A DNA stretch of 64,000 nucleotides from Suillus spraguei. Taxonomy: Eukaryota; Basidiomycota; Agaricomycetes; Boletales; Suillaceae. Below, one piece after another: positions 1 to 64,000 of this stretch; position 1 is the stretch's first letter, and each line of letters begins with the position of its first letter. Position numbers and translations under genes: made by a program. The stretch covers positions 62,001-126,000 of the forward strand of contig JABCPU010000170.1 of the NCBI GenBank assembly GCA_016800925.1. The letters run 5' to 3'. The notes beneath the pieces were generated by a model. That model ran no database searches. It was not told where the DNA came from and saw only the letters and a program-made list of their open reading frames with translations.

Positions 1-1878
1 GTGAGATGGCCAGGGGGACGGATTGATCAAGCAAAAAGGTTGCATTGACAGGAGAGTCGGGAAGTGGAAATGAAGGGTGCCGGTCCATGACTTTGCGACG
101 AAGGCCCTCATGGAGGCGTTGCAGGGAATCAATCTTACCATCCTGCTCCGCCACACGAGCCTCAAGAAGAGCAATTCGAGCGGCACCATCCCGAATCACA
201 ATTGCCATGGAATGGAGATCCGGCATGGGCACATCGAGTGCCGGACGAGGCACTGGGGCACTTGAAGACGGAATAGCTAAGTGAAAGATAAGGTCAGATG
301 GTCATAGACAATTGGGGTGACTCACAAGCTGGTGCAGGTGCAGGTGTCTTGGGGGCAGTGATTGTCTTGCTGCGCCCACGGGACTGTGCCTTGGGTGTGG
401 TAACAGCAGGGACAGCTGGAGTGCCGGAGGGGCCACGAGATTGACTGCGAGTTCGGGCTTTGGACTGCGAGGCAGCCGGCGCATTGGAGGGAGCTCTGGA
501 AGGTGTCCTGGAGCGAGCCTGCCGGGTGGTTGACTTCCCTCGAATACGTTTTGGCGGGGATCCCATGGATGCTGGGACACATTTGATCTTCTTGGTGGCG
601 CAGCGGACGCACGACAAACATGGGGCACGGGTCCTCCTGTCCAACCGAGTGGCGCAGGGCCACTTCTCCTGGGTGCAATAATGGCAGGGGTTGTTCTGTG
701 GGTTCCATTAGTTGATGGACTCATTGGAATTCATTAGAGTACTCACTGGGCCGGGAATGAGAATATCACCTGTATCCATGACTGCAGGTTCCTCAGCCGG
801 AGTGCTGGACATTGCCTGGGGGGTCTCCACAACCTCCGGACGACTGCCGGAGGTGGCCTGACAATGGGTAAGTACAGGCGGGAGGTCCGGACAAAGAATC
901 ATGACTCACCATCACCTTGGGTGGACTGCCGGCAATGAGCTGATGATACATAAGCATTTTTCCAAGTGCCGGACAACTAAATATTACTTACTGAAGCAGG
1001 ACCAAACAATTGCTTCTTTGGGGAACGTGGTGAACGAGGGGAATGAGGTGTCCCTACACCAATTGTGGAAGGCCGGGGAACGTTGAGGCCGGCACTCCAC
1101 TCGAAATAGGCTACAGAAAATTGAGAGAACGAAAACAATGAGCTGGACGACATACCTGAACAATTGTGTCTTCATCATCTTCCGACTCCACAAGCACATT
1201 CTGCTTGACATGGCGAGTTGCCTTGACCCGCTTGCGACCCTTCTTGGCCGACTTCGGAGGTGAGGAAGAGTGTCCGGACATCATGGGGGACTTCCTCTTC
1301 CTGCTCCCTTCCACCTCCGGCTCTGGGTCAGCAACAACCGCCTTACCTTTTCCTTTGTCCCGGAGCTCGGAGGTGGCGTGGGTGGAAGAACCAGCGACAT
1401 TGCCGGCGATGACGGGTGGGGAGGGAAGGTCCACAGTGATTGGGCCAATGGAAGGGTTAGGCATGACAGGGAGATCACCTGAATGGTCACCTAACGCCTC
1501 CCAGGCGCGAATCTTGCTGCGCCAGGAGTGTTTCAACACCCGGGGGTCATCATGACCGATGCTGTGCCAGTTGGGCCACACCCGGGGAGTCATGGACCTG
1601 ACTCTCATCAACTCCTTGGAGCAGGATGCAATGATGCCGGGCATGTAAGGCCCTTTCTCATGCTCCCGGACAATCTCAGCCTACCCAGATCTGAGAAAAA
1701 CCAAAAGTAAAATTAACACATGAATGGTACTTACCACAAGATTAGTGACTTGTGCTGTCAGAGCAAGGTGGGCTTGGCCAGTGCCGGCAGGCATGAGCCG
1801 AGCCCCGGCGATGATGCCCACAATCTGAGCAGTGGTTGCCTTGAGACTGGCCAAAGAGGTTTCAACTGAAGTAGACAT
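1..1878 (-). CDS. Zn2Cys6-like cysteine-cluster protein, multi-exon, 3' end outside window
   Basis: Seven exons join in frame on the minus strand: 1878-1735, 1680-1156, 1099-992, 939-910, 857-747, 695-326 and 276 to beyond base 1, with introns of 49-56 bases and GT-AG ends. The product is at least 521 residues and open at its C-terminus. Residues 310-345 hold C-X2-C-X6-C, then 14 residues, then C-X2-C-X6-C, the spacing of fungal Zn2Cys6 binuclear clusters, with one extra Cys at 332. A Lys/Arg/Ser-rich stretch follows, then a segment likely to form a coiled coil. Acidic and basic low-complexity runs precede the cluster. The start at 1878 is the first Met of a frame that splices onward. Function unknown; DNA binding is an inference from the Cys pattern. 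It lies divergent to the next gene, with 219 bases between them. Confidence 0.6.
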
Positions 1879-2097
1879 TTGGATTGACTTGAAAGATGTG
1901 ACAAGCTTGAGATAAGTTTGAAATCTGTGATCACTTGGATGAAGTTTCAAAAGAAACCAGACAATTGAAGGACAATCTTGATAAGCGTTGATTGTTTGTC
2001 TTTGTTTGGTCGTGGTTCAACTTTCGGCCGTTGCCAGCCATGTGTTGAACTTCGAAGTTATCAGTTATCAATCAGTTTGATCAGTTGATCAGACATC

Positions 2098-3114
2098 ATG
2101 AGATCTCAACCAGCAGTCAGATTTTATGAACCTCCGGTCACTGAATACAACTCAATGGATGTGGATGATTCAACCGAGTCCCGGATTTCACTAGGTATGT
2201 TGTACTTTCAGTACAGCTCTCAATTGACCGGAGATGGACCAGATGCACTGGATGATGTATACCTTGGGCCGGATGATGAGACTGAGTCCCGGATTTCATC
2301 AGGTATGTGTTGCTTTGAGTTTATCTTACAATTGACTGGACATTTATTAGATCCAAGTGAAGATGTATACCTTGGGCCGGATGATGAGATCGACTATGAT
2401 TCTGGGTCATCAGGTGTTCCGGATGTCTTGGATGCAGTTTCTGGTAGGTTTCTCACTTCACCTTTAGATAGTCCAACTGTGGATGTTCATTCAATCCATC
2501 CAGATCATTTATGCCCGGCTCAGCCTGAGGAACTGCCTTTGTTCAACGATCCGGACTTGTATCTAGGGCCTGATGATGATCTTATTGATTGTGATGAAGC
2601 ACCGGAATGTGCTGATGTTGAGACTGATGCTCCGGCTATCCCAGGAATAGCAATTCCAGGTGAGTTCACTCATACAATCTCATTTTTATTGTTGATGTGA
2701 TGTCCCAAGCACATGCAACACCTCCTAAATGTCAGTCCCCCATACCGGAACTCAGCAATGAAGACCTGCGTGCCATGCTTAGGGAGTTCATGCCCCTAGG
2801 GTCATATGATCAAACAGAATGTGAGTATTTAATTGTTCATCATGTATGATTCTGCTAATTTTCTTGAAGTTGAATCAATTCTGGATCGCCTGGACCATTA
2901 CCAACAGCGTCATGGCCATCTTCCGGAGCCTACCGTACATCAACTCCTCGAGGCCGACCGACCATTCCGAGTGGCTTGGGCTGACACATCCGACAAACTC
3001 AGAAGAGCTGATATGGACCTCCGGAGGTTGCAAAGGGCCAAACAGATGAGCTCTGAATTGCTGCTTGTATTAGATACCCTCATTGAAAAGTGTGATGATC
3101 AACCCCATATGTAA
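2098..3114 (+). CDS. Acidic hypothetical protein with repeated YLGPDD motif
   Basis: Five exons (2098-2194, 2243-2302, 2351-2659, 2710-2820, 2870-3114) join to an 822-base frame coding 273 residues. The first two introns are each 48 bases and resemble one another. The N-terminal half is strongly acidic and repeats a short motif ending YLGPDD three times, twice preceded by ESRIS, so the first exons look like internal duplications. The C-terminal third is mixed-charge and probably helical. I do not recognise the family. Its place between two minus-strand genes in the KDZ neighbourhood suggests transposon cargo. No catalytic motif or membrane segment is visible. The intron 3 acceptor could also lie at 2735 without changing the frame. 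Confidence 0.55.
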
Positions 3115-3500
3115 ATATTTGGATATTCATTCACATACTTACATCATGTACACCACTGAATTTTTAATGTATAACAATGACATTTCCAATTGATTTTAGA
3201 TGATGCACACACCCAATTGTCCCATTCCAACAGCCAATTATTGATTCCCGGGGTCCGGAGCTCGGTGATTGGGATTCATCCGGAACTCGGTGATCGGGTT
3301 TCGTGATATTTGGATTTTCATTCACATACTTAAATCATGTGAACCACTGAATTTTTCATGTATATCAATGACAGTTCCAATGTATTTTAGATGATGCACA
3401 AACCCTAATCTCTAATACCAACTACCAATGATTGATACTTGGGTGCCGGACCTCGGTGATCGGGAGTCGTCCGGAACTCGGTGATCAGGATACGTCCGGA
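3115..3500. repeat. Imperfect tandem duplication, about 190-base unit, in gene-free spacer
   Basis: Two diverged copies of one unit follow the stop of the acidic gene. Each begins near TGGATTTTCATTCACATACT, passes through ATTTTAGATGATGCACA and ends in several CCGGAACTCGGTGAT-like motifs. The first runs to about 3302 and the second from about 3303 to 3490. The same CCGGAACTCGG words return in the large arrays at 10.1-12.2 kb and 13.8-14.3 kb, which ties the spacer to the same element. The remainder to 3606 holds no recognisable gene. Confidence 0.6.
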
Positions 3501-3606
3501 ACTCGGTGCTTAGGATTCAACATTTTGGAAGTGGGACACTGTGTTTTAAGAAGTGTGACAAATGATGAAAATGTGGTAAACATGGGGGCAGTTTGGTATA
3601 TGTACA

Positions 3607-5469
3607 TTATTTCCTTCCCCTTGCCCTGGTTACTCGAAGTGTACTCTCTACCGGCTTTTGAGACTTACTCCGGGTGGTCCTTGCGGATGGTTCAATGACA
3701 GCTTTCTTGCCCTGTATACTCCTTGGTTCCGGCGATGCGTTCCTCTCTTCCACTTCCTCAGTGATCCCGGCCAGGAGGTCGCCCATCCGTGATGTCAAAA
3801 GTGCACCTGCCTTGGCCGGCCTGGCTGGGCGAGGCTCTGGCATTGAACATGGAACTTCTGTCTCCTTGGGTGCTGAAGATGGGTGTGCTATTTGTCTGGG
3901 TTTCTTCAGTGGGGATCGACCATCAGCCGAGTCATCATCAATGTCATCCTCCTTGTCATGAGTTTCACTGTCGGTATCACTCTCGGCTTCGGTTGATGGA
4001 TCCCGGGGCCTTCGGAGAGTTCCACTCTTCTGCATTCTCACTTGACGAGTCAGACGCGATGGCGACTTGCCGGATGCCACAGATGGTACCATGTCCCCAT
4101 CCTTGTTCTTCCATGCTTTGAACAGAAATGTTGAATCTTTTCCTGTTTCCTGCTGAGCATACCAGAAATTGAGCAAGGCCGTTGTGTCCCAGCTTTGCAA
4201 CTTTGAAGGCTCCTTCAGGTCAATATCGGCCGGAAGATACTTCCTTGCCACAAAGTCATCCTGACTTTGTACGAGGGCACTCCATGGCACGACAGCCTTG
4301 TCATTCCCGGAACATATTCCTGTGTCCACACATTCAGCAACATCTCAGATGTTGCCACGAAAGACTCACTGTAGTGCGATGTAAGAAATGCCCTGACTAT
4401 GGCTTTCTTCTCCTCAAGTTTTGTTTCCGTGATGTCTGGAAGCAACGGCATCCCATTTCCATCTGTGTCGAGTTCCAAAGCTGGTTTTCTGACTCTTTTG
4501 CGACCTCCCTTGACCTGTCGTCCTCCGTCCTGTGCCCCGGCACCTATCATTGTGATGATCAACGAATTCATTCTTGCATCCAAAGTTCAAACACTCACCG
4601 AACTGTTCCTGGGCGTACTCCTGCCATACTGGCTCAATGTCCTCCCAGTCCTTAGTCTTCATGAAGCTGTCCCCATCTCCTAATGCCTCATTATCATCAT
4701 GCCTGCACACATATATTGAGATCCAAGATCGGCGATGACGGACACAATTGACTTACATCCCGAACAGAACCTCTCCCTGTTCATTCTTCCAAGCTGACAA
4801 CACAAAAAACTCTCATCCCGCATTGCCTCCACATCTCTTTCGAAAAGTGCTCCATATATGCCGGTCCCGTCTTACGAGCAACTTCTGCTTGTATCTCCGG
4901 AGGAGGAAAGCTGTTTGACCATTCTTCCGCTGTTTCTTTTGCCTTCTCCAACTCGTCGTCGTCCAATTCAGCCATGACTCTCTTCACAGCCCCCTGATAA
5001 TGTTTGAACATACTGGGATCTCCCGGCTTTGCCCCGGACTCGTCCTCAATCCTCTTTAGCACCTCTTCGCGCTTCTGCTGGTAGACCACCATCCTAGGCG
5101 TCCATTTCCTCCCATACTTTATCATGTCCTTCCTTTCCTTCCTTTTCTTGTTGTTGAACAACCAAGTCTTATACATCTGAGAGTTGATGGAAGAATAAGA
5201 TGTTAAAATTGTAGTTTTTCAACACAACGAAGACGCATCACCTGCTTCCTCTTTTTCCATTGTCCTTGGTCGACTTTAGGAGCAAACAACCTGGCTGCCC
5301 TGGAAATTGCAGTGAAAACCCCTCGCTTCTCACCCCTTTTGGCCGCGGTCCACTCAGGAAGGTAGTTCTTCAACTCCGAAATTTCGTTTTCCGTGAGCTT
5401 CTGTGTCTGTGGTTGACGTGCCCTATTTCTGCCGGAAGTCAAGTGAGTGGAATGACCCGTCCTTGCCAT
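3607..5469 (-). pseudogene. KDZ-neighbour hypothetical gene, five exons, one-base frameshift
   Basis: Exons 5469-5242, 5176-4757, 4702-4599, 4543-4370 and 4319-3607 give a gene of about 545 residues, but the exon sum is 1,639 bases, one too many. The fault maps to exon 2 at 4804-4809, a run of six A on the plus strand; one base fewer restores a single frame through all five exons. The N-terminal part is basic and helical, the middle carries a Trp-rich segment (VPWSAL, LLNFWYAQQ), and the C-terminus is a long charged, low-complexity tail with acidic runs and an Arg/Ser/Thr-rich end. I recall similar unnamed proteins from agaricomycete genomes but cannot give a function. It is divergent from the KDZ transposase, 198 bases away, so the two may share a promoter region. 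The frameshift may be a true mutation or a base-calling error. Confidence 0.6.
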
Positions 5470-5667
5470 GGTGAATTTGAACGAATTGACAGAAGTTGAT
5501 CTTTGACAAAAGCCTAACAGTAGCTTAATTGAGCTATATTGGTCCCGAAGCCATAAATGGACATAAATTTGTAATGAGTCGGCAGGACTGTATGACACCA
5601 CAATGTAATAAAAATTCATTCCACCTGAGCAGATGCTTTGCTTGCAACATTAGCATTATAAAATAAG

Positions 5668-8600
5668 ATGAAGATAGGTAGATGCACCCCATTGCAAAAA
5701 TCCCACAGGGTAGAAGCAAGGGGCAGCAAGGGTAGAAAGATTTGGGTCAAGGTCCCACTTGCAAGCACAAGACGACGAGCCTACAGGTCCATGCCTCACT
5801 CTCCCCCAGAATCACCAACACTTCAGCCTGTTCAGGCACCACCTCCTTGGGATGACTTTCCTGACAATACTTACGAGCAAGACCAAGGCTCATTTGAGCC
5901 ATTGCAACTCCCAAAAACCATGGCAAGTTCATGTTAAATGTTGGAGTGTCATTCAAACTATAGCTCAATATAAACAATGCAGAGTCAAAATGACTACCTC
6001 AGGCAATGGCTGCCAAGGCAGGAATCATATCTGCATCACCTCCTGGATCGAGAAGCTCCACCAGAAGACAGGAGATGCATCATCTGCCACCAGGATGGGG
6101 TCTACAAATGTCAAGATTGTCTTGGCGAGCCTCTCTATTGCACGGGTTGTTGCAGGAGTCAACATCGTTGCAATCCTTTCCACTGGATCAGTCAATGGAA
6201 TGGTCAATTCTTCGAGCGGAGTTGTCTCGCTCATGTGGGACTCACCATACACCTCGGGCATGATGGCAAGCAATGTCCGGTGCTCACAGATAGGTGGGAT
6301 TTGTTTGAAGGAGATGAACCTGAAGACCAGCTTGAGCCCGAAGATCTTCCGTCTGTGTCGGGACCTGAGTTCCAGCCGAAGGAAAACACCATGGTCATCG
6401 TTGACAAGTCCGGAGTTCACCGCCTCGAGGTTCACTGCTGCGATTGTCCAAATGCCATGAGTCCGGACATTCAAATGTTTCGGCATGGATTTTTCCCTGC
6501 ATCGTTTAACAGGCCGAAGACCGTGTTTACCTTCGGAGTGCTGGATGATTTTCTATTGGACAACCTTGAATGCGGCACCTCCGCAATGAACTATTACAGT
6601 AAGCTCCGGCGAATGACCTCGAGCATGTTTCCACACCTTGTTCCGGTAATGCTATTTGTGCTTCATCTAAAGGACATGATGTTGACACAGGCCGTGGAAA
6701 GGATCGATACAGAGAGCTCATGAGAGTCGCTCGACAGTGGAGGCAGTTGAAGACCATGAAATGGCATGGCTATGGCCATCGTTCTGACATCCCGAACGCA
6801 GGAGATCTTGCATTATTTTGCCCGGCATGTCCTCAGCCTGGGATTAATGTATCTTTGTCAGGGGATGAATCACTTGATGAGTGAGTCATGTTCAATACCG
6901 AAGTGAACTCGGCGATGATAAGAACTCCAAGCTGGAAATACACCCGGTCATTTGTGATGGACGGAAATTTCAAAGCTGAACACCTGCATCCCATTAATCC
7001 CCTCGATGAAGTTTGGCTTTCAGATGGGCTTGGATTCATGGTCGGAAAGGACAGGTATAACATGCATCTTGCGGAGGCTGCTGACACGGTGGAAAAATCG
7101 AGCTGCAACAATCACCGGGCGGTCAATCAAGCAAATGCGGCGCGGCACAAGCTCGAGTCCACAGGAATCGGGGGAGTTGCCTGCGCCCGGCATGGGTGCT
7201 TTGTCCCTCACTCGATGGTTGATTTTCAGAAAGGGGAAAGGCAAGCCAAACATGCCATTCCACATTCACTAGTTGACCATGCATCATTTGCAGACAAATG
7301 AACATGGACTACGCCCTTTGTGAGGCTGCCCAGCACAACATGGAAGGCATTACCAGGGCTGTCACCTTCTATGACATTAATTGTCAATACAACAAGCACT
7401 TTCGTGTTCGGGTGGATCGAAGCCGATACCTTGACATGGTACCGGAACTGACCATCATTCCTGGAATCGGTTTGTGGCATGTGCATGGACATCAGGACAG
7501 TTGCTATGTCCGATATGCTTCGAATTTTATTGAAGGCATTGGCCGGATTGATGGAGAGATCATGGAGACCCTATGGGCGCGTCTCAACCTGATTTCCCCT
7601 GCCGCTCGGGGAATGTCATCCCCGCACCGAAAGGAATGTCTTGATTATCAGATGAACGATTCCAATTTCTGCAAGATGATCCGCATGAAAAGGACTCTTT
7701 GCCGGAAATACAAGCTGGCGAAGAATGGCATCGCCGAAAGTGGCAAGGCTTTCGACAGACTTGATGAAGCTGCACCCGGCAATTTAAAGACACAATGGTT
7801 AGCCAGCGAGATGGTCGCTCAGTCCAAGAGAATCAGGGATCCTGCGGCGATGGATTTATATGAAATCAATATCAAGAAGGGTAAGTTAACATTCTTTGTC
7901 TCCGTGGAGCTCCGCATTCATTTTTCACTTAGCACCAAGCAAAAAGGAGATCGAGCTTAGACTACTAGAAGCGGGTAATGCCCGTCATGCAGCACCCTCT
8001 CGCAGATCTGTGGCAACATGGATATCCATTGGGTTGGCAATTGAAGAGGCTCAAATTGCATTGCTCATCGAGGTCCGCAGAATTGGAAGACGATCGACGG
8101 AGACACAGAGATTAGATATCGCCCGGCAACGCGATCGTATTCAAGGCCAGATAGATGAATTCACTCGGTCTGCTCTTACGCATCTGGGAGAGGGATTTGA
8201 TGCAGATGACGATCCTGACGACTTGAACATAGATATTCTTGACGATATCGATGATGACCCGGCGGATTTCACCGAGACATCTGATGCATGGACAAACTCC
8301 CCTGAGCTCACCATAATTCCATTGCCATCAAACCTCGGGGTTGAACATTGCAGACGCTGTATGGCAGAGGATCTGATTCCGTTGGAGATGTCCCTTCGTG
8401 AAGGGCAGGCCAATGATGCCCTGCACAATCTCCGCATTCACTTGTGCAACAAGGCTATCCTGTTCCGAACAACAGTTAGGCAAGCCAAATCTCAAGCCCT
8501 AAAAACTCGAGCGTGGTCCCAGGTGACATCAGTGCAGCAGGCAGTATCCCTACATGCCAGTATATATACAAAAACCAGGAAGCAAATGATACAACTTGAG

Positions 8601-9100
8601 CCGGGGCCAGACCAGCTTCAGAAATACAAACCCCTGCTTCGCGAGCAGCTCAAAATCAGCACTGCCATCGGCGATCCAAACGCCCGAGGTCAGCAAAATG
8701 AGTCCCTCGCTTGGTTCTGGTCAGTGGAAGTCGACATGGAGGGTCCAGAAAATTCGTGGAATGAGGAATGTGAGTTCGGGCATGCTTGATATATTACGTG
8801 GTGAGCTGACAGGACCCATCCCAAGTTTACCGAGTTCATTGGCTTCGGGCAAAGGCACTACGGGATCGATGGATGGAAGAAATATCATTGGTGCAATCAG
8901 AGATGGATTGGACGTGCAACTTTTTCTTGTGGAAGGCAACCACATGGGGTGCCCGGATGCAGGAATCATTGTTGAAACAACTTCCGGGTCATGCATGCTA
9001 TGCCGGAAGGCAGTCTCAAATGTATTCCTTACTAGCTCAGGATGCACAGGCAGCATTTCAAGACCTGCAGCCCTCGTTGATCGATGGTGCACATGAATGA
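5668..9100 (+). CDS. KDZ-family DNA transposase with CxC2-like cysteine cluster
   Basis: Seven exons (5668-5922, 5983-6645, 6702-6880, 6932-7240, 7294-7880, 7933-8769, 8826-9100) join to exactly 3,105 bases, 1,034 residues. Residues 117-183 form the CxC2-like Cys/His cluster typical of KDZ transposases. The RNase H-fold core shows the expected acidic residues: VMDGNF (D376), TFYDINCQY (D496) and GRIDGEIMETLW (E557), with a conserved GLWHVHGHQDSC block before the last. The C-terminal WLRAKALRDRWMEE region is also typical. No stop or frameshift breaks the model. Introns 1 and 4 have GC rather than GT donors. A TATA-like TATAAAAT lies at 5657-5664, only four bases before the first ATG, so translation might start downstream (Met at 5788). 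The enzyme would cut and mobilise the surrounding element. Confidence 0.92.
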
Positions 9101-9271
9101 ATTTGTTTTGCTGATGAAACGCATATTTGACACCCAAACATTGAGTCCCGGGAATTGTCCGGGTCAGCCCATGTCGGAGTTTGAATTTCTAATCCATCCA
9201 TCAGTGACTCATATCATCAGCTCTTTACTATCTGTCAGTGTCATTCCCAGCGTCACACTCTTGCATTAGCC

Positions 9272-10074
9272 ATGCCTGAAACTCCTGCATCCACATCTGG
9301 CACTCCAAATACTGGACATCACTGGCAACCCATGAAGCTGAACCTTCAAGATATTTCTTGTACTTTGAATATGGCTGCATCGCGCATCCGCGCATGTATC
9401 TCTCAATATCAGATGGAGGCTGCTAACAACCCTCCCTCTTCTGCCCGGATCATGTACTTTAAAGCCGGGGTGCAATGGGAAATCAATGTAAGTGACTGAT
9501 GACCGGATGACCGGCTGACTTTTTTGGGCAATGCTGAGATTTCCAACAGACATTTGTTACGCCACTCCTGCAGTACTCAGCTGCAAGGAACATCGTTTCT
9601 GTTGTTCCAAGCCCCGTCGCTCATGTCCTGACATTGTATCCCATGCTCACCTGGAACACTGTTCCAGACCACATCTTTTCATCCCACCTGTGTCAGTTTG
9701 ATGATGTCGCAGCTCCGGGACATCCATCCCGGATTATTCCCAGCTATGATACTCCATGGTGGATGGGACACACCGAAATTCCTAATGAACCATGGCAATG
9801 GGGTCAGATCATGAGGTCCTGTGTCGTTCACTACCAGCATTGGATGGTAAATGGAGTTGAGGATGATGGCTTGGTTCTTCCTGAGGAGGTAAATGACTCA
9901 TCAGGCCCATCAGTGATGGGACTTAAGATGATTCGAGCACGCCTGGTAGCATTGATGGAGGAGCAAGATGAGGGTATCCATGAGAAGATGGCAGAGGTGA
10001 AGATGTACACTGACATGCTACAGAGATTGAAGAGAGGCAGGGGAGTGGAGTCCTCTTCACTGTGTTTAGATTAG
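9272..10074 (+). CDS. Hypothetical protein, 246 residues, KDZ-associated
   Basis: Two exons (9272-9487 and 9550-10074) separated by a 62-base intron give a 741-base frame. The N-terminus is Ser/Thr/Pro-rich, the middle carries a Trp-rich block (TPWWMGH, PWQWGQ), and the last 60 residues are charged and probably coiled coil. I do not recognise the family and see no catalytic motif. It starts 171 bases after the transposase stop on the same strand, so it may be cargo of the same element. A role as a partner of the transposase or of the dioxygenase downstream is speculation. Confidence 0.5.
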
Positions 10075-10099
10075 AATGGTCTTCATTTCATACATGATG

Positions 10100-12250
10100 T
10101 AAAATATTTTATTCCGTCCAAATGATTGTCTTGACTCCCGAATATTTTGTTCCGGATTTTGAGGACTGGATGTCAAGATCCGGGTGTAGAGTCCTAAATC
10201 CCAAATGCTGAGTGGCGAATGCCTGAGTGCAATGGTACTTAGAGTTTGGGACTTAATTCATCGGACTCGACTTCCAAATGGCAAGATTGCCTCACATATT
10301 TCTGAGTGGCGAGTCACGAATCTTAGGTACCGAACCCCGAACCCCACAATTGTGGACTACCGGTTTTCATGGTTTGGGGTTCAGCAATCAAGGGTCGAGA
10401 CGAAATAGATATCTGTGCGACAGTGCGGGGTTCGGCAGTCAACATATGTGGATCAATAACTTTCACATTATTCTGAGTGCCGAGTCCCGAGTTCCGGGTC
10501 CCGGGCCTCGGCAGTCGGCGTTCGGCACTTCACATGTGTGCATCCATATCATTCACAATGTTGTGAGTCCCGAGTCCCGAGTCCCGGCTGCCGGAGTTCG
10601 GGGTTCGGCACCCAACATGTGTGGATTATTCTGAGTGCCGAGTGCCGAGTTCCGGGTCCCGGGGCTCGGCAGTCGGCGTTCGGGACTTAACATGTGTGCA
10701 TCAATATCATTCACAATGTTGTGTGTCCCGAGTCCCGAGTTCCGGCTGCCGGGGTTCGGGGTTAGGCACTTTACATATGGGAATCACTATCTTTCACAAT
10801 GTTGTGAGTCCCGAGTTCCGGCTGCCGGAGTTCGGGGTTCAGCACTCAACATATGTGGATTATTCTGAGTGCCGAGTGCCGAGTTCCGGGTGCCGGGGCT
10901 CGGCAGTCGGCGTTCGGCACTTAACATGTGTGCATCAATATCATTCACAATGTTGTGAGTCCCGAGTTCCGGCTGCCGGAGTTCGGGGTTCGGCACTCAA
11001 CATGTGTGGATTATTCTGAGTGCCGAGTGCCGAGTTCCGGGTGCGGGTGCCGGACCTCGGCAGTCGGCGTTCGGGACTTAACATGTGTGCATCAATATCA
11101 TTCACAATGTTGTGTGTCCCGAGTTCCGGCTGCCGGAGTTCGGGGTTCGGCACTCAACATGTGTGGATTATTCTGAGTGCCGAGTGCCGAGTTCCGGGTG
11201 CCGGACCTCGGCAGTCGGCGTTCGGGACTTAACATGTGTGCATCAATATCATTCACAATGTTGTGTGTCCCGAGTTCCGGCTGCCGGAGTTCGGGGTTCG
11301 GCACTCAACATGTGTGGATTATTCTGAGTGCCGAGTGCCGAGTTCCGGGTGCCGGACCTCGGCAGTCGGCTTCGGGACTTAACATGTGTGCATCAATATC
11401 ATTCACAATGTTGTGTGTCCCGAGTCCCGAGTTCCGGCTGCCGGGGTTCGGGGTTAGGCACTTTACATATGGGAATCACTATCTTTCACAATGTTGTGAG
11501 TCCCGAGTTCCGGCTGCCGGAGTTCGGGGTTCGGCACTCAACATGTGTGGATTGTTGTGAGTGCCGAGTGCCGAGTTCCGGGTGCCGGGGCTCGGCAGTC
11601 GGCGTTCGGCACTTAACATGTGTGCATCAATATCATTCACAATGTTGTGTGTCCCGAGTCCCGAGTTCCTGCTGCCAGGGTTCCGGGTTCGCCACTTGAT
11701 ATGTGGGAATCAGTATCTTTCACAGGGTTCGGCATTCGGCGTTCGGCACTTTACATGTAGGAATCAATATCTTTCTCGTTCTTCTGAGTCCCAAGTCCCG
11801 ACCGCTGGCTGCCGGGCTCGGAGTTCGGCCCTCAACATGTGTGGATCAATGACTTGCACATTATTCTGAGTCCCGAGTCCCGAGTCCCGGCTGCCAGGAT
11901 TTGGAGTTCGTCATTTATGATATGTGAATTCACATCTTTCACATTGTTCTGAGTCCCGAGTCCCGAGCTCCGGCTGCCTGAGTTTGGGATTTGGCACTCA
12001 CTATATGTGAATTCATATTTTTCACATTGGTGTCAGTCCTGAGTCCCGAGTGCCGGCTGCCGGTGTTCGGTGTTCGGCAGTCACAATGTGTGGATCAAAG
12101 TCTGTTGCCTCACACTTTCCTGAGTCCCGAGCGTGAAGCCTGAATTCGGACTATCGATCATTGAGTCCCTAATTTCGAGGATCGAGTCCCGAGTCCCGAG
12201 ATACACAGAGTTAGGGACTCAATTCATGGAACTCGACTTCCGACTTGAGT
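10100..12250. repeat. GC-rich tandem array, about 150-157-base unit
   Basis: Units carry CCGAGTTCCGGCTGCCGGAG, then GGTTCGGCACTCAACATGTG, GATTATTCTGAGTGCCGAG and an AT-rich CATCAATATCATTCACAATG segment. Clear starts of TGTGGATTATTCTGAG fall near 10620, 10856, 11006, 11162 and 11316, with a variant near 11545. The edges (10100-10600 and 11700-12250) are degenerate. The array fills the gap between the 246-residue gene and the 3' end of the dioxygenase gene. Several frames stay open on both strands only because the unit is GC-rich and repeated; they are not genes. CpG content is high. Confidence 0.9.
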
Positions 12251-12337
12251 TCCAGAACTGTTGATGCTCTAATTGGTACATGGTATTCGTGTGTTGCTAC
12301 TAACATGGGTCACAACTCTGTCAACTTCTTTGATCTT

Positions 12338-13644
12338 TCACACCGTGCTTAGTATGTGGCCTTCGACCATAGCCCATCCACATGAGGGAACCCCGGCATA
12401 AATGTGCACAGAATCCCTCATATACCATGCCCAAGCAATCCGATCCCCTTCCCCTCCATCAACACCATGTCTCACAATTCTTCCCGAAAATGCAATCATA
12501 CAGCCGGAATCATACCTGAATTCCAGCTGAAGGCTTGGCATACTCATCCGAGCATTAGAATAGTTCCCCACGGTGGTGAGAATATCGAAGCATTCAGGAA
12601 TCGATAAATGGTCTCGATGATTGGGGGTTTCCCAATTGGAAATGATGGAGAGGCTGTTAAACACGGATGCCCAGTACTGCAGGGTCTCTGGCATCTGTGG
12701 CAGTTCCTTGCTCACTGCCTTATCTCCGAGGTGTGACAAGGCTCGTAACCCTGCAAAATACTGCTGAGGATGCATGACCCTGAGTGCCGCCGATGCGATG
12801 GCTGCCGGCCTTGCAATAGCTTTCAGGATATTCTCGGAGGAGGGTCCCTTCAATGATGCGGATACCTCCGGATCTGACAGATTCTATGGGATTGGTGAGT
12901 TTGACTCCAGAAATCACCATCTCATCACATCCTACCTCGTGGCCCTGTTGAAACCATGCCGGAGATAAATTGATGCATCCGGGAGTTGACCCAACATTTT
13001 CCGAGCCCTGTTTGAACCATTCTTGATTATATCGCCAATTGCCATCAGCCTTTACACTTTTTTCGAGGCTTGGACCCAGCAAATCGGTGGCCGCCCTGAT
13101 TTCCTTCTGTAGGTACCATTTGATATTCAATATCCATTGAGTAACAATCTACACATTACGCACCTGGGTGGTCTCGGTCAGGGCGTCCGGAAGGTACCAT
13201 GCGATGATGGTACCGGAAACATCGATAATTGTGGCAGGTTTGTCCACCACCTTTGTGCCCTCATGGCCAGGAGGACACCTCTCAAGCAACTTCTCCTCTT
13301 TCTCCTCATTATGCCCAGTGTTCTTTGGGGATATCAATTTGCTATATCTTGCAATATCAATCTGTATCTTAACTATCATGAAGGAATTTGAATGATCAAA
13401 CACATTTTCAACATCTGCAGGAAGACCCACTGGGATTTTTATATGCCTTTATGAGTACATCAGCCAAGCGATCGCACGCCATCACCAGATCAGTGTCCAG
13501 GTTCGGAGAAGGTATAACCGGTTCTCCTCCAGTCTTCTCTGCATTGAATTTTTGTTCGGTATATGCCCCTGCTTCATGAGTGATGGCCAGGGCCCAAGTG
13601 CGCCAGATTTTTATGTCACAAGTGGACATGGAAGAAGTGTTCAT
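12338..13644 (-). CDS. TET/JBP-type 2-oxoglutarate/Fe(II) dioxygenase
   Basis: Four exons (13644-13431, 13372-13164, 13106-12936, 12883-12338) join to exactly 1,140 bases, 379 residues, through introns of 52-58 bases. The C-terminal half is a double-stranded beta-helix dioxygenase of the fungal TET/JBP type. It has the iron ligands H287-x-D289 in TPNHRDH, the distal His H337 in IVRHGV, and R346 in GEGDRIAWAWYMRDSV for the 2-oxoglutarate carboxylate. The preceding MHPQQYFAG and LQYWASVFNSLS blocks also match this group as I remember it. The N-terminal 200 residues are less conserved. Known members oxidise 5-methylcytosine or thymine in DNA, and fungal members are known to be expanded and linked to KDZ transposons. 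Activity here is inferred from residues only. It is convergent with the upstream plus-strand genes. Confidence 0.85.
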
Positions 13645-14344
13645 GTTGCAAGTTGATATTGGGAAATCAGACGCTGAATGCTGGATGTCCAGACTTTGGT
13701 GTTAAAGGTGGTGGAGATAGCGAGGATCAGATAAGGGAACCTTGGATGATGTTGGCTTTCAAAGCTGTATTATCATCCATTGCTCAATGAAATACCAGAT
13801 GATTGGAAGTGTGCTGGATATCTGATATTCATTTGTCCAGACCCGGGTTCGGAACTCCGGAACTTGGTATGCTTTACTCAAATTTCGGGGGTCGGAACTG
13901 GGTGTCTCGTATTGACTGAATTATGTGTCGAGACCCGGGTCTCGGAACTCGGAACTTGGTATGCTTCATCTGATTTTCGGGGGTCAGAACTGGGTGTCTT
14001 GTAGGGCAACACAAGCCTCGCACCCCGCTTTCCACATTCTACAAGATAACCTAAGCGCCATAAAGGCCATTTCAAGACATCACTTGCTGCTCCTGGAACT
14101 TGGTATGCTTCACTCAAATTTCGGGGGTCGGAACTGGGTGTCTCTTATTGACTGAATTATGTGTCGAGACCCGGGTCTCGGAACTCGGAACTTGGTATGC
14201 TTCATCTGATTTTCGGGGGTCGGAGCTGGGTGTCTTGTAGGGCAACACAAGCCTCGCACCCCAGTTTCCACATTCTACAAGACAACCTAAGCGTCACAAA
14301 AGGCCATGTCAAGACAGCACCTGCTGCTCCGGGAACTCAGTAAC
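13645..14344. repeat. Direct duplication of about 236 bases upstream of the dioxygenase gene
   Basis: A unit containing GAACTTGGTATGCTTCA, TCGGGGGTCGGAACTGGGTG, TGTCGAGACCCGGGTCTCGG and TAGGGCAACACAAGCCTCGC is present twice, about 13857-14092 and 14093-14330, with few differences. It reuses the GGAACTCGG words of the other arrays. Bases 13645-13856 lie just 5' of the dioxygenase start and should hold its promoter; I see no clear TATA box. Confidence 0.75.
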
Positions 14345-14394
14345 TGTGATTTATTACCTCCTCTGATTCAGATGATATGCAACTCCCTCAGCTC

Positions 14395-14830
14395 CGTCAT
14401 GTCTACCATTATCATACACATGGGCCCACCCGTCTATATTTTATACCACCCTCGGCCCACCCGTCTAATATAATATACTGTACAACACCCTCGGCCCACC
14501 CGTCTAATAAATATTTATATAACACTCTCGGCTCACCCGTCTAATACCCGTCTAATTTAATATGTGTCTGGGCCCACCCGTGTATGTGATAACAAGTACC
14601 CTTCACATACCTGTCTATTTGATACACATCTACCTTGATACACCCATCTACATGATATCCAACTACCTCGGCCCATCCGTCTACCGGATATTCATGTACA
14701 TCGGCCCACTCATCTACTCTACATATTCCTTGCATGGGCCCACCCGCTGTCATCGGGAATAATATTCCTCCCGGCCCATCCGTCATCAACGAGGATATTT
14801 CTACCATGGGCCCATGGTCCGCTGGCCCGT
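14395..14830. repeat. Degenerate array of GGCCCACCCGTCTA words
   Basis: The motif GGCCCACCCGTCTA, with variants, recurs roughly every 40-70 bases between AT-rich segments, up to the point where the A-family LTR becomes recognisable. It could be the U3 part of an unusual 5' LTR or the flank into which the Gypsy element was joined. No gene is visible. Confidence 0.6.
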
Positions 14831-14896
14831 ATCATATGGGATATTATGCACGTCCGTTCACTCGTATAATACGGAGATAGTTCACTGTAATATGTG

Positions 14897-15035
14897 TCCG
14901 TCACGCAACCCCTTCCGGGTCTTCGGACGAATAACTCCTCCCTGAAATAAAGGGCATTACTCGAGAAAGGGGCACAGTGTACGAACTGAGGCCAAAGCCC
15001 TTCGGATCTCTCTACCCTTGAGTACAGTCTTAACA
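14897..15035 (+). repeat. 5' LTR of Gypsy A, only its 3' 139 bases recognisable
   Basis: From TCCGTCACGCAACCCCTTCC to the terminal CAGTCTTAACA this matches the last part of the 3' LTR at 21436-22204 almost base for base. Upstream of 14897 the sequence is unrelated to that LTR. Either most of the LTR was lost by recombination or the U3 region was replaced. A possible alternative LTR start is TGTGATTT at about 14346, unproven. Confidence 0.8.
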
Positions 15036-15085
15036 GTATATTCGAACTCAAACCTTTCCGAGTAACTTAGCAACCATCCCATATC

Positions 15086-16378
15086 ATGCCTCCCCGTAAA
15101 GCTCAGAACACACTCCGAGGAGCCGGACTTGGTCCGATCCAACGAGATCCCACACCCATCGTCCAAACATTTACCAGTTTCTCTCAACGCCGCGCAAGCA
15201 TGAGCGACATAGGTCAAAGTATCTCCGCCCGTCAAGTCAGACCGGATCCGATAACACCAACTCAGAACCCGGATAACCCAGACTCCAATTCGCGCCCGAC
15301 CATTCGCTTTGATGATGAGCTGCGCAGTAACCTACCAGATGATGAAGTTGATGATCCGGACAATGAGGACCTGGAGGATGAAGAAGATAAAATCCACCTA
15401 AACCCTCAGGACCGGGTCCTAGCCCAACTGTCCGTAGCCATTAACCACCTCGCTCGCAGTAGCCGTCGCACCCCCACCTCGTATGATAGCAAAGTCAAAG
15501 TCCGTGAGCCAGATACCTTCGATGGGTCCGAACCTCGCAAGCTCCGGGCATTCTTCGTCCAATGTGAGCTCAACTTCCAGAGCAAACCTAGCGCTTTCCG
15601 TTCCGGACGCGCTAAAGTCAATTTCGCCCAATCCTACCTTAAGGGTATGGCTCTCGAGTGGTTTGAACCGGACCTCCTTTCGGACGGATATAGCGACCGT
15701 CCAGACTGGATGGATGACTACTCCGAGTTCATGCTCGAGCTCCAAACCAATTTCGGACCACATGATCCCTCTGGAGACGCAGAGATGCAGTTAGAACAAC
15801 TCCACATGCGTGACGGACAACGCATCAACAAGTACGTTGTAGAATTCCAGCGACTTGCCTCCCAAGTACGCAAATGGGGAGACGGAGCCCTACGACGCCA
15901 ATTCTACAATGGACTTCCGGCTCGAATCAAAGATGAGATTAGTCGCATGGGTAAGCCCACTACCCTTTCGGAGTTCAAGACTCTCGCCCAGACCATCGAC
16001 GCCCGTTACTGGGAACGGAGGGGCGAAGTCACCCGAGAGAGTAGAACCACCTCTTCCAATCCTCCCAGGCAGTCAACATCCGACCGGACGAACTCCAACT
16101 CATCCGGATCCGATACGCCCAGATTCAATAAACCCACATACTCCACAACATCCTCTACCCCGAAAGTTTCGGATCTCCCTAGTGTTGTTGGTACAGACGG
16201 AAAGCTAACCACCCAGGAGCGTCAGAGACGTTTTGACAAAAAGCTCTGTATGTTCTGCGGCAGACCTGGTCACACTGCCCGGGAATGCACCAAATCCACT
16301 TCGCGCGCTGCCAAAGGCCGCGCCACTGTGCTCACTCCGGAAACGGAACCGGAAGCCTCGGATGAGGCAAAAAATTAG
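15086..16378 (+). CDS. gag: Gag polyprotein, Gypsy A
   Basis: Single frame of 430 residues starting 50 bases after the 5' LTR. The acidic N-terminal third is followed by a Ty3/Gypsy-type capsid region (KLRAFFVQCELNF, WFEPDLL, LQTNFGPHDP, RQFYNGLP). A CCHC zinc knuckle lies at residues 388-401 (CMFCGRPGHTAREC), close to the C-terminus as in other Gypsy Gag proteins. It should assemble the particle and bind the element RNA. The frame ends at TAG 16376-16378, directly after a slippery heptamer, and the protease frame follows in the -1 frame. Confidence 0.92.
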   Translation: MPPRKAQNTLRGAGLGPIQRDPTPIVQTFTSFSQRRASMSDIGQSISARQVRPDPITPTQNPDNPDSNSRPTIRFDDELRSNLPDDEVDDPDNEDLEDEEDKIHLNPQDRVLAQLSVAINHLARSSRRTPTSYDSKVKVREPDTFDGSEPRKLRAFFVQCELNFQSKPSAFRSGRAKVNFAQSYLKGMALEWFEPDLLSDGYSDRPDWMDDYSEFMLELQTNFGPHDPSGDAEMQLEQLHMRDGQRINKYVVEFQRLASQVRKWGDGALRRQFYNGLPARIKDEISRMGKPTTLSEFKTLAQTIDARYWERRGEVTRESRTTSSNPPRQSTSDRTNSNSSGSDTPRFNKPTYSTTSSTPKVSDLPSVVGTDGKLTTQERQRRFDKKLCMFCGRPGHTARECTKSTSRAAKGRATVLTPETEPEASDEAKN

Positions 16379-16417
16379 TCCGCGACCCTCCTGACTCCGT
16401 ACGGGATGAGGGTCGCG
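16369..16417 (+). promoter_or_regulatory. Programmed -1 ribosomal frameshift signal at gag-protease junction
   Basis: The heptamer A AAA AAT lies at 16369-16375 in the correct gag phase (GCA AAA AAT TAG). After a five-base spacer a perfect 10-base-pair stem follows: CGCGACCCTC (16381-16390) pairs with GAGGGTCGCG (16408-16417) around a 17-base loop. Slipping back one base continues with TTA GTC CGC and stays open for 20 codons into the protease frame. Slippery site, spacer and stem all fit the known -1 frameshift arrangement. Confidence 0.85.
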
Positions 16418-16434
16418 TTGGCCCAACCCGTGCA

Positions 16435-17010
16435 ATGGAACTACGACTCAACGCTGTAACTCTTCCTGATCCGAACTCTCTGTGTCCATATGTCTCTCTT
16501 CCATCTTTCTCCAATATATCTGACTTTCCGGCCCTCATAGACTGTGGTTCCTCCCACTGCTTCATAGACACTGATTTCGTCCGAGAACATAAAATTCCTA
16601 CCTATCAGATTCCTCCGCTTCCACTCCGTTTATTTGATGGTACATGCAATAACAATATTGTCGAGGCCATAAACTTATCCGTCCGATTCTCCTCCGGTGT
16701 AATCACTTCCGACACGTTCTACGTCACCCCTTTGGATTCCTCATGTTATATCGTTCTCGGATATAGCTGGCTCACCCGACACAATCCGTTGATTGACTGG
16801 GTATTGGGCAGCATCGAGTTCCGAACTACTGAACAGGGAGAGCCATTAACCCCATCCACATCACCGCTGCCTCCGGACACACCGTCCATGGCAGGAAAAT
16901 CCAATCCGACACCTCTGTTACCTTCGGGTATTCCACCAAGGAAGATTCCTCCCCTCCAATATCTCCGTCGCCTCAGAGCACCCCATCCGTGGCAGAGGCT
17001 CCGCCTCTGA
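16435..17010 (+). CDS. Aspartic protease region, Gypsy A, reached by -1 frameshift
   Basis: The frame is open from the slip site (16375) to 17010. It shows a retropepsin-like motif ALIDCGSSHCFID, where the usual D-S/T-G appears as D-C-G, and the second-half motif VLGYSWLTRHNPLIDW typical of chromoviral proteases. A Pro/Ser-rich tail follows. The ATG at 16435 is probably not used if frameshifting supplies the product as a Gag-protease fusion. The pol frame is again -1 relative to this one and is already open from about 16829, so roughly 180 bases overlap. I saw no classical slippery heptamer in that overlap, so how pol is reached is unclear. Confidence 0.82.
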   Translation: MELRLNAVTLPDPNSLCPYVSLPSFSNISDFPALIDCGSSHCFIDTDFVREHKIPTYQIPPLPLRLFDGTCNNNIVEAINLSVRFSSGVITSDTFYVTPLDSSCYIVLGYSWLTRHNPLIDWVLGSIEFRTTEQGEPLTPSTSPLPPDTPSMAGKSNPTPLLPSGIPPRKIPPLQYLRRLRAPHPWQRLRL

Positions 17011-20000
17011 CCAAATCCGAACCCTCCGCTGGTACTCCAGTCCCTAACATATCGTTGATAAACGCAGTGGCCTTTTGCCGTGCCTGCAAGTTAGAAGGAT
17101 CTACTCAGTTCAGCATCTACCTCCGTCCCTCCGAAGTAAACCTTCGATCCGCATCCGTATCATCCGATCCTCCAGACCTCTCCAGAATCCCTTCCAATTA
17201 CCACGAATTCACGGATGTCTTCGACAAAGGCAAAGCCGGACAACTTCCCCCACATCGACCCTACGATCTCAAGATTGAGTTGGAAGAAGGGGCTAGTCCA
17301 CCCCTCGGAACCATATACTCTCTTTCTCCGGTAGAGCTTGAGGCCCTCCGGAAGTTCCTTGATGAAAACATCTCGTCCGGACTCCTCCGTTCCTCATCTT
17401 CTCCCCACGGAGCCCCCGTCCTATTTGTCAAAAAGAAGGATGGATCCCTCCGCCTTTGTGTGGATTTCCGCGGCCTTAACCACATCACCAAGAAGGACCG
17501 ATATCCGTTACCCCTCATTGCCGACCTACTAGACTCCCCGAGCCACGCTAAAGTTTATACCAAAATTGATCTCCGATCTGCATATCACCTCGTCCGGATA
17601 ACAGAAGGAGACGAGTGGAAGACTTCCTTCCGTACGCGCTATGGCTCCTATGAATGGTTGGTGATGCCGGAAGGCCTCACGAATGCTCCGGCAGCTTTCC
17701 AGCGCTTTGTCAATAGCGTATTTTCCGATATGCTGGACGTATGTGTTGTTGTATATCTGGATGACATCCTTATCTATTCCCAAGACCTTGCAAGTCATAA
17801 GGAACATGTCCGAGAAGTTTTGCGACGTCTCCGTAAACACCGACTATATGCCAAACCCGAGAAATGCGAATTTCACTCATCCTCCGTCGAATATCTTGGT
17901 TACCTCCTATCTCCGGATGGCTTGACAATGTCGTCCGAAAAGATCCAGTCTATCATAGACTGGCCAGAACCTCGGAAAGTCAAGGACATCCAATCTTTCC
18001 TCGGATTCGCTAACTTCTATCGTCGTTTCATCTTCAACTACTCGGATATCGTGGTTCCCCTTACTCGACTCACTCGCAAGGGCATCACTTGGGACTTCTC
18101 CGAGGAATGCCGGAAATCATTTAACGCACTCAAGAAAGCATTCACGTCCGCTCCGGTGCTAACACATTGGATTCCGAATGTTCCTATAGTTGTGGAAACT
18201 GATGCCTCGGATTATGCTATCGCTGGAATACTATCCATTGTGTGCCCAGACTCGGAACTTCGTCCGGTGGCATTTTACTCCCGGACGCTGTCCGGTGCAG
18301 AACTCAACTATGATGTCCATGATAAGGAACTACTAGCCATCTATGCTGCGTTCCGAACCTGGCGCCATTACCTAGAAGGCTCGTCCGAGCCTATAGATGT
18401 TGTCACGGACCACAAGAACCTTGAGTATTTCTCTACCACCAAACTGCTATCCCGTCGTCAGGCCCGCTGGTCCGAGTTCCTCCATCAGTTCAACCTCGTT
18501 ATCCGTTACCGTCCTGGAAGACTCGGAGTCAAGCCAGATTCCCTCACTAGACGATGGGACGTCTACCCTAAAGAGGGGGATAAGGCCTACGCTCAGATTA
18601 ACCCTCACAACCTCCGTCCAATATTCGCTTCGGAACAATTAGCTTCGTCCCTACGAGCTTCCATTCTAGCAACTCCGGTCCTTAGAGCAGCTGTTCTTAT
18701 GGACACCGAACACCTCCGGAAAGACATTCTGATAGCACTCCCTAATGACCCCGTTGCACAAACACATTTTCCGGTTCCTTCGGATCCGAGATGGACAATA
18801 GACGATGGTGGACTCCTTTGTTGTGACAACCGCATCTACGTTCCAGATACCAATGATCTACGACTTCGCATCCTCCGGAATTGCCATGACCACCCCCTAT
18901 CCGGACATTTCGGACAGAATCGTACTCTCGAGCTCATCCGACGCAACTATACCTGGCCCGGAGTACGAGCCTTTGTCAAAGAGTATGTCAGATCCTGCAC
19001 ATCCTGCGCCCGAGCCAAAGTTCCGAGACATAAGCCCTACGGTCTACTCAAGCAACTTCCCATCCCAGAAAAACCATGGAATTCCATCTCTATGGATTTC
19101 ATTGAACAACTTCCGGACTCATCCGGCTTTACAGCCATCCTCGTCATCATAGATCGTCTATCCAAGCAAGCCATATTCGTCCCGACCCACGATACCATTA
19201 CTTCCCCTGATCTCGCCCGCCTATTTCTCCTCCATGTCTTCTCTAAGCATGGAGTCCCGTCCCATGTAACCTCGGATCGAGGAACAGAGTTCGTATCCCA
19301 CTTCTTCCGTTCCCTAGGAAAGGCATTGGACATGGTCCTACACTTCACATCCGGATATCATCCCGAAGGAGACGGACAAACCGAACGTGCCAACCAAACG
19401 CTGGAACAGTACCTCCGGATCTACTGCAACTATCAGCAGGACAACTGGTCCGAGCTACTGCCCCTCGCAGAGTTTGCATACAATAACGCTCCGAGTGCCA
19501 CTACCGGAGTTTCACCTTTCTTCGCCAATAAAGGTTATCATCCGAACATTTCCATCCATCCGGAACGCGACCTATCCTCCATCCGTGCCCAGGAATATGC
19601 CCTAGATCTTAACAAACTTCACCAGTTCCTCCGAGATGAGATGTCCGAAGCTCAGAAACGCTATCAAGGACCCGCGGACGCTAAAAGACAGCCTGCTCCA
19701 GACTTCCGGATTGGAGAACAAGTCTTCGTCAAAGCCAAGTACTTCCGTTCCACTCGTCCGTCGAAGAAACTTTCGGAAAAGAATTTGGGACCATTCGAAA
19801 TTATATCCCGCCCGGGTACTCATTCTTTCGCCATCCGACTTCCGGATTCTATGCGTTCCGTACATCCTGTTTTCCATGTCTCGCAGTTAGAGCCAGCAGT
19901 TCCGAACACCATTCCCAATCGCATCCAACCTCCTCCGCCACCAGTCGAAGTCGACGGAGAACCAGAGTACGAGATATCCGAAATCCTGGACTCTAAACTG

Positions 20001-20120
20001 GACCGTCGTAGGCACCACTGCCAACTTCTATACCTCGTCCGTTGGTCCGGATACGAAGGAACGGACGAAGAAACTTCCTGGTTACTGGCCACAGAACTCG
20101 GAAATGCATCGGATCTGTAG
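16829..20120 (+). CDS. pol: Pol: reverse transcriptase, RNase H, integrase, chromodomain (Gypsy A)
   Basis: Open from about 16829. Counting from codon 16989, the RT runs from about residue 120 to 290 with VYLDDILIYS (YLDD at 256-259). RNase H follows with ETDASDYAIAGIL and TDHKNLEYF. Integrase has the HHCC zinc module from about residue 633 and the catalytic core with MDFIEQL, TSDRGTEF and GQTERANQ. A chromodomain starts near residue 994 (YEISEILDSKLDRR, LVRWSGYEG, ETSWL). The RT motif usually MPFGLTNAP reads MPEGLTNAP, one odd residue next to the active site. No stop interrupts the 1,043 codons. The chromodomain would direct insertion toward particular chromatin, as known for chromoviruses. 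Confidence 0.93.
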
Positions 20121-20225
20121 CGGATTTCCATTCTGCATATCCGGACAAGCCTGGTCCCATTGCTTGAAAAAGTACATAACGAAATATAAGTACATTGAGG
20201 GCAGTAGCGGAAATCCGGATCTGGA

Positions 20226-21240
20226 CTAAGCACCAGTCTCCATTTCACCTCCGGCACCCCCAGTCTCCTCCCCAGTCCCATCCGCCATCTCTTCCCCAGT
20301 TCCATCCGCCATCTCCCCTCCATTCTCATCCGCCACCTCTTCCCCAATCTCCTCACCAGCGCCATCCTTGTCGGATCCGGCAGGAACGGAAAGCCTAAAT
20401 CCGGTCCGGATTTCCTCGATGAGCAGGGCCTGGAATTCCCTCTGTTGCTGGAGGAAGGCCTCCATGGTGGAGCTCATCCGCTCCATGGCAATCCGACTCC
20501 CTTCCGCCGCCGCAATACCATCTTGGAGAAGTCCGTTGGTCCGCGCCAACTCAGCAATGATGCCATTAGCAGCGGCCACCCAAGCCTGATCATCGTACTC
20601 CACAAAATCCTCATCCGTACCTTCGATAGTGACTGGGTTAGAGAAGACATCCGCGTCCGCCACATCCGGAGTAGGACTCCTCTGACGGCGCTTGCCTTTG
20701 CCCTTCGGAGACGGAGTACCAGCAGGACGCTGCCTCTTCCGGCCCTTAGGCCCCTTAACGAATCCGGGCCTTCCAGGACAAGTGGCCTTGTCTTTCCGGC
20801 AGACGTCACAGGACTTAATCTACGAAACGTCGAAATCAGCGGATCCGAAGTTTTTCGGACGACTCACCATGGCATTCTTCTCAGCATCACCCCACTGGCA
20901 CATCCGGCCCTTAGTGACGCAACGAGAGCAGTACCCATCCTTCGCTCCGGACGCAGGAGCAGCCTTGGCCTTTGCCAACCCATTAATATCCGGATCTGGG
21001 AGAGTCCACAGCACTCACCCGAGCCTCAATCAGTGCCCTCCGCCTCTTTTCCTCCATTTCCCTCCGGATCTCCGCCAACTCAATCTGCTTCAACTCCTCC
21101 TGCCTTTTCCGCTCCTCCGCCTCTTTCCGTTTCCGTTCCGCCTCGGCTTCCGCTGCAGCCTTAGCAGCCGCCAGTTGCTGCTCCAGATCCGCCACAAGGT
21201 CGGCAGCAGACTTAGGGGCATCGGATTTCTTTCCAGACAT
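20226..21240 (-). CDS. Antisense spliced gene inside Gypsy A with Zn2Cys6-like domain
   Basis: On the strand opposite to gag-pol, between pol and the 3' LTR, three exons (21240-21019, 20969-20868, 20819-20226) join to 918 bases, 305 residues, through introns of 49 and 48 bases with normal GTGAGT donors. The N-terminus is a long Glu/Lys/Arg/Ala coiled coil. The centre has C-X2-C-X6-C, 13 residues, then C-X2-C-X6-C (CSRCVTKGRMC and CDVCRKDKATC), assembled only after splicing. A Lys/Arg/Gly/Pro-rich basic stretch and an acidic tail with Glu/Gly repeats follow. The layout parallels the gene at 1-1878. It could be a DNA- or RNA-binding regulator of the element, but function is unknown. A second copy begins at 63801. 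Confidence 0.72.
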
Positions 21241-21435
21241 GTTAGGAGACAAGTTTTGTTAACAAGGATATGAAGTGGGGGTAGGAATCATTTCGGACGT
21301 CTGACGTCCGTATATCTGTTGGATTACAGACTCAGCACTACAACCATCAAACTTCCCCATCGTCTCGCATTAATCTTGTCCGATCCGGATCGACGCTTCT
21401 TGTGCCTCAGGGGTTCGGCCCTAAGGGGGGGATAC

Positions 21436-22204
21436 TGTCATATACCATACTTCCAATCTCAGATCCGATCATATCCGTCCAGATCCGATCGTTTCCATAT
21501 CCGTCCGGTCCACAGATCCTGTCCGGACCACCCATCCGAATGTACTCACTTCTCGCACCTTAACTCCCTGGTGAACATCTGCGTCTATCTCCTTTCGTCA
21601 TTTCTCCTACTACCGGTACTCCGGCTGTTTATATTTCCGTCCTGTGTTACTGATCCGTTTCCTGTGTTCATTTCCGATTCATGCTTACTGATCTGCTGTG
21701 CAATAACTAATAGACTTCCGTTACACTTCGTACATAGCCCTCGGTCCCGGACTTGCTGATTATCCGTCTTAGATACTTACTGTATATAAACCACTTGTAG
21801 ATCTCCGTAGAACCTTAGTTCGAATATCATCTTAGATTCTACTCATTCTGCCTCCTCCGGACTTAAGCCACTCTCCGCTTTAAGTCACCCTCCGAGACTT
21901 AGGATTGACTCCTATAGTCCATACCTCCGACTCTATCTTCGGATAGTCCATCTCCGTTAGTTTCTAGTTAGGAACTCGTTCCGAAACTAGCCTTAATCTC
22001 TTTTCTCTCCTTACGTTCCGAATTACCTTCGGACGTATTGTATCCAACACCTTCGGACACCCGGATCCGTCACACAACCCCTTCCGGGTCTTCGGACGAA
22101 TAACTCCTCCCTGAAATAAAGGGCATTACTCGAGAAAGGGGCACAGTGTACGAACTGAGGCCAAAGCCCTTCGGATCTCTCTACCCTTGAGTACAGTCTT
22201 AACA
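21436..22204 (+). repeat. 3' LTR of Gypsy A (769 bases)
   Basis: Begins TGTCATATACCATACTTCC right after the polypurine tract and ends GAGTACAGTCTTAACA. The same LTR occurs as solo or partial copies at 29532-30301, 32669-33438, 46738-47481, 51850-54100 and 62837-63605. It joins Helitron coding sequence at 22205 (AGCATGCAGCAACCAAGG), so the insertion or recombination point lies inside a Helitron gene. Confidence 0.92.
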
Positions 22205-23880
22205 AGCATGCAGCAACCAAGGAGACTTGCCTCACTGGATGGTTCAAGGCTAACTCCAATAATGTCTTGGTGGCGACTGGAGCCCACAACAACCTCTACC
22301 AGGACTTCCCCTCAAGATTCATATGGAACAAGACGGTGTGGAAGATACGCCAATGCGGAATAGCGATTGGAAGGATGTACTCTGCTGCACCCGGCTCTGG
22401 AGAGCGCTTCTACCTGAGATTGCTTTTGACTGTAGTAAAAGGTATGGTCCTGATGTCAATTTTCATTAATAAAACTTACCATGTCTTCAAGGGGCCACCT
22501 CCTATGAGAACCTTCGGACAGTTGACAGTGTTTTATGCGACACTTTCAAGGAGGCATGTCGGCGCAGGGGTCTGCTTGAGGATGATAATGAATGGATCCA
22601 GTGCTTGCAGGATGCCTCTCATATGAGCACTGGACATGGCATGCGCAACCTCTTTGCCATCATCCTCATACACTGCAACCCTACAGACCCCAGTGATCTT
22701 TGGAACCACTTCAAGGAGAATCTCTGCGATGATCTGCGCCACCGCCTATCAAGATGAAGAGGTTCATGACTATGGTCTCTATCTCATTGATGGCATGCTC
22801 CGCAAAAATGGAAAGTCTTTGCAAGCGATCCCTCAGATGCCTGTACCTCAAATGGCAGCAAGATGGGGGGCCATGCAGGGAAATCAGCTCATTGCCGAGC
22901 AGCTCCAATATAACCAGGAGGAGCTCCAGCAGATGGTGAACCCAGGAGTGCTTTCTCTTAATCAGGAGCAGAGGACAGTCTTTGATGCAGTGGTCGATGA
23001 TGCCATGCAACATAATGAACAAAGACCTGGACATTCATACTTTGTCCACAGTGCAGGTGGATGTGGAAAGACATATCTCTGCAAGCTCATTGCTTCAAAG
23101 CTCCGTGCTGAAGGCAAGATTGTCCTATGTGTGGCTTCCTCTGGAATCGCTTCTCTCCTCCTGCCAGGCAGATGCACGGCTCATTTGCGATTCAAAATTC
23201 CAATTCCCATCAATGAAGACAGCTCCTGCAACATCAAGAAAGGAGATGTCGTGCATGAGCTTCTCAAGGCCACCTCCCTCATCATCTGTGATGAAATTCC
23301 TATGCTACACTGTCACATCCTGGAATGCCTTGACCGCTCATTGTGCGACCTTCTGAATGTCGATGCTGATTTTGGAGGAATGATGATGCTCTTTGGAGGA
23401 GACTTCAGACAGACCCTGCCGGTGGTGCCTCATGGATCCAGGGAGCAGATAGTGGGTGCTACATTTTGCAGATCTTGCATCTGGCCAAGGCTTCGCATCT
23501 TCCACCTAAAGACAAACATGCGGCTTGGCCAAGACCCTGCCTCTGATGAATTTGCAAAGTGGCTTCTTGAGATTGGAGCTGGGAAGGGCACACATGCAGA
23601 TGGAACGGTCGCCCTTCCGATTCATATGCGCTGCCCTGACAATGATATCCGCTCTCTCATCAATGCCCTATACTCTCCTATTCTGCTCCCTGGGCATCCT
23701 CCTGTGAATGATTCCTTCTTCCTGGAACGTACCATCCTCTCCGCAAAGAACACTGATGTGGACAAAATCGATAATTATTAGGATGAAGCCCTAGCCAGGG
23801 AGCAAAAGGAGTGCGAAGCACTCCTTTTGCTTCCTGTGCCAAAGGCACAATGGGTGGTGGACTCATCTATAAAGTAAGGG
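22205..23880 (+). pseudogene. Helitron Rep-helicase fragment, truncated and frameshifted
   Basis: Encodes part of a Helitron protein parallel to the fuller copy on the minus strand at 54822-60200. The 5' part resumes at codons for HAATKETCLTGWFKAN, just after the LTR. A conserved intron of about 50 bases follows CTAC-TGTAGTAAAAG near 22441. A deletion near 22752 shifts the frame. A PIF1-like helicase portion then follows, with intact Walker A (GGCGKT) and Walker B (CDEIPML). The frame stops at about 23778, where the helicase sequence jumps straight to a hairpin unit, so the last third is missing. Confidence 0.85.
23775..23850. other. Hairpin unit (reverse orientation) ending Helitron fragment
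   Basis: AGCAAAAGGAGTGC, GAA loop, GCACTCCTTTTGCT forms a perfect 14-base-pair stem. It is the mirror copy of the unit at about 61192-61268 and related to the three units at 54489-54731. Confidence 0.75.
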
Positions 23881-24408
23881 GGGAAAGGTGGGAAGGTGTT
23901 CGCTAGCTTGCGTGGCTTTCGCGTATGTCGCTAAATGCCACATTTTCATGCTTATTTCGCTTAGCTCGGTATGGAAATTTCTGGCATGGTTTTTTCAAGT
24001 GCTGACACAGTTGTCCCATTGTGTGATTGTATGATTTGGTCACGTGACTGCGCAGCTGGTGCGCTGTAGTTCCCTCCAGCTCCAATCTTTGTTTCCTCTT
24101 TTCCCCACCACTGCTCCCTCTGCCACATCTTGAGAAAGTAATACTTTTTCAATATATTCAACCTCTGTTTGTTTTTTTGCTTTATTTTGGTAGATATATC
24201 TTTCACTGTTCTTGATTCCTGTAAGCCTATATAGTGTACATATTGAAACTATGATAAAAATTATTGATTATGTAATCAGATATCAGGCATTTTCGCTTTT
24301 TGACGTGTTTTTGGACCCTTTGGACCCCCCTGGACCTGGACCTGGACCTGGACTGGCCATATCTTGGAGTTTGAAGCATAGTGAGTGTGATTGTTGTTTG
24401 TTACTGGC
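23851..24408. other. AT-rich non-coding tail, no gene seen
   Basis: Contains short A/T runs and a CCTGGACCTGGACCTGGACC run near 24329-24352. No frame resembles a protein. The mirror copy is 60633-61190. Confidence 0.6.
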
Positions 24409-24885
24409 TGTTACAATCGTATGTGCCCCTATTCATTTTCCCTTTGTTCCTTTACTTGTATGTTACGTAACATGACTGTGACTCATATGCTCAACGCATC
24501 TGTACTATAGTTGCCTTCCTTCTTTGGATACGCACTTACATTCTCACACCTCTCTTGGTCTGTGCGCACATATTGGCCTATTTAAGCACAGTGTACTTGT
24601 AGTAGATTCCCTACTTTAATCTTACTGGGTTTTACCTGGAATCTCCTTCGCTTAGGTCTCCAACCTAAGTCGTCTTGAATCGTCTCTAAGTCTAAGCACT
24701 CCTTAGCCTTAGTCTCTATTCTCGAGGATACCTCTTAGACTTGTCTTCGAGGCTGAACCCTTGATCGTACTCGGAACGCGTTCCTTGTACTTTTACCTTG
24801 TTCTCTTTTGAACATTGTAAGAACTTCCCAGCAGACCGTCTGTGTCTTTTCACTGTCGCTGGTGACGCCACCCCAGTTCGTAACA
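24409..24885 (+). repeat. LTR of Gypsy family B (477 bases) at an inverted-repeat junction
   Basis: Begins TGTTACAATCGTATGTGCCC and ends CCCAGTTCGTAACA, with perfect six-base terminal inverted repeats TGTTAC/GTAACA. A plus-strand TATTTAAG near 24579 fits a promoter TATA box. The flanks CTGGC and GCAGG do not match, so this is not a simple insertion. The outer inverted repeat ends at its left base and the palindrome arm begins after its right base. A shorter copy lies at 44155-44500 and a 27-base piece at 27163-27189. Confidence 0.88.
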
Positions 24886-27162
24886 GCAGGGATTGTACTC
24901 GATCTTCTGCTGCAGGGACAGATGAGTCAGAGATCAGGTGAGGGATGGCGCGTGGTTCGTATCCCATCATGAGATAGAAAGGTGATGCATTCCTTGCATC
25001 GTGTTTTCGGTGGTTGTGGACAAATTTGGCGATTGGTAGGTGTTCTACCCAATCTTCAGGGTTATTGCAGCAATAGATGCGCAGGTACATTTCTAGTTCT
25101 TGATTGAGCCTCTCAGTTTGGCCATCAGTCTGAGGGTGATAAGCTGTAGATGGGGCGATGACATAGTCGAGAAGTCTGGCAAGCTCCTTAGAGAAGTGAG
25201 ATAGGAATTGCGGACCTTGATCCGAGATGACTTTGTCATGGAGTCCAAATCGATGGTAGACGTGTTTCAAGAATAGTTTGGCAATGCCTTCGGAAGTGAC
25301 GGTTTTCAAACAAGGGATAATAATTACCCCCTTCATAAGGCCATGGTCTACCACGACCATAATACTGTCAAAGCCTCCAGAGACGGGGAGGTCAGTGATA
25401 AGATCGACAGAGACCTGAGAAAAAGGGCAGGTCGCAGATGAGGGGATCGGGGCGAGCTGAGGGTGAACAGGATGTGTATCCGCTTTCATTTGCTGACAAA
25501 GGGCGCAACCCTCCATGTACTTCCAAATAAAAGATCCCATTGCGGGCCACCAGGCTTCCCGTTTAACGAGTTCTTCAGTTTTGAATCGACCGGGATGACC
25601 CGCAGTAGGGTGATCATGATACCGTTTTAGAATATCAAGACGATGTGTTGGTGGAATGTAGGCACGATTCTTAAAATAGAGGACGTTCTCCTGAATCTTC
25701 CAGTCAGAAAGTGCTGACTTCATAGGTGGAAGGCATATGCCATCAAGGGCATCAGATGCTGTCTTGAAGACAGGGTCGTCGAGGGGGTCAGAGGATGACA
25801 AAACATCCTTCAGGTTGGTGTCAATAAGACAAACAAATAGAGCATCAGGGAGGAGAGTCTGGTCCTCGTTATCGTCTTTGCCGGAGTCATAGTCGGGCCG
25901 GCAAGATAGCACATCAGGTACCACCAATTTGGTACCCGCAACGTGATGTAGTTCAATGTCATAAATAGACAAAATCAGTTGCCAATGTGCTTGGCGACAG
26001 GTAAGCTTCTGTGTACTTCTAAAATACAGAAGGTTCTTGTGGTCGGTGAATACCAAGACAGGGTGCGAGTTTCCTTCAAGATAATGACGCCATTCATTCA
26101 ATGCCTGGATCACAGCAAGGAGTTCCCAATCAAAGATTTGGTAATTGCGTTCTGCAGGGTTCAAAGACTGTGAGAGATATGCGCACAGGTGATAAACACC
26201 ATTCTCATCAGTCTGCAAGAGAACTCCACCAGTTGCTACAAGCGAAGTGTCAGTAGCAATGGCAAATTGTCGGGAAGGATCAGGGTTGCGGAGTACTGGT
26301 TGGGATGTGAAGCGTCGTTTCAGTTCTTCGAAGGTGTCCATACATTCGAGTCGGGAAGTTCCATCACATGTGAGGGGTGTATCCATGGATACTTCTTCGA
26401 TGATTCTCATACTAACTCCATCCGTGTCATATTCCACAAGGAATTCTCCGTCTCCAAGCTCATAAGAGGAAATGTCGCATACCTCTGGTGCATGCCAGAC
26501 ATCTTGCATAGTGTTGAATTGATCATCATCCTCTGTTGGAATCAACGAGGGCACAGATTCTTCTTCATTGGGGATTTCCTCAATTGAAGCTGAAAGAGTA
26601 TCTTGAAGAGTTTTCGGAGGAACATAGAACTTGGATAGTTTTGGTATGTTTGTATCCCGTCTAGGGATTTCTTCTTCCACTTTTCTCTTCCCATACTTCT
26701 GTTCTTCTATTGGCCGTTGCTCAATAGGTTCTGGTCCAGTCTGATACTTGGGCTCGGATTCGTTCTTGCATTTTTCTGCGCGGGGAATCGGTGATACTGC
26801 TCATGGTAGTTGTACACGGGGAGTGGGATCTGTAGTACGCGGCATTTGTACTTCCGGTTCGGGATCTTTAGGAATGGGAGGGATGATGAGGGGTCTCGGA
26901 AGTTGTGAGTGTTGCCATTTCTTAGGATGGCAGTGGAAGGCTGAGGGTAACCTGTTCTTCTTCCGATCGGTATCTACGTCGATTTCAATTTCATCTGATT
27001 TCGTTGTTCGAGGGAGGACTAATGTTTCAGCGGCCCAATCTATATTTGGGTTCATTGCGCGTAACCACAGAATCCCCAGAAGGATTTGATCTCTTCTTCC
27101 TAGTTTAGTGATATTGAATTTTCCATACATGGTTCATTCATCAATTTTGACCACTAGGAGAC
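24886..27162 (-). pseudogene. Gypsy B pol fragment, RT deleted, inverted relative to LTRs
   Basis: On the minus strand a protease end (ILLGILWLRAMNPNIDW) is followed by an acidic linker, then RNase H (ATDTSLVATGGVLL, TDHKNLLYF) and integrase (HDHPTAGHPG, ISDQGPQFLS, GQTERLNQ). The RT palm with its YxDD motif is missing, so the element is a deletion derivative. The reading frame continues leftward into antisense LTR sequence at 24885, which adds a meaningless tail. The fragment lies between B LTR sequences that both read on the plus strand, so the pol segment is inverted relative to them. It is the left copy of the palindrome arm; the mirror copy is 35808-38084 and beyond. Confidence 0.88.
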
Positions 27163-27189
27163 TGTTACAATCATATGTGCCCCTATTCA
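27163..27189 (+). repeat. 27-base B-family LTR fragment
   Basis: TGTTACAATCATATGTGCCC and the next seven bases match the start of the LTR at 24409; identity stops at CTATTCA. Confidence 0.75.
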
Positions 27190-27380
27190 AACTCACAGGC
27201 CTGGCACCCAGCGGCAAGCTGGGCCGCTCGCAGCTGTCTACATCCTCAATTGACTCGACCATGACGCCTCTCCTTGGAGCAACGTGTTCAAACCCTTGAC
27301 AATCTATAATGTCCTTATAACAAGACCGAAGAAATCATTCCTGGATTAGCCGTTTTCTACCCTCCTTTCGTCGTGTAATC

Positions 27381-28488
27381 ATGTCAGAGCCTCCTCCTGG
27401 ACTTCCAGCTTTAAAGTTTCACTGTCCAAATGGGCCTGATATCAATAGTGCGTCAGTCCTGAGTTGGTGTTCCTCGATGGCAGATTCTTGGGACGAAACC
27501 CAGGGCAATCTGTATGCAAAATGTGTGCTGGCACGCATGGAATATCACAAATGTGGTAGTCATCCCGAACACGAGTTCCTGTTATTTTTTTTCAGACATT
27601 GGATTGATGGCTGCTCCACTCAGGCTGTAGTGTCTGCAGACCGTGCCATGCAAAGACAAGGCTGTTCCTTCAAACAATCATCTGAATTAGTCTGTCCCTC
27701 ATCATCTGACACCAACGCATACGACTCTGTATCTATTTATGGTTCCCCCCGCAATGCAGCGCCACAACTTCAAGTCAGATATACACCATACAGCAAGCTT
27801 TGTAGCTTTGACTTCCCTACATCTTCTGCGCCCTCAGCACTTCAAGTGTCCACTGTCCTGTCTCTGGTACACCGCCAGGCCCCGGCATACCAACTATATG
27901 AAAACCAATGCTATTGGTTTTCGAGCACAGTGTGGGGCAGCTTGAAAGAGCTGTTCCCTAGTGATCAAGACTCGGAGTGTGGAAACCATCATGCACGTGG
28001 TCGTTATCGCGGGGTCGCATTAGGATCGCCAACTAAGGATATCGAGGCTGTATGTGCTGTTTATCAGTCTGAGTGGCAAAAGATGTTGGGGATGCTTGAG
28101 CAGGTAAAGTCCCATCACGAAGCCAAAGAGGCAAAGGTGGGCTATTCTCAGCTAATATGGTCTCCATTTCTTGATGGTACTTGTCATTGCAGAATCAACA
28201 CAAATTGCGCATGGAGTTTGAGGTCGAAATGGAGCAAGTTCAACAAGCAAAAGTGGGTTATTCTCAGGAAACATTGTCTTCGTTTGTTGATGGTACTATT
28301 TCACCAGGATGCTGAAATTGAGCAACAGAAAGCCGAAATTGAGCAAGTTTGCCAAGCAAAAGTGGGTTATTCTCAGCAAACATGGTCTTCGTTTGTTGAT
28401 GGTACTATTTCACTAGGATGCCGAAATGGAGCAACAGAAAGCCGAAATTGAGCAACTTCGTGCGAGGCTTGCAGCCTTAGAGGGCTGA
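27381..28488 (+). CDS. Agaricomycete multigene-family hypothetical protein with duplicated coiled-coil exons
   Basis: Exons 27381-28136, 28193-28252, 28308-28361 and 28417-28488 join to 942 bases, 313 residues. The large first exon carries motifs I recall from a common unnamed mushroom family (TQGNLYAKCVLARMEYH, EFLLFFFRHW, YENQCYWFSSTVW). The last three short exons code a continuous charged coiled coil built from repeated EIEQQKAEIEQ-like units. The three introns (56, 55 and 55 bases) are nearly identical in sequence, so intron plus exon were duplicated together. Further introns inside exon 1 cannot be excluded. The mirror copy is 34482-35589. Function unknown. Confidence 0.65.
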
Positions 28489-28911
28489 TATTTTATATCA
28501 TCATATCGTCAATTAACTATGCCCTACAGTCATTCTAGTGTTGGATTATCAGGGGTCGAGGTACGAGCTTGACACTTATCAGGAATCTTCAGGATCGATG
28601 GCACATCAATGGCGCAATATGACTGGGCATCGGCAGCATGGTTTTAGCGTTGGCTGGCATATATAAGTAGGAATTTTTCTGTAGGAGTATGCTATGCGTT
28701 TGTCAGCGGGTTCACTGTAAAACCTGAGTTGGTATTACTTCAAAGAACGTGCCCAAGACTTGCGTGCAACTCAACATCTAGTATATCTTCACATTTCGTA
28801 AAACATATAAACCAAGCCCTTTCCCTAGATGCTCATACTTCGTATCAAGGTATTTCGCCACTTGACCATTCGTTACAGGCTCGAGCTCGCAAAGAAAATG
28901 ATCCGTGACAC
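28489..28911. other. Non-coding spacer, no gene seen
   Basis: Lies between the multigene-family gene and a convergent gene fragment; I see no motif or long frame. The mirror copy is 34059-34481. Confidence 0.5.
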
Positions 28912-30475
28912 TCACAAAGCTGGTGGATAATTAGTTTGGATGATGGTGCAGTAACGACACCATGCTCGCTGAACGTTTGCTAGGTGTCCGAGCAGCATAG
29001 CATAGAGTTCAGCATTGAGCCGATGATTAGCTGACTGTGCAATGAGCTTCAAGTCCAGTCTCTTAAACTGCTCAAACGTTGTTTCCCCCAGGGTAAATCC
29101 CAACGTATCACCCAGTGTGTCTTTGGACAAAATGGACAAGATGGCAATCAGAGCGCGACACATGATGTATATTGACGTCAGCAACTTTTGTTCATTCAGC
29201 AAGGTAAACAGCTCTTGAACTCTCGCACCACGTGTCCATAAAGGTGCATGATGCTTCAGTATGTCGGGGCTGACATTCTAACATATATAAGCACGCATAA
29301 CTGCCGGGTCGGGTGCTATTGCGTCCATCCCATCATGCTGTGTTGCGAACACTGATGACTCTGAATCAGCACCACCCTTCCAGTAGAAAATTTACTGAAT
29401 CAGATTTCTGAAAGCTTCACATGGGTCAGAATTTCGAGAACCCTGACCTAGTAACCACTGACTCGTGCCTTCCTTAATTGTCTGGTGTTTGGCTGTGCAA
29501 ACTTCAAAGTATCACTACCATTCATTATCATTGTTAAGACCGTACTCAAAGGTAGAGAGATCCGAAGGGCTTTGGCCTCAGTTCGTGCACTGTGCCCCTT
29601 TCTCGAGTAATGCCCCTTATTTCACGGAGAAGTTATTCGTCCAAAGATCCAGAAGGAGTTGCATGACGGATCCAGGCATCCGAAGGTATCGGATATGATA
29701 CATCCGAAGGTTATTTGGAACGTAAGGATAGAACAAAGATTAAGGCTAGCTTCGGAACGAGTTCCTAACTAGAAACTAACAGAGGTAGACTATCTGAAGA
29801 TAGAGTCGGAGATATAGACTATAGGAATCAATCCTAAGTCTCGGAAGGTGACTTTAGAGCAGAGGGTGGCTCAAGTCCGGAAGAAGCGGAATGAGTAGAA
29901 TCTAAGATGATATTCAAACTAAGGTTCTACAGAGATCTACAAGTGGTTTATATACTGTAAGTATCTAAGACGGATAATCAACAAGTCCGGGACCGAGGGC
30001 TATGTATGAAGTGTAACGGAAGTCTATTAGTTAATGCACAGCGGATCAGTAAGCATGAATCGGAAATGAACACAGGAAATGGATCAGTGACACAGGACGG
30101 AAATATAAACAGCCGGAATACCGGAAACAGGAGGAATGACGAAAGGAGATAGACGCAGATATACACAAGGGAGTTAAGGTGCGAGAAGTGAGCACATTCG
30201 GATGGGTGGTCCGGACAGGATCTGTGGACCGGACGGATATGGAATTGATCGGATCTGGTCGGATATGGTTGGATCTGAGATTGGAAGTATGGTATATGAC
30301 AATCATCATCTGTTTCACGCTGCCTTGACCCCTTACTCAGGAGGTCAGCATGCTGGTCACCAGTCAATGTCCCTGAGGTCCAATACGAAGCACTTACAGG
30401 CTCCAGTATTACACAATCCACATGTCCATCGCATCCTGAGGGCACTGTCAGGTAGTCGCCGAATTTAACATGCAA
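28912..30475 (-). pseudogene. Hypothetical gene split by a solo A-type LTR
   Basis: Minus-strand coding pieces lie on both sides of the LTR at 29532-30301. The piece from 30475 to 30302 reads into the LTR; the piece from about 29280 to 28912 codes a helical segment (LLTSIYIMCRALIAILS, LNAELYAMLLGHLANV). I do not recognise a defined family. The LTR is flanked by a five-base duplication, so the gene was interrupted by insertion. Both palindrome arms share the interruption, so it came before the duplication. Exon borders are uncertain. Confidence 0.45.
29532..30301 (-). repeat. Solo A-type LTR with target duplication ATCAT
   Basis: Begins TGTTAAGACCGTACTC and ends GGTATATGACA on the plus strand, i.e. 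inverted relative to the Gypsy A LTR. ATCAT flanks both sides. It shows many CpG losses compared with 21436-22204. Confidence 0.9.
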
Positions 30476-30929
30476 TCAGCAAGACCAGACAAGTGTTCAA
30501 CTTGCTGCAAGTAGTTTATGTTCATTCACGATGTGTAAATTGACAACTAACATTGAGCCAACTCATTCGAGGGTTGTAATCCAGCATGGGATTGATAGTG
30601 GGTCCGCCATGGAAAATGATGATATATTGAAGGCCTGAGTTCTCTGGGAACAGTCAATGCCTATACAAGCCCCTACCAATTGTTGGATCTACGTCTGTTC
30701 TGTGACCAATAAGCAGTAAGAACCGTCAAGTCTCTATTTGCAGTCAAGATCGTCATGCTACATAAAGTAGAAAGTATGCTGACAATGAGACTGTTTGCCT
30801 TTGTTGCAGCTGTACAAGTTGTACCTGCGAGCCACAACTTTGGACTCTTTTGATATGACAACTATAATGATCACAAGGTTGATGGGGCGTCTAAGCCTTT
30901 AAATATTTTACAGATAGTCAATTCTGTGT

Positions 30930-31421
30930 AGTCCAACAGCTTTCTGCGGCTTCATCAGCATCCAAGGACTTCATGAGTTCTTGTCCACAGACTGCCATCA
31001 CCGCCAACGCGAAGATTTTCCTGGTCTTTGCAACCAGGCTTGCATCAAAAGACGTCAATGAGTATATAAATACTGCCAATAAGCTGAAGAACTGGTTGGG
31101 TTCTGAGAAAGCATACTATCCTGACGCTCTATGTAATGTAAGTGTTAGAATTCTCAATCAGCTTGACAGAAGCAAGACTCAATAACTACTTTTGACCCCT
31201 AACACCAGATCGTTTTGCTCCTCAAGGTGTGTAGATGTATCGCTTTCTGCTCTATTTGTTCATCTTGTACTGGACAGATTGCCCACCAGACCTTTATGAC
31301 AAGGTTTCTCCATATAGAATCATCAGCAGTGGCCGCGATGGACATATATCAGGCCTTAATTCGCACTGTGATTCCTTTCTTGCCACTTTTCACTGAGGAG
31401 GACCTGCAATATATGTGTTGA
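30930..31421 (+). pseudogene. Fragment of a hypothetical multi-exon gene cut by the palindrome centre
   Basis: Likely exons about 30930-31137, a very short exon 31209-31226 (IVLLLK) and 31278 to about 31421 read as one frame: CPQTAITANAKIFLVFATRL, KLKNWLGSEKAYYPDALC, HQTFMTRFLHIESSAVAAM, YQALIRTVIPFLPLFTEED. I recall similar unnamed agaricomycete proteins. The frame meets a stop close to the palindrome centre, so the gene is probably truncated. The 18-base exon is tentative. The mirror copy is 31549-32040. Confidence 0.45.
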
Positions 31422-31448
31422 ATCTCACCAAGTATTCGGCTGTTTGTC

Positions 31449-31521
31449 AATTTTGTCACATAGTCCAACTCCACGACTTGATCCAAAGTTCCTCTAGGGT
31501 TTTCGCTATGTTGACAAATTC
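31449..31521. other. Palindrome spacer (73 bases)
   Basis: Unpaired centre between the arms. Its outermost 10-15 bases on each side are still partly complementary, with mismatches and one or two indels, so the original centre may have been smaller. Confidence 0.85.
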
Positions 31522-31548
31522 GACAAACAGCCGAATACTTGGTGAGAT

Positions 31549-32040
31549 TCAACACATATATTGCAGGTCCTCCTCAGTGAAAAGTGGCAAGAAAGGAATC
31601 ACAGTGCGAATTAAGGCCTGATATATGTCCATCGCAGCCACTGCTGATGATTCTATATGGAGAAACCTTGTCATAAAGGTCTGGTGGGCAATCTGTCCAG
31701 TACAAGATGAACAAATAGAGCAGAAAGCGATACATCTACACACCTTGAGGAGCAAAACGATCTGGTGTTAGGGGTCAAAAGTAGTTATTGAGTCTTGCTT
31801 CTGTCAAGCTGATTGAGAATTCTAACACTTACATTACATAGAGCGTCAGGATAGTATGCTTTCTCAGAACCCAACCAGTTCTTCAGCTTATTGGCAGTAT
31901 TTATATACTCATTGACGTCTTTTGATGCAAGCCTGGTTGCAAAGACCAGGAAAATCTTCGCGTTGGCGGTGATGGCAGTCTGTGGACAAGAACTCATGAA
32001 GTCCTTGGATGCTGATGAAGCCGCAGAAAGCTGTTGGACT
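31549..32040 (-). pseudogene. Mirror copy of the gene fragment at 30930-31421
   Basis: Same predicted exons in opposite orientation, cut at the palindrome centre in the same way. Confidence 0.45.
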
Positions 32041-32494
32041 ACACAGAATTGACTATCTGTAAAATATTTAAAGGCTTAGACGCCCCATCAACCTTGTGAT
32101 CATTATAGTTGTCATATCAAAAGAGTCCAAAGTTGTGGCTCGCAGGTACAACTTGTACAGCTGCAACAAAGGCAAACAGTCTCATTGTCAGCATACTTTC
32201 TACTTTATGTAGCATGACGATCTTGACTGCAAATAGAGACTTGACGGTTCTTACTGCTTATTGGTCACAGAACAGACGTAGATCCAACAATTGGTAGGGG
32301 CTTGTATAGGCATTGACTGTTCCCAGAGAACTCAGGCCTTCAATATATCATCATTTTCCATGGCGGACCCACTATCAATCCCATGCTGGATTACAACCCT
32401 CGAATGAGTTGGCTCAATGTTAGTTGTCAATTTACACATCGTGAATGAACATAAACTACTTGCAGCAAGTTGAACACTTGTCTGGTCTTGCTGA

Positions 32495-34058
32495 TTGCAT
32501 GTTAAATTCGGCGACTACCTGACAGTGCCCTCAGGATGCGATGGACATGTGGATTGTGTAATACTGGAGCCTGTAAGTGCTTCGTATTGGACCTCAGGGA
32601 CATTGACTGGTGACCAGCATGCTGACCTCCTGAGTAAGGGGTCAAGGCAGCATGAAACAGATGATGATTGTCATATACCATACTTCCAATCTCAGATCCA
32701 ACCATATCCGACCAGATCCGATCAATTCCATATCCGTCCGGTCCACAGATCCTGTCCGGACCACCCATCCGAATGTGCTCACTTCTCGCACCTTAACTCC
32801 CTTGTGTATATCTGCGTCTATCTCCTTTCGTCATTCCTCCTGTTTCCGGTATTCCGGCTGTTTATATTTCCGTCCTGTGTCACTGATCCATTTCCTGTGT
32901 TCATTTCCGATTCATGCTTACTGATCCGCTGTGCATTAACTAATAGACTTCCGTTACACTTCATACATAGCCCTCGGTCCCGGACTTGTTGATTATCCGT
33001 CTTAGATACTTACAGTATATAAACCACTTGTAGATCTCTGTAGAACCTTAGTTTGAATATCATCTTAGATTCTACTCATTCTGCTTCTTCCGGACTTGAG
33101 CCACCCTCTGCTCTAAAGTCACCTTCCGAGACTTAGGATTGATTCCTATAGTCTATATCTCCGACTCTATCTTCAGATAGTCTACCTCTGTTAGTTTCTA
33201 GTTAGGAACTCGTTCCGAAGCTAGCCTTAATCTTTGTTCTATCCTTACGTTCCAAATAACCTTCGGATGTATCATATCCGATACCTTCGGATGCCTGGAT
33301 CCGTCATGCAACTCCTTCTGGATCTTCGGACGAATAACTTCTCCGTGAAATAAGGGGCATTACTCGAGAAAGGGGCACAGTGCACGAACTGAGGCCAAAG
33401 CCCTTCGGATCTCTCTACCTTTGAGTACGGTCTTAACAATGATAATGAATGGTAGTGATACTTTGAAGTTTGCACAGCCAAACACCAGACAATTAAGGAA
33501 GGCACGAGTCAGTGGTTACTAGGTCAGGGTTCTCGAAATTCTGACCCATGTGAAGCTTTCAGAAATCTGATTCAGTAAATTTTCTACTGGAAGGGTGGTG
33601 CTGATTCAGAATCATCAGTGTTCGCAACACAGCATGATGGGATGGACGCAATAGCACCCGACCCGGCAGTTATGCGTGCTTATATATGTTAGAATGTCAG
33701 CCCCGACATACTGAAGCATCATGCACCTTTATGGACACGTGGTGCGAGAGTTCAAGAGCTGTTTACCTTGCTGAATGAACAAAAGTTGCTGACGTCAATA
33801 TACATCATGTGTCGCGCTCTGATTGCCATCTTGTCCATTTTGTCCAAAGACACACTGGGTGATACGTTGGGATTTACCCTGGGGGAAACAACGTTTGAGC
33901 AGTTTAAGAGACTGGACTTGAAGCTCATTGCACAGTCAGCTAATCATCGGCTCAATGCTGAACTCTATGCTATGCTGCTCGGACACCTAGCAAACGTTCA
34001 GCGAGCATGGTGTCGTTACTGCACCATCATCCAAACTAATTATCCACCAGCTTTGTGA
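32495..34058 (+). pseudogene. Mirror copy of the LTR-split hypothetical gene
   Basis: Coding pieces 32495-32668 and about 33690-34058 flank the solo LTR at 32669-33438, as in the left arm. One codon before the LTR differs between arms (Arg left, His right) through a CpG transition. Confidence 0.45.
32669..33438 (+). repeat. Solo A-type LTR with target duplication ATGAT
   Basis: TGTCATATACC to GGTCTTAACA, same orientation as Gypsy A, flanked by ATGAT on both sides; mirror of 29532-30301. Confidence 0.9.
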
Positions 34059-34481
34059 GTGTCACGGATCATTTTCTTTGCGAGCTCGAGCCTGTAACGA
34101 ATGGTCAAGTGGCGAAATACCTTGATACGAAGTATGAGCATCTAGGGAAAGGGCTTGGTTTATATGTTTTACGAAATGTGAAGATATACTAGATGTTGAG
34201 TTGCACGCAAGTCTTGGGCACGTTCTTTGAAGTAATACCAACTCAGGTTTTACAGTGAACCCGCTGACAAACGCATAGCATACTCCTACAGAAAAATTCC
34301 TACTTATATATGCCAGCCAACGCTAAAACCATGCTGCCGATGCCCGGTCATATTGCGCCATTGATGTGCCATCGATCCTGAAGATTCCTGATAAGTGTCA
34401 AGCTCGTACCTCGACCCCTGATAATCCAACACTAGAATGACTGTAGGGCATAGTTAATTGACGATATGATGATATAAAATA

Positions 34482-35589
34482 TCAGCCCTCTAAGGCTGCA
34501 AGCCTCGCACGAAGTTGCTCAATTTCGGCTTTCTGTTGCTCCATTTCGGCATCCTAGTGAAATAGTACCATCAACAAACGAAGACCATGTTTGCTGAGAA
34601 TAACCCACTTTTGCTTGGCAAACTTGCTCAATTTCGGCTTTCTGTTGCTCAATTTCAGCATCCTGGTGAAATAGTACCATCAACAAATGAAGACAATGTT
34701 TCCTGAGAATAACCCACTTTTGCTTGTTGAACTTGCTCCATTTCGACCTCAAACTCCATGCGCAATTTGTGTTGATTCTGCAATGACAAGTACCATCAAG
34801 AAATGGAGACCATATTAGCTGAGAATAGCCCACCTTTGCCTCTTTGGCTTCGTGATGGGACTTTACCTGCTCAAGCGTCCCCAACATCTTTTGCCACTCA
34901 GACTGATAAACAGCACATACAGCCTCGATATCCTTAGTTGGCGATCCTAATGCGACCCCGCGATAACGACCACGTGCATGATGGTTTCCACACTCCGAGT
35001 CTTGATCACTAGGGAACAGCTCTTTCAAGCTGCCCCACACTGTGCTCGAAAACCAATAGCATTGGTTTTCATATAGTTGGTATGCCGGGGCCTGGCGGTG
35101 TACCAGAGACAGGACAGTGGACACTTGAAGTGCTGAGGGCGCAGAAGATGTAGGGAAGTCAAAGCTACAAAGCTTGCTGTATGGTGTATATCTGACTTGA
35201 AGTTGTGGCGCTGCATTGCGGGGGGAACCATAAATAGATACAGAGTCGTATGCGTTGGTGTCAGATGATGAGGGACAGACTAATTCAGATGATTGTTTGA
35301 AGGAACAGCCTTGTCTTTGCATGGCACGGTCTGCAGACACTACAGCCTGAGTGGAGCAGCCATCAATCCAATGTCTGAAAAAAAATAACAGGAACTCGTG
35401 TTCGGGATGACTACCACATTTGTGATATTCCATGCGTGCCAGCACACATTTTGCATACAGATTGCCCTGGGTTTCGTCCCAAGAATCTGCCATCGAGGAA
35501 CACCAACTCAGGACTGACGCACTATTGATATCAGGCCCATTTGGACAGTGAAACTTTAAAGCTGGAAGTCCAGGAGGAGGCTCTGACAT
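34482..35589 (-). CDS. Mirror copy of the duplicated-exon multigene-family gene
   Basis: Exons 35589-34834, 34777-34718, 34662-34609 and 34553-34482 match the left copy and give 313 residues. I noticed two differences when both are read through: a Thr codon (ACG) in exon 1 where the left arm has Met (ATG), and a base change inside the second intron; both are CpG transitions. No disabling change is visible, so both copies could be expressed. Confidence 0.63.
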
Positions 35590-35780
35590 GATTACATGAC
35601 GAAAGGAGGGTAGAAAACGGCTAATCCAGGAATGATTTCTTCGGTCTTGTTATAAGGACATTATAGATTGTCAAGGGTTTGAACACGTTGCTCCAAGGAG
35701 AGGCGTCATGGTCGAGTCAATTGAGGATGTAGACAGCTGCGAGCGGCCCAGCTTGCCGCTGGGTGCCAGGCCTGTGAGTT

Positions 35781-35807
35781 TGAATAGGGGCACATATGAT
35801 TGTAACA
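35781..35807 (-). repeat. Mirror copy of the 27-base B LTR fragment
   Basis: Reverse complement of 27163-27189; ends ATGATTGTAACA. Confidence 0.75.
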
Positions 35808-38600
35808 GTCTCCTAGTGGTCAAAATTGATGAATGAACCATGTATGGAAAATTCAATATCACTAAACTAGGAAGAAGAGATCAAATCCTTCTGGGGATTC
35901 TGTGGTTACGCGCAATGAACCCAAATATAGATTGGGCTGCTGAAACATTAGTCCTCCCTCGAACAACGAAATCAGATGAAATTGAAATTGACGTAGATAC
36001 CGATCGGAAGAAGAACAGGTTACCCTCAGCCTTCCACTGCCATCCTAAGAAATGGCAACACTCACAACTTCCGAGACCCCTCATCATCCCTCCCATTCCT
36101 AAAGATCCCGAACCGGAAGTACAAATGCCGCGTACTACAGATCCCACTCCCCGTGTACAACTACCATGAGCAGTATCACCGATTCCCCGCGCAGAAAAAT
36201 GCAAGAACGAATCCGAGCCCAAGTATCAGACTGGACCAGAACCTATTGAGCAACGGCCAATAGAAGAACAGAAGTATGGGAAGAGAAAAGTGGAAGAAGA
36301 AATCCCTAGACGGGATACAAACATACCAAAACTATCCAAGTTCTATGTTCCTCCGAAAACTCTTCAAGATACTCTTTCAGCTTCAATTGAGGAAATCCCC
36401 AATGAAGAAGAATCTGTGCCCTCGTTGATTCCAACAGAGGATGATGATCAATTCAACACTATGCAAGATGTCTGGCATGCACCAGAGGTATGCGACATTT
36501 CCTCTTATGAGCTTGGAGACGGAGAATTCCTTGTGGAATATGACACGGATGGAGTTAGTATGAGAATCATCGAAGAAGTATCCATGGATACACCCCTCAC
36601 ATGTGATGGAACTTCCCGACTCGAATGTATGGACACCTTCGAAGAACTGAAACGACGCTTCACATCCCAACCAGTACTCCGCAACCCTGATCCTTCCCGA
36701 CAATTTGCCATTGCTACTGACACTTCGCTTGTAGCAACTGGTGGAGTTCTCTTGCAGACTGATGAGAATGGTGTTTATCACCTGTGCGCATATCTCTCAC
36801 AGTCTTTGAACCCTGCAGAACGCAATTACCAAATCTTTGATTGGGAACTCCTTGCTGTGATCCAGGCATTGAATGAATGGCGTCATTATCTTGAAGGAAA
36901 CTCGCACCCTGTCTTGGTATTCACCGACCACAAGAACCTTCTGTATTTTAGAAGTACACAGAAGCTTACCCGTCGCCAAGCACATTGGCAACTGATTTTG
37001 TCTATTTATGACATTGAACTACATCACGTTGCGGGTACCAAATTGGCGGTACCTGATGTGCTATCTTGCCGGCCCGACTATGACTCCGGCAAAGACGATA
37101 ACGAGGACCAGACTCTCCTCCCTGATGCTCTATTTGTTTGTCTTATTGACACCAACCTGAAGGATGTTTTGTCATCCTCTGACCCCCTCGACGACCCTGT
37201 CTTCAAGACAGCATCTGATGCCCTTGATGGCATATGCCTTCCACCTATGAAGTCAGCACTTTCTGACTGGAAGATTCAGGAGAACGTCCTCTATTTTAAG
37301 AATCGTGCCTACATTCCACCAACACATCGTCTTGATATTCTAAAACGGTATCATGATCACCCTACTGCGGGTCATCCCGGTCGATTCAAAACTGAAGAAC
37401 TCGTTAAACGGGAAGCCTGGTGGCCCGCAATGGGATCTTTTATTTGGAAGTACATGGAGGGTTGCGCCCTTTGTCAGCAAATGAAAGCGGATACACATCC
37501 TGTTCACCCTCAGCTCGCCCCGATCCCCTCATCTGCGACCTGCCCTTTTTCTCAGGTCTCTGTCGATCTTATCACTGACCTCCCCGTCTCTGGAGGCTTT
37601 GACAGTATTATGGTCGTGGTAGACCATGGCCTTATGAAGGGGGTAATTATTATCCCTTGTTTGAAAACCGTCACTTCCGAAGGCATTGCCAAACTATTCT
37701 TGAAACACGTCTACCATCAATTTGGACTCCATGACAAAGTCATCTCGGATCAAGGTCCGCAATTCCTATCTCACTTCTCTAAGGAGCTTGCCAGACTTCT
37801 CGACTATGTCATCGCCCCATCTACAGCTTATCACCCTCAGACTGATGGCCAAACTGAGAGGCTCAATCAAGAACTAGAAATGTACCTGCGCATCTATTGC
37901 TGCAATAACCCTGAAGATTGGGTAGAACACCTACCAATCGCCAAATTTGTCCACAACCACCGAAAACACGATGCAAGGAATGCATCACCTTTCTATCTCA
38001 TGATGGGATACGAACCACGCGCCATCCCTCACCTGATCTCTGACTCATCTGTCCCTGCAGCAGAAGATCGAGTACAATCCCTGCAGAAGATAAGAGAAGA
38101 AGCAATCGCCTGCCATAACATTGCGATGCAGACTATGGCCGAACAATCCCGAGGAGAGAAGTACATTCCATGGAAGATTGGAGATAAGGTCTGGCTATCT
38201 GCTACTAATCTTAGACTCAAACTCCTATCGCGGAAACTTGCGCCGAAGCGATACGGACCTTTCCCGATCATCAATGTCTTATCACCCATCACATTCATGC
38301 TCAAACTCCCTCCACAATGGAAAATTCACCCCACTTTTCATGCTTCTGTCTTATCATCCTATAGCGAAACAGACGTACACGGCCCAAACTTCCCTGAACC
38401 ACCACCTGACATCATCGAAGAAGAAGAAGAATACGAAGTAGAAGCAATTCTTTCTCACAAAGGAACTGGCATTCACTGACGCTATCTTGTTTCTTGGAAA
38501 GCATATTCGACGGGAGATAATGAGTGGCTCCCAGAAAAGAACTTGAAGAACTCCGCTCGAATCCTGAATGCTTATAAGAAGCAACACTCCCTCTGATTAT
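35808..38600 (+). pseudogene. Gypsy B pol, RT deleted, chromodomain broken by one stop
   Basis: Protease end at 35840-36169, then a 729-codon frame at 36290-38479 with RNase H and full integrase including HHCC, D-D-E motifs and the C-terminal KVWLSATNLRLK and HPTFHASVL blocks. The RT palm is missing. The chromodomain starts YEVEAILSHKG but meets TGA at 38477-38479 where a related copy suggests Arg (CGA); the remainder RYLVSWKAY and [11 protein letters not shown] follows in frame. It is the longer of the two mirrored B copies because it extends past the palindrome edge. Confidence 0.9.
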
Positions 38601-38652
38601 TCTTCAGTCAATCAAATCGCACAAGCACTTGATCAACTAACACTGTTTCAAA

Positions 38653-39233
38653 ATGTCTTTCCCCACTGCATACATCACCCCTGTCACCATTGCCAACAAT
38701 GACTCTGATTCCGATGCAGAAAACTATGGAACCCTTGCTACCAAAATTGACAACACCTCCTATATTGAAGCTGCCCTTCTATGTGAAGGACATGCTCTCA
38801 AAATTGAGAGAATCCTCACCGCAAGAGGTGCCTTCCCTGCTTTACTCCTCATCAACATCATCCGCACCGCCGCCCTTATCGAAGCTACCATCAATGAAAC
38901 TACAGAAATCACCTACCGCCAGCGCATCTTACATCTACAAAAATGCATTCGTTCTTATGCTATGCTGTTGCTTCCCCGTACTTTTAAAAGCGATGTTGAA
39001 GAAGCTATTCACATCGTGGCCAAACGTCGAGCAGGTGTTGCTCGACCTCCCGCTCTGCAAAGAGATACGGACCCACTTCCAGTCCCTCCACCCCCTTCTT
39101 CGCACGTCTATTCTAACGTTGATGCCTTTGCTGGCTTATACACTGCTGTTCAAGAAATTGGACAGCTCACCAATGCAGTCGTCGAAACTATTCAACAATC
39201 AGTCATTGAAACAAGAGCAGCCAGAAACTTAGT
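38653..39233 (+). pseudogene. Gypsy B third ORF, 3' truncated
   Basis: A frame starting MSFPTAYITPVTIANNDSDS lies downstream of the chromodomain. A second copy at 46117 is about 90 percent similar by eye and runs on into a zinc-knuckle region, so this is a real component of family B rather than chance. Homology ends after TTAGTTGA near 39233, where an inverted element C begins. Helical, Thr/Ala-rich; function unknown. Confidence 0.6.
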
Positions 39234-42000
39234 TGATCTTCATCTTCATCAGGAAGTTTGGTTATAGAAGCGGTTATAGGGATTTCGATGGAGTTTGTGT
39301 TTGTCTTAGCGCTGGATTTAGACGCTTTAGGGAAATTAAGAAAAGAGTAATGATTTGTATTTGGAATTCGTGACATTACCCCCTCTCTAGGATGAGCGTC
39401 ATCGTGAATGTATGAAGGTCTGATGTTACGCATTCTCCATTTCTTGAAATCTTCCAAATTAAGTATAGAACCTTGAATTCTTTTGGTTTTAGCTGCTGTG
39501 GGATCCTTTTTATGAAACTCCGCTATAAGAATCGGGGAATTCTTTACGTTTTCTTCTGGTTCCCATGTCAATTCTTCTATCGGATATCCTTCCCATTTTA
39601 CTTGGTATTGCAGCTTTCCTCGGAATAATCGGCTATCTAATACTTCTTCTACAACAAATTCTTCCTGATCATCAACTATGTCAGGAGGTGGTTGAGTGGG
39701 TTGAGAATGAGGGATCATTTGAGATGCATAGTATGGAGTGAGTAATTGAACGTGAAAAACCGGATGGATCTGATAATTTGCCGGTAATTTCAATTTATAG
39801 TTCACCTCACCAATCTTCTCTAGTATTTCAAAGGGCCCAAGACGACGATCTGACAATTTTTTACTTGGACGACATTGTTTAATGTTTTTTGCGTCTAGCC
39901 AGACTTTGTCTCCCTTTTTATACTGTGGTGCATCTTTTACTTCTTTGTCATAGAACCGTTTCATTCATTCATTGACTAGTTTCAAAGTATTTTCTGCATC
40001 ATCTCTTGCTTCTTTCATTTGATCCACTCTTTCATCGGCAACAGGAATATGGGAGTTGGAATTAGGAGATATCGTGAATTCTGGATTATATCCGTATAGA
40101 ACTTTGAAAGGGCTATGACCGGTGACTGTGACTGCGTTATTATGCGAGAATTCTGCAATCGGCAACCAAGATACCCAATCATTTTGTCTATAAGAGGTAA
40201 ACAGGCGTAAATATTGTTCAACTTCTTGATTTACACGTTCTGTTTGTCCGTCTGTATGGGGATGATAGGCGGTCGAAGCAGACCATTTTGTGCCTAATAT
40301 TTTTGACATTTGTCCCATAAATTTCGATATGAACTGTGTTCCTCTATCTGAAATCACTTTCTTTGGTGTTCCATGATGTTTCCATACATTTTTTAAAAAT
40401 AGCTCGGCAATTTCCTTCGAGTCTACTTCTTTTTTGGTGGGAATAAAGTGTGCTTGTTTTGTAAATCGATCAACGACAACAAAAATGCTATCACACCCTT
40501 CACTCTTTGGTAGGTCCACAATCAGGTCACATGTAATCGTTTGCCAAGGTCCTTCTGGAACTTCATTTGGCTGTAAAGGTCCCGTCGGTTTACTAGGATA
40601 GACCTTTGTTTGTCTGCAACGATCGCAACCATCTACATAATCATGAACACTCTTTGTCATCATTGGCCACCAATAATTTCTGGAAATCAATTCTAAGGTT
40701 TTGGCACGTCCAGGATGTCCAGCCGGTGGTGAGTCATGGAATAACTCTAGAATCTCTCGGCGGATTTCTTTATCATTTGGAACATAGACCAATCCTCGGA
40801 ATAACACCAATCCATCTTCAACATTCCATTCTTCAACTCCTCTACGCAATTGCACTGGTGCTGCTTTTAGCATTTCTAGCGCTTTCATCACTTCAGGCTC
40901 TCGTTCTGTACTTTGTCTAATCTTTTTGAGAAGAGATTTTTCTCCTTCTATAAGAACTTGGCCTCTTTTAGCAGCATTGATTTTGAAAAATTCCGGTTTA
41001 AGCAAAATGCGATCAGAATTGTTGTTTTCTACCCCCCCTCTGTGGTCTGATCTCCGAGACAGACGATCGGCCTTATCATTGACTACACCAGGCTTATGTT
41101 GGAGTGTAAATTCATACTCTGCCAGGAACAGACTCCATCTGGCTTGCCTTCGTGTCAATTTTTGACTCATCATGAAATACTCGAGATTCTTATGATTGGT
41201 CCAGATCTCCACAGGGTGAGGTGCTCCCTGCACATAGTGCCTCCACTCTTCTAACACTCGAATGATTGCTAACAATTCTTTGTCATGAATGTCATAATTT
41301 CGTTCTGCATCATTCATTGACTTTGAATAATAAGCGACAGGATGCCATAGTCCATCTTCCATCTGTTGAGAAAGTACTGCACCAGATGCATAGTCAGAAG
41401 CATTGGTCTCTATTCTTTTCTTTTTCTCAACATCTGGCATTACTAGGAGCGGAGCTTCTGTGAATCGTTTCTTTAATTCATCAAATGCATGTTGTTGTTT
41501 CTCCGTCCAATTCCATGGAACATCTTTTCTTAGCAAATCATTCATTGGTCTGGCTATGTCTGAGAACCCCAGTATGAATCTTCGATAGAAGTTGGCAAAA
41601 CCCATGAATGCTTGTATGTCTTTTACGCATTTGGGAACAGGCCATTTTAATACTCCTTCTACTTTCACAGGGTCCATAGATACATTGCCTTTTTCCATGA
41701 TCAACCCTAAGAATTCGACTTTAGACTGTTTGAAACTACATTTCTCTGGTTTCAAGAACAGGTCATTATCTTTTAATCGTTTGAGTACTTCTCATATGAC
41801 TTTTCGGTGTTGCTCCTTATTTCCATTTGTAAAGACCAAGATGTCATCGATGTAGACCATGACCGTCTTTCCATCAATGAGATCTCTAAATATTTCATTC
41901 ATCATGGTCTGGAAAGTTGCTGGAGAATTTGTCAATCCGAAATACATTACGGTTGGTTCATGGCGACCAAAAGGCGTTTTGAAGGCTGCCTTCCAGCCAC
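39234..42000 (-). pseudogene. Gypsy element C, pol with two CGA-to-TGA stops, both ends missing
   Basis: Reading leftward from about 41997: RT from [10 protein letters not shown] with VYIDDILVF, RNase H, integrase (HDSPPAGHPG, ISDRGTQF, GQTERVNQ) and a chromodomain (FVVEEVLDSRLFRGK, YQVKWEGYP, TWEPEEN). Two TGA codons, at about 41793-41795 and 39962-39964, stand where the frame continues and where Arg is expected, so they look like CpG transitions. The 5' part of RT, protease and gag are absent, and the 3' end breaks at the Gypsy B junction. Codons are richer in A/T than in Gypsy A. No LTR of this family is recognisable. Confidence 0.9.
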
Positions 42001-44154
42001 AGCGTCTGCCGATCGCAGTCACAGTCAAGATAAGTTCTTTTTCATCAACTTAATAAATTTCATACATGTATATTGTCCATCCATTCCTTGAATTCTACCT
42101 TGGTACATTGTGATATCCTGCGTGGTTAGCCTACTCAAAAAACTTTCAACATTAAGCATACTCCGTGTCAAAGAAACTCGGTACCTCTAGGTAAGTTCCA
42201 GTCAGATTTCTATATTCTTGCAGTGAGGTATTTAGCGATGGATCATTCCTGGACCTCTCTGCCTCCAGATAATTGAAGATCTTTGGAAATAACTTGTGCA
42301 GTAGTTGAGTGATTCTTGAGTAAGACCAATCATGATGAAATGTCGCTTGTTTGTCCACATAACATCCATGATTCTTCATGGCCTGAATCTCATTCATACC
42401 ATTCTTGGATGGAGCTTTTGACACTCTGATAGCGCCATATCTCTGAAGGGATGTTAGTGTGAATGCTTTTGATATCAGTGAAGGTTTGTGACTCACATCA
42501 ACACTGCAAATAATTATTCCAACTGATGCAACGTGGAAAGCAGATGTTCCGGCAGTGGTACTCCGTTTTGCCTGGCGCCCTCACTCAACAGATCAATAAT
42601 GTGCTATAAGATCTGGTAGCATGTAATGAGGACTGGCATGCTATCTGGTGGAATGGCATGGCTTGTTTCCTTCTCGACGGACAAAACCCGCAACCATATA
42701 ATGAAGCTGTCAAATGCTTTGAATATTTGCAGTTTGGGCATGTTAGTGGAGGGTGCAAGGAACTTATGTTCAAGATTATCGAGCAGGGAGCAGCATTCAA
42801 TCATGCTGAACAATTTGATGAAGAAGCTTGTCACTGCCTCGCAGAGAAATTGATTTTTGATTCTTTGTCATAAGCATAGTATAGATTGTTTTGATGTCCT
42901 TACTGGTCAATTTTTAGTAGTAAGATGCGGCCCAAAAACTTGCAAGTGATCCATTGGTAATACTAGCAAAGAAGAAAAAGCAAAGAACACATGGTAAAAG
43001 TCTGAGTCACCAATTGAACGGGCAGTGCGCAGACTTTACAAAGGGCAGTGCGGAGACAAATGGGTTACTGAAATGGGCAGCGCGCAGGCCACGCAGGCTG
43101 CGCAATGCAGAATAATAAATGTCCACCTATAACGTCATACTCAGTCGCGCACAGACCAGCTCGTTCGGATGATTACACATTCGTTATCTCAATGGACACT
43201 CATACTGATCACAATTTCACCTAGTATAAATGACATCTAGCTTATAAAATATCATAACCTACAGTCATGATCACATGCACATTGCACATTGTCCCTGGAA
43301 GAATGAAAGTCAATATGTGTCTGCTCTCAAAGTCCATCGAGTTTGGAAGCTATTTTCCTCGCAGCCAGGTTTTTTCAGAGATGTCAGTCATTGGCGCTTC
43401 AGCCACCAGCTGGAGTCACCGGGAATGTTTAATTCCATATCACACTGGAATGACAAAAACAGTGATTTCTCTCCAGAAAAAAGTCACTGGCACAACATAC
43501 CCGACCTTGATGCGCTTGAAAACAAACCACGGATACTTGATCAGAGAAGTACATCAAGCGCAGTAGCTGTCTCGACTAAAGTGACCAACATTCTCCCAAC
43601 ACATACACGCCATACCAGAAAAAGCGCCCATATTGCGTGACCATACAACCATTTTGTACAGTTCCACATCTGATTCTAATTTGACAGACCTATTCAGCAA
43701 CTTGCATTCATAGTTGAGACCCCTCAGCTCCACTCTGAACAGGAATACCATTGATGTTGTATTACATTTCCCAACATCAAGGTCTCACTGAAGACAAACA
43801 GATCAGCAGGATTACTACCACAGCATAACAGCTAAACATATGCAGGCGATGATTTGAAGTGATTTGAAGAATAGTCTTGATTAACTCTGCCATTGCCCGA
43901 GGACGCAAAAATTCTTTCTCCTTCTCTTTAGAGTGTTCAAAAGCTTTTTGTGCCTTCTTCTTGAAGGGTTCAAATGGTAACTTCGCAATCCAAGTAAATG
44001 GCTTTCCTTGATATGCGTGGGTGGTGGTAGTTACAACTTCTTCATATGCCCGAAGTCAAAGAATAATGTAGGAACTAACGTCCCAATGATGGATCAGAGA
44101 CGTTTGCGAGCAACACTCTAGTACAAAAACACTCACATTCTGTTAAGGGATGTG
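42001..44154. other. Gene-poor segment with small hypothetical frames
   Basis: A minus-strand frame at 42152-42496 (FHHDWSYSRITQLLHKLFPKIF) resembles part of an unnamed agaricomycete family I have seen, but only about 115 codons are present. Plus-strand frames at 42658-42873 and 43275-43640 lack recognisable motifs. Minus-strand sequence at about 43880-44030 could code a short lysine-rich stretch (GKPFTWIAKLPFEPFKKK). I would not call any of these a working gene. Confidence 0.35.
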
Positions 44155-44500
44155 TGTTACAGTCGTACGTGCCCCTATTCATTTTCTCCTTGTCTCCCTT
44201 ACTTGTATATTACATAATGGGTATACTTTACTTTAATCTTACTGGGTTTTACCTGGAACATCCTTCGCTTAGGTCTCCAACCTAAGTTGTCTTGAATCGT
44301 CTCTAAGTCTAAGCACTCCTTAGTCTTAGTCTCTATTCTCGTAGAACCTCTTAGACTTGTCTTTGAGGCTGAACCCTTGATAGTACTCGGAACGTGTTCC
44401 TTGTACTTTCACCTTGTCCTCTTCTGGACATTGAAGAACTTCCCAGCAGACCATCTGTGTCTTTTCACTGTCGCTGGTGACGCCACCCCAGTTCGTAACA
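44155..44500 (+). repeat. B-family LTR, internally deleted (346 bases)
   Basis: TGTTACAGTCGTACGTGCCC to GTTCGTAACA, lacking about 130 bases found in the 477-base copy, including the TATA region. It is followed by a 129-base leader and a gag start, which fixes the LTR orientation as plus. Confidence 0.88.
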
Positions 44501-46080
44501 AAAGATTAAAGTCAACCTGATCGTTGACTACCCAGTCTTCGACCCTGAACCCTGATAAAGCCCTAACGGACAGCAAGACAGCGCGTGTAGGCACTGAGAA
44601 AGTATAACTCACCAAGACAAATCACCATCATGACAACCACCAAAGAATTTGAATACAAAATCGGTCTCCCAACCGGTTTTGACAAAGATCATGACAACTC
44701 TCTGGAATTCATCCAATCATGCAATCTGTGCTTCAACATCAACGAAAAGCTTTACACCACTGACAAGCAGAAAATCATTTTCATTGCATCCTTCATGACC
44801 GAGAAGAACGCCAAATCTTGGAAGGAACAATTCCTTGCTCACGCCCAGTCAACTGACTCCTCTGGACAAAAAGTTGGTTATGGGACGTTGAAGGATTTTA
44901 TAAAAAGCTTCAACGAAGCTTTCGAACCAGTGGATACCAGAGGGACCGCATTAACAAAGCTCAGGGACCTTGACCTCCACTCACCCCGATTCCCTTGTCT
45001 GCGACTCGACCCTTTTCTCAGGTCTCTGTTGATCTTGTCACTGACCTCCCTATCTCTGGAGGTTTTGACAGTATCATGGTCGTAGTAGACCATGGCCTTA
45101 TGAAGGGGGTAATTATTATCCCCTGTCTGAAAACCATCACTTCTGAAGGCATTGCTAAACTATTCTTGAAACACGTCTACCATCAATTTGGACTCCATGA
45201 CAAAGTCATCTCGGATTGAGGCCAGCAATTCCTATCTCGCTTCTCCAAAGAGCTTGCCCGACTTCTCGACTACGTCATCGCCCCATCTACAGCTTATCAC
45301 CCTCAGACTGATGGCCAAACTGAGAGGCTCAATCAAGAACTAGAAATGTACCTGCGCATCTATTGCTGCAATAACCCTGAAGATTGGGTAGAACACCTAC
45401 CAATCGCCAAATTTGTCCACAACCACCGAAAACACGATGCAAGGAATGCATCACCTTTCTATCTCATGATGGGATATGAACCACACGCCATCCCTCTCCT
45501 GATCCCTGATACATCTGTCCCTGCAGCAGAAGATCGAGTACGATCCCTGCGGAAGATAAGAGAAGAAGCAATCACCTGCCATAACATTGCGATGCAGACA
45601 ATGGCCGAATGATCCTGAGGAGAGAAGTACACTCCATGGAAGATCGGAGATAAGGTCTGGCTATCTGCTACTAATCTTAGACTCAAACTCCCGTCACATA
45701 AACTTGCGCTGAAGCGATACGGACCTTTCCCGATCATCGATATCTTATCACCTATCACATTCACGCTCAAACTCCCTCCACAATGGAAAATTCATCCCAC
45801 TGTCCATGCTTCTGTCTTATCGTCCTATAGTGAAACAGACGTACATGGCCTGAACTTCCCCCAACCACCGCCTGACATTAATGAAGAAGCAGAAGAATAC
45901 GAAGTAAAGGCAATTCTTTCCCACAAAGGAGCCGGTATTCGTTGATGCTATCTTGTGTCTTGGAAAGGATATTCATCGGGAGATAACTAATGGCTCCCAG
46001 AAAAGAATTTACAGAACTCTGCCTGAATCCTGAATGCTTATAAGAAGCAACACTCCCTCTGAATACTCCTCAGTCAATCA
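44501..46080 (+). pseudogene. Gypsy B second copy: gag fused by deletion to integrase
   Basis: Gag begins at 44630 (MTTTKEFEYKIGLPTGFDKD) and is recognisable to about 44975 (TLKDFIKSFNEAFEPVDTRG). A deletion then joins it to integrase at about 45000, removing the rest of gag, protease, RT and RNase H. The integrase has stops at 45217 and 45610 and the chromodomain has several more, one where CGA is expected. It cannot move by itself. Confidence 0.88.
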
Positions 46081-46116
46081 ACTGCACCAGCATTTGATCA
46101 ACTAAAGCCTTTCGAA

Positions 46117-48135
46117 ATGTCTTTCCCCACTGCATACATCACCCCTGTCACCATTGCCAACAATGACTCTGATTCCGACGCAGAAAACTACAGAACCCTT
46201 GCCACCGAAATTGACAACACCTCTTACATTGAAGCCACCATTCTATGTGAAGGACACGCTCTTGAGATTGAAAGAATCCTCACAGAAAGAGGTGCCTTCC
46301 CCACCTTACTTCTCGTCAACATCATCCATACCACCGCCCTCATCGAAACTACTACCAATGAAAGCACAGAAATCACGTATCGCCAGTGCATCTTACATTT
46401 ACAAAAACGCATTTGTTCTTACGCTATGCTGTTGCTTCCCCATTCTTTTAAGAGCAATGTTGAAGAAGCTATTCACATCGTGGCTGAATGTCAAGCAGGT
46501 GTTGCTCGACCTCCCGCTGCACAAAGAGATATGAACCCACTTCCAGTCCCTCCACCCTCTTCTTCGTGCATTTATTCTAATGTTGATGCCTTTGCTGGCT
46601 TATACACTGCAGTTCAAGAGATTGGACAGCTCACCAACGCAGTCATCGAAACTATCCAGCACTCAATCGTTGAAACAAGAACAGCCAGAAATTTAGTTGA
46701 AGAAGCCATTACCGATTTACAGCAAACACCAGCAGACTGTTAAGACCATACTCAAAGGTAGAGAGATCCGAAGGGCTTTGGCCTCAGTTCGTGCACTGTG
46801 CCCCTTTCTCAAGTAATGCCCCTTATTTCAGGGAGAAGTTATTCGTCCGAAGATCTGGAAGGAGTTGCGTGATGGATCCGGGTGTCTGAAGGTATCGGAT
46901 ATGATACATCCGAAGGTTATTCGGAACGTAAGGATAGAACAAAGATTAAGGCTAGCTTCGGAATGAGTTCCTAACTAGAAACTAACGGAGGTAGACTATC
47001 CGAAGATAGAGTCGGAGATTTAGACTATAGGAATCAATCCTAAGTCTCGGAAGGTGACTTTAGAGCAGAGGGTGGCTCAAGTCCAGAAGAAGCAGAATGA
47101 GCAGAATCTAAGATGATATTCGAACTAAGGTTCTACGGAGATCTACAAGTGGTTTATATACTGTAAGTATCTAAGATGGATAATCAACAAGTCCGGGACC
47201 GAGGGCTATGTACAAAGTGTAATGGAAGTCTATTAGTTAATGCACAGTGGATCAGTAAGCATGAATCGGAAATGAACACAGGAAACGGATCAGTGACACA
47301 GGACGGAAATATAAACAGCCGGAATACTGGAAACAGGAGGAATGACGAAAGGAGATAGATGCAGATATACACAAGGGAGTTAAGGTGCGAGAAGTGAGCA
47401 CATTCGGATGGGTGGTCCAGATAGGATCTGTGGACCGGACGGATATGGTCGGATCTGAGATTAGAAGTATGGTATATGACACAGACCTCGCTTCCCCACG
47501 AACCCCATCTCCCATTGAACAACCAACTTCATCGCCCCCTGTCACCCATGAGCACCCCACATGGTTATATGAACCTTGCACAGCAGAACAGTGTGAGGCC
47601 ACGAGAATATTAGGAGTCCCTGCCGCTGAGTTGGTGGCACTTGGTCCTTGACTTCGCGACCTCCATATTCACCCTCCAATGTCCATCCCAGCATCATTTG
47701 GTCCAATGGACCCTGTCTCGCCAGTTCTAGTAAAGGACTTCGGCATAACATCCTCTTCCTCCCCCAACGAACTCCTCGCAGTTGCCGAACGAGCAACTAC
47801 CCCTGATCCCCCAATGTCAGCATACACCCTTACCACTAAACAGCAGGCGCAGCTTAGACGAGACAATACCGTCGCTTTAAGTTGTATGGCGTGGCGGAAG
47901 GGAAAGAAATGCACCAGATCCACTAGCCCCAAACCAATTGTTTCACCGTCACCCTTACGCATGTCTACCTCTAACACTGATGAGAATATGAAGTGTTGAT
48001 TCTGTGGCATCATTGGACATTGGCAAAAGAATTGCCCCGACTACAAGTGCCAAATTTGTCTATGACATGCCCCTACCCATTTCTCTATCTATTGTCCTCA
48101 ATGAGTCGGGACTCCTCCCTTCACGTTAACCTGGA
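46117..48135 (+). pseudogene. Gypsy B third ORF with zinc knuckles, interrupted by solo LTR
   Basis: The frame 46117-46737 matches the copy at 38653. After the solo LTR (46738-47481) it resumes at 47487 (PRTPSPIEQPTSSPP) and runs, with stops, to a Cys/His region near 47995-48110 (FCGIIGHWQKNCPDYKCQIC) that resembles CCHC zinc knuckles. The full product may have been a nucleic-acid-binding protein of 600 or more residues coded after pol. Stops near 47650 and 47998 disable it here. Confidence 0.6.
46738..47481 (-). repeat. Solo A-type LTR with target duplication CAGAC
   Basis: TGTTAAGACCATACTC to GGTATATGACA, flanked by CAGAC at 46733-46737 and 47482-47486. It sits inside the third ORF of the decayed B element. 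Confidence 0.92.
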
Positions 48136-49060
48136 AGGATGATGGATTCTACGACGCACTTTGTTCTTGGGAACAACAGCTTGATGACGAATGAACTTGA
48201 GCAGCGAAAAGACGGGACTCTAAACAATGTTGTAATGAACATATTGGGGCTGGGCTTAAAACCCCATATTTTGACACTCGTCTCATGTCTACAGGAGTTA
48301 CCACTAGTCCATGGCCTTCTTACCCCTTTAGCAGTACCAGCAGCATCCCATGCTTACCGCACACCATACCGACTGCCGCACCACATTCCATGAACCGATG
48401 TCCTTCCATGTCCTTGCCACGTCCACATAGCTCCATTTGGTGTGTAGTTTGTTTTCTGTTCCTTATCACTGATTCCACAGCAAGCATTATTACATGTTGC
48501 CTCGTGCCGCAGCACCTCGCGCTATGTTTACTTATGGTGGTTACTACACTCCAGCGCTACTGATCTCGCCTAGAGTATTCCGAGTACATACAAATTAGGA
48601 TATAAGCACCGCATACCCCACATGATAAAGTACCTGATTTTACACCATTGCACGTACTATAGGTCAGGATTATTGTCTAGCTCCAGATCAACCCAGTAGT
48701 GGACATAGTCTTTAAAGTTCCCTTATCGCTTGTTAATACATCATGCTCGTTCTCCGTTACTGCCGGCATACTGCTGGACTTTTCATTGTCACTTTTGACT
48801 GAACTTCTCATGCTCCGCTACTTTACCGCTGAAAGTACCACGGACTTCTTCACTGTTTCTTTGCACCACTCGCAACCTTACCGCTACCACTGTGACCACC
48901 GCTCGACATCGCTCACTAGATGCAACTGTTACTGACTTTATCTCGATGGCAGTAGCACTGCAACGCATGACGCTAGTTCTGGCAGTATCATCACTGACCG
49001 TGGCAACTTACCGCTGACTCGGATGCTTGTTTTGCAAATAAGTTAGACTCGAACTTGACC
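48136..49060. other. No gene seen; diverged retroelement-like sequence
   Basis: Many stops in all frames. Repeated ACCGCT words appear from about 48770 and mirror the AGCGGT words found after 50000. Confidence 0.4.
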
Positions 49061-49978
49061 ATACTAAATAGGCATCCCCCTTTAGGGTTGAACGCTCTTG
49101 TTCTAACAAGTGAAGCAGACTAGACGGAGCGCAAGACTAACATACTAGTTTAGGCAGTGGTTTATCTACAGCCCAAGCTAGGTTGTATCTTTACAGCGGC
49201 AGTAGCAGATTGGCACGTTCCAGCAAATTTGTTAGAACTAATGCACTTTTTAGGACTAACTGGATATTTTAGGGCACTCATCAAAGATTATGCACACTTG
49301 GTACTACCACTAATGGACTTGTTGCGGAACCTGGACCTCCCACCCCCCAGTGCAAAAGGGGGGAAATGCAAGTATAGATAGTACTTATGGGAATGTAGCC
49401 TCGACACATTCTGGGAGCAGAGACACACCCGGACCTTCCTCAAACTCAAGCAGATCCTAGTGTCAGAACCGATTCTGCAAGCACCCAAATTCAATGGAAC
49501 GCCCTTCATTATTATTAGTGATGGATGTAAAGACGGATTTGGAGCCATACTAGCACAAAGGTTCACATCACAGCAACCATTGGGTGACACAGTCACCAGT
49601 ATTCACCGATTGGATTCACATCAAAACACACCTCACCAGTGGAAGAATGCTACCAGCCATACTTACTGGAGTTCACTGCATTAAAATTTGCGTTTGATCA
49701 CTTCAGATCTACAGTATGGGGTTTTCCAGTGGAAGTAGAAACCGACTGCACAGCACTGCAGGATACTCTCCTCAGCAACAAACTCCCACTCGTACATGCA
49801 CGTTGGCATGAAGGGATACTCGCCTACCAGATCATTGCAGTTCGCTGTAAAGATACAATCTAGCCCGGGCAGTAGATAAACCACGGCCTAAGCTAGTATG
49901 CGAGTCTTGTGCTCTACCTAGTCTGCTACTCTTGTGAGGCAAGAACATTCGACCCTAAAGGGAATGCTAAGTTAGTAT
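49061..49978. mobile_element. Inverted-repeat unit enclosing an RT/RNase H fragment
   Basis: About 137 bases at 49061-49197 are repeated in inverted orientation at 49844-49978 with roughly 75-80 percent identity by eye; the best blocks are TGGTTTATCTAC and TTGTATCTTTACAGC. Between them lies Gypsy-like RT/RNase H coding sequence. This could be a fold-back or non-autonomous TIR element that captured a Gypsy fragment. The inverted similarity may extend outward through the ACCGCT/AGCGGT-rich flanks. Confidence 0.55.
49195..49863 (+). pseudogene. Gypsy RT connection/RNase H fragment (family D)
   Basis: Broken frames code ELMHFLGLTGYFRALIKDYA, then ILQAPKFNGTPFIIISDGCK (RNase H start, DG instead of the usual TD...SD pair), then PYLLEFTALKFAFDHFRSTV and VEVETDCTALQD. 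These match the end of RT and the RNase H domain of a Gypsy family different from A, B and C. Frames shift at least twice and no RT active site is left. Confidence 0.75.
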
Positions 49979-51849
49979 AGTCTAATAATGCCCAACCTGT
50001 GGTGCAAGACTGCCGTCGGAGGTACCGAGATGCTAGCGGTGACCTCCGGTCCGTGGGAAACTAGCGGTAAGCGCGGGAAAGCCATAGACAAGCGGTAGCA
50101 AAAGTGGTAAAACTGCGGTAGTGCATGTGGTAAAACTGCGGTAAGGCATGGGCAACTGGCGGTAAAACAAGCGGTGAAGCGTAGCGATGAAGCACGGGAA
50201 AGCGTAGCGCAAGCAGTGAAGCGTGGGAAAGCGGTAAAGAGCGGTGGTGCGTGCAGCAGTAAATCAATTCTAAAGAGACAGCGACTTCGGCAAAAGACTT
50301 TATTCTGTTAGAGACAGTAGTGGTGACAATTCCTAAGTACTGTGTGTACCATAGAGGGAAAAGTACAAGTACCAGAATGTGCGAAGAGTCCTTTTTAACA
50401 TGTACTGTGAATGGCCAGAATACATAGCAAGAACGGTAGCGAGATAGAGATATTTAGCTAAGAGGCATGCAGCAAGCAAGCGGTGTCATGGAAGGTAAGG
50501 TAAGTCTTGCCATAGCTTTAGTAACGGTGGAAACAAATATGCTATGCACCAATGGATCATAGACAGAAATGGAATGGACAGGAGGACATTGGTAGCGAGA
50601 TTTGGTAAGGGGCAAGGATCCACAGAGCGAAAATGGTACTGGTGAAGCGAAAAGGGGTAATGCTCGCTATAGGGGTTTTCTTGGTAGCCACTGTAGGCAG
50701 TAACGAGAAACTTGTGTAAAACAGCACTTTCATGGTCAGCATGACTTTGTTCGCTACATCCCATGGCGATGTAGAGAAACAATCCTGCCTGGGGGGACAT
50801 GTATAAGAAGCAGGGAGCAGTATGTTCAGCCCAAAGGGCTTCTGACTAGCCAAAACTCAAGGGAAGGAGAGAGGAGACAGTCAAAGACAGTGGTAGTGTT
50901 CACTTTAGAAAACTAGGTATCCAGGAGCTAACTAGTGAGCTAGGTGCTTATGTGATCATCAAAAGTGCGAACCTAAGGTAAGGAAAGTCCAAGTATGAGA
51001 CACCATGCAAAAACTACCTTTTCAAGCCCAGCCTGAGTTTGTCTGTCACAGCGACTTTAAATCATGACTGTCTCCAGTCATATACAATGCCTTGTGCTGT
51101 CGTGGCAAGAACACATGAGTTGCCGAGGTGTGGGAAAGTGGGATAGCGTTACCGCCAGCATGGATATGCGAGCGCTTGGCTAGCGGTACTAGCATGGGAA
51201 CTTTGCGGCAGGGTAGCGGTCACGGTAAGATGGCGAATTGCTAAGGAACAGTGGTGCAAGGGGGGCAGATACTGATGATGAGTCCAAGCGACATAGGCAA
51301 GTTTGCCAAAGTTAGCGCAGCGTGGGAACATGGTAATCAGTGGTAATCAGCGGTCGCTAGCGCAAGTGGACCGCAGGACAGTGGCGGTCAAAGTAGTGGT
51401 AAGCAGTGATGCCAATAGCTAGGTAGCTGCTGTGGTACTTTGGCATGTTCAATGTGATGAGCTGAAGGAACTGTACCGTGGGAACATAGCAAGCGGTAAT
51501 TGCTGGGTGCTGGTGATACTAGCGGACTGTGCGGTGTCAGTGGTAAGCGTGAGAAAGTAGCGGTGGTACAGCAACAGTGGTAAGGCAATTAGCAAGATAG
51601 CTGCAGTGGTGGAAAGAAATCCTTGTGCCATGCAGAGACAACTTTCTAGCGAGATTGCTAGACCATGGAAACTAGCAAGCAGTGACAGCAGGGTGCTGGT
51701 GAGGCTACTAGACTGTGCGGTGTGAGCGGTAAGCGTGGGAAAGTAGCGATGGTTCAGTGAAAACAGCAAATTGATCAGCGAGATAGCTGCAGTGGAGGAA
51801 ATCCTTGTGTCATGCAAAGATAACTTTCTAGCGGGATTACTAGACCGTG
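49979..51849. repeat. AGCGGTAA-rich degenerate repeat region, no gene seen
   Basis: Short words such as AGCGGTAAG, GTGGTAAAAC, GTGGGAAAG and AGCGTGGGAA recur irregularly. A longer segment around 51455-51580 (GTGATGAGCTGAAGG to GGTGGAAAGAAATCC) is partly repeated at 51640-51800 and again after 54105. Open frames here lack protein-like composition. Confidence 0.6.
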
Positions 51850-52288
51850 TGTTAAGACCATACTCAAGGGGTGAGAGATCTGAAGGGCTTTGGCCTCAGT
51901 TCATGCACTGTGCCCCTTGTCCAAGTAATGCCCCTTATTTCAGAGAGGAGATATATGTCTGAAGATCCAGAAGGAGTTGCGTAGCGGATCTGGACATCCG
52001 AAGGTTATCCGGAGCACGGGGATGGAAAGAGGACTAAGGCTAGCTTCAGAACAGATTCCTAACTAGAAACTGACAGAGGTAGACTATCCGAAGATAGAGT
52101 CGGAGATATAGACTATAGGAATCAATCCCAAGTCTCGGAAGATGACTTTGAGTGGAAAGTGACTCAAGTCCAAAGGAAGCGGAATGAGCAGAATCTAAGA
52201 TGATATTCAAACTAAGGTTCTACAGAGATCTACAAGTGGTTTATATATGGTAAGTATCTAAGACGGATAATCAACAAGTCTGGGACTG

Positions 52289-53788
52289 TGTTATGACCAT
52301 GCAAAACCAGAGATTAGTAAGAAGTCCTGGTCTTACATGGGGTTGTACCGGAGGGTTGTAAGTCAAAGGGGCTTGGCCTCAGCTCGTACGCTGTGCCCCT
52401 TACCTGAGTATGTGCCCTTAATTTCGGATGAAGTCCAAGGGAGTTCTGGTGGAGTCCGGATGGAGGGTCCGGATGAACTCTAAGGCAGGATAGCTCGACA
52501 GAGCTCCGATGGACTTCCAGATGAGCGCGGGAATGCGCCGGAACTATTTTCGGAAGGTAGGGAGTAATGGTAACACTACTGGAACAAGTTCCAAGTCGAA
52601 CAGATGAAGGATGGTCCGCTGGACAAAGTCCAGGGCAGGATAGGAGCAGAGCTCTGGAGGGAAAGATGATTCATAGATGTCAGAGGATAGGATAGGATGG
52701 ATCCGGAGGACTAGGGGTCCGAAGGTCCGGAGCTCGGAGGAGCGGAGGAGCGGAGGAGCGGAGGAGCGGAGGAGCGGAGGAGCGGAGGAGCGGAGGAGCG
52801 GAGGAGCGGAGGAGCGGAGGAGCGGAGGAGCGGAGGAGCGGAGGAGCGGAGGAGCGGAGGAGCGGAGGAGCGGAGGAGCGGAGGAGCGGAGGAGCGGAGG
52901 AGCGGAGGAGCGGAGGAGCGGAGGAGCGGAGGAGCGGAGGAGCGGAGGAGCGGAGGAGCGGATGATCAGATGATCGGATGATCAGATGATCAGATGATCG
53001 GATGAGCATAGCTCTGTGGATCTTAGAGGAAGTGTTGGCTACTAGAGAGGAGTAGGTCCGGATATGGTGTAGAGATAGTATAGACTACTCCGGACAAGGT
53101 CCGGAATAGAAACAGACAGTATAAGACTACCAACGGTAGAGTCGGAGGTGAAACAGATGATAGACAGAGATGGACGAAGTCCGAAAAGATTTATATGACA
53201 TAGGATCAAAGCTCCGGCCTAGGGAGTGATCCCATAGGCCTGAGTCGGAAGCTTACAAGGGCCGGAGCCCAAGTGCAAGAACAGAGACGGAGTTATATAG
53301 ACATGATAACAGGATACAGAGTAATCAAAGGAATATACAGAAGTAGGAACAATGAATCAGACTAAGGTCTGCAGGAGTTGTACTACAAGTTTATATACTG
53401 TAGGAGCATGCCGGAGGGTAAGTACAGATAGTCCGAGGCTATGTCTGAAGCATATGGAAACACATTAGTAAGTACAGCGGGACATAAGGCTATGAACTCA
53501 GAGATGAAGCTCGTACGAAATACTTATCAAGATGGAGGCAGAGATCACCGAGAACCGGAAGCACAGAGATACCCAGAAGCCGGAGACACAGGTATATTCT
53601 AAAAGGGGTAATGCGCAGGTGCACGGGAATAGTTCAGATATGAACTCGGATCAGATATGGACACAGATCGGATATGGACATGGATGGATATGGATTGGAG
53701 TGGATGGGTGGATCAGATATGTGTAGGTTGGGTGTCTGGATGTCCATGGATTGGATTTGATCTAGACCTGAATGTACGGTATATGACA
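52289..53788 (-). repeat. Solo LTR of a related Gypsy family (1,500 bases), nested, target duplication GACTG
   Basis: Begins TGTTATGACCATGC and ends GGTATATGACA. GACTG at 52284-52288 is repeated at 53789-53793, proving insertion into the A-type LTR. The ends resemble the A LTR, but the body is twice as long and includes the microsatellite. Confidence 0.88.
52735..52966. repeat. Microsatellite (CGGAGGAG)29
   Basis: Twenty-nine perfect copies of an eight-base unit. Because eight is not a multiple of three, open frames on both strands read as eight-residue repeats; they are not genes. A degenerate GATGATCG/GATGATCA run follows to about 53005. Confidence 0.97.
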
Positions 53789-54105
53789 GACTGAGGGCTA
53801 TGTACGAAGTGTAACGGAAGTCTATTAGTCAATGCACAGCAGATCAGTAAGCACGAATCGGAACTGAAACACAGGTAACGGATCAGTGACACAGGAAGGA
53901 ATTATACACAGCTGGAGTACCGGAAACAGGATGAGTGATGAAAGGAGATAGACGCAGTTATACACAAGGGAGATAGAGTGCGAGAAGCGAGCACATTCGG
54001 ATGAGCGATCTGGACAGGATCTGTGGACCAGACGGAAATAGAATCGATCAGATCTGATCGGATATGGTTGGATCTGGGATCAGAAGTATGGTATATGACA
54101 CCGTG

Positions 54106-54488
54106 GAAACTAGTGAGCGGTGACCGCAGGGTGCCTGTGAGGCTACTAGATTGTGCGGTGTCAGCGGTAAGCGTGGGAATGTAGTGGTGGTCTAGCGAAG
54201 ATGGCAATGTGATGTGCGAGGTAGCTGCAGTGGTGCTGAAGTTGCGAGAATAACAAGTGGCAGACTATCAGTGTCTGTGGTGCAAAGTGCGGTATACCAT
54301 CGGTGTGAGAACATAGCTAGTAATGCCGTGATTGTGTGCACTTCATGGGAAAGTAGCCGTGATAGGGGCTATTGCTAGAAACACAGAATGCGAGTGAAAT
54401 CTAAGTCCATGGTGACTTCACAACTCTACTCCAAAGGTAAGGGTCTGTCAGCGGTCCAATCCATGTCCAAACGAGTCCACCACCCGTT
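54106..54488. repeat. AGCGGTAA-type repeat region, continuation of 49979-51849
   Basis: The sequence after the solo LTR continues the interrupted repeat region (GTGAGCGGTGACCGCAGGGT, TCAGCGGTAAGCGTGGGAA). No gene seen. Confidence 0.5.
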
Positions 54489-54731
54489 GTGCCTTTGGCA
54501 CAGGAAGTGAAAGGAGTGCTTCGCACTCCTTTTGCTCCCTGGCCAAGGCTTCATCCTAATAATTCTGTTTGCCCAAGGCACAGGAAGGCAAAAAGAGTGC
54601 TTCGCACTCTTTTTGCCTTCCTGGCCTTGGCTTCATCCCAATAATTTTCTTTTGCCCAAGGCACAGAAAGCCAAAAAGAGTGCTTCGCACTCTTTTTGGC
54701 TTTCTGGCCTTGGCTTCATCCCAATAATCAT
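54489..54731. other. Three tandem hairpin units of about 80 bases
   Basis: Each unit reads GCC(T/C)(T/A)(T/A)GGCACA, a long stem with TTC loop, then TGGC...TTCATCC(T/C)AATAAT. Stem arms: unit 1 54510-54519/54523-54532 (10 bp); unit 2 54583-54600/54604-54621 (18 bp, perfect); unit 3 54665-54683/54687-54705 (19 bp, perfect). Stem sequences differ between units while pairing is kept. They lie just 3' of the Helitron gene, so they may belong to its 3' end. Confidence 0.85.
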
Positions 54732-54821
54732 AGTAAATTTTCAAACAAACATGTACATTTAACCACCATTTCAACAAAACTAAAAGTACACTATACAACA
54801 CTTTACATAAAACTACAACAA

Positions 54822-57800
54822 TCAATTCTCAATCTGATCTCTAAGTCCTCTCAGCACTTCTGTATACACCATATTGGTCGTCCTTGACCCTTCTTTATAC
54901 TCTGGAAAGATAGCACACACACTCTCTGGGTGAGTGCACCTGGACAATGCCACATACAGCTGTCCATGACTGAACACAGGAGTTCTCAAATCTAGTCCAA
55001 CCCACTTCACACTTTGACCTTGAGCCTTGTTGATTGTCATAGCAAATGCAAGACGGACAGGAAATTGTCGACACTTTAGAGAAATTGGGTTGTCTTCAGC
55101 AGTGGCATCCAGAGTCATCCTAGGGATCAGCACAGTGTCCTGATTGTCTTGCTGGGCTTCATCAACTCCATCCTTGAGAATCTGACATTTGAGCACATGT
55201 GTGGTCCAAGACAGGAGGATCATCCTGGTTCCATTGTAGAGGCCATTGGTGGGATCCAAGTTGCGCAACAGCATCAGAGGAACACCCACTTTGAGTTCCA
55301 ATTTGTGCAAAGGGAACCCTGATGGTGTCAGAGTGTGAAGGAACTCATGAGGGATATAGTCATAGTCCCTCTCAGCAACTGAGTCTGCACTGGTGAACAC
55401 TGCTTTTTCTACAGAGAATAATTCAAGAATGTTGGCATTGATTTCATCCACATCAGTGTTCTTTGCAGAGAGGATGGTACGTTCCAGGAAGAAGGAATCA
55501 TTCACAAGAGGATGGTCAGGGAGCAGGATAGGAGAGTAGAGACCATTGATGAGAGACTGGACATTATTGTTGGCACAATGCATACAAATTGGAAGGACAA
55601 CTGTTCCATCAGCATGTGTGTTCTTTCCAGCTCCAATCTCCAGAAGCCACTTGGCAAATTCATCAGAGGCAGGGTCTTGACCAAGGCGCATGTTTGTCTT
55701 GAGATGGAAGATCTGAAGCCTTGGCCAGATGCAAGATCTGCAGAAGGTAGCACCCACTATCTGCTCCCTGGATCCATGAGCCACCACTGGTAGAATCTGT
55801 CTGAAGTCTCCTCCAAAGAGTATGGATATTCCTCCAAAATCAGCATCAACATTGAGAAGGTCGCGCAATGAGCGGTCAAGGCATTCCAGATTGTGACGGT
55901 GTAGCATTGGAATTTTATCGCAGATAATGAGAGAGGTGGCCTTGAGAAGCTCATGCACGACATCTCCTTTCTTGATGTTGCAGGAGCTGTCCTCATTGAT
56001 GGGGATTGGGATCTTGAATCGCGAATGAGCTGTACGTCCACCAGGCAGGAGGAGAGAAGCGATTCCAGAGGAAGCCACACATAGGACAATCTTGCCTTCA
56101 GCACGGAGTTTTGAAGCAATGAGCTTGCAGAGATATGTCTTGCTACATCCACCTGCACTGTGGACAAAGAATGCATGTCCAGGTGTCTGCTCATTTCTTT
56201 GCATGGCATCATTGACCACTGCATCAAAGACTGTCCTCTGCTCCTGATTGAGAGAAAGCACTCCTGGATCCACCATCTGCTGGAACTCCTCCTGGTTATA
56301 CTGGAGCTGCTCAGCAATGAGCTGATTTCCCTGCATGACCCCCCATCTTGCTGCCATTTGAGGTGTAGGCATCTGAGGAATCACTTGCAAAGACTTTCCA
56401 TTTTTGTGAAGCTTTCCATCAATGAGATAGAGACCATAGTCATAGACCTCTTCATTTGTGGGGTTGGTAATGTTGAATGGGGCATGAGACAGGTGGTGAT
56501 GCAGATCATCACAGAGATTGTCCTTGAATTGGTTCCAAAGATCACTGGGGTCTGTAGGGTTGCAGTGTATGAGGATGATGGCAAAGAGATTGTGCATGCC
56601 ATGTCCAGTGCTCACATGAGAGGCATCCTGCAAGCATTGGATCCATTCATTGTCATCCTCAAGTAGACCCCTACGTCGACATGCCTCCTTAAAAGTGTCA
56701 TATAAAACACCATCAACTGTTCGAAGGTTCTCATAGGAGGTGGCCCCTTGAATACATTGTGAGTTTGATTAATAAAAATTGACATGAGCATCATACCTTT
56801 TACTACAGTCAGAAGCAATCTCAGGTAGAAGTGCTCTCCAGATCCAGGTGCAGCAGAGTACATCCTTTCAATGGCCATTCCACGTTGTCGTACCTTCCAT
56901 GCGGTCTTGTTCCATATGAATCTTGAGGGGAAGTCCTGGTAGAGGTGGTCATGTGCTCCAGCAGCCACCAAGACATTATTGGAGTTAGCCTTGAACCATC
57001 CAGTGAGGCAAGTCTCCTTGGTTGCTGCATGCTCAAGAACATTCTGTGCATTATCCTCAGGATCATAAAACACCATGTGTTCATCTGGGAGGTGGACCGG
57101 CAAGCGATAGACAGAGGGCCATTCAAGGTGCATTCCAAACTCAAAGATGTGCCATGCAGCCTCAGTGGAGCTAATGTATCTGGAGTCAAGATAGGTTTTG
57201 ACCTCATCCACTGGTCCTGTCATCTCCAATGTGGCATGGTCATTTCCCTTGTAGATGTACTTGTGGATGTATTTGACCGACTTGATAGAAGCACAGACTT
57301 CGAGATTGATGTGGCAGTTTAATTCCACCAGGAGTTGTGGAGGGTGAGGAACAACATCTTTGTTGGTGAAGACAGCATTATTCTTCTGGACAGTGCGACC
57401 ATTTTCAGGTCTTGCATATTCTGGATAGCCATCCTCCTTCATCAATGTCTGGGCACAGAAAGACTTTGGAAAGTGCTTTTTGCAACGTCCATTCTCCAAG
57501 CAACATTCTGGAGAGCAGGGGCCATGAAGCATGTATTTCTCCACAGCCTCATAGAGTCGGGGATGGACATTTCTGTCAGGGATCTGGGCGGAGATGAAGG
57601 AGTCTATTTGTTCCACAGTACAAATCTTGTGGTCTGGATCCAGGAAGATGAGAAGGTGCATGTGAGGCAGACCATGCTTTTGATATTCAATGGTGTACAC
57701 CAATCCTGCAACCTTGCCATAGTAGCCTTTGCGAACTTTCTTCAGCAGAGCCTGCTGCTTTTGATAGAATACGCGAGCCACCAAGTCTGGACGGTCCACA

Positions 57801-60200
57801 GCAGTTTGACCTACATAAGAAAACTTGTCAGAATCAAGTCATAATAATGCATCAGTATGTCACTTTACCTGGAAGGAGATTCTCAGTAATCTCAGGCCAG
57901 TTCCCATTGGCAGTCATTGTCAGGAAGAGATCAGGTTTTTTGCAGGCACCGCAGATGGCCAAGGAGTCCTGCAGTAGCTGCTGCATATAGTGAGGGCTCC
58001 CAGAATGAGAGGAGGGAAGGATTATAGCACGACCTGTCTCAGCCAAATTGCCTACTCCATCATTGAGAATATTGTCTGTGAGGCCTTGGTAGCAGTCAGC
58101 CCTGATCTTCTTCTGGTTGTTTCTTATTCAGTTGAGTCTGCTCTGCTCAATGGATGCCCAAGCATCAACCACATACTGCTGGAACAGCCTTCCACCACAA
58201 AAGATATTGTTGTGGTCAATGCGAGCTGGACGGGGATGAAGATGAAAGGCATAATATAGCAGCTGAGTCACTTTTTTGGCACGTGCACGTCCACCCTGAG
58301 GAATGATCATATCAATGTAGAGGTCCCAGCCATCCTCTCCATTAGGAAAGAGAAGGACATAATGAAGACAGGCATATGCATGGTTGAGTTTACTGATGTG
58401 CCTAAGTTGTCTAAGTCGACCATTTTGATAATATAAAATGATGTCACGTTCATGAGACACCTCCTCAGATCCATCTCCAGGAAGAGCTGCAGCAATTTCA
58501 TTGGCAGTGGGAAGGTTATATCTTCGACCATCTGTGCCTGGCAGGAAGCGAATATGCACAGAAACATCTGTCTGCTCCTCTGGAGGCTTCTCTTGCATGA
58601 TTTGATAGGCTTGCTTGTAGACAGCAGCATAGGGGTGTTTTCGATGCAACATGTCATGCAGATCTCTGAGAATCTGACGATCAAGACCTTCATTTCCAGG
58701 ATGGGTGGTGCGGATGTTGGTGGCTTCTTCAGAGTCATATATATAAAGTTGTGCATATGAAGGCTGGACACCCTCTGGAGGTAGAAGACTGCCCATGAGG
58801 TGATGGAGAGAGCCATGGATACGAAAGGCATTTGGGCCAGATCTTTGAACAGCACAATCCTCAATGTTGACATCAACAGAGGTGAATGCAAGAGCACTGT
58901 TGTATTGGCGAATTTTTGACACAAATGTTCTGTCTCTATATGCCTGCTCCAGCTCAGGTGGCCATGCTGGAAATGGGGGAAGGCTGACTTGGCCCTGCAA
59001 GCAGCACATACCAAAGCGAGGGTTTTGCAAAGAGGAGTTGGAGAGTCTTTCACATGCAAAGTGAAGTGCATGACATTTGGGACACTCCACATTAAGGGGA
59101 CCAAGAGTATGACAGTTGGCTGGTTCTGTATATGGTTGGGCTCCATCAGGAATAGGAATAACCTGATTAATATGCTGGTTGTCCTCCTTTTCATGCTCCT
59201 CGTGTTGTTCCTGCTGCTGGATTCACCTTCTCTCTTCATCATCTGCATGTTGCTCTTGAGAGATTGGGTCATTATATTCATGTAGTGCCTCCTCAAGATG
59301 CTCCTGCTCCTCATGAACTCTCTGCTGCTCACGGTTGTGACGGGCCTCCTCCTGTTGACCTGCTCGCTGACAATCCTGAGTTTGACTATTGAAATGCTCC
59401 TCTTCCTGTTGACCTGCTCGTAGAATATCCTGAGCTTGTCTATCTTCCAGCTGCTCCAAGTGAAAGGCATCTCTCTCCTCCTGGCCTTGCCTATGGATGT
59501 GCTCCTGCTGTAATTGCTGCTGGATCTGTTGTTGACGTAAGGTCTCCCGTGCTTGTCTTTCTTCCTCCTGTTGGATCTGCTGATGGTATAATGCCTCCTG
59601 TGCTTGCTGGTGCTGGTTGTTGTTGAGGATTATTACGCCTTTGCCTAGCAGCACGGCATGCTTCATGACTATTTATTGTGGCTGCAGCAACATTTGCCAT
59701 ACGACGTTCATACTCATTCTGAAGTGCAGCAGGTGGAGGAATATAACCAAAGGGAGGCCCTAAGGCTGGAGCAGCAACAGGTGGCCCAGGGGGTAGTGGT
59801 GGGTGGTGTAGACGCCACATACGTTGAGCCTCATGATGCTCAATAACATGACGTGGCATATTAGGAAACCTTTGCATGGGACTTAGACCATGGTTCAGAT
59901 TTCCCAAGATCTGAGGAATATTCTATGAACATATTAGAACATGTCTTATGAAAATCAGACAATTAATTCCTACCATTTGAGCAGCATTTTCTAAAGGTTG
60001 AGCTATAGGAGCAGGATGGCAACGTGCAGGAGGGGAGCCAATATTTCACTGATTCCTCTCAGCCTGATGTGCAGCAGCCTGTGCCCACTGAGGAGAGGTA
60101 GGAGGAGTGGAGGGATTCCTATTAAGAATAAATATTAGTAAAAATAAATATATATGTCAATAACTACATACATTGGAGAAGGAAGATATATGAAACAAAG
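54822..60200 (-). pseudogene. Helitron Rep-helicase gene, nearly full length, with stops and mutated Walker motifs
   Basis: Minus-strand exons about 60118-59990, 59890-57869, 57810-56797 and 56746-54822 give one Helitron-type protein. The N-terminal region is Gln/Glu-rich. Then come the Helitron-like N-terminal domain (HLMGSLLPPEGV, QLYIYD), the Rep domain with HUH motif (GLPHMHLLIFL) and the Tyr motif (SVKYIHKYIYKGND), and a PIF1-like helicase ending in LYVALSRCTHPESV. Faults: TGA at 58128-58130 where W is expected (LN*IRNNQ), TGA near 59223, a frameshift near 59650 and TGA near 60050. Walker A reads GGCSKT and Walker B CDKIPM, where the fragment at 22205-23780 has GGCGKT and CDEIPM. Rolling-circle transposition by this copy is unlikely. 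Confidence 0.9.
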
Positions 60201-60632
60201 AGAGAGAAGAACCAAATTTCCAACAGTGGTAGTTCCACTGTGTCAAAGATAAGCCATCATGTTATATATATACAGCAAAGTATCACATACCAAAGATCCA
60301 AACAAATATTACCGAGAGTGACAGAAGAAGTACCAGCAGTTTCCAGGATGAGCTAATACCCTGGAAGTTCAACATATGACAGTGCTAAGAACAGCTGAAA
60401 GCTGTCCAAGAAATTATCCCGAAGGATAGGATGGCAACTGTAAGAAGGCTGCAAGCAGACCAACTTAGCACAGAAAAGTGCCCCACCAATCCAAAATCTC
60501 TACACTGTAGTATACCCAGAGGTCCAGAAACAACCAGCGAACACCTGCGAGAACAGATGGCCAGGGAAGTAGGACTTGGTTACACGTTCATCTTGAATCG
60601 ACAGGAGTTTGCGAGTCCAGATGGAATACAGG
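60201..60632. other. Helitron upstream region, no gene seen
   Basis: Probably leader and 5' end of the Helitron. I could not identify the 5' TC terminus. Sequence identity with the outer inverted repeat starts at 60633. Confidence 0.4.
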
Positions 60633-61191
60633 GCCAGTAACAAACAACAATCACACTCACTATGCTTCAAACTCCAAGATATGGCCAGTCCAGGTCCAGG
60701 TCCAGGTCCAGGGGGGTCCAAAGGGTCCAAAAACACGTCAAAAAGCGAAAATGCCTGATATCTGATTACATAATCAATAATTTTTATCATAGTTTCAATA
60801 TGTACACTATATAGGCTTACAGGAATCAAGAACAGTGAAAGATATATCTACCAAAATAAAGCAAAAAAACAAACAGAGGTTGAATATATTGAAAAAGTAT
60901 TACTTTCTCAAGATGTGGCAGAGGGAGCAGTGGTGGGGAAAAGAGGAAACAAAGATTGGAGCTGGAGGGAACTACAGCGCACCAGCTGCGCAGTCACGTG
61001 ACCAAATCATACAATCACACAATGGGACAACTGTGTCGGCACTTGAAAAAACCATGCCAGAAATTTCCATACCAAGCTAAGCGAAATAAGCATGAAAATG
61101 TGGCATTTAGCGACATACGCGAAAGCCACGCAAGCTAGCGAACACCTTCCCACCTTTCCCCCCTTACTTTATAGATGAGTCCACCACCCAT

Positions 61192-61268
61192 TGTGCCTTT
61201 GGCACAGGAAGCAAAAGGAGTGCTTCGCACTCCTTTTGCTCCCTGGCTAGGGCTTCATCCTAATAATT
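61192..61268. other. Hairpin unit, right copy
   Basis: AGCAAAAGGAGTGC (61210-61223), TTC loop, GCACTCCTTTTGCT (61227-61240): perfect 14-base-pair stem within the same flanking words as the units at 54489-54731. Confidence 0.8.
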
Positions 61269-62836
61269 ATCGATTTTGTCCACATCAGTGTTCTTTGCGG
61301 AGAGGATGGTACGTTCCAGGAAGAAGGAATCATTCACAGGAGGATGCCCAGGGAGCAGAATAGGAGAGTATAGGGCATTGATGAGAGAGCGGATATCATT
61401 GTCAGGGCAGCGCATATGAATCGGAAGGGCGACCGTTCCATCTGCATGTGTGCCCTTCCCAGCTCCAATCTCAAGAAGCCACTTTGCAAATTCATCAGAG
61501 GCAGGGTCTTGGCCAAGCCGCATGTTTGTCTTTAGGTGGAAGATGCGAAGCCTTGGCCAGATGCAAGATCTGCAAAATGTAGCACCCACTATCTGCTCCC
61601 TGGATCCATGAGGCACCACTGGCAGGGTCTGTCTGAAGTCTCCTCCAAAGAGCATCATCATTCCTCCAAAATCAGCATCGACATTCAGAAGGTCGCACAA
61701 TGAGCGGTCAAGGCATTCCAGGATGTGACAGTGTAGCATAGGAATTTCATCACAGATGATGAGGGAGGTGGCCTTGAGAAGCTCATGCACGACATCTCCT
61801 TTCTTGATGTTGCAGGAGCTGTCTTCATTGATGGGAATTGGAATTTTGAATCGCAAATGAGCCGTGCATCTGCCTGGCAGGAGGAGAGAAGCGATTCCAG
61901 AGGAAGCCACACATAGGACAATCTTGCCTTCAGCACGGAGCTTTGAAGCAATGAGCTTGCAGAGATATGTCTTTCCACATCCACCTGCACTGTGGACAAA
62001 GTATGAATGTCCAGGTCTTTGTTCATTATGTTGCATGGCATCATCGACCACTGCATCAAAGACTGTCCTCTGCTCCTGATTAAGAGAAAGCACTCCTGGG
62101 TTCACCATCTGCTGGAGCTCCTCCTGGTTATATTGGAGCTGCTCGGCAATGAGCTGATTTCCCTGCATGGCCCCCCATCTTGCTGCCATTTGAGGTACAG
62201 GCATCTGAGGGATCGCTTGCAAAGACTTTCCATTTTTGCGGAGCATGCCATCAATGAGATAGAGACCATAGTCATGAACCTCTTCATCTTGATAGGCGGT
62301 GGCGCAGATCATCGCAGAGATTCTCCTTGAAGTGGTTCCAAAGATCACTGGGGTCTGTAGGGTTGCAGTGTATGAGGATGATGGCAAAGAGGTTGCGCAT
62401 GCCATGTCCAGTGCTCATATGAGAGGCAGCCTGCAAGCACTGGATCCATTCATTATCATCCTCAAGCAGACCCCTGCGCCGACATGCCTCCTTGAAAGTG
62501 TCGCATAAAACACTGTCAACTGTCCGAAGGTTCTCATAGGAGGTGGCCCCTTGAAGACATGGTAAGTTTTATTAATGAAAATTGACATCAGGACCATACC
62601 TTTTACTACAGTCAAAAGCAATCTCAGGTAGAAGCACTCTCCAGAGCCGGGTGCAGCAGAGTACATCCTTCCAATCGCTATTCCGCATTGGCGTATCTTC
62701 CACACCGTCTTGTTCCATATGAATCTTGAGGGGAAGTCCTGGTAGAGGTTGTTGTGGGCTCCAGTCGCCACCAAGACATTATTGGAGTTAGCCTTGAACC
62801 ATCCAGTGAGGCAAGTCTCCTTGGTTGCTGCATGCT
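61260..62836 (-). pseudogene. Helitron Rep-helicase fragment, mirror of 22205-23780
   Basis: Same truncation, deletion and frameshift as the left copy; Walker A and B intact (GGCGKT, CDEIPM). One codon differs through a CpG transition (GEC for GER) and one through a transversion near 62430. Confidence 0.85.
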
Positions 62837-63605
62837 TGTTAAGACTGTACTCAAGGGTAGAGAGATCCGAAGGGCTTTGGCCTCAGTTCGTACACTGTGC
62901 CCCTTTCTCGAGTAATGCCCTTTATTTCAGGGAGGAGTTATTCGTCCGAAGACCCGGAAGGGGTTGCGTGACGGATCCGGGTGTCCGAAGGTGTCGGATA
63001 CAATACGTCCGAAGGTAATTCGGAACGTAAGGAGAGGAAAGAGATTAAGGCTAGTTTCGGAACGAGTTCCTAACTAGAAACTAACGGAGATGGACTATCC
63101 GAAGATAGAGTCTGAGGTATGGACTATAGGAGTCAATCCTAAGTCTCGGAGGGTGACTTAAAGCGGAGAGTGGCTTAAGTCCGGAGGAGGCAGAATGAGT
63201 AGAATCTAAGATGATATTCGAACTAAGGTTCTACGGAGATCTACAAGTGGTTTATATACAGTAAGTATCTAAGACGGATAATCAGCAAGTCCGGGACCGA
63301 GGGCTATGTACGAAGTGTAACGGAAGTCTATTAGTTATTGCACAGCAGATCAGTAAGCATGAATCGGAAATGAACACAGGAAATGGATCAGTAACACAGG
63401 ACGGAAATATAAACAGCCGGAGTACCGGTAGTAGGAGAAATGACGAAAGGAGATAGACGCAGATGTTCACCAGGGAGTTAAGGTGCGAGAAGTGAGTACA
63501 TTCGGATGGGTGGTCCGGACAGGATCTGTGGACCGGACGGATATGGAAACGATCGGATCTGGACGGATATGATCGGATCTGAGATTGGAAGTATGGTATA
63601 TGACA
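62837..63605 (-). repeat. A-type LTR, mirror of 21436-22204
   Basis: TGTTAAGACTGTACTC to GGTATATGACA followed by GTATCCCCCCCTTAGG, the complement of the polypurine tract, so this is the 3' LTR of a minus-strand Gypsy A. Confidence 0.92.
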
Positions 63606-63800
63606 GTATCCCCCCCTTAGGGCCGAACCCCTGAGGCACAAGAAGCGTCGATCCGGATCGGACAAGATTAATGCGAGACGATGGGGAAGTTTGATGGTTG
63701 TAGTGCTGAGTCTGTAATCCAACAGATATACGGACGTCAGACGTCCGAAATGATTCCTACCCCCACTTCATATCCTTGTTAACAAAACTTGTCTCCTAAC

Positions 63801-64000
63801 ATGTCTGGAAAGAAATCCGATGCCCCTAAGTCTGCTGCCGACCTTGTGGTGGATCTGGAGCAGCAACTGGCGGCTGCTAAGGCTGCAGCGGAAGCCGAGG
63901 CGGAACGGAAACGGAAAGAGGCGGAGGAGCGGAAAAGGCAGGAGGAGTTGAAGCAGATTGAGTTGGCGGAGATCCGGAGGGAAATGGAGGAAAAGAGGCG
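63801..64000 (+). CDS. Antisense Zn2Cys6-like gene of the second Gypsy A copy, partial
   Basis: ATGTCTGGAAAGAAATCC at 63801 opens the same coiled-coil exon as 21240-21019 and runs off the window. One codon differs (Val for Ala) by a CpG transition. It lies antisense to the Gypsy A copy that must continue to the right. Confidence 0.7.
   Translation, partial: MSGKKSDAPKSAADLVVDLEQQLAAAKAAAEAEAERKRKEAEERKRQEELKQIELAEIRREMEEKR

Follow-up and report, generated by a model that had tools for sequence, protein, structure and literature searches.

In mushrooms, KDZ transposases and TET/JBP genes are reportedly associated (Iyer et al. 2014, PNAS), and the same association is present at the locus analysed here. 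According to Kojima (2025, PMC12730594), the placement of TET genes inside complete transposons was not established at that time. The main text of that paper describes TET-carrying Kyakuja DNA transposons, part of the KDZ group, in Agaricomycetes including Boletales, to which Suillus belongs; an earlier note on this DNA took it as established knowledge that TET/JBP genes of fungi are linked to KDZ elements, and this link is published. These elements combine a KDZ transposase with an AG-type TET/JBP gene and have a target site duplication (TSD) of 7 bp, compared with 8 bp in Zisupton and Dileera. For two Laccaria Kyakuja families, 5'-CA..TG-3' termini and a lack of TIRs are given. There, the argument that TET helps its own element draws on the presence of the gene and on intact reading frames, and is described as lacking experimental validation (PMC12730594).

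The window, i.e., the whole stretch of DNA analysed (64,000 nucleotides from Suillus spraguei), carries a transposon of this published kind. It shares with TET-carrying Kyakuja the two genes in one element and the 7-bp TSD (PMC12730594, main text). Our literature search found no paper treating Suillus and Kyakuja together. What is new here is a test of self-demethylation on one genome. Our best explanation, with a probability of about 0.78, is that the element is a structurally complete, recently active TET-carrying Kyakuja-type DNA transposon of Suillus, whose TET would lift silencing while giving incomplete protection.

Structure of the element and its genes

The following features were recognized, in window coordinates.

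1..14896, no strand: in-window part of the TET-carrying KDZ (Kyakuja-type) DNA transposon, from copy alignment and the perfect 7-bp TSD
2..2016, minus strand: reading frames of a further gene, which extends beyond the left edge of the window and encodes a cysteine cluster (CHYCTQEKWPC...CVRCATKKIKC)
2089..2700, plus strand: further reading frames, unspliced
3607..5469, minus strand: gene B, divergent from the transposase gene, 6-exon model of 518 aa, spliced model open
5791..9100, plus strand: KDZ transposase gene, 8-exon model of 971 aa with CxC2 and KDZ domains and D/D/E motifs, from Pfam and the spliced model
9272..10074, plus strand: small gene downstream of the transposase gene, 2-exon model of 246 aa, spliced model open
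10421..12061, no strand: tandem arrays between the convergent transposase and TET genes
12338..13644, minus strand: TET/JBP dioxygenase gene, 379 aa, 4 exons (13644-13431, 13372-13164, 13106-12936, 12883-12338), from the PF12851 and CcTET matches
13855..14337, no strand: 236-bp repeat in two copies, between the TET gene and the right end
14436..14896, no strand: right subterminal region, carrying repeats of the GACGGGTGGGCC type and ending ...CACTGTAATATGTG
14897..14903, no strand: right TSD copy, TCCGTCA, 7 bp (left copy at C337:58395-58401)

The ends were mapped by aligning copies with unrelated flanks. Counted in window coordinates, the element spans -3598 to 14896 (18,495 bp), and its TSD, TCCGTCA, is perfect on both flanks. 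Its first 3,599 bases (contig C337:58402-62000) lie left of the window. An element ending inside the window was ruled out, the left end (C337:58402) being ~3.6 kb outside; the right end is at 14896. The span 5668..13644 flagged by the earlier note is real, but makes up less than half of the whole element. Four of the twelve two-ended elements read, including this one, had a perfect 7-bp TSD. The flanks of the other eight had no matching TSD, which counts against our best explanation.

The left end recurs, inverted and imperfect, in the right subterminal region (~79% over 150 bp), whereas the two Laccaria families are described as having no TIRs (PMC12730594). The right terminus (...GTG) fits their CA..TG, and the left one (GAG...) does not. 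Because CA..TG termini are stated for two families, we treat them as a family-level trait and not as defining. The mismatch at the left makes the filing as Kyakuja-type provisional, and the Pfam model used is named for Kyakuja, Zisupton and Dileera alike. The length of 18.5 kb, the long CpG-rich arrays and the extra genes may not be differences from the published Kyakuja families, the comparison being with the main text.

In the spliced transposase model, PF18758 was near-complete (profile 2-217 of 217, E=1.2e-35). The Pfam search of unspliced frames matched PF18758 and PF18803 (CxC2) in separate frames, and bears out the transposase. The motifs FVMDGN, TFYDINCQ and DGEIMETLW hold D328, D433 and E494 (numbering of the 971-aa model). 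The open frame and the D/D/E residues noted earlier stand, while the earlier 1,034 codons in seven exons became 971 aa in eight; the two models must differ by intron choice.

The four-exon TET model was open over 379 codons as claimed, with H287, D289, H337 and R346 in place. PF12851 matched at 12338-12883 on the minus strand (E=3.1e-14), giving the TET/JBP domain in a profile search. The structures 7VPN and 8JKK of CcTET, from Coprinopsis cinerea, matched the model with E=1.5e-39, in separate stretches in both halves, and the two proteins are homologous over most of their length. The predicted 2OGFeDO domain has all Fe(II) ligands (HxD...H) and the 2-oxoglutarate arginine. As in AG-type TET/JBP, we found the HxD, the downstream H, the R and the Asp337 equivalent, in a gene located between the element ends. 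By alignment, H326 and D328 of CcTET correspond to H287 and D289, and its Asp337 to D298 (CcTET numbers from PMC12730594). CcTET Gly331 is Ser292 here; Gly or Ser is given for Kyakuja TETs at this position (PMC12730594).

The earlier note has four extra genes; two, the small gene and gene B (5469-3607), splice open, and further sequence at 2-2016 and 2089-2700 was seen as frames alone. The small gene had no Pfam match at E 0.01, and in the frames of gene B and those tried at 2-2016 (minus strand) no Pfam match above the cut-off was found. Gene B homologues were all from Suillus species among the 120 listed of 130 found. The region of the 2-2016 frames was collinear in copies L029 and L030, and in L031 with one gap (~1574-2081). 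The long CpG-rich arrays were confirmed, with a CpG o/e of 1.00 over 10400-12080 versus 0.57-0.71 in three coding parts. Their length varied from 1002 to 1695 bp between anchors in 16 copies, versus 1700 in the window.

Copies, CpG decay and the proposed role of TET

The genome had 263-293 end sites and 174-182 TET sites, and transposase copies were 98-100% identical (40 scored segments). The element is very young and high-copy. One derivative of 4.75 kb (L076) had the element ends, without a match to any of the element's genes.

We propose that the KDZ transposase would recognise the element ends, move the element and leave the 7-bp TSD, and that short derivatives which share these ends but lack the genes would be mobilised in trans. 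The predicted TET would oxidise 5-methylcytosine, acting most likely in trans with no strict targeting, and thereby could relieve methylation-based silencing enough for transposition bursts. Protection would be incomplete: host methylation of copies would continue, and C-to-T decay at CpG would harm both genes; in TET, the codon of the catalytic arginine contains a CpG and would be among the sites hit. Enzyme activity, action in trans and any benefit for transposition we infer. The VANDAL/MuDR anti-silencing proteins of plants are not known to be related to TET. They too are transposon-borne factors against the silencing of their own element, a likeness that would hold if the mechanism is right, and are described as sequence-specific (PMC12730594).

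In the KDZ half, CpG transitions affected 64 of 344 CpG bases, versus 10 of 1850 other C/G. The young-family TET spectrum, which left out L001-L008, gave 41/112 versus 10/655; with the seven of these that passed the length threshold (not L003) it was 91/110 versus 43/655. Without a consensus, the per-site excess of CpG over other C/G transitions among near-identical copies was 15.9-fold for the KDZ half and 14.0-fold for the TET half, so the copies have probably been methylated despite the TET. The CpG transitions presumably stem from methylation, and the host genome has DNA methyltransferase matches, including a DNMT1-RFD match.

The TET gene itself was hit. TGA accounted for 24 of the 26 in-frame stops in 150 scored TET matches. 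Among 100 listed sites the R346 codon was CGG in 71, CAG in 24 and TGG in 5, the catalytic arginine codon being struck by CpG-type changes at 29. Either R346 or D298 was lost by such a change at 31 of the 68 loci with both sites readable. Together, the substitutions suggest that the host methylates the copies anyway, damaging the enzyme gene in many of them.

A Gypsy retroelement from the same genome, used as control, showed the same kind of decay (3.4- to 7.1-fold), so we see no sign that the element protects its own DNA. For the idea that the element edits its own methylation we found no sign in the sequence: the substitution pattern suggests that its CpGs were methylated and lost at a high rate, not visibly below Gypsy. 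A stronger decay in the TET element than in Gypsy was also rejected; it holds by the yardstick of non-CpG transitions and fails by transversion counts. In the arrays, CpG transitions affected 24 of 252 CpG bases, a lower rate than in the coding halves, but the alignment there is unreliable (39 transversions and many skipped sites). We rejected the arrays as a mark of self-demethylation for this reason and because array turnover would also restore CpGs.

Possibly, although we would not bet on it, TET converts 5mC to stable 5hmC, 5fC or 5caC marks, which would themselves be the signal, and does not demethylate. Oxidised methylcytosines are described in Laccaria and Coprinopsis transposons, among them retrotransposons, in the text of PMC8889193 and PMC12730594, and the persistent CpG decay in the copies would fit unremoved marks. 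However, 5mC and its oxidised forms are indistinguishable here, and either could yield the transitions.

Retention of the TET gene

Among young copies, the transposase is clearly under purifying selection (omega 0.37; a value as low in 0 of 20,000 simulations). Four diverged KDZ copies compared singly gave 0.80, 0.62, 0.63 and 0.70. L074, judged misaligned (479 differences), was dropped from the KDZ selection counts; with it included, the pooled diverged comparison gave 0.96 (P=0.33). For TET, omega was 0.67 among young copies (P=0.10) and 0.86 versus seven diverged copies (P=0.21). As neither is significant, constraint within the family does not show a continued need for TET.

These values would fit a TET that is a neutral or near-neutral passenger, captured once, carried by the transposase and now unneeded for the family's transposition, and so would the CpG-type losses of R346 and D298. 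Likewise, all five catalytic and substrate residues checked were kept in only 17 of the 56 homologues covering residues 287-346, which also weighs against our best explanation. We regard such a passenger as unlikely. The difference in omega between TET and KDZ is within error (z ~1.7, our own estimate from the selection-test counts), and H287 was kept in 93 of 98 and D289 in 85 of 88 homologues with a residue there. In addition, TET resembles CcTET, which comes from a different order, and this implies long-term retention.

The two genes also travel together. Both halves were covered to >90% in one alignment in 14 of 19 other copies, while one of the remaining five was split (L021) and the rest were truncated where contigs end. 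Of 100 listed right ends, 33 had a TET match in the expected orientation at 1.65-2.77 kb inwards, and none had one on the other strand. Seven of the eight listed two-ended elements of at least 15 kb had a TET match inside, and the eighth (C1) has both TET codon patterns. Against our explanation count two TET matches that lie beyond a listed right end, at a distance of up to 6 kb. The search for further copies thus mapped ends and TSD and placed KDZ and TET on one mobile unit, here and in other copies. The earlier note described TET as cargo in the neighbourhood of a KDZ transposon. The linkage holds; the wording is too loose, since TET belongs to the normal gene set of a known type of transposon and is no unusual passenger. 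That KDZ and TET are independent repeats adjoining by chance, as a repeat-rich genome with numerous TET copies might allow, is extremely improbable, being contradicted by the fixed convergent arrangement and by mapped ends and a TSD enclosing both genes.

Implications for the family

Tens of near-identical copies, intact and CpG-damaged TETs, gene-less derivatives and Gypsy lie side by side in one genome. Maps of methylation or of oxidised cytosines from a single mushroom could therefore decide whether TET helps its own element. Already now, the sequences suggest that TET protects incompletely, if at all.

We doubtfully suggest that TET is a shared good, the enzyme of each copy serving all others in trans, which host methylation selectively erodes, with enzyme-dead copies (R346Q/W or Asp298 lost) and gene-less copies free-riding until the burst ends. 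If so, this genome would record a race between demethylation and methylation decay, its steps dated by copy ages and CpG losses.

Ends and gene content of the transposon

The comparison drew on twenty genomic stretches of 10 kb; L009 was the window's own copy, and L024–L027 were shortened by contig ends. The copies were collinear with the window from its left part up to position 14896, where the flanks diverged. Extension of the contig, compared to further copies as well as to the right end in inverted orientation, located the left end. The window element measured 18,495 bp, with TCCGTCA on either side. All 12 two-ended elements read had the termini GAGCCCCTTCAGTG... and ...CACTGTAATATGTG, and four (on contigs C337, C236, C427 and C368) had a perfect 7-bp duplication. 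The other eight had unlike flanks. C594 and C540 had a common left flank, and that of C341 was a piece of the window's KDZ gene (near 6741–6764), so that the unlike flanks probably reflect nested insertion, recombination or joins made in assembly.

Given the mapped ends and the length, one element contains the KDZ transposase gene, the TET/JBP gene, gene B (5469–3607, minus strand, divergent from the transposase), the 9272–10074 gene and frames at 2–2016. The search for further copies proposed in the earlier note thus placed KDZ and TET between two defined ends. About 40 bp at window 5477, immediately before the start of gene B, were absent from the window copy and present in the 16 other copies compared, which makes this a deletion specific to the window copy in the stretch separating the two divergent genes.

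The TET gene was recognized by profile search:
12338–12883, minus strand: TET/JBP domain (PF12851, E = 3.1e-14)

The four-exon, 379-aa frame described earlier was open, with H287, D289, H337 and R346 present. The Coprinopsis cinerea TET proteins (CcTET, structures 7VPN and 8JKK) matched this model with an E of about 1.5e-39, the aligned stretches lying in the N-terminal and catalytic halves. CcTET Gly331 aligned with Ser292 of the window TET, and Asp337 with Asp298 (CcTET numbering from PMC12730594). For the transposase, profile search found CxC2 and KDZ domains; the KDZ assignment stood. The predicted gene model had 8 exons and 971 aa, compared with the 7 exons and 1,034 codons predicted before. 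Two copies, L072 (C633) and L073 (C414), had five identical CGA-to-TGA transposase stops relative to the window copy, a pattern that points to an already dead copy duplicated or transposed in trans.

Abundance and short derivatives

The window corresponds to C337:62001–126000 of a genome of 86.2 Mb in 1,256 contigs, in which we found 293 right-end motif sites (24 bases) and 263 left-end motif sites (29 bases), each with at most two mismatches, and none for a reversed control motif. TET codon patterns gave 182 and 174 sites; for Coprinopsis cinerea, a figure of 46 AG-type TET genes is cited in PMC12730594. A 1.5-kb transposase segment had 207 candidates, and the 40 scored were each 98–100% identical.

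Pairing drew on 100 of the 293 right ends and 54 of the 263 left ends, and gave 24 two-ended elements. A match of the TET list was contained in seven of the eight elements of at least 15 kb and in none of the 16 below 12 kb. The eighth long element (C1:635656–652448) had both TET codon patterns, so TET is present there too. At 33 of the 100 right ends a TET match lay 1.65–2.77 kb inside on the expected strand, versus none on the opposite strand; two TET matches lay within 6 kb outside these ends. The 4.75-kb element on C368 had both ends in full and a perfect duplication. DNA comparison at E 1e-5 matched none of it to KDZ, TET, gene B, the gene downstream of the transposase or the stretch at window 2–2700, and its remainder was similar to the arrays, the tandem repeats between the two convergent genes.

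Selection and damage in the TET gene

CpG transitions, other transitions and transversions were handled as separate mutation classes in the omega test. Young transposase copies had 40 nonsynonymous changes versus 59.6 expected (omega 0.37; 0 of 20,000 simulations as low). For TET the values were 28 versus 32.9 in young copies (omega 0.67, P = 0.10) and 81 versus 85.8 against seven diverged copies (omega 0.86, P = 0.21), leaving constraint within the genome unproven.

The best-matching TET homologues were annotated as Suillus spraguei. Of the 185 homologues of TET, 120 were listed; among these predicted proteins from repeats, many of them truncated, H287 was kept in 93/98 with a residue there, D289 in 85/88, D298 in 65/88 (Asn in 20), H337 in 51/54 and R346 in 35/59 (Gln in 14, Trp in 4). 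All five were kept in 17 of the 56 spanning 287–346. Suillus subluteus, frequent among 120 listed gene B homologues, was missing from these TET homologues, so its genome may hold TET-free relatives of the element, a possible natural comparison.

Stops in the 150 scored TET matches, some from outside this element's family, were 24 TGA, one TAA and one TAG, spread over 22 matches. The codon patterns admitted only C/T and A/G at the Arg and Asp298 positions, and their counts cover those codons alone. At the catalytic Arg codon, 71 of 100 listed sites (of 182) had CGG, 24 had CAG and 5 had TGG. The Asp298 junction, readable in 79 of 100 listed (of 174), was CG in 38, TG (silent) in 25 and CA (Asn) in 16; silent and Asn counts did not differ significantly (P = 0.21), giving no clear sign of selection at this codon. 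Both residues were kept in 37 of 68 loci with both read. The Gln change of the catalytic Arg occurred on all three Asp298 backgrounds and therefore probably arose repeatedly.

CpG decay and published systems

A retroelement next to the transposon served as control; it and two further repeats of the window are:
15071–20120: Gypsy-type LTR retroelement, adjoining the transposon's right side, CpG o/e 1.03
28225–28459 and 34515–34745: 109-bp tandem repeats, apparently an inverted pair about 6 kb apart, as judged by eye from the units
52735–52962: perfect 8-bp microsatellite CGGAGGAG, 28.5 copies

A 1.2-kb Gypsy piece had 224 candidates; the 40 scored showed 96–100% identity and included an inverted second copy on the same contig (C337:128842–130041).

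Across 16 copies each, window included for the KDZ half, C-to-T/G-to-A changes affected 64/344 CpG bases versus 10/1,850 other C/G in the KDZ half, and 41/112 versus 10/655 in the TET half, with no rise in CpG transversions in either. Segregating sites counted without a consensus gave 68/376 versus 21/1,846 (15.9-fold) and 42/117 versus 17/661 (14.0-fold). CpG losses occurred in 14/16 and 13/16 copies, respectively. Older copies contribute heavily: of the 85 losses in the KDZ half, L014 alone accounted for 39, and of the 63 in the TET half, L014 and L021 accounted for 36.

The Gypsy pieces (window and 16 other places) had a CpG excess of 7.1-fold (n = 5), 3.4-fold (n = 8) and 3.6-fold (all 17). 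With transversions as the yardstick Gypsy was not below the TET element, which limits the claim to one: judged from sequence, no protection of the TET element against CpG decay is visible. The earlier suggestion that it edits its own methylation thus found no support, as copies of element and control alike had decayed.

Window 54000–59000 was strongly CpG-depleted (o/e 0.27; TG/CA o/e 1.49), as might be expected of an old methylated repeat. Six host DNA methyltransferase matches were exon pieces spread over four contigs, and the one DNMT1-RFD match lay on a contig also bearing two of them; DNMT1-RFD and DNMT5 are described as the Basidiomycota methylation toolkit (PMC13297926).

Kojima 2025 (PMC12730594) defines TET+ Kyakuja elements from five Agaricomycotina orders, reports 7-bp duplications for the Laccaria families, proposes escape from methylation silencing and states, citing others, that no hypermutation is detected in Agaricomycotina. 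Our CpG excess need not contradict this, because ordinary 5mC deamination would yield it. The words Suillus and CpG are absent from its main text, and no report joining Suillus and Kyakuja was found in the open-licence literature searched. Oxidised methylcytosine is reported in Laccaria and Coprinopsis transposons (PMC8889193). The element is a new member of an already published kind, provisionally TET+ Kyakuja, and its value is that of a test bed.
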